From: Chloroflexota bacterium | GTDB lineage: Bacteria > Chloroflexota > Dehalococcoidia > JACPEP01 | DNA length: 36,858 nt | Assembly (NCBI GenBank): GCA_016183425.1 | Contig: JACPEP010000019.1 | Span: forward strand, 1-36,858 | Direction: 5' to 3' | Part shown: in pieces, positions 1 to 36,858 of the stretch | How the letters are laid out: each line of letters opens with the position of its first letter | How positions within the stretch are numbered: the stretch's first letter is position 1 | Notes under the pieces: generated by a model | Database searches by the model: none | What the model was told of the DNA's origin: nothing | What the model saw: the letters and a program-made list of their open reading frames with translations, nothing else | Position numbers and translations under genes: made by a program

Positions 1-52
1 ACCAGACGGTAGAAGCACTGTGGCAACCCCCCGAGTCCGTCAGTATCACCAA

Positions 53-136
53 CCGAAAGGAGGCGGCGACTCTCCTCCGGTAACATTTCTAAATGAGTGA
101 ACAACTCCCCTTCGGTAACATTCTTATGTGAGTTGA
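53..136. repeat. Direct repeat pair plus inverted repeat upstream of the yugP promoter
   Basis: Two imperfect copies of a ~26-bp sequence (76-101 and 111-136) sharing the core CGGTAACATT and a following TGAGT lie 35 bp apart just before the promoter at 145-173. A related CCGAAAGGAG at 53-62 faces CTCCTCCGG at 72-80 as an inverted repeat. Repeats at this place could be operator sites; no regulator is identified. Confidence 0.4.
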
Positions 137-144
137 CACGTAGC

Positions 145-173
145 TTGACAGTAATTTCAGACCCCCCTATAAT
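145..173 (+). promoter_or_regulatory. Sigma-70 type promoter for the yugP-like gene
   Basis: TTGACA at 145-150 and TATAAT at 168-173 are separated by 17 bp, a perfect match to the housekeeping consensus. A second TTGACA lies at 133-138 but has no correctly spaced -10 box. Transcription would start near 180, giving a short leader before the ATG at 208. Confidence 0.8.
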
Positions 174-207
174 ACCTATAAACAAAGGAGGTCGTTGAAG
201 AAGCGAT

Positions 208-903
208 ATGTTTTACCTTGACCCCCTGTATCTGGTCTTCGCCGCCCCGGCTCTATTGTTGATGCTTTACGCCCAGTTTCGGGTCAACTCAGCCTTTAAT
301 AAATACTCTGCCGTTGCCAACATGCAAGGCCTTACCGGCGCTCAAGTTGCCAAGCGTCTCCTGGGCATAAATGGCCTAGAACATGTGGGCATAGAAGGCA
401 CGGGGGGGAACCTTACCGACCACTACGACCCACGATCTAAGGTGCTCCGGCTGTCGCCAAACGTGTACAGAGCCCCCTCCGTAGCCGCCATGGGTATCGT
501 AGCCCACGAGGTGGGCCACGCCCTTCAGGATAGTGGTGGCTACTTTCCCATGAAAGTACGGGGGGCTCTGGTGCCCGCGGCCAGCGTTGGCTCCTGGATG
601 GGATATATATTCTTCCTGGCTGGGATATTCCTGCAAATTGCCAACCTGGTGTGGCTGGGGATCATCTTCTTCACCGGCGCCGTCGCCTTTGCCCTGGTGA
701 CCCTACCAGTGGAGTGGGATGCCAGCAACCGGGCCAAGTTGATGCTGCGCAACGCGGCCATGGTCTCCACCACGGAATATGACGCCGTAAACACCGTGCT
801 CTCGGCAGCCGCCCTCACCTACGTAGCGGCCCTTCTCCAAGCGGTAGCCAGCCTCCTTTATTACGTAACCGTAGCCCTGGGCATGGGTCGACGAGACGAC
901 TAG
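208..903 (+). CDS. YugP-like membrane zinc metallopeptidase
   Basis: A 231-residue membrane protein of the Zn-dependent protease family typified by Bacillus YugP (Pfam Zn_peptidase_2). The zinc motif HEVGH is at residues 100-104 within GIVAHEVGHALQ; the conserved E-W-D-A-S-N segment near residue 172 may supply the third ligand. A hydrophobic N-terminal segment (about 5-22), two closely spaced ones around 128-168 and another near 198-222 place it in the membrane. Length and architecture are normal for the family; the substrates are generally unknown. The Shine-Dalgarno AAAGGAGG (184-191) lies unusually far (16 nt) from the ATG, but a weaker GAAGAAG is closer and no better in-frame start exists. 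It is transcribed alone from the consensus promoter and is convergent with the next gene. Confidence 0.9.
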   Translation: MFYLDPLYLVFAAPALLLMLYAQFRVNSAFNKYSAVANMQGLTGAQVAKRLLGINGLEHVGIEGTGGNLTDHYDPRSKVLRLSPNVYRAPSVAAMGIVAHEVGHALQDSGGYFPMKVRGALVPAASVGSWMGYIFFLAGIFLQIANLVWLGIIFFTGAVAFALVTLPVEWDASNRAKLMLRNAAMVSTTEYDAVNTVLSAAALTYVAALLQAVASLLYYVTVALGMGRRDD

Positions 904-930
904 GCTTTTAATATCTCCCCCTTTGTTGTC

Positions 931-1812
931 TCAGGCCCAGCTTTTGCCCACAATGGGAGAATGACAGTGGGCGATGGGACAATCGTAGCAGTTGAAGGTG
1001 CGCACCTGGGGAAGAACCGCCCCCTTTGAAGCCTCAAAAAAGGTGATGGCGGGAGAAACCTGCTCCTCTCCACCGGTGAGAACGAGGGTGACAGCTCCCT
1101 CGGCACCACTCAACCCCCCAGCGGCAATGACGGTGGCCTTGGCCCCAGAGAGAATATCGAAGGCGGTTATCTCCGTGACCACCGCTCCTGCCACGGGCAT
1201 AAGGTTGCAGGCCATACCAGTACAGTAGTCCAGATTCCGCCGCTGGGCCTCCTTGGACGCCTCCCGAATGGGGTGGGGCACCAGCTTTTCCAGTCCCACG
1301 GGGAAAATAAGAGGGAATCCCTTGCGACGGGACGCTGCTACCACCCGGGCAATGGTTCCCCCCTCCACCGGGTTCCCGATGAGCACCCCCACCGTACCCT
1401 CCATATCCAGAGCATTGACGCCCTTGATGTACACGTCCTGGGGCCCCATCTCCCCAAGAAGGGTGCCCAGCTTGATACCGGTTCGTAGAGTACCGTCCTT
1501 TATCACCCACGTGAGGCGGAAGTCCTCTGGGCCACCCCTTCCTTTCTCATCGAAAACATCTCCGGCGTCTTTGCTAACGCGGCTTCCCATCTCGATACAG
1601 GTCGCTTTGGGAACCACGATACCACATGCCCAAGCGGTAGTATTGGCCCTTTCCCCCAGCAGCTCCTCCACAATAAAGTATGTGCTGGAGCTGGGGTGAA
1701 TAGCTATCACCCCTTCTTGGGCAGCCCTCTGTACCACTTCCATCTTGGCCACCGCTTTAGCAATAAGCTTCTTAGATTCGGTGGGGGTCAGAGTAATCTG
1801 AGCGCGCACCAT
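931..1812 (-). CDS. Conserved protein of unknown function with C-terminal Cys/His cluster
   Basis: A 293-residue soluble protein that I cannot assign to a named family. It has no signal peptide or membrane segment. The middle is rich in Gly/Val strands typical of an alpha/beta enzyme (for example GTVGVLIGNPVEGG and ATVIAAGGLSGAEGAV). The C terminus carries a compact cluster C275-x2-C278-x3-H282-C283-H284, which could bind a metal or an Fe-S centre. An AAGGAGG Shine-Dalgarno just upstream of the ATG at 1812 supports the start. It stands alone, convergent with the protease gene (27 bp between them) and divergent from the amino acid operon, so context gives no function. Codon use matches its neighbours, so it is very likely a real gene. 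Confidence 0.75.
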   Translation of the reverse strand: MVRAQITLTPTESKKLIAKAVAKMEVVQRAAQEGVIAIHPSSSTYFIVEELLGERANTTAWACGIVVPKATCIEMGSRVSKDAGDVFDEKGRGGPEDFRLTWVIKDGTLRTGIKLGTLLGEMGPQDVYIKGVNALDMEGTVGVLIGNPVEGGTIARVVAASRRKGFPLIFPVGLEKLVPHPIREASKEAQRRNLDYCTGMACNLMPVAGAVVTEITAFDILSGAKATVIAAGGLSGAEGAVTLVLTGGEEQVSPAITFFEASKGAVLPQVRTFNCYDCPIAHCHSPIVGKSWA

Positions 1813-1959
1813 AATCCTCCTTCCGACCTAGACTACGATAGCAATAGTATAGCAAATTACGAATTAAACCCGCCACCAAGACAATCTATATACTATTACG
1901 CCCTCTACAACAAGGTCAATGCTTAAGGCTCTTTTAGCCACATTGCCGCCAAACCCCTG

Positions 1960-2016
1960 AGGGGTGTCATTACCATAGAACTACCACACCCTACCACGAA
2001 AACCCTTGACACCCCT
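1960..2016. promoter_or_regulatory. Inverted repeat overlapping the ilv operon -35 box (candidate operator)
   Basis: AGGGGTGTCA at 1960-1969 is the exact reverse complement of TGACACCCCT at 2007-2016. The right half overlaps the -35 hexamer of the promoter at 2006-2034. Arm centres are 47 bp apart, which is 4-5 helical turns, compatible with a dimeric or looping repressor. The binding protein is unknown. Confidence 0.4.
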
Positions 2017-2034
2017 GGGGAGCTATGCTATATT
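2006..2034 (+). promoter_or_regulatory. Promoter of the branched-chain amino acid operon
   Basis: TTGACA at 2006-2011 and TATATT at 2029-2034 with a 17-bp spacer. It is the best promoter in the 406-bp region between the divergent gene starting at 1812 and ilvD. It would give a leader of about 180 nt that contains the attenuator described at 2128-2196. Confidence 0.7.
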
Positions 2035-2049
2035 TAGCGCCGATTCCAT

Positions 2050-2094
2050 ATGTCAACCATAGTCTCTTATCATAAGGAAGCTTACTTATGGTAG
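2050..2094 (+). CDS. Possible 14-residue leader peptide of the ilv operon
   Basis: A short ORF, ATG at 2050 to TAG at 2092-2094, encodes MSTIVSYHKEAYLW. It lies shortly after the predicted transcription start and before the terminator hairpin, as attenuator leader peptides do, and has one Ile (ATA), one Val (GTC) and one Leu (TTA) codon. There is no clear Shine-Dalgarno and the control codons are not in tandem, so this is a weak candidate. The same stretch can fold as CATAAG (2071-2076) with CTTATG, or as ACCATA with TATGGT, which are mutually exclusive. Confidence 0.2.
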   Translation: MSTIVSYHKEAYLW

Positions 2095-2127
2095 TGCGGA
2101 ATTCATTTTTTGAAGCCTAGCCCAAGT

Positions 2128-2179
2128 GGAGGCAAAGGGACATAAAACTTGAAGGTCGTAGTCGCTTCCGTCCGCCTCT
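2128..2179 (+). promoter_or_regulatory. Candidate antiterminator of the ilvD leader
   Basis: GGAGGC (2128-2133) and GGAC (2138-2141), separated by AAAG, can pair with GTCC (2170-2173) and GCCTCT (2174-2179). This uses the whole inner 5' arm of the terminator at 2167-2189, so the two folds exclude each other. This fits attenuation, but the pairing is only 10 bp with a bulge and was found by eye. Confidence 0.35.
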
Positions 2180-2196
2180 GGCGGACGGATTTTTTT
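2167..2196 (+). terminator. Intrinsic terminator in the ilvD leader (attenuator)
   Basis: TCCGTCCGCC (2167-2176) pairs perfectly with GGCGGACGGA (2180-2189) across a 3-nt loop and is followed by seven T residues (2190-2196). It ends 22 bp before the ilvD ATG and downstream of the operon promoter, so it must be conditional. It is too far (over 350 bp) and in the wrong orientation to serve the gene at 931-1812. Confidence 0.8.
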
Positions 2197-2218
2197 CTGG
2201 AATTGGAGTAGGATAACT

Positions 2219-3895
2219 ATGCGTAGCGACACCATCAAAAAAGGCGTAGAAAGGGCACCTCACCGGGCTTTACTCCGGGCCCTGGGATGCACGCCCGCTG
2301 AGATAGACCAGCCCTTCGTGGGCATCATAAATAGCTTCAGCGAGATCGTGCCTGGCCACAAACACCTGCAGAATGTAGCCCAGGCGGTCAAGGCCGGCGT
2401 CCTGCGGGCCGGCGGCACCCCCTTCGAAGTCAATACCATCGCCGTGTGCGATGGCCTGGCCATGAATCACCGCGGCATGGCCTACAGCCTGCCTAGCCGG
2501 GAGCTCATCGCCGACACCGTGGAAACCATCGTTGAGGCCCACGCCTTCGACGCCCTGGTTTTCATCCCCAACTGCGACAAGGTTATTCCCGGCATGCTTA
2601 TGGCCGCCGTGCGCCTCAACCTGCCCTCCATCTTCGTTAGCGGCGGGCCCATGCTGGCGGGAAACTGGCCCCCCGGCGAAGAACACGCCGTAGACTTAAG
2701 CAGTGTCTTCAACGCCGTCGGCCAGGCGGCCACGGGAGGCCTGAGCCTCCAAGAACTGGCCGACCTGGAGGCCGCCGCCTGCCCCGGCTGCGGCAGTTGC
2801 GCGGGCATGTTCACCGCCAACACCATGAACTGTCTCACCGAGGCCCTGGGCATGGCCCTCCCCGGCAACGGCACCATCCCCGCCGTGGACGCCCGGCGCA
2901 CCCAGTTGGCGAAAGAGACGGGGAGCCAGGTAATGCGTCTCCTAGCTCAGAATATCCGACCCCGGGATGTCATCACCTCCCACGCTATCGACAACGCTCT
3001 GGCGGTGGATATGGCGCTGGGAGGGAGCACCAACTCCGTCCTCCATCTCACCGCCCTGGCCCACGAAGCAGGACTCTCTTTCTCTTTAGCCGAGGTGAAC
3101 GTCATCAGCGAGAAGGTGCCCCACCTCTGCCGCTTGAGCCCCGCTGGCGAACACCACGTAGAGGATTTGGACCGGGCCGGGGGCATCTCGGGAGTCATGA
3201 AGGAGCTTCAAGGACTGCTTCACCTGGACGCCCAAACCGTCTCCGCCGCTCCATGGCGAGGAGTACTGCCCCTCGCCAAGGTAAGAAACCACCGGGTCAT
3301 TCGCCCCTTTTCGGAGCCTTACTCGCCAAAGGGCGGCATCGCCATTCTCTTCGGCAATCTGGCTCCCCAGGGAGCCATTGTAAAGCAAGGAGCGGTAGCG
3401 CCGGAAATGATGGTTCATCGAGGACCGGCGCGTATCTTCGAGTCCGAAGAGGCGGCCACCCAGGCCATCATGGCTCGCTCCATCCGGCCTGGGGACGTGG
3501 TAGTCATCCGCTACGAGGGGCCCCGAGGCGGGCCAGGGATGAGGGAGATGCTTACCCCTACCTCCCTCCTTACCGGCATGGCCCTGGATGGCCAGGTGGC
3601 TCTCATTACCGATGGCCGTTTCTCCGGGGCCACCCGCGGCGCCGCCATCGGCCATGTGTCTCCCGAGGCCGCTCGCCGCGGTCCCATCGCCGCCCTTCAC
3701 GAGAAAGATATAGTGGCTATCGACATACCTCACTACCAAGTAAACGTAGAGATGGATTCTCAGGAAATAGAACGGCGCTTGGCCCAACTGCTGCCTTTTG
3801 TACCCAGGGGAGAGTCGGGCTACCTGAGACGCTATGCTGAAACAGTAAGTTCCGCCAGCCAGGGTGCCGTGCTGGAAAGGGGAGGCAACTCATGA
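2219..3895 (+). CDS. ilvD: Dihydroxy-acid dehydratase
   Basis: A 558-residue enzyme that dehydrates 2,3-dihydroxy-isovalerate and 2,3-dihydroxy-3-methylvalerate to the 2-keto acids that precede valine and isoleucine. It contains the family motifs [11 protein letters not shown] (77-87), NCDKVIPGM (118-126, Cys119) and the Fe-S segment [18 protein letters not shown] (188-205), plus GRFSGATRG and GHVSPEA near the C terminus. The length is typical. It is the first gene of the operon, behind a conditional terminator. The ATG has a modest GGAG 10 nt upstream. Its stop codon overlaps the ilvB start (ATGA at 3892-3895), which suggests translational coupling. The enzyme is cytoplasmic and its cluster is oxygen-sensitive in many members. 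Confidence 0.97.
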
Positions 3896-5586
3896 AGAAA
3901 ATGAAAGGGGCTCAAATTCTGTGCAGTAGCCTCCTCAAAGAAAGGGTAAATGTGATGTTTGGTGTGCCGGGAGGTACCATTCTCCCCTTCTACGACTGTC
4001 TCATGGACTACCCCCAGCTTCGCCATATCCTGGTGCGCCACGAGCAGGGGGCAGCCCACGCCGCCGATGGCTACGCCCGGGCCACGGGCAAGGTGGGCGT
4101 CTGTGTCGCTACCTCTGGACCCGGCGCTACCAACCTGGTGACAGGCATCGCCAACGCCTATCTGGATTCCTCACCCGTGGTGGCCATCACCGGCCAGGTG
4201 CGCCGCTCCCTCATCGGGCGCGACGGCTTTCAGGAAGCGGACATCACTGGCATTACCCTCCCCATCACCAAACACAACTACCTGGTGCTTTCCGCCGCCG
4301 ACCTGGCCCGGGTGGTCAAGGAGGCCTTCTATATCGCCCGCACCGGCCGCCCCGGGCCGGTGCTTATAGACGTCCCCACGGACGTCCTCACCGAGGAAGC
4401 CACCTTTCAATACCCGGATCAGGTAGACCTTCTCAGCTATCGGCCCACCCTGTACGGCCACGCCGGCCAGGTGAAGAAGGCCAGCCACCTCATAGAGAAA
4501 GCCAAAAAACCCCTCCTCCTCGCCGGCAACGGCATCATCGTATCAGAAGCCTCCAGCGCCCTCAAAGAGCTGGCCGAAAAGGCCCAGATACCCGTCGTCA
4601 CCACCCTTCTGGGACTTGGGGCCTTCCCCGAGAGCCACGTGCTCAGCTATGGCATGGTAGGCATGCACGGCATGGCCTACGCCAACCTGGCGGTACAAAA
4701 TGCCGACCTCCTCATCGCGGTGGGCATGAGGTTCGACGACCGGGCCACCGGCCGCTTCAGCGACTTCGCCCCCCACGCCAAAATCATCCACATCGACGTG
4801 GACCCCGCCGAGATTGACAAGAACATCCACGCCGACATCCCCATCGTGGGCGATGTGAAGAACGTCCTGGAGGCCATAAACCAGAGAATAACCCCAGCCT
4901 TTCACGGGGAGTGGCTAACCCAGTTGGATGAGTGGCACCGGCAACACCCCCTCCCCTCCACCCAGCATCGCGATGGCCTCTTGCCCCAACTGGTGGTAGA
5001 AAAGATTTACCAGGTCACCGGCGGCGAGTCCATCATCGTCACCGGCGTGGGCCAGAACCAGATGTGGGCCGCCCAGTACTTCCGCTATGACAAACCCCGC
5101 TGCCTCATCTCCTCCGGCGGTCTAGGAACCATGGGCTTTGAGCTGCCCGCTGGCATGGGGGCTAAAGTAGGGCGGCCCCAGGACACCGTATGGGTGGTGG
5201 CTGGCGACGGCGGCTTCCAGATGACCATTCAGGAGTTGGCCACTATCGTACAGGAGAACATCGCCCTCAAGATAGCCATCATCAATAACGGTTATTTGGG
5301 CATGGTTCGCCAGTGGCAGCAGCTTTTCTATAAGCGTCGCTACATGGCCACGCCCATTACCGGCCCTGATTATGTCAAGCTAGCCGAGGCCTATGGACTC
5401 CTGGGCCTTCGCGTTACCGAGAGGTCCCAGATCCTTCCCACTTTAGAGCAAGCCATGGCCCACCCGGGGCCAGCGCTCATTGACTTCCAGGTCGAGCGGG
5501 AGGAAAATGTCTATCCCATGGTGGCCCCCGGCGCCTCCTTGGAAAAAATGATATTCATGAAAGAGGAAGAGAGACTACCCACATGA
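3892..5586 (+). CDS. ilvB: Acetolactate synthase, large (catalytic) subunit
   Basis: A 564-residue ThDP-dependent enzyme that condenses pyruvate with pyruvate or 2-ketobutyrate, the first common step of valine and isoleucine synthesis. The catalytic glutamate is E51 in [13 protein letters not shown]. The ThDP/Mg motif begins GDG at 438-440 and runs to [19 protein letters not shown] and the central FAD/PYR-linked regions are present. Length is normal. The gene overlaps ilvD upstream by 4 bp and ilvN downstream by 4 bp (ATGA at 5583-5586), the standard arrangement for the two subunits of this synthase. GC-rich codon use matches ilvD; for example 40 of 60 bases at 4741-4800 are G or C. Confidence 0.97.
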
Positions 5587-6467
5587 AAGATAGCAAACGC
5601 GTCCTGGTAGCACTGGTGGAGGACAAGTTCGGCGTCCTGAACCGGGTGGTCAGCCTCTTTAGGCGCCGCGGCATCAATATCGTGAGTAGTACTATAGGGC
5701 CTACTCACGAATACAACCGGTCCCGAATGGCTCTTGTTGTGGAAGCGGAGAACGTCGACGATATAGAGCAGGTCAGAAAGCAACTAGAGAAGCTAGTTTA
5801 TGTAATACGTGCTCAAGACATAACAGGTGACAACTACATAGCCAGAGAGCTAGCTCTCATTCACGTTTGGGCTACGCCTGAAAACAGAACCAAAATATTC
5901 CAAATTGCGGAAATATTCCGGGCTAACATCGTTGATGTAGCGCCAAACCAACTCATCATCGAAATCACCGGAGACGAAGATACAATCGATTCTTTCCAAG
6001 ACCTGATGAAGGACTTCCACATCATTGAGATGGCTCGGACGGGACGTGTTGTTTTAACCAGATGTAGAGATATGAGACCATTGATAGACAAAAGAGCGCT
6101 TATCGGCAGGGTTCGAATTGTCCTTGATGAATTTGTTTCCGAATATCACAGAATACAGGTAACGAAGCAAAAGACACACAATCAAGAGACACAATATGAT
6201 ACGTTTAGAAAGCGGCTTAAGAACATCTATGAGAGATTCGGCCTGATTAAGCAAGAATTCTCAATAGCTAGTAAGGAAATAGCACCCCACTTTCTCGCAT
6301 CTGTTAGTAGTATTAGTAAGACTTTTGAGGATCTGAACACTGTGCTTGATATTGATTTGGTAGCAGAAGCCGGCAAATCGAAATTTGACAAGACTGTAGC
6401 GAAAATCCATACGGATGTGCAGAACTATCTCCAACAAGAAATGTGGATTCACTATGCCGAATTATAG
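5583..6467 (+). CDS. ilvN: Acetolactate synthase regulatory subunit with unusual C-terminal extension
   Basis: Residues 1 to about 160 are a normal small subunit: an N-terminal ACT domain (VLVALVEDKFGVLNRVVSLF), then the IlvN C-terminal ACT-like domain ending in MARTGRVVLTR. This subunit binds valine and activates or feedback-inhibits IlvB. Small subunits usually end near 160-170 residues; here about 130 more follow, mostly predicted helix (KRLKNIYERFGLIKQEF, KTFEDLNTVLDIDLVAE), with no family I recognise. Base composition changes inside the gene: G+C is 33 of 60 at 5701-5760 but 23 of 60 at 5761-5820, and stays low to the end. The first ~60 codons therefore look native and the rest foreign, so the left edge of the insert probably lies here. 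The IlvN assignment is firm; the extension's role is unknown. Confidence 0.9.
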   Translation: MKDSKRVLVALVEDKFGVLNRVVSLFRRRGINIVSSTIGPTHEYNRSRMALVVEAENVDDIEQVRKQLEKLVYVIRAQDITGDNYIARELALIHVWATPENRTKIFQIAEIFRANIVDVAPNQLIIEITGDEDTIDSFQDLMKDFHIIEMARTGRVVLTRCRDMRPLIDKRALIGRVRIVLDEFVSEYHRIQVTKQKTHNQETQYDTFRKRLKNIYERFGLIKQEFSIASKEIAPHFLASVSSISKTFEDLNTVLDIDLVAEAGKSKFDKTVAKIHTDVQNYLQQEMWIHYAEL

Positions 6468-6475
6468 GATTTAGC

Positions 6476-6504
6476 TTGACAGGATTTTGCCCCACGACTA
6501 AACT
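6476..6504 (+). promoter_or_regulatory. Internal promoter of the ACT/AlbA_2 cassette
   Basis: TTGACA at 6476-6481, a 17-bp spacer and TAAACT at 6499-6504 lie in the 64-bp gap between the extended ilvN and the next gene. The -35 box is perfect and the -10 box matches 4 of 6. It would let the inserted genes be transcribed independently of the ilv promoter. Confidence 0.5.
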
Positions 6505-6531
6505 TTAGCCATCAATAAGAGGAGGATAGAT

Positions 6532-7536
6532 ATGCTTACTGAGATCATGTTGTACGTACCCAACAAAGCACGTGAGCTTAGCAAAGTTCTCGAAGCTTTA
6601 AAGGTGGTCAACATCCAAGCCTACAGCATCGAAGATGCTGGTAAACTTAATAGAGTCAGGTTGATAGTGAACGACTCAAAGGCCGCCTTGTATCAGCTAG
6701 ACCTAAATGGATACAATAAGGAATATAACAGTCTTGTGTCGTTACCAGTATTAGGAATTGAATTACCTCATAGAGCAGGTGAGTTGTCCAGAGTAGCACA
6801 ATTTCTGGGCGAGAACAATATAAACATAGAGCACAGCTTCCTAACGCTAGAGTTAGATAAAAAGAAAGCTATCGTGATAATAGATACAGACGACAACAGT
6901 AAGGCCGCCACAGTATTGAAAGACATCGACCTAAGAACATGTGATCACATTGAGGAACCATTAGAATCTTTAGCATCCCCACTACCTGACGGTCTGGATA
7001 TTTACGCTGGCTCAGATAATAAAAAATTGGAAAATATGATAAAACGTCTAGAAAATGACTTTGTTGAGTTTAAGTCCACTATGAGGTACGACCTAGACAC
7101 AAGTTCTGAGAATAAAGTAAACAAAGAACTGGGCAAAGCTATATGTAAAACGTTAGCTGCTTTTATGAATAGCAACGGAGGAACTTTACTAATAGGAGTG
7201 AATCCAGATAGTTCAATCAGAGGGCTAGAAGAAGATTTTAGCACCTTGGGCTCTCTAAAAAATGATGACGGTTTCTTACAAGTCTTTCGCAATATGATCG
7301 AAACCTGGGGTCTAATTGGCAACCTCCCCTTGATAACGCACCGATTCACAGACGTTGGTGAGAAAAGAATCTTCGTGGTTGAAGTTCGGAGAAATAGAGA
7401 AGAGCCTGTCTATTTAGGAAAAGACGAGGATTTCTACATAAGAGCTCTTTCTTCAAGCATAAAACTAAATACAAGAGACGCCTTGACATATATCAAACTC
7501 CACTGGCAATCAAGTAAGAAACGGTCTGTCAAATAG
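6532..7536 (+). CDS. Tandem-ACT / AlbA_2 fusion protein
   Basis: A 334-residue protein joining two ligand-binding ACT domains (about 1-67 and 72-135, the second containing GIELPHRAGELSRVAQFLGE) to an AlbA_2 domain (Schlafen AlbA_2, Pfam PF04326) from about 175. The AlbA_2 hallmarks are E179-F180-K181 and AFMNSNGGTLLIGV (210-223). ACT domains usually sense amino acids; AlbA_2 domains occur in nucleic-acid-linked regulators and defence proteins. Sensing of branched-chain amino acids is an inference from location. A strong GAGGAGG (6519-6525) sits 6 nt before the ATG. The gene is AT-rich (21 G+C of 60 at 7141-7200) unlike the flanking ilv genes, which indicates transfer. Its stop is followed in the same frame by a nuclease-like ORF. 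I know of no described ACT-AlbA_2 fusion, but could not search. Confidence 0.8.
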   Translation: MLTEIMLYVPNKARELSKVLEALKVVNIQAYSIEDAGKLNRVRLIVNDSKAALYQLDLNGYNKEYNSLVSLPVLGIELPHRAGELSRVAQFLGENNINIEHSFLTLELDKKKAIVIIDTDDNSKAATVLKDIDLRTCDHIEEPLESLASPLPDGLDIYAGSDNKKLENMIKRLENDFVEFKSTMRYDLDTSSENKVNKELGKAICKTLAAFMNSNGGTLLIGVNPDSSIRGLEEDFSTLGSLKNDDGFLQVFRNMIETWGLIGNLPLITHRFTDVGEKRIFVVEVRRNREEPVYLGKDEDFYIRALSSSIKLNTRDALTYIKLHWQSSKKRSVK

Positions 7537-7563
7537 GCTTTCCCCGGATCATTTTGTGAGTGT

Positions 7564-8043
7564 TTGAGGTCTACGTTGGCCGGAAAAACGGAACACGAAC
7601 ATATTAAACAAATAGTAGCTGATCGGCTAAGAGCCGTTGGTGGTTCTTCCATCGTAATAACAGAGGTCAATATTAGAGAGGGCGGGAAATGCATCGGCAG
7701 GCCAGACATTGTTATGGTTCGCCCCCCTAAAGTATTCATAGTCGAGATAAAGCTTGACCAGTGGCAGATCACCGATGAAGTTTTGGCGCAAATGAAAGTC
7801 TATGGTGCGTTTGCGTACCGAACATATCTCTGCCTACCTAAGAAGCGATGCTCTTCATCGCCTATCTCACTATGTCGGGACAGACACATAGGGTTAATTG
7901 CCGTCAATATCGACCCAGATGATGGACCCATAGGTTTGTTAACAACGAAAGTACAAGCCGTTTGGAACCCGAGCCCTAAGAAATGGACAGAGTTAAGCGA
8001 AAGGCTTGAAAAACTTGGCATGGAGTCGCTTTACTTTGGGTGA
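7564..8043 (+). CDS. PD-(D/E)xK nuclease-like protein, in frame with the upstream gene
   Basis: A 159-residue ORF with a restriction-endonuclease-like core: D48 in GRPDIVMV, then E61-x-K63 in VFIVEIK, followed by helices and strands (VYGAFAYRTYLCLP, IGLIAVNID) as in small predicted nucleases of this superfamily. The only usable start is TTG at 7564, with no convincing Shine-Dalgarno; the first in-frame ATG falls inside the nuclease motif. The ORF is in the same frame as the ACT/AlbA_2 gene, separated only by its TAG (7534-7536) and nine sense codons. It may therefore be a separate weakly started gene, a read-through domain, or the 3' half of a gene split by a nonsense mutation. Its composition is AT-rich like its partner. 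Fold assignment moderate, translation start uncertain. Confidence 0.65.
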   Translation: MRSTLAGKTEHEHIKQIVADRLRAVGGSSIVITEVNIREGGKCIGRPDIVMVRPPKVFIVEIKLDQWQITDEVLAQMKVYGAFAYRTYLCLPKKRCSSSPISLCRDRHIGLIAVNIDPDDGPIGLLTTKVQAVWNPSPKKWTELSERLEKLGMESLYFG

Positions 8044-8101
8044 TGCAGTCTCAAAAGCAGGTGATCTACTAACATCTTTTTAGTCCAGAAAGGATGGTAT
8101 C

Positions 8102-9103
8102 ATGACGAAGATGTACTACGACGCCGATGCCGACCTGGGCCTCATCAAGAATAAGACCATCGGTATCCTGGGCTACGGCAGCCAGGGCCATGCCCATGCC
8201 CTTAACCTCAAAGACAACGGCTGCAACGTCATGGTAGGCCTCTATCGGGGAAGCCCTAGCTGGGCACGCGCTGAAGAGGCGGGCCTCACCGTGGCCACCG
8301 CAGATGAGGTGGCTCGCCGCGCCGATATTATCGTTATGCTCCTCCCCGAGCATGTCCATTCCCCCGTCTATTCCCAGTCTGTGGAGCCGCATCTGTCCCC
8401 GGGCAAGACCCTGGTCTTCGCCCATGGCTTTAACATCCACTACAGCCAGATCGTGCCCCCCAAAGAGGTAGACGTCATTATGATCGCACCAAAGAGCCCA
8501 GGCCACATCATGCGCCGCCAGTTCACCCAGGGGGGCGGCGTGCCCGGACTCATCGCCATCTACCAGAACGTCTCGGGGCAGGCCAAAGAGGTGTCCCTGG
8601 CCTACGCCAAGGGCATAGGCTGCACCCGGGCCGGGGTCATTGAGACCACCTTCGCCGAGGAGACGGAGACCGACCTCTTCGGGGAGCAGACCGTCCTCTG
8701 CGGCGGCGTCACCGCCCTCATCAAGGCCGGCTTCGAAACATTGGTGGAAGCAGGCTACCAGCCAGAGATCGCCTACTTCGAGTGCCTCAACGAGCTGAAG
8801 CTCATCGTCGACCTCATCTATCAGGGTGGGCTGTCTTACATGCGATACTCCGTCTCCGACACCGCCGAATACGGCGACTACGTCTGCGGGCCTCGGGTCA
8901 TCGACGACCACGTGCGCCAGGAGATGAAGCGTATCCTCAAAGAGGTTCAGGACGGCACCTTCGCCCATCGATGGATACTGGAGAACCAGGCGGGTCGCCC
9001 CGCCTTCAACCTTATCAAGCGCAAGGAGCGGGAGGGGCAAATAGAGGTGGTGGGACGCCGATTGCGGGCCATGATGCCCTGGATGGACCCGAAAGAGGTA
9101 TAG
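8102..9103 (+). CDS. ilvC: Ketol-acid reductoisomerase
   Basis: A 333-residue class I enzyme that isomerises and reduces acetolactate or acetohydroxybutyrate using NAD(P)H and Mg2+. The Rossmann motif [13 protein letters not shown] starts at residue 24, and the cofactor loop [10 protein letters not shown] carries the Arg and Ser typical of NADPH users. The metal and substrate residues lie in the knotted C-terminal domain, with [10 protein letters not shown] and [13 protein letters not shown] visible. Length is standard. GC-rich composition resumes right at this gene, marking the right border of the AT-rich insert. A Shine-Dalgarno-like AGAAAGGA precedes the ATG. In an undisturbed operon it would follow ilvN directly. 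Confidence 0.97.
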
Positions 9104-9120
9104 AACTATTATGGAGCTTG

Positions 9121-9146
9121 ATACCCCAGGCTTAAGCCTGGGGTAT
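9121..9146. repeat. Palindrome copy 1 of the IS200-like element
   Basis: A perfect 26-bp palindrome starting ATACCCCAGGCTT, 17 bp after the ilvC stop. As RNA or single-stranded DNA it forms a hairpin of the kind recognised by IS200/IS605 transposases at their ends. It may also act as a transcription-pausing structure inside the operon. Confidence 0.8.
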
Positions 9147-9183
9147 AGAAATACTCAGCTTAAGTACAGGATATGAATAGAAA

Positions 9184-9291
9184 ATGCTTTACCACGTCTG
9201 GTTTGACACCAGAGGGAGAAAGTGGCTCCTAATAGGTGAAGTAGAGGAGCGGGTAAAGTCTCTGCTGTGGCAAATAGCAAAAGACAAATGA
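9184..9291 (+). pseudogene. Truncated IS200-like transposase remnant
   Basis: A 35-codon ORF starting MLYHVWFDTRGRKWLL is colinear with the first 35 residues of the intact transposase at 9353-9754, with four substitutions. Homology stops at AKDK, where a TGA follows. The catalytic HUH motif and tyrosine are absent, so the product cannot be an active transposase. Confidence 0.7.
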
Positions 9292-9316
9292 GTTGGCTGG
9301 GAAAGTGGCAGACTCT

Positions 9317-9342
9317 ATACCCCCGGCTTAAGCCTGGGGTAT
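9317..9342. repeat. Palindrome copy 2 of the IS200-like element
   Basis: Same 26-bp palindrome as at 9121-9146 with one base change (an extra C replacing A in the left arm). It separates the truncated and intact transposase copies. Confidence 0.75.
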
Positions 9343-9352
9343 AGGAAAAACT

Positions 9353-9754
9353 ATGCTTTATCACGTCTGGTTTGGAACCAAAGGGAGAAAGTGGCTCCTA
9401 ATAGGTGAAGTAGAGGAACGAGTAAAGTCTCTGTTGTGGCAAACAGCAAAAGACAAAGGCATAAACTTGCTGGAATGTGAGACGGCGGTGAACCACGTGC
9501 ACCTCTTGTTGCGAACTGAGGCGCACAACCTGCCTGCGGCGGTGCGGTTTCTCAAGGGCGTATCTGCCCGCAGGATATTCAAGGATTTTCCTGATCTCAA
9601 AGTGGACACCATGGCTAACAGTTTTTGGCAGGTGCGGTACGGAGCTAAGCCCATAGCCGAAGAGGCTAGAACAAGCGTCATCAGCTACATACGGAGTCAA
9701 AAGGAACGCCTGGAGAAGTTTGACCGGCCACGTAAACATATACCCCAGGCTTGA
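9353..9754 (+). CDS. tnpA: IS200/IS605-family TnpA transposase (Y1 HUH)
   Basis: A 133-residue Y1 transposase that would cut and join single-stranded DNA through a tyrosine. It has the HUH motif H48-V49-H50 in VNHVHLLL and the candidate catalytic tyrosine Y112 in SYIRSQKE. Length is near the usual 130-150 residues. The N terminus (YHVWFGTKGRKWLL) resembles the usual YHVVWTPKYRR opening. No obvious Shine-Dalgarno precedes the ATG; low expression is usual for this family. The coding frame is intact, so the element may still be active. No tnpB is present. Confidence 0.85.
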   Translation: MLYHVWFGTKGRKWLLIGEVEERVKSLLWQTAKDKGINLLECETAVNHVHLLLRTEAHNLPAAVRFLKGVSARRIFKDFPDLKVDTMANSFWQVRYGAKPIAEEARTSVISYIRSQKERLEKFDRPRKHIPQA

Positions 9755-9765
9755 GCCTGGGGTAT
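9740..9765. repeat. Palindrome copy 3 of the IS200-like element
   Basis: Third copy of the 26-bp palindrome, with one change at its centre (CTTGAG for CTTAAG). It contains the stop codon of the transposase and ends 23 bp before the leuA start. Confidence 0.75.
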
Positions 9766-9788
9766 CGTGAAAACATGGGAGAACAGTC

Positions 9789-11336
9789 ATGAATCGCGTC
9801 ACCATATTCGACACCACGCTACGGGACGGGGAGCAGTCCCCGGGGGTATCCCTCACCCAGGAGGAGAAGCTGGAGATCGCCCACCACCTGGAGCGCCTGG
9901 GGGTGGACGTCATCGAGGCGGGCTTCCCCATCACCTCGCCGGGGGACTTCGCCGCCGTGCGCCTCATCACCCGGGAGATAAAGGGAACTACTATTTGTGG
10001 CCTGGCCCACGCCAATCCAGAGGCCATCGATCGCGCCTGGGAGGCCCTTAGAGGTGCCCAGAGCCCACGCATCCATGTCTTCCTTTCCAGCTCCGACATC
10101 CACATGGTACACCAGCTCCGGAAGAGCCGGGAGGAGGTGCAGGAGCTGGCCGAGGCCATGGTGGCCCGGGCCCGGGGTTACACCTCTGACGTGGAGTTCT
10201 CCCCCATGGACGCCTCCCGCTCTGACCCCGCCTTCATCTACCAGGTCCTGGAGCGGGTCATCAGAGTGGGCGCCACCACCGTCAACATACCAGACACCGT
10301 GGGCTATGCCACCCCGGAGGAATTCGGCGCCCTTATCAAGGGCATCCGGGACAACGTGCCCGGAATTCAAGACGTGGTGATCAGTGTCCACTGCCACAAC
10401 GACCTGGGCCTGGCGGTGGCCAACACGTTGGCGGCCATCAGAAATGGCGCTCGCCAGGCAGAGTGCACCGTAAACGGCATCGGGGAGCGAGCGGGGAACG
10501 CCTCCCTGGAAGAGATAGTCATGGCCCTGAACACCCGCAAGGACTTCTTCGGCCTGACCACCAACGTGGATACCACCCAGATCTACCGCACCAGCCGACT
10601 GGTGAGCGACCTCACTGGCATGTCCATCCAGCCCAACAAGGCCATTGTGGGTGCCAACGCCTTCCGACATCAGTCCGGCATCCACCAGGATGGCATCCTC
10701 AAGGAAAGAACAACCTATGAGATCATAGACGCCCAAGCTATCGGCCTCTCCGGAAGCGACCTGGTGTTAGGGAAGCTCAGTGGCCGCCATGCCTTCAAAA
10801 AGCGCCTGGAAGAGATGGGGTACACCCTCAAAGACGATGAGCTCAATCGAGCCTTCGCTGCCTTCAAAGAGCTGGCGGACAAGAAGCACACGGTAACGGA
10901 ACGAGACCTGGAGTCCCTAGTCGCCGACGAGCTGCGCACCGTCCAAGAGACCTACCACCTGGACCACATCCAGGTCTCTTGCGGTGACCACAGCGTGCCC
11001 ACGGCTACCGTGCGCCTCATCGGCCCCAATAAAGAGATGCTAGCCGATGCCTCTCTGGGCAACGGCCCGGTGGATGCCGTGTTCAAAGCCATCAACCAGT
11101 TGGTGGGAGTTCCTTGCCAGCTTACCGAATTCAGCGTCAAATCCATCACCGAGAGCACCGAGGCCATGGGAGAGGTAACCATCCGCATCGAGGGTGAGGG
11201 ACGAATGTACACCGGCCGGGGGACCAGCACGGATATCATCGTCGCCAGTGCCAAGGCCTATCTTAACGCCATCAACCGTCTCCTTGAGGCCAGGAGGGAG
11301 GCGGGGGAGAACTCAATTGCCTACCCGCCATCTTGA
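9789..11336 (+). CDS. leuA: 2-isopropylmalate synthase
   Basis: A 515-residue enzyme that condenses acetyl-CoA with 2-ketoisovalerate, the committed step to leucine. The TIM-barrel catalytic domain starts with [13 protein letters not shown] and carries metal ligands H201 and H203 in [27 protein letters not shown] follows. The C-terminal third is the LeuA allosteric domain ([29 protein letters not shown]), which binds leucine for feedback inhibition. Full length for the type with regulatory domain. The ATG is preceded by GGGAG. Its last 20 bases overlap the likely start of the HEPN gene. It is separated from ilvC by the IS200-like elements. Confidence 0.96.
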
Positions 11337-11706
11337 CTGGCTACGCCAGGCTAAAAGAGACCTGGAACATGCTCAACGTTCCCTAGCCGCGGGGGATTAC
11401 GAGTGGGCCTGTTTTGCCGCCCACCAGGCGGCGGAGAAGGCGGTCAAGGGCCTCTTCCAGAAGCTGGGGGGGGAGGCATGGGGCCACTCGATAACCATGT
11501 TGCTGAGCCACTTGCCATCTGGGGTAGCGGCGGATAGCTCCCTGGTGGACAGGGCCAAGGAGCTGGACAAACACTATATTGCGCCTCGCTATCCCAATTT
11601 TCATCCCACGGGTGCCCCCCTTGATTTCTACACCCAGGGGGAGGCGGAAAGGGCCATTGACCATGCCCGAAACATCGTTGCCTTCTGTGAAGATAAGATA
11701 CTTTGA
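11317..11706 (+). CDS. HEPN-domain protein (toxin-type ribonuclease candidate)
   Basis: From the TTG at 11317 the product has 129 residues: a HEPN domain of the PF05168 type, starting [16 protein letters not shown], with helix [13 protein letters not shown] (34-46) and the R91-x4-H96 motif (RYPNFH), the pattern used by HEPN ribonucleases. It is paired with an MNT-type nucleotidyltransferase directly downstream, the standard HEPN/MNT toxin-antitoxin arrangement in which the MNT partner adenylylates and silences the HEPN toxin. The TTG has GGGGGAG just upstream and overlaps the leuA end; an upstream ATG at 11194 in this frame lies inside leuA and adds residues foreign to the family. Toxic activity is inferred from the family. 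Confidence 0.8.
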
Positions 11707-12028
11707 CTACCAGATGGTGTGGCACAGCCTTAGGCAATGGGCCTCAGAGGCGGCTCTCAGGCACCCTGAGGTAGAGAAGATTATTGCCTTCGGCTCTCTG
11801 GTGCGCAGAGAGGCTGTACCTGGCAGCGATGTGGACGTGATATTGATTGTGGAGGAATCGCCCCTTCCCTTCCGGGAGCGCATTCCCCACTACATGCCGG
11901 AGGCCTTCCCGGTGGGGATGGATGTCTTCCCTTATACCCGGGCCGAAGTAGAGAATATGATGAGGGAGGGGAACCTGGTCCTAAAGCGGGCTTTGGGGGA
12001 GGGGATAGTGATATTTGAAAGAGGCTGA
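11663..12028 (+). CDS. MNT-type nucleotidyltransferase (antitoxin of the HEPN gene)
   Basis: A small nucleotidyltransferase with the core G44-S45-LVRREAVPGS-D56-V-D58, i.e. the GS...DxD motif of the pol-beta superfamily, numbered from the ATG at 11663. Family members paired with HEPN proteins transfer AMP to the toxin. The start is uncertain: ATG 11663 has GGAAAGGG upstream, while GTG 11687 gives a 113-residue product and a 20-bp overlap with the HEPN gene, similar to the HEPN overlap with leuA. In either case the gene is translationally overlapped with its partner. The stop at 12026-12028 abuts a MITE-like repeat. Confidence 0.78.
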   Translation: MPETSLPSVKIRYFDYQMVWHSLRQWASEAALRHPEVEKIIAFGSLVRREAVPGSDVDVILIVEESPLPFRERIPHYMPEAFPVGMDVFPYTRAEVENMMREGNLVLKRALGEGIVIFERG

Positions 12029-12130
12029 GAGGCTGTGAAGCAATTGGTTTTGGGCACCTGTCCAAGGGGTCAGCTAGATACAAAATCAGGGTGTTCGAGG
12101 CGCTCACCCACGAAAAACTCCCAGGCTCTG
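12028..12130. repeat. MITE-like repeat, copy A
   Basis: A ~103-bp sequence that recurs at 12317-12418 as a direct repeat (shared core CACCTGTCCAAGGGGTCAGC, then TAGATACAAAATCA). The ends are short imperfect inverted repeats, AGAGGCTGTGA on the left and the complement of CAGAGCCTGGGAG on the right. No coding content is credible. It begins at the stop codon of the MNT gene. Confidence 0.65.
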
Positions 12131-12316
12131 TGGCTTGCGATGACCGTTTTGGCTGTCATTCCGAGGCCTCGACCCGCAAACACAGTGAAACGGAAGAGGC
12201 CGTGGGAATCCGTAACCCCTGGTGCGTTGTGACGGATTGCCACGCCCTTCTGCGGAAGGGCTCGCAATGACAGTATCGGTGGTGACGATCTGCCACGTCC
12301 CTACACTACACGCTGT
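12131..12316. repeat. Palindromic intergenic repeats between the two MITE-like copies
   Basis: This 186-bp stretch has no credible gene. It contains two foldback units: GGCCTC (12165-12170) with GAGGCC (12196-12201), extended by CATTCC with GGGAAT; and GCCCTTC (12244-12250) with GAAGGGC (12255-12261) across TGCG, extended by ATTGC with GCAAT. The second resembles dispersed intergenic repeats seen in many environmental genomes, but I cannot name the family. Confidence 0.5.
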
Positions 12317-12418
12317 GAGCCTGTGAAGAAATTGGTTTGGGGCACCTGTCCAAGGGGTCAGCTAGATACAAAATCATGGTGTTCGAGGCGCTCCCCCGCG
12401 AAAAACTCACAGCCTCTG
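12317..12418. repeat. MITE-like repeat, copy B
   Basis: Second copy of the repeat at 12028-12130, same orientation. Its termini are better preserved inverted repeats: GAGCCTGTGA on the left, and TCACAGCCTC on the right, whose complement is GAGGCTGTGA (9 of 10 matching). It ends 23 bp before the leuC start codon. Confidence 0.65.
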
Positions 12419-12440
12419 AACCTAAGGAAAGGAGAATAAC

Positions 12441-13697
12441 TTGACCCTGGCCGAGAAAATCCTTGCCGCTCACGCTGGAAAAGACAGAGTGGAGCCCGGC
12501 GAACTGATCAATGTCCGGGCAGATGTAGTCATGGGCAACGACATCACGGCTCCCATCGCCATCAACGAGTTCCGCAAGCTGGGTGTGTCCAAGGTATTTG
12601 ACCCTCAGCGAGTGGTGCTGGTGCCGGACCACTTTGTGCCCGCCAAGGACATCCTTTCCGCAGAGAACGCCAAGCTGCTCCGGGATTTCTCCCGGGAACA
12701 AGGCTCGGTCTTCTTTGAGGTGGGAAACATGGGCATCGAGCACGTCATCCTCCCCGAGTTGGGACTGGTTCTTCCCGGGGATGTGGTGGCGGGGGCCGAT
12801 TCTCACACCTGCACCTATGGCGCTCTAGGGGCCTTCGCCACCGGCATGGGCAGCACCGACATCGCTTGCGCCATGGCCACCGGAGAAGTTTGGATGAAGG
12901 TGCCTCCCACCATCAAGATCGTATATCACGGGCAGCTTCCCCCCTGGGTGGGGGGGAAAGACCTCATCCTCTTTACCATCGGCCAGATCGGGGTGGATGG
13001 AGCCATCTACTCGGCCATGGAGTTCAGCGGCCAGGCCATCGAAAGCCTTTCTATGGACAGCCGCTTCACCATGGCCAACATGGTCATCGAGGCCGGCGCC
13101 AAGGCGGGTCTCTTTTCCGTGGACGCCAAGACCCTGGAGTACGTTCGGGGGCGGGCCAAGCGTCCCTACACCGTTTACCAGCCCGACGGCGATGCCCGCT
13201 ACAGCCAGGTCCTGGAATACGACGTTTCCTCTCTGGAGCCGCAGGTGGCCCTCCCCCACTCCCCGGCCAACATCCGCCCCGTGAGCCAGGCAGGGGACAT
13301 AGCCATCGACCAAGCGGTTATCGGGAGCTGCACCAACGGCCGACTAGGAGACCTACGGATAGCTGCCCAGGTGTTACGAGGCAAGTCCGTCAATCCCAAC
13401 GTCCGCTGCATCATCATCCCCGGCTCTCAGGAGGTCTACCTCCAGGCCCTTCGGGAGGGGCTCATCGAGACCTTCCTCCGGGCCCGGGCGGCGGTGAGCA
13501 CCCCCACCTGCGGCCCCTGCCTGGGGGGGCACATGGGAATCCTGGCGGCGGGGGAGCGGTGCATCTCCACCACCAACCGGAACTTTGTGGGGCGCATGGG
13601 CAGCCCCCAGTCAGAGGTCTACCTGGCCGGCCCGGCGGTGGCCGCCGCTAGCGCCGTGGCCGGGCGCATCGTGGGGCCGGAGGAAGTGTTGAAGTAG
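12441..13697 (+). CDS. leuC: 3-isopropylmalate dehydratase, large subunit
   Basis: A 418-residue aconitase-family subunit that with LeuD isomerises 2-isopropylmalate to 3-isopropylmalate, and probably citramalate to 3-methylmalate. The [4Fe-4S] cysteines are C297 (IGSCTNGR), C357 and C360 ([10 protein letters not shown]). The substrate region [12 protein letters not shown] is present. At ~418 residues it belongs to the shorter LeuC/HacA-like type rather than the ~465-residue enterobacterial type. The start codon is TTG, supported by AAGGAAAGGAG 6 nt upstream. It is cut off from leuD by 3 kb of toxin-antitoxin genes, though the two subunits are normally adjacent. Confidence 0.96.
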
Positions 13698-13702
13698 GGA
13701 TA

Positions 13703-13740
13703 TTGCCATAGCCATAGGTGATGTATAATTAAGCTACATC
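13703..13740 (+). promoter_or_regulatory. Promoter and candidate operator of the vapBC pair
   Basis: TATAAT at 13724-13729 with TTGCCA at 13703-13708 (15-bp spacer) forms a plausible promoter. GATGTA (13720-13725) and TACATC (13735-13740) form a perfect inverted repeat around the -10 box, where a ribbon-helix-helix antitoxin could bind and autoregulate. AAGGAGG follows 8 nt before the ATG. Confidence 0.5.
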
Positions 13741-13757
13741 ATCAAGGAGGCGAGGGC

Positions 13758-14024
13758 ATGGGAACTTTGACCAAAAAGCCGATCCAGGTCTATTTGGAGT
13801 CGCGACAGGCGGAGACTTTGCGCTGGCTGGCCGATAAGAAGGGGGTCTCGGTAGCCGAGCTAGTCCGGCGCAGTGTGGACTGCTATCTGGCCCAGCTCCC
13901 GCCGGAAGAGGATCCGCTGTGGGGCATCATCGGGCTGGGAAAGAGTGGTTTGGGCGACCTAGCAGAACGGCACGACTATTACCTCTACGAAGAACCCTAT
14001 GAGAAATCGAGAGGGGAGGGATAA
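13758..14024 (+). CDS. vapB: VapB-like ribbon-helix-helix antitoxin
   Basis: An 88-residue protein with an N-terminal RHH/CopG-type DNA-binding domain (IQVYLESRQAETLRWLADKKGVSVAELVRRSVD shape: one strand, then two helices) and an acidic C-terminal tail suited to binding a toxin. The AAGGAGG at 13744-13750 supports the ATG. Its stop overlaps the start of the PIN toxin gene by one base, the usual vapBC layout. It should neutralise the toxin and repress the promoter at 13703-13740. It lies between leuC and leuD as a cargo gene. Confidence 0.8.
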   Translation: MGTLTKKPIQVYLESRQAETLRWLADKKGVSVAELVRRSVDCYLAQLPPEEDPLWGIIGLGKSGLGDLAERHDYYLYEEPYEKSRGEG

Positions 14025-14440
14025 TGCCCCCCTACCTCTTCGTGGATACGGCCGCTTGGCTGGCCTTGGCCGATGCTGATGACCGATTCCATCACGCAGC
14101 CACTCGGACCTTCTCTTCTGTCGCGGAGCGTCGTTGGAACCTGGTGACGACCAATTTAGTGGTGGCTGAGGCTTACGCCGGGATCCGGCGGCGACTGCAC
14201 CATCGAGCTGCGGTGTCCTTCTTAGACCGGCTGGCGCGCGCCAGTCGCCTGGAACGGGTGTTATCTACGAGAGAACTGGAGGAGACGGCCGAGGCCATCG
14301 TGCGTCAGTACGCTGACCAGGATTTCAGCTACGTTGACGCCGTGAGCTTCGCCGTCATGCGTCAGCGGGGCATCCAGGAGGCCTTTACCTTCGACCAGCA
14401 CTTCGAGGCCGCCGGGTTTGCCGTGGTGCCGGAGGCGTGA
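14024..14440 (+). CDS. vapC: VapC-like PIN-domain toxin
   Basis: A 138-residue PIN-domain ribonuclease candidate. The acidic metal-binding residues expected for the family are visible: D8 (YLFVDTAAW), E49 (VVAEAY), D105 (SYVDAVSFAVM) and D124 (FTFDQHF). The frame is intact and the length normal, so it is probably active. It is translated just after the RHH antitoxin (stop/start overlap at 14024). PIN toxins of this type cut tRNA or rRNA; the target here is unknown. Confidence 0.85.
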   Translation: MPPYLFVDTAAWLALADADDRFHHAATRTFSSVAERRWNLVTTNLVVAEAYAGIRRRLHHRAAVSFLDRLARASRLERVLSTRELEETAEAIVRQYADQDFSYVDAVSFAVMRQRGIQEAFTFDQHFEAAGFAVVPEA

Positions 14441-14497
14441 TCTGTGGCCGCCGCCAGAGCTACGGAGAGGCGGATATGGGACTGAGGCAGTAAAATA

Positions 14498-15073
14498 GTG
14501 CCGATAAGCGATTTTTTGCGGACGCATGTGTACGTTGACGGGAATAATTTTCTTCAAAGCGTGCAAAAGCAAGGGGGCCCCCGATTCATAGATTTTTACG
14601 TTCTAGCAAGGAGTGTGGCCCAACTCGAACCAAGTGTGCGGGAGTGGGTCCCAGGTACGGAATGCGCTGTAGCGCGATTATCCTACTATGATGCAGAGCC
14701 AGATGATACAGACCCTGAGAGGCAATAAAAACTACGGTACTTTAATGCTTTGGATAGATTGCCAGACTGCTGTGTTAGGCGCGGTTTTCTGCGGCGTGCA
14801 TCCCGCTCATCACGGCGCGCTCAAAAGGGAGTAGACGTGCTGTTGGCCGTAGATATGCTTGAAGATGCGCACAGGGGGATCATAGATGTCGCAATGCTGT
14901 TCAGTGGCGACGCCGATTTTGCGCCTTTACTCGAGGCTGTTCGACAGTACGGCCCCCGGGTGATCGTCGTTGCACACAGCGATAGCCTTGCTGACGATTT
15001 GCGCTTAGTTGCTGACGTGACGGTTGAGATTGATAGACAGCAACACCTCGTGATTCCAGAGCTTGCGCTGTAG
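14498..15073 (+). pseudogene. NYN-domain (LabA/DUF88-like) protein split by an in-frame stop
   Basis: The first part, from GTG 14498, has the NYN opening VYVDGNNF. The second part has KGVDVLLAVDML, then IDVAMLFSGDADFAPLLEAV and PRVIVVAHSDSLADDLRLVAD, the rest of a PIN-like NYN nuclease fold. Both parts are in the same frame and separated only by a TAA at 14726-14728; reading through gives ERQ-stop-KLRYFNALDRLP, which fits the family. A single C-to-T change (CAA to TAA) would explain it. Without read-through the acidic catalytic residues are divided between two products, so it is most likely inactive. It follows vapC in the same direction. Confidence 0.75.
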
Positions 15074-15090
15074 TAAGAACTTAACCAAGG

Positions 15091-15190
15091 GAGGCTTCAT
15101 TTGATTGTCCAGAGCACCGTCCGTAAATACGTCGCCAACGTGGATACCGACGGCCTGAACCGATGGGGGAGGATAGGCTCATGGCAATAA
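15091..15190 (+). pseudogene. leuD 5' stub 1 (oldest-looking copy)
   Basis: From TTG 15101 the reading STVRKYVANVDTD aligns codon for codon with [13 protein letters not shown] of the intact leuD at 16724, then skips seven residues (VIIPARY) and rejoins at LN. The Shine-Dalgarno region is also similar (GGGAGGCTT versus GGAGGCTTA). The frame runs on to a TAA at 15188-15190 and overlaps the start of the next antitoxin-like gene. It is the most diverged of the three stubs. Confidence 0.75.
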
Positions 15191-15369
15191 GCACCAGTAC
15201 TTTGAAACGCCTAGAGCTGCTGGAAAAAGAGATCGCGCAGCTTCGACGCCTGTCTCAAGGCGAGCGGCTCTACAAGTCCGTAGAACTCGACGGTGCCATC
15301 AAGGGTATCCGCTTCACTGAAGATGATATCGCGGAGGCCAAGCGCTCACTGTTTGGCGGTCAGGCGTAG
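15181..15369 (+). CDS. Orphan antitoxin-like small protein
   Basis: A 62-residue protein, MAISTSTLKRLELLEKEI onwards, with an N-terminal helix and a C-terminal tail (IKGIRFTEDDIAEAKRSLF) that looks like the toxin-binding part of a type II antitoxin. I cannot assign the family. ATG 15181 is chosen over ATG 15163 because GGGGGAGG lies 8 nt upstream. A GTG directly after its stop opens VAEVHALDSATP, which resembles the start of a PIN toxin but ends after 12 codons. The partner toxin thus appears lost, and stub 2 of leuD follows about 100 bp later. Confidence 0.55.
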   Translation: MAISTSTLKRLELLEKEIAQLRRLSQGERLYKSVELDGAIKGIRFTEDDIAEAKRSLFGGQA

Positions 15370-15471
15370 TGGCAGAAGTCCACGCGTTAGACTCGGCGAC
15401 GCCATGATACAGAGGTTAGGGCTGCTGGTCGAGACCATCTGGTAGCATGAGCAGTCCAACAAGGAGAAGAT

Positions 15472-15693
15472 ATGCCTAGTTTGCACGGCACAGTCCATAA
15501 ATACGGCGCTAACGCGGATACCGATGTCATCATCCCCGCCCGCTACCCGAACCTCACCCAGGCGGAGGAGTGGGCCCGGCATTGCCTGGGGGAAGGGAAG
15601 GCGCGCCTTAAACCAGACGTCCACACAAGCTCGAATTTTTCTCCGGCTGGGATACAGGAATTTCTCAAAGTTTATTGTATTATTATGATGTGA
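15472..15693 (+). pseudogene. leuD 5' stub 2
   Basis: A 73-codon ORF whose first ~40 residues ([20 protein letters not shown], then NLTQAEEWARHC) match the intact LeuD start; the remainder is unrelated. The 26 bases at 15517-15542 are identical to 16261-16286 and 16766-16791. It keeps its own start codon and AAGGAGAAG. The ORF stops 17 bp before the next antitoxin gene. It lacks the LeuD swivelling-domain core, so it cannot work as LeuD. Confidence 0.85.
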
Positions 15694-15710
15694 GAGGGAG
15701 GTTGTTGTTC

Positions 15711-15926
15711 ATGAAGGCTGTTGAATCGAGGGCCGAGGTTTATTTAATGGCTTTGCAATCACTTTCTAAGGCAGAAAAGGAGGCGGTTATCGCTCGCTTA
15801 CTAGAAGACGCAAAGCTAAGGGAAGACATCCTTGACCTGGCGCTTATCCAGCAGCGTCAAGGAGAGCCCTCTAGGCCTTTCAGAGAGTACCTAGCGGAAA
15901 GAAGGAAGCAGGCCCGTAAGGGGTGA
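15711..15926 (+). CDS. Antitoxin-like partner of the RelE-type gene
   Basis: A 71-residue helical protein (MKAVESRAEVYLMALQSL, then SKAEKEAVIARLLED) ending in PFREYLAERRKQARKG. The position directly before a RelE-family toxin, overlapping it by 4 bp (GTGA at 15923-15926), marks it as the antitoxin. ATG 15711 has GGGAGG (15697-15702) at good spacing; an upstream ATG at 15675 overlaps stub 2 and is less likely. The family is not recognised beyond context. Confidence 0.65.
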   Translation: MKAVESRAEVYLMALQSLSKAEKEAVIARLLEDAKLREDILDLALIQQRQGEPSRPFREYLAERRKQARKG

Positions 15927-16176
15927 GGTACGAAGTCCAAATTGTCGCCTCCGCTGAGAGGGAGATGGCCAAACTCCCGACGCCAGTTCGTACACGTATC
16001 AGCAGAAGAATTCTCTCCCTGGAGGATAATCCCAGACCCAGGGGGCAAAGAAACTTAGTGGCCGTTAAGAATACCGTCTCCGAGTCGGTGACTACAGAGT
16101 CTTATATATTATCGATGACAAGGGTTACATCATCACAGTTTTCGCCATAGGCCATCGGCGAGAAGTATATCGCTAA
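15923..16176 (+). pseudogene. RelE-family toxin, frameshifted
   Basis: From GTG 15923 the product starts as RelE/ParE toxins do (YEVQIVASAEREMAKLP, then RISRRILSLEDNPRP). At about 16061-16069 the frame breaks: the next frame reads EYRLRVGDYRVLYIIDD and ends VFAIGHRREVYR with a TAA at 16174-16176, the canonical RelE C terminus. Loss of one A from an AAA codon in GTTAAGAA would explain it. The unshifted frame runs to 16150 with an unrelated tail lacking the catalytic Arg and Tyr. The toxin is therefore probably dead while its antitoxin is intact. Confidence 0.82.
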
Positions 16177-16204
16177 GTCTGTGTTGTGCGACATAGACAG
16201 AATT

Positions 16205-16320
16205 TGAAGGAGATGTCCATGAAGCTAAAAGGTACAGTCCATAAATACGGGACCAACATGGATACCGATGTCATCATCCCCGCCCGCACAAAGGTGGCTA
16301 CATTTCCAGAAGGTGCTTGA
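16205..16320 (+). pseudogene. leuD 5' stub 3
   Basis: From ATG 16219 a 33-codon ORF starts KLKGTVHKYGTNMDTDVII, matching LeuD for 23 residues up to PAR, then ends in an unrelated tail and TGA at 16318-16320. It keeps its own GAAGGAGA Shine-Dalgarno. Its 26 bases at 16261-16286 are identical to the intact leuD. The next gene, a nucleotidyltransferase, begins 16 bp later. Confidence 0.85.
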
Positions 16321-16336
16321 AAGGGTCTAAGAGGCA

Positions 16337-16669
16337 ATGAACTTAGACAAAGTCCTTTGGAGATCCGTCACTGTAGAGCTGGCCCAGGAACTACGCTCGC
16401 ATTTCGGGCCCCGCTTTAAGGGCCTGGTTCTCTATGGTTCCTGGGCCCGGAGCGAGGCGACCGAGGAATCCGATGTAGATTTCTTAGTGTTATTGACGGA
16501 CTTTGAGGACTTCTGGGAGGAGTCCCGATGGGTCGGAGAGATAGGCTGGCAGCTTTCCTGTAAGTATGATTTGCTTGTTTCCCTTCATCTTGCGCGGTTT
16601 GAAGATTATCAGCACAAGATAACACCTTTCTTTATGAATGTACGCCGGGAGGGGATTTTAGTTGCATGA
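16337..16669 (+). CDS. MNT-type nucleotidyltransferase without HEPN partner
   Basis: A 110-residue minimal nucleotidyltransferase: G34-S35-WARSEATEES-D46-V-D48 is the GS...DxD catalytic core. Such proteins are normally antitoxins of HEPN toxins. No HEPN gene follows; only ~54 bp separate its stop from leuD, and the short frame there ([18 protein letters not shown]) could at most be a remnant. ATG 16337 has a modest AAGAGG upstream. It is the last cargo gene before the intact leuD. Confidence 0.75.
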   Translation: MNLDKVLWRSVTVELAQELRSHFGPRFKGLVLYGSWARSEATEESDVDFLVLLTDFEDFWEESRWVGEIGWQLSCKYDLLVSLHLARFEDYQHKITPFFMNVRREGILVA

Positions 16670-16723
16670 ATCCGCTCATCAGTTTGTGGCCGCAGTGACC
16701 AGTTACCTAAAGGAGGCTTAGTA

Positions 16724-17224
16724 GTGAGATTGCAGGGCACAGTCCATAAGTATGGCGCTAATGTTGATACCGATGTCATCATCCCCGCCCGATACCTGAA
16801 CCTGGTGCAGGCGGAGGACCTGGCCCGGCATTGTATGGAAGACCTGGATGCGGAGTTCATCTATCGGGTTAAGCCCGGAGACATCATCATGGCCACCACC
16901 AACTTCGGCTGCGGCTCCTCCCGGGAGCACGCCCCCCTGGCCATCAAGGCCTCCGGCGTGGGGTGCGTCATCGCCCAGAGCTTCGCCCGCATCTTCTACC
17001 GCAATGCCATCAACATCGGCCTTCCCATCCTGGAATGCGATGATGCCGTAGTCAACACGGAATCTGGAGATAGCCTGGAGGTGGACCTGGCCTCTGGAGA
17101 GATAAAGAACCTCACCCGGGGGCAGGTATTCCACGCCAAGCCCTATCCCCCCTTTATGCTGGAGCTTATGGACGCTGGGGGCCTGGTGGAGTACACGCGA
17201 CGCCGGTTGGCGGGGAGGATGTGA
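16724..17224 (+). CDS. leuD: 3-isopropylmalate dehydratase, small subunit
   Basis: A 166-residue swivelling-domain subunit of isopropylmalate isomerase. It opens [20 protein letters not shown] and has the substrate-loop motif [12 protein letters not shown] and [14 protein letters not shown]. Length is normal for the short LeuD type that pairs with ~418-residue LeuC. The GTG start has AAAGGAGG at good spacing. Its 5' end is the source or relative of the three upstream stubs. The leuB ATG follows 1 bp after the stop. Confidence 0.96.
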
Positions 17225-17225
17225 C

Positions 17226-18335
17226 ATGCGCTTCAATATCGCTGTTCTGCCTGGGGATGGCATCGGCCAGGAGGTGATGGCGGAGGGCATCAAAGTATTG
17301 AAGGCAGTGGGACAACGCTTCGGACATTCCTTCCAGTTTTATTTCGGCGTGGTGGGCGGCGCTGCCATCGATCAGTATGGAGTCGCCCTTCTGCCGGAGA
17401 CTCTGGAGATGTGCCGGGCCTGCGACGCCGTGCTCTTCGGTGCCGTGGGCGGCCCCAAGTGGGACGACCCCAAGGCGTCGGTGAGACCGGAGCAGGCCAT
17501 CCTAGGGCTTAGAAAGGGATTGAACCTCTTTGCCAACCTGCGCCCGGTGAAGGTCTTTCCCACTCTGGTTAATGCCTCCACCCTCAAGAGGGAGATCGTT
17601 GAAGGAGTAGATATCCTTTTCGTCCGTGAGCTCACCGGCGGCATCTACTTTGGTCGCCCCCAGAAACGCTGGAGCACCACCCGAGGACGGCGGGCGGTGG
17701 ATACCCTCGCCTATTCTCAGGGGGAGATAGAGCGCATCCTTCGGGTGGCCTTTGAGCTGGCCCGAGGCCGGCGTAGGCATTTGACCGTGGTGGATAAGGC
17801 CAATATCCTGGAAAGCTCTCGCCTGTGGCGAGAGGTGACGGAGGAGGTGGCAAGAGAGAACCCTGACGTAGAACAGGATTATTTCCTGGTGGACGCCTGC
17901 TCCATGCACCTCCTTCGCCGCCCTCGGGACTTCGACGTGGTGGTCACCGAGAACATGTTCGGGGACATCCTCACCGACGAGGCGTCCATGCTCTCCGGCT
18001 CCATGGGTATGCTGCCCTCCGCCAGCCTGGGGCAGGGGAAAAGGGGGCGGGGTGGGCGGTTAACCTTCCCCACTTTGGGCCTCTACGAACCCATCCACGG
18101 CACCGCTCCCGACATCGCTGGCCAGAACAAAGCAAACCCCTTAGCTATAATCTTGAGTGTCGCCCTGTTACTGCGCTTCTCCTGTGGCCTGGATGAGGCC
18201 GCCACAGCGGTCGAGGAGGCGGTTAACCAAGTGCTGGAGGAAGACTATCGCACCGGCGATATTATGAGTCCAGAGATGAAACAGGTGGGGACGGTGGAGA
18301 TGGGAGACCTGGTAGTTAGCAAGGTTCAAAGGTGA
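17226..18335 (+). CDS. leuB: 3-isopropylmalate dehydrogenase
   Basis: A 369-residue NAD-dependent beta-decarboxylating dehydrogenase that oxidises 3-isopropylmalate to 2-ketoisocaproate; it may also act on 3-methylmalate in the citramalate route to isoleucine. Family motifs [35 protein letters not shown] and the Mg/NAD segment [28 protein letters not shown], then [18 protein letters not shown] are all present. Length is typical. It starts 1 bp after leuD and overlaps cimA by 4 bp (GTGA), so leuD-leuB-cimA are tightly coupled. Confidence 0.97.
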
Positions 18336-19942
18336 TCCAGCTTTACGATTGCACACTACGGGACGGCGCCCAGCGAGAAGGAATATCCCTTACCGCTGAG
18401 GACAAGCTGAAGATAGCCCAGAGGCTGGATGAGATGGGCATCCACTTTATCGAGGGAGGATGGCCAGGCTCCAACCCCAAGGATGTGGAGTTCTTTCGTC
18501 GGGCAAAGGGGTTCTCCCTCAACCATGCTAAACTGGTAGCCTTCGGCAGCACCCGGCGAGCCGGGGTTTCCCCGGAGCGGGACGCCAATCTGCGCGCTTT
18601 GGTGGCTGCCGGCACCCCAGTGGTGACCATCGTCGGCAAGAGCTGGGACTTCCATGTTACCCAGGTTCTTGAGACCACCCTAAAGGAAAACCTGGCCATG
18701 ATTTTCGACTCGGTGAGCTACCTCAAAGCCAAGGGGCTGACCGTCTTCTTCGATGCCGAGCACTTCTTTGACGGCTTCAAGGCCAATAAGGACTATGCCC
18801 TGAAGACCCTAGGTGCCGCTGCCCGGGCCGGAGCCCACTGCCTGGTGCTTTGCGATACCAACGGAGGCTCCCTGCCCACCGAGATTGCCCAGGCCATCAC
18901 CGCGGTGAAGGAGGCCATTGACTCCCCTCTCGGGATTCACACCCACAACGACGCCGAACTGGCGGTAGCCAACAGCCTGGTGGCCGTCCGTCTGGGGGTA
19001 AGCCAAGTTCAAGGGACTATCAATGGCTACGGAGAGCGCTGTGGCAACGCCAATCTTTGCTCCGTTATTCCGGCCCTACAGCTCAAAATGGGCATCCCCT
19101 GTATCAGCGACGAGCAGCTATCCCGACTGACGGAGGTGGCCCACTACGTCAGCGAGATCGTGAACCTGGTGCCCGATGCCCATCAGCCCTACGTGGGGCG
19201 GAGCGCCTTCGGCCACAAAGCCGGGCTTCACGTATCTGCGTTCATGAAATGTCCTCAGAGCTACCAGCACTTGCCCCCCGAGATGGTTGGGAACAAGAGC
19301 CGAGTTCTGGTATCAGAGCTTTCGGGCCAAAGCAATGTTGTGTACAAAGCCCGGGAACGAGGCTTGAAGGTAGACCACAAAGACCAGGCCCAGGCCATCT
19401 TGGAGCAAGTCAAAACCCTGGAAAATCAGGGCTTCCAGTTTGACGGTGCCGAGGCCTCCTTCGACCTTCTGGTGAAACGGGCTCAACCCGATTATCAGCC
19501 CCCCTTTGAGCTGGTGGATTTTATGGTAGTGGTGGAGAAGCGCCGCCGCCCCCCAAGCTCGGGAAAGAAAGAGGAGAGCCTTTCGGAGGCGATGGTGAAG
19601 GTGCGGATAAGAGATGAAGTCATCCATACTGCCGCCGAAGGCAACGGCCCGGTGAACGCTCTGGACGCCGCTCTCCGCAAGGCCCTACTGCAATTCTACC
19701 CCCACTTAGCATCAGTGCGCCTCACCGACTATAAGGTGCGTATCCTGGACGAAAGTGGCGGCACTGGCTCTCAGGTACGGGTGCTCATTGAGTCTACCGA
19801 CGGTCGAGACCAGTGGCGCACCGTGGGCAGCTCCGCCAACATTATCGAAGCCAGTTGGCTGGCTCTGGTGGACAGCCTGGAGCACTGGCTTCTAAAAGAA
19901 GAGCCCGGCGAGGGCTTTTCCCCGCCGGGCTCACCTTCCTGA
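18332..19942 (+). CDS. cimA: (R)-citramalate synthase
   Basis: A 536-residue LeuA-related enzyme that condenses pyruvate and acetyl-CoA to citramalate. It opens [21 protein letters not shown], with the DGAQ variant and the [11 protein letters not shown] segment typical of CimA rather than LeuA (DGEQSPG, EAGFP). Metal ligands H203 and H205 lie in [13 protein letters not shown], then [14 protein letters not shown]-terminal regulatory domain ([17 protein letters not shown]) is present. Together with LeuCD and LeuB it gives 2-ketobutyrate without threonine deaminase; no ilvA is in the window. The GTG start overlaps the leuB stop. It is the last gene of the operon. Confidence 0.93.
19901..19932. 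terminator. Bidirectional terminator hairpin between cimA and the PDZ gene
   Basis: GAGCCCGGCG (19901-19910) pairs perfectly with CGCCGGGCTC (19923-19932), inside the last codons of cimA. On the - strand the hairpin is followed by a U-rich TTCTTTT, making it a good terminator for the leftward gene cluster ending at 19957. On the + strand the T-run comes 12 bp later, so it is weaker for the amino acid operon. Confidence 0.6.
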
Positions 19943-19956
19943 GTTTTTCCCCAAGC

Positions 19957-20820
19957 TCATAACTGGGGCGCTAAGATACTGGGCTTTGCCTGAGGCTCCT
20001 TGGGCACACTATTTCCTCCCCGATGGAAGGGCAGAATATGAGGTATGACGTTCCTCAAGCCACGTACAGACGGGGTTTTGACCACCAGTTTAGCATCCAA
20101 CGAGCCGGAGGCGGTGACCACGATCACCTGGTTGCCAACCCCGATGCTGGAGATGCTTCCTCCGGTAAATCGGGTATCCGCAGTTATCTTGAAAGTGACG
20201 TTCTGAGACTGTCCATTGGGAGTGATGGTCAAGGAGTTGCTATCCACCGACGCCACAATCCCCGGAGTGAGGCTGAGAGTAACCGGCTTGCCATCCTTGT
20301 CCGTTATTCTCAGATCCCCACCCAGGAAATGCCTAAAAATCTCCCCGGGCGAAACGCCCTCCAACTCTTTGGGCAGAGCGCCGCCGAACTTTCGGGAGGG
20401 CTGCACCGGTGCCGTGCCCAACGTCACTGCTACATCCTTTGTTGTGTCACCCCTTTTCACAGTTACGGTAACACTAGAGCCCGGTGCCAACTTCGAAATG
20501 GCATCCTTAAGCTCTTTACTATTGGCTACCGCCTTGCCATTGATGGCGGTGACGATATCCTTGACCTGGAGTCCAGACTGGGCGGCCGGGCTCTGGGGAA
20601 GGACCTGACTGATGATCACCCCCGTCTTATCGGTGACTCCTAACCTTGCGGCCACCTTTTCGTTCAGGTCGGTGATGAGGATCCCCAACCAACCCTTGGC
20701 CCCAGACTCCGGAGTTGACGGCTGAGCGCTGACAAAGCGGCTCCCACCGCCAACGGCTACCGCCAGCAGACCGATGGCCAGCAAAGCAGCCACCGAATAC
20801 ATTATCCATCTCTTTTTCAT
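19957..20820 (-). CDS. Secreted or membrane-anchored PDZ-domain protein
   Basis: A 287-residue protein with an N-terminal signal or anchor (KKRWIMYSVAALLAIGLLAVAVGG, about 2-25). A PDZ domain follows (about 42-135: GWLGILITDLNEKVA, then GVIISQVLPQSPAAQSGLQVKDIVTAINGK). The C-terminal region has Ser/Thr-rich strands (GIVASVDSNSLTITPNG, FKITADTRFTGG) like small beta-barrel domains of the DUF5666 kind. It resembles the PDZ part of DegP/HtrA but has no serine-protease domain, so it is not a protease by itself. AAAGGAGGG precedes the ATG. It heads toward cimA and ends at a shared terminator. A role in binding envelope proteins is a guess. Confidence 0.7.
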   Translation of the reverse strand: MKKRWIMYSVAALLAIGLLAVAVGGGSRFVSAQPSTPESGAKGWLGILITDLNEKVAARLGVTDKTGVIISQVLPQSPAAQSGLQVKDIVTAINGKAVANSKELKDAISKLAPGSSVTVTVKRGDTTKDVAVTLGTAPVQPSRKFGGALPKELEGVSPGEIFRHFLGGDLRITDKDGKPVTLSLTPGIVASVDSNSLTITPNGQSQNVTFKITADTRFTGGSISSIGVGNQVIVVTASGSLDAKLVVKTPSVRGLRNVIPHILPFHRGGNSVPKEPQAKPSILAPQL

Positions 20821-20866
20821 CTTACCCTCCTTTTGTTTTCATTAATCTCAATGTAGCCCGATAAGC

Positions 20867-21364
20867 TCACGGTGGCCCCATGGTGACTCCAACCTGAATG
20901 ACGTTGGCAGAAAGGGAGCCATCCTCTTTTCTATCTCCCCTTACCATAATTTGTTCCCCCACTTTGATTTCCGACAAAGTGGTCGAGATCGTTTTTTGAA
21001 TGGAGGTATTTGGCGCCACAACTACTTTTGCCGTGGCTCCCCCTTCAGTTAGCACGGTAATGGTGTCGCCGGTCACCTCCTGTACCTTGCCGGCAACCGT
21101 CCCCGCCAGGGCGCTTCCGGCGCCCGTTCTCTGCGTGCCCCCCGACTGCCCCCGCGTACTCGTCCCCGGTGCCCCACTGGCTGGAGTGCCGCTAGGTGAT
21201 GGCGTTTCTGCAGCCGCGGCCACCTGTCCTCCCGAAGTGGGCTGTCTCGCTGAGGCCGTCGCTGTTGGACTTGTCTTACCCTGAGATGGGGCAAAGGCGG
21301 CATAAGCGCCTCCCAAACCCAAACCAGCAACCAGGGCGATGATTACCAGAAAACCAAACTTCAC
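20867..21364 (-). CDS. Secreted protein with a C-terminal DUF5666-like beta domain
   Basis: A 165-residue protein with an N-terminal signal or anchor (FGFLVIIALVAGLGLGGAY), a Ser/Thr/Pro/Gly-rich linker (about 30-85) and a small beta domain (GTVAGKVQEVTGDTITVLTEG, TTLSEIKVGEQIMVRGD, GSLSANVIQVG). The beta domain resembles the second half of the neighbouring PDZ protein, so the two may share partners. The GTG start at 21364 is backed by AAAGGGGGG. It is transcribed with the export genes upstream. Function unknown. Confidence 0.65.
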   Translation of the reverse strand: MKFGFLVIIALVAGLGLGGAYAAFAPSQGKTSPTATASARQPTSGGQVAAAAETPSPSGTPASGAPGTSTRGQSGGTQRTGAGSALAGTVAGKVQEVTGDTITVLTEGGATAKVVVAPNTSIQKTISTTLSEIKVGEQIMVRGDRKEDGSLSANVIQVGVTMGPP

Positions 21365-21382
21365 CTTTGCCCCCCTTTATAG

Positions 21383-21589
21383 TCAAGGCCAATAGCGGTC
21401 ATAGAAAAGGGTGTCATACAAAAGCTTCCCCAAGATTATGACAATAACCAGGGCGGCCACTCCTACCTGTGCCCACGAGGCCCATTGAGGCCACTCCTCC
21501 GGCAAAGGGACGAACATGATAGCCATGGCTAGGCCGGTAGCCAGCACGCCACGAAGCAGAGCACCTTTCATGTCTTGAACCACTACCAA
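21383..21589 (-). CDS. Small two-helix membrane protein
   Basis: A 62- to 68-residue protein with two hydrophobic segments (LLRGVLATGLAMAIMFVPL and VGVAALVIVIILGKLLYDTLF). It starts just after the permease stop; candidate starts are TTG 21589, GTG 21583 or ATG 21571, none with a good Shine-Dalgarno, so it is probably coupled to the permease. I do not recognise the family. An accessory role in the exporter is inferred only from position. Confidence 0.5.
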   Translation of the reverse strand: MVVVQDMKGALLRGVLATGLAMAIMFVPLPEEWPQWASWAQVGVAALVIVIILGKLLYDTLFYDRYWP

Positions 21590-21591
21590 AG

Positions 21592-22836
21592 CTACTCATA
21601 TCGCAAAGCATCGATGGGATTTAGCCGGGCGGCCCGACTGGCCGGATAGATGCCAAAGAAAAGCCCAATAGCCGCCGACACCGATACCGCCAAAAGGACG
21701 ATATCCGGAGTTATCAGAGCATTTATATACTGACCGTTCAGATTTATTCTGGCCAAGGCCAGGGATATACCCCATCCCAGGAGCAGCCCTCCGCCACCTC
21801 CCACCAGGCTGAGAACGGTGGCCTCGATGAGGAACTGGCCCAGGATATCCCGCCGCTTGGCCCCCACTGCCTTTCGAATGCCGATCTCCCGCGTGCGTTC
21901 AGTGACCGAGACCAGCATGATGTTCATGATACCGATGCCGCCCACCAGGAGGGAGATGCCGGCAATGCTGCCCAGGAAAAGGGTGAGCACTCCCGTCACC
22001 TGGGCGAAGGCCCCCAGAATCTCATCCTGGCTGGTGATGGTGAAGTCATCCTGGCCCGCAATGCGATGACGTGTGCGTAGGATGGCCGCCAGCTGTTCCT
22101 TGGCTAGTGCCATATCTTCGGCTCTGGCCACCTGGACGTTGATACTAGCCACCGTCTGGCCACCCTGAGCGGTGCGCTGGGCCATGAGGCGGAACTGAAG
22201 GGTGGTGATGGGGATCACCACCAGGTCGTCCTGGTTCCCCATGCCGGTGCCCCCCTTCTTCTCCAATACGCCGATGACCTGGAACTGGCGATTGTTTATC
22301 TTAATTCGCTGGTCTACGGGGCTAAGGTCCCCGAAGAGTGTTTCGGCTACGTTGGCCCCCAGCACAACCACCAGGGAGCGGGCCGCTATCTGCTGCTGGG
22401 TTACGAACTCACCATCAGAAACACGAAAGTTGCGTACCCCCTCATATTCCGGGGTCACTCCCAAAATTCGGGTATTAACGTTCTGACCTCCGGCCACTAC
22501 CTGGCCGAAAAACTGGTTCTCAGGGGCCACCAGTGCCACTGCGGGAGCAGCCACCGGGTCGGCCAAGGCCTGGGCGTCCTCCAAGGTAAGGGTGGGACGC
22601 TGTCCCTGAGCACTCTGCACACCCCCCTCTCTTACCGCTCCGGGGCGAACGAAGAGAAGGTTGGTGCCCATACTTTGAATGCTGGAGGTGATGGTGGCCT
22701 GGGCCCCCCGCCCCACCCCCATGAGGGAGATGACGGCCCCCACTCCGATGATGATGCCCAATACCGTCAGAGAGGAGCGCAGCTTGTTAGCCATCAACCC
22801 CCGAAAGGCGACGTTGAAGCTCTCCAATAGGTTCAT
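21592..22836 (-). CDS. MacB-type ABC transporter permease
   Basis: A 414-residue FtsX/MacB-like permease: N-terminal helix ([28 protein letters not shown]), a large extracytoplasmic MacB periplasmic core domain (~50-260) and three C-terminal helices, with the coupling region [20 protein letters not shown] before the last two. In MacB-family systems the complex works by mechanotransmission with an adaptor rather than classical transport across the inner membrane. ATP-binding domain and permease are separate genes here, unlike E. coli MacB. It overlaps the ATPase gene by 4 bp. Confidence 0.9.
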
Positions 22837-23546
22837 TCCTTCTCCCCCTGGTGAGCCATTTGAGTTCGGGTTACTTCTTCCTCACCACCGATCAACCCGT
22901 CCCGTACATAGATAATTCGCTGGGCATGGAGGGCGACGTCCCGCTCATGGGTGATAAGCACAACAGTCATCCCTTCTTTCTCATGGAGTTGACAGAGGAT
23001 GGCCATGATCTCTTCGCTAGAGCGGCTATCCAGGTTGCCCGTCGGCTCATCGGCCATGATTATGGATGGGTTGTTGATGAGTGCCCGCGCGATACCCACC
23101 CGCTGCTGCTCACCACCGGACAACTCCGCCGGCTTGTGGCGCATCCGCCGGGAAAGCCCCACCCTCTCCAGAGCCTCTATAGCCCGTTGACGACGATGGT
23201 GGCCGCCGCCATAGAGAAGGGGAAGTTCTACATTGGTGAGGGCAGAGGTGCGCGGAAGCAAGTTGTAGCTCTGAAAGACAAAGCCTATCTTCCGATTCCT
23301 GATTTCAGCCAGATCATCGTCGCTGAGGCGGTCAACAGCCACTCCATCCAGAAAATAGGTGCCCGAGGTAGGCTGATCCAGACAGCCCAGGATGTTCATC
23401 AGGGTAGATTTTCCCGAGCCCGAGGGCCCCATGATGGCCACCATCTCTCCCCGCTCCACCTGGCAGTTCACCCCCCGCAGGGCGAGAACCTCCACTTGGC
23501 CTATACGGTAGGTCTTGACGAGATTGTTCACCTCAATAAGAGCCAT
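22833..23546 (-). CDS. MacB/LolD-type ABC transporter ATP-binding protein
   Basis: A 237-residue ATPase with Walker [10 protein letters not shown] (40-48), signature LSGGEQQR (142-149), and Walker [13 protein letters not shown] (D166, E167). The EPTGNLD form and the sequence [26 protein letters not shown]-like region place it in the LolD/MacB group. It powers the permease encoded immediately downstream (4-bp overlap) and follows the adaptor gene by 15 bp, making a three-gene export operon. Confidence 0.93.
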
Positions 23547-23561
23547 CCCACTGTTGCTCCC

Positions 23562-25214
23562 TTAACGACCGGGCACCATTACCGGACCGCCAAAACCACC
23601 CTGCCCAAACCCACCCGGAACTCGCAGCGGGCCAGAGGTGGTGCTCGTCTCCACGACCACCGTCTCTCCCTCTTTTAGGCCATCCGTGATCTCCATGTTT
23701 CGCTCGTCGCTCATGCCCGTTTTTACCACCCGTGCCTGGGGCGTCCCATCAACCATTACCTGCACCACTTTTTCCCGGCCGCTGGTCTTCACTGCGCGCG
23801 AAGGCACCACCAGGACATTGTCCCGCTGCTCCACCACGATGTTGGCCAGAGCGGTAAGACCCTCTTTTAGCTCCACTCCTCGCTGGGGCGTCACCCCAAC
23901 TCGCAAGTTGTAGTTAACCACCCCTTGCGTGCGGGTGGCGGTAGCTGCAATGGAGTTTATCTTCCCCCTTAGTGATACGTTGGGCAGTGCATCCATAGTG
24001 ATGGCTACCTCCTGCCCAGGTTTGACCTTGGCCACATCTGTCTCGTCTACCACGGCGTTCATTTCCACTGTGGAGGGATCGATGAGGGTGACGATGACCT
24101 TATTGCTGGCGACGGAGTCGCCTATCTCTGCATCCACCTTAGACACGATACCAGGAAAGGGAGCCACCATGGTGGCCTTATTTAAGCTTTCTAGAGCGTT
24201 GTCCAAGGCTATCTGGGCTCTGGCTATTTCGGCCTTTTTCACCGCCACATTCAAGGGTTCGGCGCCCGCTCTCATATCCGCCAGCTTCTTCTCAGCATCC
24301 TTGAGGGTGAGCTGAGCCACCGTCAATTGCTTTTGCCTTTGCTCTACGATGAGAGAGTCGGGCTCGGCTAGGACATCGTTCAAGTGGTCCTTAGCCTTGA
24401 CCAGGCTTTCCTGAGCTACCTTCACCTTATTTTCAGCATCTCTGAGATTCATCTCAGACTGGATACGGGCGCTGTCCAGCTTCTCCTTGGCCGTCACCAG
24501 GTTGTTCCATGCCCGGTCTATATCGTCTTGAGACGCTTTGCCTTCACTGAATTTGTTCAGCATTTCGCCGTGCTTGGACTCGTAGTAGTTGTACTCATAC
24601 TCCAGCTTTCGGAGGTTATTCCCATTCGGATCACTCTTTCGGACAACCTCCAGATTATCCGTGGCACCATCCAGGGAAACCTGGGCATTGCGAACCTGTG
24701 CCCGGGCATCCTCGATAACCGTCTCGGTATAAGGGGTTATGGCCTTCTCCAGTTGGTCGCTAGCCGTATTGATAGCCACCTGAGCGTTGGTTACGTCAGC
24801 CTCCCCTTTGGCCAAATCTGTGCTCGAGTATGGGTTTTGTGCTGTGTCCAGGTCGTCTTGGGCCTTCTTAAGATCTAGCCGCACCTGGGCCACTGTCTTT
24901 TCAAGAGAAGCTACGGTCAGGCGATCCAGTTTGGCCAAAGGCTGTCCTTTCTCCACCCTATCCCCATCCCGAACGTTCACCTCCGCTACCATGCCCGCGG
25001 TGCCAAAAGCCAGCTTCGCCTGGCTGGGCATCACTAGGTTGCCGGTGGTGCTCACCGCGGCTGTCAAGCGGCTGCGCTGTACTTGTACTAGTTGCCGGTT
25101 AGGGGTGACCTCCGCCGCCCGGGCACCGCCGATGCGCTGGTAACCCAGGTAACCCCCTACCATAGCCACCCCCAGGATTACAAGGAGCAATACCGCCTTA
25201 AATGCTATAGCCAC
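23562..25214 (-). CDS. MacA-like periplasmic adaptor (HlyD family)
   Basis: A 550-residue membrane-fusion protein: N-terminal anchor (AFKAVLLLVILGVAMVGGYLGY), a lipoyl half-motif (GMVAEVNVRDGDRVEKGQPLAKLD), a very long helical hairpin (about 110-340), the second lipoyl half (MVAPFPGIVSKVDAEIGDSV) and beta-barrel plus membrane-proximal domains. The hairpin is much longer than in E. coli MacA (371 residues in total), mainly because of an insertion around 170-260. The start is GTG 25214 with GGAAAGG upstream. It leads the operon with the ATPase and permease genes. The cargo is unknown. Confidence 0.88.
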   Translation of the reverse strand: MAIAFKAVLLLVILGVAMVGGYLGYQRIGGARAAEVTPNRQLVQVQRSRLTAAVSTTGNLVMPSQAKLAFGTAGMVAEVNVRDGDRVEKGQPLAKLDRLTVASLEKTVAQVRLDLKKAQDDLDTAQNPYSSTDLAKGEADVTNAQVAINTASDQLEKAITPYTETVIEDARAQVRNAQVSLDGATDNLEVVRKSDPNGNNLRKLEYEYNYYESKHGEMLNKFSEGKASQDDIDRAWNNLVTAKEKLDSARIQSEMNLRDAENKVKVAQESLVKAKDHLNDVLAEPDSLIVEQRQKQLTVAQLTLKDAEKKLADMRAGAEPLNVAVKKAEIARAQIALDNALESLNKATMVAPFPGIVSKVDAEIGDSVASNKVIVTLIDPSTVEMNAVVDETDVAKVKPGQEVAITMDALPNVSLRGKINSIAATATRTQGVVNYNLRVGVTPQRGVELKEGLTALANIVVEQRDNVLVVPSRAVKTSGREKVVQVMVDGTPQARVVKTGMSDERNMEITDGLKEGETVVVETSTTSGPLRVPGGFGQGGFGGPVMVPGR

Positions 25215-25528
25215 CTTCTTACCTTTCCCGACCTTCTCCGTAAGGAAACCCTTCCTTGAGCCCCTCTAAATTCCAATCATAATAATAACGTGCTGAGACC
25301 AAAAAGGTTAGCCCCCTCATGGCAATGTATGTGAAAATGCCGGATCTCGGGTACCGAGATGTCCTGGGCTCATGGTCATGAACTAGATACAATGACAAAG
25401 CAATCCCTTCAGCACTCACCTTTGAGAATGGTAGTCGGCATCGTTCCTGATGCCGACAGTCGAGGTAGGGACGGCCCAATTAGGTGGCCCCGTCGGGGTC
25501 GAGACGACCCCGACTACTGGGGAAAGGA
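25215..25528. other. Intergenic region with three hairpins upstream of the export operon
   Basis: No credible gene. It holds three perfect inverted repeats: ATCTCGG/CCGAGAT (25344-25360), GTCGGCATC/GATGCCGAC (25434-25442 and 25449-25457) and GTCGGGGTC/GACCCCGAC (25492-25500 and 25506-25514). None has a T-run, so they are not typical terminators for the cytochrome gene ending at 25529. A weak - strand promoter (TTGGTC, 15 bp, TATGAT) may lie near 25270-25300. Confidence 0.4.
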
Positions 25529-26710
25529 TTATTTCCCCGATGAGGCCAGAGCCTCCTTAGGCACGGAATAATGGCACAGGTTGCAGCTACCGTCTATTGT
25601 CCTCTCCGTGCCCTCGACGTTTACGAACTTCTGGCCGTGGCACCGGAAGCAGCCCGGTGAGTCTGTATGCCCCACGTTGTTGGGATACGTCTTCCAATTC
25701 ACCTTCATCTCTGGGAAATAGGTGAGGTCAGCTATCTCCCGAAGCTTAACAATGGCCTGATTAATGGCCCCTTCCTTCTCTCGATACAGGTTAGGATAGG
25801 AGCTGCGATAAAAGTCGGGCAGGGCGGAGATGTTTGCCTGGGCTTTCTCGGGAGGGGTGAGAGCCTCCAGGCTTTTTTTCTTTATGTAGGGCAAAGTGCC
25901 ATCCAACTGTCCCGTGGTCAGGGCTTTGTCCACCAATTCCTCCGGCGAACGGAAGACATGAGTGGCCCGGTTATGGCAATCGATACAGTCCATGAGACGT
26001 TTCTCTCCCGGCAGGCGGGCCTCCAGCTCCGGGCGGCGCTGGTCGGCACGGAAGAGCTCCTCCGTGGTACCGTCGGGGCGGCGAAAGGCAAGCCACCCGA
26101 TGTCTTGACGGCGACGGTCAAGGGGCAGATACCAGATTTGGCTGGAGACGTGCCAATGGATGCCCTTAGCCTCCCCCTCGCCGCCTCCCCCTACCTTTAA
26201 GGCCAAGGCGCTGATGCTTGCCTCGTTTTTCTCCGTCAGGCCGTAGCGACGATAAATTCGCAGACGATCGTCGGAAACCTTCTGAGGCCAGTGACAGGTC
26301 TCACACGTTTCCCGGGCGGGGCGTAGATGAATCACCGGACTGGGAAGGGGCCTCGGATAAGTGTTCATCGCCGTAGCTACCGCCTGTCCAATGCCCGTGA
26401 GCTTCATTTTGACCTGCCACTCCGCCCCGGAGCCAATATGGCAGGCGACGCAGGAGACACGAGCGTGAGGCGAATTCTGATAGGCAGTATATTCGGGTTT
26501 CATCACTTTGTGACAGAACTGACCACAGAATTGGGGGGTGTTCATGTACTCCTCAACCCGAAAGCCGCCCATAGCGAAGAGGACAACCTCCAGGGTGCCG
26601 GCAATCAGAAAGAATATCAATCTCCGCCGCTGCCGCGGCTGCCTCAGATCGATAACGGTGTAGTTTTGGAATAAAGAGGAAAGTCGGTCTGTTCTAAGCG
26701 AGCCCGCCAA
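25529..26710 (-). CDS. NapC/NirT-like multihaem cytochrome c
   Basis: A 393-residue membrane-anchored cytochrome with one N-terminal helix (LIFFLIAGTLEVVLFAMGGF, 31-50) and six haem-binding sites: C62-x3-C66-H67, which has one residue more than the standard motif, and five CxxCH at 87, 136, 242, 354 and 376. The sequence after the first site (VMKPEYTAYQNSPHARVSCVACHIG) is typical of the NapC/NirT/NrfH quinol-oxidising group. It probably passes electrons from menaquinol to a periplasmic acceptor, but no reductase is encoded next to it. The start is a TTG at 26710 with only a weak ribosome site; an in-frame stop lies 30 bp upstream and no ATG fits. Confidence 0.85.
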   Translation of the reverse strand: MAGSLRTDRLSSLFQNYTVIDLRQPRQRRRLIFFLIAGTLEVVLFAMGGFRVEEYMNTPQFCGQFCHKVMKPEYTAYQNSPHARVSCVACHIGSGAEWQVKMKLTGIGQAVATAMNTYPRPLPSPVIHLRPARETCETCHWPQKVSDDRLRIYRRYGLTEKNEASISALALKVGGGGEGEAKGIHWHVSSQIWYLPLDRRRQDIGWLAFRRPDGTTEELFRADQRRPELEARLPGEKRLMDCIDCHNRATHVFRSPEELVDKALTTGQLDGTLPYIKKKSLEALTPPEKAQANISALPDFYRSSYPNLYREKEGAINQAIVKLREIADLTYFPEMKVNWKTYPNNVGHTDSPGCFRCHGQKFVNVEGTERTIDGSCNLCHYSVPKEALASSGK

Positions 26711-26737
26711 TGCTTTACTTCTTGAGCGCCGCTGACC

Positions 26738-26962
26738 TTAAGGCTGCTCCCCCCGCTGCCTTGCCCGGCTCATAAGCACCCCAAGGATAAAGATCACGCC
26801 GCCGACCACCAGGGGTATCGGCATTAGCAAAAAAGCGAAGACGCCTATATAAGGATTGTTGGTGGGCACTGCTGCCACCATAATTAGAATAAAAAGGCCA
26901 AAGCTAAAGAGTAAGATGGCGGCACCAGTAGCCACCAAACTGTCGCACAACCACTCCCGCAT
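26738..26962 (-). CDS. Small two-helix membrane protein upstream of the cytochrome
   Basis: A 74-residue protein with two hydrophobic helices (ATGAAILLFSFGLFILIMVAA and FAFLLMPIPLVVGGVIFILGVL) and a basic C-terminal tail. It lies between the NorD-like gene (21 bp upstream) and the cytochrome (27 bp downstream) on the same strand, so it is probably cotranscribed with both. The family is not recognised. Confidence 0.6.
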   Translation of the reverse strand: MREWLCDSLVATGAAILLFSFGLFILIMVAAVPTNNPYIGVFAFLLMPIPLVVGGVIFILGVLMSRARQRGEQP

Positions 26963-26983
26963 GTTATTCGCCTTGGCTGCTTT

Positions 26984-29900
26984 TCAGCCCGTTAGCTTTC
27001 GGTAAAGGGTGGGGAGGCGGGAAGGGAGGGAGTAAATGTTGCTTACCACCTCATAGCGGATATCATGGCACATGGTGCGCAGATAGTCGTGCCCTTTACG
27101 ATCTACCGTAAGACAGAAGGGGGTAATACCCTTCTGTTTGGCCTCAAACAGGGCTCGCTTTGTATCGTGGATGGCGTAATCCCGGTCCACACCGTCGTTG
27201 CTGTAGCCCCGGTCCTGGGGCCGTCCATCGCTGATAAGGAATAGTATCTTAGTCTTAGCGGCCTGGCGCACTAGCTTGGTAGTGGCGTGGCGGATGGCGG
27301 CCCCCATGCGGGTGGCCTGAACCGGCTCTATCTTGTCAATGCGCTCTTTTATACGTTGGGCGAAACCCTCCTCCAGGTCCTTGATGATGAAGAACTCCAC
27401 CCGCTCCCGCCCCTGGCCAGAGAAGCCATAGATGCCATAGGTGTCCCCAATAGTCTCCAGGGCCCGTATGAGAAGGACAGTACTTTCCTTTTCCAGGTCT
27501 ATGATGCGCTTCCGACGGCGACGGCGAGCCATTTCTTCGCTGCGATGGGTCTTTAACCAGGTAAGGTACTTCACCGGGTCATCGCCGAAGTCGGGCTCAC
27601 TTAACGGCTCTCGATCCTCTTCGATATCCTCGGCAGTAGAAGCGCTCATATCCAGGAGGAAGGCCACCGCCACATCCCGGGCGATCTTGTTGCGCCGCCA
27701 GTATATCTTATCATCTGGGCTCTGGCCTGCTCTCCTCTCCACCACGGCCTGGATGACGGCGTCCAGTTCTACCTCCTCACCATCCAGAAGCCGCTTGGCC
27801 TTCTTGAACAGCTCAGGACTCATAAGCTCAAACTGTTTCTTCACTTCCGCCGATAGACCGGCATGATTTCTTAGGGTTAGATCGAAGAATTCAGTGTTGC
27901 CGCCCTCCAGGGGCCGCTCTATCACCTGACACCAACGAGGCCGGTAGTCGCTCACGCGAAAATCCCACTCGTCGTAGAGGAAAGTGGTTACCCCTTCCGT
28001 AGATAGCGGATTATCCCACAGTGATGAGCGCCGCGATCGGGCCGGAGTCTGGTCACCCCGCCCTCCCCCGGGCTGGGCGGGGAGGGGGTCGGTGAGCGGT
28101 TGGTTATCCCCTGCGTCGCTTAGGCTGAAGAGATCCTTGTCCAGCACATCTTTGAGGTTGCTGGGAAGAGAGGCAGCGGCCACCTCCCGCAATCCCTTGG
28201 GTAAGGCTCCCTGGCGCAGCTTCTGGATCAACTGCACCAACTCGGGCTGGAAATCCCCTCGATACTCCACCTCCTGGGGGCTATTGTAAGATACCTCTTT
28301 CCCCGACTCCGCTAGCTCCTCAAGAGATTGTCCCTCCCCACCGGGGGCGCCTTGGGACTCATCTGTCTCCTCTTGGTTATCCTCCCGCTCAGCTTCCACA
28401 TTGGGCACTTGACTAATAATGGAGTAAAGGCGAAGGGTGGCCTCCGCCGAATCCTCTACTGTAGCTTGAGGCGACTGGATACCTTGAGCTACCTGGATCA
28501 CCTGGGCCAGCCGCTCTCGCACCGCCAGGGGGCCCCAGGAGGGGACATCACCCTCCAAGCTCAGACAAACGAGAACCTCCAAAAGAGCCGCCCGAAGGGG
28601 CAAATCAGGCGGAGGCTGCCGACCCTCCATCGCCCGTCTCTGAGCCAAGCTATAGGCCCTGCGAATTCCCGGATACTCCCACTTTATTCGATGGTCGATT
28701 CGGCTGTCCTCCACCGCAGTGAAGATGTCCCTAACCAACCGGCCATCGTGGAAATGGAGAAAGAACCACTCAATATCGGTGGCACACCCCTCCCGAGGCG
28801 AGGTCGAAGTGAGACCAGACCTGAGGCTAGGGAAGAGGGCTCCCTCCCGCTCAAATACAAAATCAAAGCTGCCGAACTCCAAGTGTCCCGCTTGGTGAGT
28901 GGATAAAATCTTGTACCAGGTAAAGTTCTCTTGTCGATCAGGGTATTTCTCCACCACAGAGGGGAGAAATATGGTTGTCCCCTCCGTGGTGGACTTTTCC
29001 CCCTCTGTCCATCCCCGACTCTTAAGTTTTTGCGCGGGAAGAAGCTGGATGTCTTTCCCCGAGATAGCCTTACAGTACATTCTCAGCACCTCGGCCACCT
29101 GGGAAAGCTCCAAACGGCTGGAAAGGCGTTCCAATACCTCAACGGCACGGTTAGATTCCAGACAGAAGTAGGCCAGACCCCGTTCCTCGTTCTCCCACAG
29201 AAGCTTCATACCCTCTTCGAACCACTCATCCAGGAAGGAAATGCCCACTTTCTCCACAATAGTGGGGGAGCTTTTCAGGAACATCACCACCGCCTGGGGC
29301 GACTTGGCCATGAGCTTCTCTGCCAGGCTGATAACTTGAAGGTGAGCCGCCACGTCCTCTTGACCAAGTGCCCGACTGCCCTCCACCACCAGGGCGAGAG
29401 GTATTCCCTGGGACGCCCGCGCCATACGCTCTACCAGACTCAGAAACTTGGGGCGCGCTCTTTTGTCCACTCGCGACAGGCTTCTAGACCCGGCCTGCAA
29501 GTATGCCCTCACATCCCCCCAATGGCTCTCTGCCATGACCCAGGCCATGGTGAGAAACAGGCGCCGTTCCTCCCGTTCGATCTCCGGAATCGCCTCCAAA
29601 GCCGCTATAAGACACTCTTCCGCTGCCTCCTCAGACCTCTCTGCGACCGAGGAGATGCAGGCCACCAAATGTCCCGCCTCGTCCAGGTTAAGGTAACGGA
29701 AAAATCGCGAGCTAGCCTGAAAGAACTGACAGGCCAACTGCCCCGACCTCCACGTGCCCCGGTATAGACGTCTCCCCAAACGACCCCAGTCTCCAAGTTG
29801 GTGAGAATGGATGAAGGTCACTGTCTCCGGGCTAGCACAGAAGAAGGCCGCGGCCATAGTGGGAGATTCCTGCGCTAGATACTTGCCCCACTGCACCCAG

Positions 29901-30148
29901 TGCAAAAAACGGCTGAAGGGGAGAAGGGCCAACATCTGCGGGCTAGCCCTAAAATACTCCGTCGCCGCCTCCCAGGAGCGCAAGGAATGGTTTGCGACGC
30001 TTATACCCTCGTGGAGCCAGGCCTCCATATCCTCCCCCGCCAGGAGAGCCTGAACTATGGGCAACGTCCGCTCAAATTCGCTATACACTACCGAAGGAAA
30101 CTGCTTCAATTCCTCGCGATAATGCTCCCAGCTATTCCCTTCCATATA
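26984..30148 (-). CDS. NorD-like VWA-domain protein
   Basis: A 1054-residue protein from ATG 30148. The N-terminal ~550 residues are helical, with repeated segments ending in SP..V..F..S (SPQMLALLPF, SPETVTFIH, SPQAVVMFLKSSP). A middle acidic region follows. The C-terminal VWA domain has MIDAS residues D833-x-S835-x-S837 (DMSAS), T in QATRMGAAIRHA, and D in ISDGRPQD. NorD/CbbO proteins pair with NorQ/CbbQ AAA+ ATPases to insert metals into or remodel enzymes; the partner ATPase lies two genes upstream. ATG 30148 is preferred over the upstream in-frame ATG 30265 because GAGGGG lies 6 nt before it and the longer form would run through the phosphoesterase gene. The client enzyme is unknown. Confidence 0.85.
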   Translation of the reverse strand, partial: YMEGNSWEHYREELKQFPSVVYSEFERTLPIVQALLAGEDMEAWLHEGISVANHSLRSWEAATEYFRASPQMLALLPFSRFLHWVQWGKYLAQESPTMAAAFFCASPETVTFIHSHQLGDWGRLGRRLYRGTWRSGQLACQFFQASSRFFRYLNLDEAGHLVACISSVAERSEEAAEECLIAALEAIPEIEREERRLFLTMAWVMAESHWGDVRAYLQAGSRSLSRVDKRARPKFLSLVERMARASQGIPLALVVEGSRALGQEDVAAHLQVISLAEKLMAKSPQAVVMFLKSSPTIVEKVGISFLDEWFEEGMKLLWENEERGLAYFCLESNRAVEVLERLSSRLELSQVAEVLRMYCKAISGKDIQLLPAQKLKSRGWTEGEKSTTEGTTIFLPSVVEKYPDRQENFTWYKILSTHQAGHLEFGSFDFVFEREGALFPSLRSGLTSTSPREGCATDIEWFFLHFHDGRLVRDIFTAVEDSRIDHRIKWEYPGIRRAYSLAQRRAMEGRQPPPDLPLRAALLEVLVCLSLEGDVPSWGPLAVRERLAQVIQVAQGIQSPQATVEDSAEATLRLYSIISQVPNVEAEREDNQEETDESQGAPGGEGQSLEELAESGKEVSYNSPQEVEYRGDFQPELVQLIQKLRQGALPKGLREVAAASLPSNLKDVLDKDLFSLSDAGDNQPLTDPLPAQPGGGRGDQTPARSRRSSLWDNPLSTEGVTTFLYDEWDFRVSDYRPRWCQVIERPLEGGNTEFFDLTLRNHAGLSAEVKKQFELMSPELFKKAKRLLDGEEVELDAVIQAVVERRAGQSPDDKIYWRRNKIARDVAVAFLLDMSASTAEDIEEDREPLSEPDFGDDPVKYLTWLKTHRSEEMARRRRRKRIIDLEKESTVLLIRALETIGDTYGIYGFSGQGRERVEFFIIKDLEEGFAQRIKERIDKIEPVQATRMGAAIRHATTKLVRQAAKTKILFLISDGRPQDRGYSNDGVDRDYAIHDTKRALFEAKQKGITPFCLTVDRKGHDYLRTMCHDIRYEVVSNIYSLPSRLPTLYRKLTG

Positions 30149-30785
30149 TCCCCTCGCCCTCTTCTGTCTCTTGGGGTGCCGTTTCCTCTCCCCACCCCCG
30201 ACCCTCGTCGGGACTAACGAAGGATCGAATGACTGCCTCCCCGGTACTGGTATCCATGATAGCATAGGTAAGCCTAAAATCGTGCCTGGGGTCCCGAGCT
30301 TCTCCGCACGAGCCTGGATTAATAACCAGAACCCCCCCTACCTGACGAATCATGGGGTAATGGGTGTGGCCCAATATAACCACATCCGCATCTATCTTGG
30401 CCAGCCGAGGGATATAAGGATGGCTGGGATAGAGGTATTCCTTTTCTGGCGGCCACGGGCTACCGTGGACCATATAAACCCGTTTACCGTCTAACCGGGT
30501 TTCCAGCACCTTGGGCAATGAATTAAGAAAAGCCAGGTTCTCTGGGCTTATGACTCCGTCACGGCGCATCCGCTGACCATCCTGAGAAAGAATGACCTCC
30601 TCGTGATTACCCAAGACAGTTTTGATGCCCCGCTGGCGAAGGACATCCACCACCGGGTTTGAAAAGCGGTACTCGTAAACCATGTCGCCCGCGCACAGAA
30701 TCTCATCCACTTCTCCCATCTCATCCAGGGCCCGAAGCAGCGCAGGAAGATTACAATGGACGTCGGAAATAATGCCTATCTTCAC
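30132..30785 (-). CDS. Metallophosphoesterase (YfcE/MJ0936-like)
   Basis: From GTG 30785 the product has 217 residues and starts MKIGIISDVHCNLPAL. Dinuclear-metal ligands are visible: D8 and H10 (SDVH), D34 (GDMVYEY), GNHEEV (near 63), the histidine of MVHGSPW and GHTHYP. It is a small phosphodiesterase; the natural substrate is unknown. The GTG lies 5 bp after the AAA+ gene stop, and the 3' end overlaps the NorD-like gene by 17 bp. An ATG at 30878 would add 31 residues overlapping the ATPase gene and is rejected. Its place between the two parts of a MoxR/VWA system is notable. Confidence 0.85.
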   Translation of the reverse strand: MKIGIISDVHCNLPALLRALDEMGEVDEILCAGDMVYEYRFSNPVVDVLRQRGIKTVLGNHEEVILSQDGQRMRRDGVISPENLAFLNSLPKVLETRLDGKRVYMVHGSPWPPEKEYLYPSHPYIPRLAKIDADVVILGHTHYPMIRQVGGVLVINPGSCGEARDPRHDFRLTYAIMDTSTGEAVIRSFVSPDEGRGWGEETAPQETEEGEGIYGRE

Positions 30786-30790
30786 CGTCT

Positions 30791-31654
30791 TTATTCGAAG
30801 ATGCTGGCTACCACCTCTTCTACGCTGCGTTGTACCTCCGCATCGTCGGTGAGAGCCCACACTATCGCCGCCTGGCAAGCCCGGCGGGAAGAGACCCCCT
30901 CCCTTATCAGTTTGCCAGTATAGATGAGAAGGCGGGTGCTTACCCCTTCTTGAAGGCCATGCTCCTTCAAGTGACGTATCTTCTCCCCTAGCTTGGCTAG
31001 TTCGACAGCGATATCCATGGCGACACCGCTCTCATGAGCTATGATCTCAGCCTCAGCCTGTCGGGGAGGATAGCCAAACTCTAAAGCTACGAAGCGCTGT
31101 CGGGTGCTTTGCTTTATGTCTTTAAGGGCACTCTGGTAGCCTGGGTTATAGGAGATAACCAAAAGGAAACCATCCTGAGCCTCTATCACCTGACCCCGCT
31201 TCTCCACAGGCAGGATCCGTCGGTGGTCGGTGAGGGGATGGATGAGAACGGTGGTATCCTTTCTTGCCTCCACGATCTCGTCCAGATAGCAGATGGCCCC
31301 TGCCTTTACCGCCCGGGTAAGGGGGCCATCGATCCACTTGGTGGATTCCCCCTCCAAGAGGTAGCGTCCCACCAGGTCGCTGGCGGTGAGATCCTCGTGA
31401 CAAGCGATGGTCACCAGGGGCACCCCGCGCCCGTTAGGGGAAGAAGCAGCATCCCGAACCACCGCCAGCGGCTGCCCTAGACGATAGGCCATATACTCCA
31501 CAAATCGGGTCTTGCCGCATCCCGTGGGGCCTTTGAGTAAAACCGGTATCTTCTGAACGTAGGCCGCCTCGAAAAGGGCTACCTCATCCCCGGTGGCTAG
31601 ATAATAGGGTTCCTTCTCAACGATGTATTCCTCAATAGCATATTCTCGATACAT
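30791..31654 (-). CDS. NorQ/CbbQ-type AAA+ ATPase (MoxR family)
   Basis: A 287-residue AAA+ protein: Walker A GPTGCGKT (42-49), Walker [12 protein letters not shown], sensor region [10 protein letters not shown], and a CbbQ C-terminal domain ([29 protein letters not shown]). Such ATPases form hexamers that act with a VWA protein to activate an enzyme (NO reductase, Rubisco and others). The matching VWA protein is encoded at 26984-30148 in the same operon. Length and motifs fit NorQ/NirQ/CbbQ; no nor or cbb structural gene is present. Confidence 0.9.
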
Positions 31655-31713
31655 AGTTTACGCTTTCCTGTTTACCCTTCCCTTGTGGCCGCTACCCTTC
31701 CTCCATCTCTATT

Positions 31714-32334
31714 TCAAGCCGGAAGAAATGCTTTCTCCCCAAGGCCCTCCAGTCTCCGCCACTGCTCCATCACTTGTTCCCTCACCCTGGCCAGGGAGCA
31801 ATCAGTGTCAATGCTAACCTGTGCCCATCGCCTTCGTTCCTCTCGGGAGAGCTGAGATTGGACCCGGGCCAAGGCCTGCTCCGCTGTGAAATTGTTCCTC
31901 TCTTTCAGACGGCGAAGGACGGTGTCCTGAGATGCCTCGGTGACCCATACCTCGTCCACCATCCCTGTCCAGCCCGCTTCCACCAGAAGAGCCGCCTCCA
32001 GCACAATCACCCTCGCCCCTTCCCGCTTTAGAGCCGCCATCTCCTCTTTGAGGCGAGCCTTGAGGCGAGGGTGGACAATGGCGTTAAGGCGCTCCCTCGC
32101 CTGGGGGTCATTGAAAACCAACTCCCCCAGCTTCCGGCGGTCGATCTCACCCTCAGACCCCAAGACTGTTTCGCCGAAAGAAGCCACCACCTCCCGCCAT
32201 ACCTCGCCTCCCCGCTTCAAAGCCTCGTGGCCGGCCTTATCGGCATCCAAAATCACCCCTCCCAGCTCAGCTAATATCTGGGAAACAGTGCTCTTGCCGG
32301 TGGCGATGCCGCCGGTGAGTCCAATGACCATCAT
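31714..32334 (-). CDS. coaE: Dephospho-CoA kinase
   Basis: A 206-residue P-loop kinase for the last step of coenzyme A synthesis. It opens MVIGLTGGIATGKSTVSQIL (P-loop), then DADKAGHEAL, and has VHPRLKARL and LLVEAGW in the CoA-binding domain, followed by the RLKERN...A lid. Length is normal. It starts 4 bp after the etfA stop on the same strand; ATG 32334 or 32331 are both possible. Its place behind etfBA is probably incidental cotranscription. Confidence 0.92.
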   Translation of the reverse strand: MMVIGLTGGIATGKSTVSQILAELGGVILDADKAGHEALKRGGEVWREVVASFGETVLGSEGEIDRRKLGELVFNDPQARERLNAIVHPRLKARLKEEMAALKREGARVIVLEAALLVEAGWTGMVDEVWVTEASQDTVLRRLKERNNFTAEQALARVQSQLSREERRRWAQVSIDTDCSLARVREQVMEQWRRLEGLGEKAFLPA

Positions 32335-32338
32335 CTGG

Positions 32339-33277
32339 CTAGCCCGAGAGAAGTTCTTTACACTTTTCGGTAAGGGGGGGCAAAAGCTGACGGTAATCGG
32401 CCACTACCCCAAAGCGGGCATACTTGAACACGTTGGCCTCTGGGTCTTTGTTTATAGCCACGATATTTCGGGCACCCGAGCACCCAGCCATGTGCTGGCT
32501 GGAGCCGGAGGCGGCCACTACAAGATATAGGTTTGGGCTGACCATTTTGCCGGTGAGGCCGATTTGAAGTTGGGCCGGCAGCCATCCCGAGTCGCACACC
32601 GGACGAGTGCCCCCCCACGCCCCGCCCCCCGGTGACGATGATATGATTTCCGCATCCTCCAGCTTAACACCCTCCACCTCTTCAGTCACCTTCTTTACGA
32701 AGTTAACTCCGCCCGGCGGCACATTCACCGGTATAGAAATTACCTCACCGCGACGGGAGGTGTCCCTTTGGGCTTCTGTCATGGACTTGGGCCGTATAGT
32801 GGCCACCTGAGGCTTTGTCTCTGTTTTTAGAACGGCCAGTGCATTGCCTCCGTATACCGGTCGAGTTTGGAGAAGGCTTCTATCCTGGAGGTCGATGCTC
32901 AGCTCCACGCAGTCCATGGCCACGCCCGTCCCTTGGCGAAAGGCAAGGCGAGGCGCCAGGTCCCGCCCCAGAGAAGTCTGGCCCATGAGCACTATCTGGG
33001 GAGACAACTGGCGACACAAACCGTCCATGAGAGCAGTGTAGCTATCTGTTTGATAGTATTCGATACGGGGGTCATCGGCAACGAAGACCTTGTCCGCTCC
33101 ACCCGCCACCAACTCCTGAGCCAAGGGCTGGACGCCCCTACCCGGCAGGAAGGCATAGAGCTCCTCGCCCAAGTCATTGGCCAGCTTACGGCCGATGCCT
33201 AGAAGCTCCCAACTGATAGCGGCCAAGCTTCCTTGAAGCGCCTCGCTGCATATCAATACCCCGCGATATTCGGTCAT
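32339..33277 (-). CDS. etfA: Electron transfer flavoprotein alpha subunit (FAD motif altered)
   Basis: A 312-residue ETF alpha subunit: N-terminal domain to ~180, then a C-terminal FAD domain with DSGWLPAQLQIGLTGK, SGSSQHMAGCSGARNIVAINKDPEA. The usual SGGRG motif and ~20 residues before the R-P-x-x-D-x-GW segment are missing; the frame reads IISSSPGGGAWGGTRPVCD. In the +1 frame the same DNA (about 32610-32655) encodes IIVTGGRGVGG, the expected motif. A tandem ATCAT duplication followed by a deletion in the G-rich tract would explain it, with the frame restored. FAD binding may be impaired, or this is a sequencing or assembly error in a G-run. The gene follows etfB by 24 bp. Confidence 0.85.
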   Translation of the reverse strand: MTEYRGVLICSEALQGSLAAISWELLGIGRKLANDLGEELYAFLPGRGVQPLAQELVAGGADKVFVADDPRIEYYQTDSYTALMDGLCRQLSPQIVLMGQTSLGRDLAPRLAFRQGTGVAMDCVELSIDLQDRSLLQTRPVYGGNALAVLKTETKPQVATIRPKSMTEAQRDTSRRGEVISIPVNVPPGGVNFVKKVTEEVEGVKLEDAEIISSSPGGGAWGGTRPVCDSGWLPAQLQIGLTGKMVSPNLYLVVAASGSSQHMAGCSGARNIVAINKDPEANVFKYARFGVVADYRQLLPPLTEKCKELLSG

Positions 33278-33301
33278 TAATTCGCCTCCTCCCCTACATG
33301 C

Positions 33302-34102
33302 CTAGATTATTTTGCTTTCCCTCAACCTCAAAGCCAGTTTGGTGGCGGCATCTACCACATCCTCCCCCTCCACAATCTCACACTTGGATTCTCTAATCGG
33401 AATAAACAGCCTAAGAAGCTTGGTACGAGCGCCCCTGGCCCCCACCTGGGACGCCTCGACACCGATGTCCTGAGCGTTCCACGTGGTTACTTGCTTTCGG
33501 GCGGCCATCATAATTCCCCTAAGGGTTGGGTACCGGGGCTCCCCCAATTCGTTGCTCACCGTAAGCAGGGCGGGAGGGGACACCTCCAGAACTTCAAAGC
33601 CATCGGCCACCAACCGCTCAACGCCCAGTTTGCCGTCGCTGACTTCCACCTTCTTGATGGGAGTTACACTGGGTAGGTTCAAGAACTCGGCGATGCCCAG
33701 GCCTACCTGGCCCGCATCCCAATCGGCAGCTTGACGACCACAAAGAACCAGATCATAACGTCCCACCTTCTTAATTGCCTGCGCCAAGGCGTACGCAGTG
33801 GCCCAACCATCGCCATCCCCAAAGGCCGCATCTAAAAGATGAATGCCTTCATCGGCACCCATGGCCATCGCGTGCTTGAGCACATCCCTAGCCGATTCTG
33901 GACCCAAAGTCATGGCCGTCACCTTACCGCCATGCTTATCTTTAATACGTAGCGCTGCCTCCACGGCCAGTTCGTCGAAGGTGCTGATGACGGGAGCGAT
34001 ACCCTGGGCGGGAATAACCTTGTTGGTTCCGGGGTCTATCCTGAAGCTGGCGGGGGGCGTCTCCGGGTCGGGCACCTGCTTAACGCAAACGATGATGTCC
34101 AT
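33302..34102 (-). CDS. etfB: Electron transfer flavoprotein beta subunit
   Basis: A 266-residue ETF beta subunit that binds AMP (or a second flavin in bifurcating types) and docks with acyl-CoA dehydrogenases or other partners. It has DIIVCVKQVPDPE at the N terminus, FDELAVEAALRIKD, and the nucleotide-binding segment VLCGRQAADWDAGQVG, with LPSVTPIKKVEV beyond. Length is typical. GGAGGG precedes the ATG. It is the first gene of etfB-etfA-coaE, behind a promoter at 34233-34262. No dehydrogenase partner is encoded in the window. Confidence 0.94.
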   Translation of the reverse strand: MDIIVCVKQVPDPETPPASFRIDPGTNKVIPAQGIAPVISTFDELAVEAALRIKDKHGGKVTAMTLGPESARDVLKHAMAMGADEGIHLLDAAFGDGDGWATAYALAQAIKKVGRYDLVLCGRQAADWDAGQVGLGIAEFLNLPSVTPIKKVEVSDGKLGVERLVADGFEVLEVSPPALLTVSNELGEPRYPTLRGIMMAARKQVTTWNAQDIGVEASQVGARGARTKLLRLFIPIRESKCEIVEGEDVVDAATKLALRLRESKII

Positions 34103-34232
34103 CTACCCTCCTCGGCAAAAACTCTAGTCTTGTCACAAAAAGGATACGAACCTTTCACATGGCATATGTATCCCCTACTCATCTAGTTTACTATGTCCCA
34201 GTACGACCCTCCGCTACCGGAGACTATGTTAA

Positions 34233-34262
34233 ACTGTAGCACGGTAGCCGTTATGGTGTCAA
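34233..34262 (-). promoter_or_regulatory. Promoter of etfB-etfA-coaE
   Basis: On the - strand TTGACA (plus 34257-34262) is followed after 18 bp by TACAGT (plus 34233-34238). The -35 box is perfect and the -10 box matches 4 of 6. It abuts the start of the divergent MFS gene at 34267, so expression of the two could be linked. Confidence 0.5.
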
Positions 34263-34266
34263 CACC

Positions 34267-35553
34267 TTGTTGAGTGATCTCCCTTTGGGTCAGCATCGCA
34301 TCTTCTATGGATGGCTGGTGGTGGCCGTTGCCTTTCTAGCTTATTTCGTTAGCGCCGGACTTACGCCGGGCGCTGTCTATGGCGTGCTTTTAAAACCCAT
34401 GTCCCAGGAGATGGGCTGGATGAGAGCGACAACGGTGGGTGCTGCCACCCTAGGCGGCGTGGTGACGGGCCTGGCATCTCCCTTCGTAGGCGCAATGGTG
34501 GACAGGTACGGAGCTCGAGTCGCCATGGTTGTCGGAGCGATAATAGCCGGCGCTGTACTATTTGCCCTCTCGCAGATCCAGGCCCTATGGCAAATTTACC
34601 TCCTCTATGGCGTTATAGGCGCTCTGGCTAGAGCCAGTCTCGCCGAAGCAGTGCCCACCACCTTGGTAGCCAACTGGTTCGTAAAAAAGAGGGGCCGGGC
34701 GGTAGCCTTCACCACCATGGGCTTCTCTCTGGGAACGGCAGTTTGGGTTCCCGTGGCCCAGTGGATAATTCCTAACTATGGCTGGCGGATGGCGTGGGCA
34801 GTAATGGGCCTGGGAGTGTGGGGACTCATCACCCTTCCTGCCTGGCTCGTCGTGAGGCGCCGGCCGGAGGATATGGGGCTGATGCCCGATGGCGCAGGAG
34901 CCATCAACCGGCAAACAACCAAGCCTACTACAAAGGGGAAGGGAAATCCCCCTGAGGAAGCAGTGTGGACGATGAGAGAGGCCATGGGAACCCGGGCTTT
35001 CTGGCTGATACTGATGACCGTGGTCCTCACCGCCATGTCGGACGTGGGTATCATCACCCACATGGCCGCTTATTTCACAGATAGAGGGTTTTCCGCCGCC
35101 ATAGCCGCCAGCGCCATCAGCACCTTTGCTTTAGTAGCACTTCTGGTCAAGGTCTTTTGGGGTTTCCTGGCGGAAAAGCTCCATGTAAGGTATTGCCTCA
35201 TCCTATGCACCGTGGGCTGCGCCCTGGCCACCCTGGGGCTCCTCGTCGTTGGCGACGTGGAAACTGTTTACGGCGCGGTTATTTTTTACGGTCTAACGAT
35301 AGGTGGCATCCTAACACTGCAAGCTGTAGTCTGGCCTGACTATTTCGGGCGCCCCTTCCTGGGCACCATTCGCGGCTTCGCCACCGTTCTTCAGTCGACG
35401 GGCGCTGCCCTGGGTCCTCTACTGGCCGCCTGGCTATACGACCTTCATGGAAATTACAATATCGCTTTCTCTTTATTAGCGGCCGCCTTTTTGGTCGCCG
35501 CTCTATTCATGCTGGTAGCCACACCGCCCGCTACCAAGCCTTCCCATGGCTAG
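34267..35553 (+). CDS. MFS transporter, monocarboxylate/oxalate-formate (OFA) like
   Basis: A 428-residue transporter with twelve predicted helices in two halves, separated by a polar loop (about 200-235: RRRPEDMGLMPDGAG, then TTKPTTKGKGNPPEEA). The first half has the MFS motif A variant SPFVGAMVDRYGARVAMVVG, and the opening FYGWLVVAVAFLAYFVSAG is typical of the OFA/MCT-like group, which moves small carboxylates. The start is TTG 34267 with no good Shine-Dalgarno; the message might be nearly leaderless. It is divergent from etfBA-coaE. The substrate is unknown. Confidence 0.85.
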   Translation: MLSDLPLGQHRIFYGWLVVAVAFLAYFVSAGLTPGAVYGVLLKPMSQEMGWMRATTVGAATLGGVVTGLASPFVGAMVDRYGARVAMVVGAIIAGAVLFALSQIQALWQIYLLYGVIGALARASLAEAVPTTLVANWFVKKRGRAVAFTTMGFSLGTAVWVPVAQWIIPNYGWRMAWAVMGLGVWGLITLPAWLVVRRRPEDMGLMPDGAGAINRQTTKPTTKGKGNPPEEAVWTMREAMGTRAFWLILMTVVLTAMSDVGIITHMAAYFTDRGFSAAIAASAISTFALVALLVKVFWGFLAEKLHVRYCLILCTVGCALATLGLLVVGDVETVYGAVIFYGLTIGGILTLQAVVWPDYFGRPFLGTIRGFATVLQSTGAALGPLLAAWLYDLHGNYNIAFSLLAAAFLVAALFMLVATPPATKPSHG

Positions 35554-35567
35554 GGGGCCCGTTGCGG

Positions 35568-36858
35568 CTACCCATAGCCCAGGGTGCCCCTTTCCAAAGC
35601 CTCCTTGACCGTTACTGCCGCTAGATGAGCTCGAATGCTGGTATCATCAGGTTGAAGGCGCATAGCCTTCTCCAAAGCAATATGGGAGGCAGCGTACCTC
35701 CCCTTTCGCTCCAAGAGAACTCCAACACAGTAATGATGACGGGCCTCCAGTGGCTCCAGATCGGCAGCCCGAAAATAGCATTCTAAAGCTTTGTCTTCCT
35801 CCCCCAGGTCCTCCCTCAACTGTCCCAGCTGGCTGTGCCACAGGGCGTGATGCCCCTCCAGGCTGATAGCCCTTTCTAAAGCCGTTGCCGCCTCTTCGAG
35901 ACGGCCCAGCCTTTGCCACACCCGCGCTATGTCATGATAACAGCCAGCAGAGGCCCGAGAGGCGGCCGCCCGTTGGTAGCAGGCCATGGCCTCCTCCCAC
36001 CTTTCCTGCAACTCGTAAACCCTGCCTACGCCCACCAGCAGTTGCGGGGACAGAGTTGGAGCCTCAATCAGTGCCTTCAGATGAGACTCGACCTCGTCCC
36101 TCATCCCCAGCAGGCTCAACAGCTCCGCGAGGGTATATCGGTATTCCCCTTCCTGGGGTGCCAATGCCACGGCGCGACGCAGCAACTCCACGGCCTTGGG
36201 AAGCGCCTTTTCCTCCCGATGAACAAGAGCGCGCTGATAGCAAGCCTCAGCACTGTCTGGATTGGCCTCTAGGACCATCTCCAAAATTCCAGCGGCGGAT
36301 GCAAGCTGACCTTCCAGCCGCAAGGTAGCGGCTATCTTGACCTGGTACTCCTCTTTGGGCACCCCTCTGGCCGCCGCCTGGTACTGTTTACGGGCCTCCG
36401 GCCAGCGCTGAAGGGAAAGGTAAACCGCCCCCAGCGCGGCGTGGCTTTCGGCCGCATCCAAGTTTGCCGCCGCCTTTTCCAGCCAGGGCAACGCTTCCTC
36501 CGCCTTACCTAGTCGGTGCAGCAGTATACCCACCTGGAGACACCGTTGGGGGTTGTCCGGCTCAGAGGCTACCCCTCGCCTTCCCAACACCTCTGCCTCC
36601 TCCGCCTGGCCTGCCTCCAGATAGAGGTAAGCCAACTCCATAGACCAGGGCGATCCCTCGCCTTCAACCGCCCTCTCCATATCCCTAACGGCTTCTCCCA
36701 GAAGACCCAAGCTACGTTCTAGCTTCGCAAGGCGATAGCGAGCCTCGGGGTCCGGGTGACCCAGGGATACCGCCCCTTGGTATGCCCTCAAAGCAGCATC
36801 TGTCTCGCCTAACTCCTCCAGTGCCCTGCCAAGGTAGAAGTGAGCCTCGGCACTATCC
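35568..36858 (-). CDS. TPR-repeat protein (5' end beyond the window)
   Basis: The frame is open to the window edge: codons upstream of the first in-window start candidate (TTG 36791) read DSAEAHFYLGRALEELGETD, another TPR unit, so the gene continues beyond 36858. At least eleven tetratricopeptide repeats are visible (for example ESHAALGAVYLSLQRWPEAR and ALWHSQLGQLREDLGEEDKA). It has no catalytic domain in the visible part. TPR arrays are protein-interaction scaffolds; the partner is unknown. It is convergent with the MFS gene, with only 14 bp between stops. Confidence 0.85.
   Translation of the reverse strand, partial: DSAEAHFYLGRALEELGETDAALRAYQGAVSLGHPDPEARYRLAKLERSLGLLGEAVRDMERAVEGEGSPWSMELAYLYLEAGQAEEAEVLGRRGVASEPDNPQRCLQVGILLHRLGKAEEALPWLEKAAANLDAAESHAALGAVYLSLQRWPEARKQYQAAARGVPKEEYQVKIAATLRLEGQLASAAGILEMVLEANPDSAEACYQRALVHREEKALPKAVELLRRAVALAPQEGEYRYTLAELLSLLGMRDEVESHLKALIEAPTLSPQLLVGVGRVYELQERWEEAMACYQRAAASRASAGCYHDIARVWQRLGRLEEAATALERAISLEGHHALWHSQLGQLREDLGEEDKALECYFRAADLEPLEARHHYCVGVLLERKGRYAASHIALEKAMRLQPDDTSIRAHLAAVTVKEALERGTLGYG

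Follow-up and report, generated by a model that had tools for sequence, protein, structure and literature searches.

In a complete ilv-leu operon, a gene situated between ilvN and ilvC encodes a protein, P0001, in which a pair of ACT domains is joined to a C-terminal SLFN_AlbA_2 domain. The fusion is real and rare, and the reading we prefer, with a probability of a little under one half (about 0.45), is that P0001 is a one-component switch with the ACT pair as sensor and the Schlafen/AlbA_2 domain as output. The window analysed is a contig of 36,858 nucleotides from a Chloroflexota bacterium, and class and phylum below refer to those of this source (Dehalococcoidia and Chloroflexota). The operon runs ilvD, ilvB, ilvN, P0001, P0003, ilvC, leuA, leuC, leuD, leuB and citramalate synthase, with all of the enzymes recognised by NCBIfam profiles, which bears out the position inside an ilv operon given in the first-pass annotation. 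The features discussed are the following.

5583–6467, + strand: ilvN, acetolactate synthase small subunit (residues 1–161; PRK11895, E 7e-52, over residues 5–161) plus an extension
5690–8100, no strand: AT-rich tract, ~40–45% GC and GC3 ~40–50%, in an operon of ~60% GC
6476–6504, + strand: promoter-like TTGACA-17-TAAACT, a match to the consensus alone
6532–7536, + strand: P0001, ACT pair-AlbA_2 fusion protein of 334 aa (profiles, AlphaFold2 model, Foldseek)
6532–6747, + strand: ACT unit 1 of P0001 (ACT_8 profile; strands and helices of the model at 3–58)
6748–6936, + strand: ACT unit 2 of P0001, residues 73–135 (PF01842 over 73–131)
7051–7467, + strand: SLFN_AlbA_2 domain of P0001, residues 174–312 (PF04326, E 9e-17)
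7564–8043, + strand: P0003, small PD-(D/E)xK-like protein (Cas4 profiles E 1e-4, NERD E 0.02)

The start of P0001 is preceded by a strong Shine-Dalgarno sequence, AGGAGG. A promoter of its own had also been proposed. The TTGACA-17-TAAACT site is present and was the best of seven such sites, but shuffled sequences yield 5.4 +/- 2.0, and the match is not significant. The AlphaFold2 model of P0001, built from an alignment of ACT pairs from the class and AlbA_2 relatives, had a mean pLDDT of 80, with most of the AlbA_2 part above 90. In the model, two predicted ferredoxin-like ACT units are followed by a low-confidence linker (residues 135–159) and a confidently predicted AlbA_2 domain. The best Foldseek matches were the ACT pairs 9vp8 and 2f06 (TM 0.78 and 0.76, respectively, by target) and 3lmm (DIP2311), an AlbA_2 protein. 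Profile, alignment and predicted structure thus agree with the tandem ACT domains placed earlier at residues 1–135, and the AlbA_2 domain was likewise found as described, with EFK at 179–181 and the AFMNSNGGTLLIGV stretch ending at residue 223.

The N-terminal part belongs to the ACT_8 pair family PF19571, which it matches over residues 4–134 with 27.2 bits (curated cut-off 23.5) and whose two tandem ferredoxin-like units are those matched to 2f06 and 9vp8. The second unit also matches ACT, PF01842 (27.8 bits, cut-off 27, E 2e-6). ACT pair proteins of this kind include 2F06 and YdjB (9VP8), and standalone proteins of ~140 aa from the class are up to 35% identical to the P0001 part. A glycine in the ligand loop of both units, which is conserved in the relatives and lies outside the PF19571 profile definition, is present in P0001 only in unit 2. 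Unit 1 has Arg14 in its place (Gly in 24/24 standalone relatives), while unit 2 keeps Gly83 and Asn98 (Gly in 21/24, Asn in 24/24). The latter two positions correspond to Gly14 and Asn29 in the valine site of Escherichia coli IlvH. As the loop glycine is lost from unit 1 and both residues are kept in unit 2, the likeliest place for a predicted ligand site, if there is one, is unit 2.

The ACT pair would act as a sensor of some small molecule. An amino acid is the probable ligand, and a branched-chain amino acid is the best guess, with gene position in the operon as its sole basis. The scanned flanks of ten standalone ACT-pair loci were of the phenylacetate-CoA-ligase (PaaK) type in all but one, the exception having 2-oxoacid:ferredoxin oxidoreductase subunits as neighbours. 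The usual context of the family is, by these aryl-CoA ligase flanks, not ilv. A precedent for an ACT domain as the allosteric module of a non-metabolic output is provided by the ACT-GNAT acetyltransferases (AAPatA), which are described as amino-acid gated (PMC6434083); P0001 differs from them in both output domain and operon context.

The C-terminal domain is an SLFN_AlbA_2 domain by its profile score (62 bits, cut-off 25.3). It keeps the motif E-x4-E-x-K as E174, E179 and K181, and this motif is invariant, both across the alignment of 18 relatives and in all homologues where it could be read. A profile of the domain and its relatives matched solved Schlafen structures (SLFN11, E 4e-10) with the same residues aligned, and E174, E179 and K181 correspond to E209, E214 and K216 of SLFN11, each of which is essential to tRNA cleavage (PMC9482658). 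The third acid, in the GVxD motif, is Pro225 in P0001 and Asp in every other relative read. The position is that of D252 in SLFN11 and D248 in SLFN13. The D252A change does not abolish activity in SLFN11 (PMC9482658), and loss of the third carboxylate lowers activity in SLFN13 but not in SLFN11 (PMC9482658, PMC5862951). Each of the three acids contributes in SLFN13, with the two Glu residues having the largest effect (PMC5862951). The AlbA_2 fold and the E-x4-E-x-K site are common to P0001 and the Schlafens SLFN11, SLFN13 and SLFN14, whereas P0001 has one AlbA_2 unit rather than two lobes, lacks the helicase part, carries an ACT pair in front and has Pro for the third Asp.

With the three essential residues kept, RNase activity is plausible as a prediction, though Pro225 replaces the Asp. 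The AlbA_2 domain itself is the likely effector; the first-pass annotation had looked for the nuclease in the neighbouring gene and overlooked these Schlafen RNase residues. The output would most likely be a metal-dependent RNase with tRNA or another structured RNA as its substrate, or alternatively a nucleic-acid binder. We infer that a ligand, bound chiefly by ACT unit 2 with its intact Gly83/Asn98 loop, would change the geometry of the dimer and so gate the AlbA_2 site. Pro225 and the lost loop glycine of ACT unit 1 both count against a switch.

A binding-only AlbA_2 domain, which the replacement of the third acid by Pro225 could mean, would suit a different reading, in which P0001 exerts feedback control over the ilv-leu genes: its ACT pair reads the end product and its AlbA_2 domain binds nucleic acid uncut, for example the transcript or DNA of the operon. 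The position between ilvN and ilvC is consistent with this, and no Rfam leader (T-box or similar) that might already serve that role was found in positions 1–20000 of the window. The retention of the E/E/K catalytic residues argues against it, as do the ligase rather than ilv partners of the standalone ACT pairs and the absence of P0001 from the other genomes searched, including ilvN-bearing members of the class. We regard this reading as unlikely.

The closest relatives of the AlbA_2 domain place the switch in a broader setting. They are C-terminal modules in Bacteroidota, Desulfobacterota and the phylum of the source. When every frame of the loci fetched with homologues (numbered L002, L021 and so on) was scanned with profiles, more than 30 AlbA_2 homologues were found, nearly all of them C-terminal, and ACT and AlbA_2 occurred together in P0001 alone. 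The N-terminal partners were cNMP_binding (L022 and L025, and by reading also L024 and L026), Response_reg (L023), GmrSD_N (L028 and L031), an Eco57I methylase (L027), DUF2779 (L002) and MrcB_N with Sel1 (L033). In L021 the domain follows an N-terminal part with apparent transmembrane segments and no family assigned. The bacterial sensor-AlbA_2 proteins are built as P0001 is, with ~300–330 aa and a small sensor before a C-terminal AlbA_2 domain of the same subfamily, 30–35% identical to that of P0001; they differ in having a cyclic-nucleotide or receiver domain where P0001 has the ACT pair. Since AlbA_2 relatives are fused to such varied sensors or to restriction domains, P0001 is a new sensor on an already known modular architecture. 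It would add one more sensor to a modular set whose shared AlbA_2 domain is joined N-terminally to cyclic-nucleotide-binding, receiver or restriction domains.

The cNMP-binding and receiver fusions from Bacteroidota and Desulfobacterota (L022:7584–8489, L023:7500–8471, L025 and L026) have all of the catalytic residues and are candidates for signal-gated Schlafen-like proteins. The genes in L022, L023 and L026, the three loci whose neighbourhoods were read, sit amid ordinary chromosomal genes. In L002 (127–2139), the N-terminal part reads as RecB/Cas4-like and is followed by DUF2779 and then AlbA_2, which puts a nuclease-like part and AlbA_2 on one polypeptide.

These fusions show a single AlbA_2 subfamily serving interchangeably as the output of sensors (cyclic nucleotide, receiver, ACT) and of restriction domains. 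If that output is a Schlafen-type RNase, bacteria would possess Schlafens gated by a signal, and the sensor domain would reveal what triggers each of them, making trigger and target directly testable, and P0001 would link a Schlafen-type output to amino-acid supply.

The first-pass annotation had named absence of the fusion from all other genomes as a finding that would contradict its proposal. No second case was found in 393 genomes of the class or 350 of the phylum; phages, plasmids, viral contigs and genome contigs likewise yielded none, and a structure search of viral proteins with P0001 returned AlbA_2-like or ACT-like matches only, none with both. Sampling was deep only for the phylum of the source, and the assembly holding the fusion is a draft. 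Among the genomes searched the fusion is a singleton, which does not disprove a function but leaves nothing to compare from which selection on P0001 could be judged. It seems to be a rare, isolated member of a broader signal-sensing Schlafen-like set and not a proven new system.

P0003, the gene downstream, is separated from P0001 by 27–39 bases and the two are probably co-transcribed. Its residues D48, E61 and K63 (E61-x-K63), numbered from the TTG at 7564, are present as previously annotated; a better Shine-Dalgarno-like GAGG suggests that the start may instead be the TTG at 7576. The spacing of these residues and the Cas4 score, its best, recall the Cas4/RecB-like PD-(D/E)xK nucleases, but the score is far below the NCBIfam cas4 cut-off and the NERD match is also below cut-off. 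Structure prediction, which gave the ACT and AlbA_2 folds in P0001, did not confirm a nuclease fold here (pLDDT 44, no structural match), and the nuclease assignment is accordingly weak. Among ~600 genomes (197 relatives and 400 of the phylum), there was one clear homologue (L049, 39–40% identical), with two further matches only at E ~8e-4. In the L049 protein, His and Gln have replaced the catalytic D and E, and its gene lies near a serine recombinase. No ACT-AlbA_2 gene was found in the 325 bases upstream of it, where the contig begins, and no P0003 homologue in viral contigs, plasmids or phages.

The pair formed by the ACT-AlbA_2 gene and the nuclease gene did not recur in the genomes searched, the fusion being found nowhere else and L049 having no such gene in that upstream stretch. 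Nor was the nuclease a constant neighbour among the relatives: L022, L023 and L026 had no P0003-like nuclease in the neighbourhood of the sensor-AlbA_2 gene. What is well supported of the two-part system proposed in the first-pass annotation is the coupling of a sensor to a nucleic-acid output, both within one protein; the separate nuclease partner is not. A sensor-Schlafen switch is a better reading of the fusion than ACT plus a separate nuclease, and any role of P0003 would be an addition to it. That P0001 is an amino-acid-gated Schlafen-type RNase of the branched-chain operon, converting branched-chain amino acid level directly into the cleavage of tRNA or mRNA, perhaps with the help of a second nuclease, as a response to starvation or infection, we consider quite unlikely.

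Both genes lie in the AT-rich tract, which begins inside ilvN and ends at the start of ilvC. GC3 falls from 70–80% to ~40–50% past roughly codons 30–60 of ilvN and rises again at ilvC; within ilvN it is 70% for codons 1–40, 49% for codons 41–160 and 40% for the extension. No comparable drop over codons 41–160 was seen in the ilvN of 14 class relatives scored. The C-terminal extension of ilvN (~130 residues, ~163–294; 6060–6467, in frame) had no counterpart in the 147 other genomes of the class searched and no family by Pfam or NCBIfam profiles, and may represent a third gene of the tract, fused to ilvN. By composition alone, the simplest inference is that the tract is foreign DNA, apparently with one end inside ilvN. 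The cassette would then already have been beside ilvN in the donor, and an ilvN linkage that may predate transfer is a further point for the feedback regulator. The two halves of ilvN showed no clear difference in their nearest relatives, so it is composition that places the recombination point inside ilvN. An assembly chimera was considered unlikely, the ilvN frame and the identity to the same class relatives running across the change in composition.

The foreign composition also bears on whether P0001, P0003 and perhaps the extension of ilvN make up a mobile insert of the defence or toxin-antitoxin kind. Its link to amino acids would then be incidental, or a way to sense starvation brought on by infection. 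Genes resembling toxin-antitoxin systems accumulate in this ilv-leu operon. Between leuA and leuC, a HEPN gene precedes a nucleotidyltransferase gene (HEPN/MNT-like toxin-antitoxin pair, 11194–12028), and positions 13758–16669, between leuC and leuD, hold paired RHH and PIN genes, an NYN-domain gene interrupted by a stop, a RelBE-like pair assigned by reading only and another nucleotidyltransferase. An IS200-like Y1 transposase (9353–9754) follows ilvC. The serine recombinase near the sole clear P0003 homologue and the restriction domains on many AlbA_2 relatives point the same way, and Schlafen RNases have been reported as backup effectors alongside BREX, in a paper that also cites bacterial Schlafens as anti-phage (PMC12839542). 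Against such an insert, defence profiles gave nothing beyond noise for P0001, the fusion has no homologue in phages, plasmids or viral contigs, and a number of the remaining insert genes (HEPN, RHH, PIN) are close to the host in composition and thus do not form one island with the AT-rich tract. This reading is unlikely. Matches of P0001 to Csn2 and pAgo profiles (E 0.002–0.01) were judged to be echoes of its ACT and AlbA_2 parts.

A recent foreign insert with no selected function, now decaying, would account for a singleton of foreign composition with two conserved positions lost (the Gly in ACT unit 1 and the Asp in AlbA_2) and a degenerate nearest nuclease homologue. Three long frames in series, all intact, a strong Shine-Dalgarno sequence ahead of P0001, the intact E/E/K residues and a high-confidence AlbA_2 model make it very unlikely.

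A partial IS200-like copy of 105 nt, 92% identical, was found at 9184–9288, and three copies of a palindrome of the CCCCAGGCTTAAGCCTGGGG type, within 9120–9774, flank the transposase and the partial copy.
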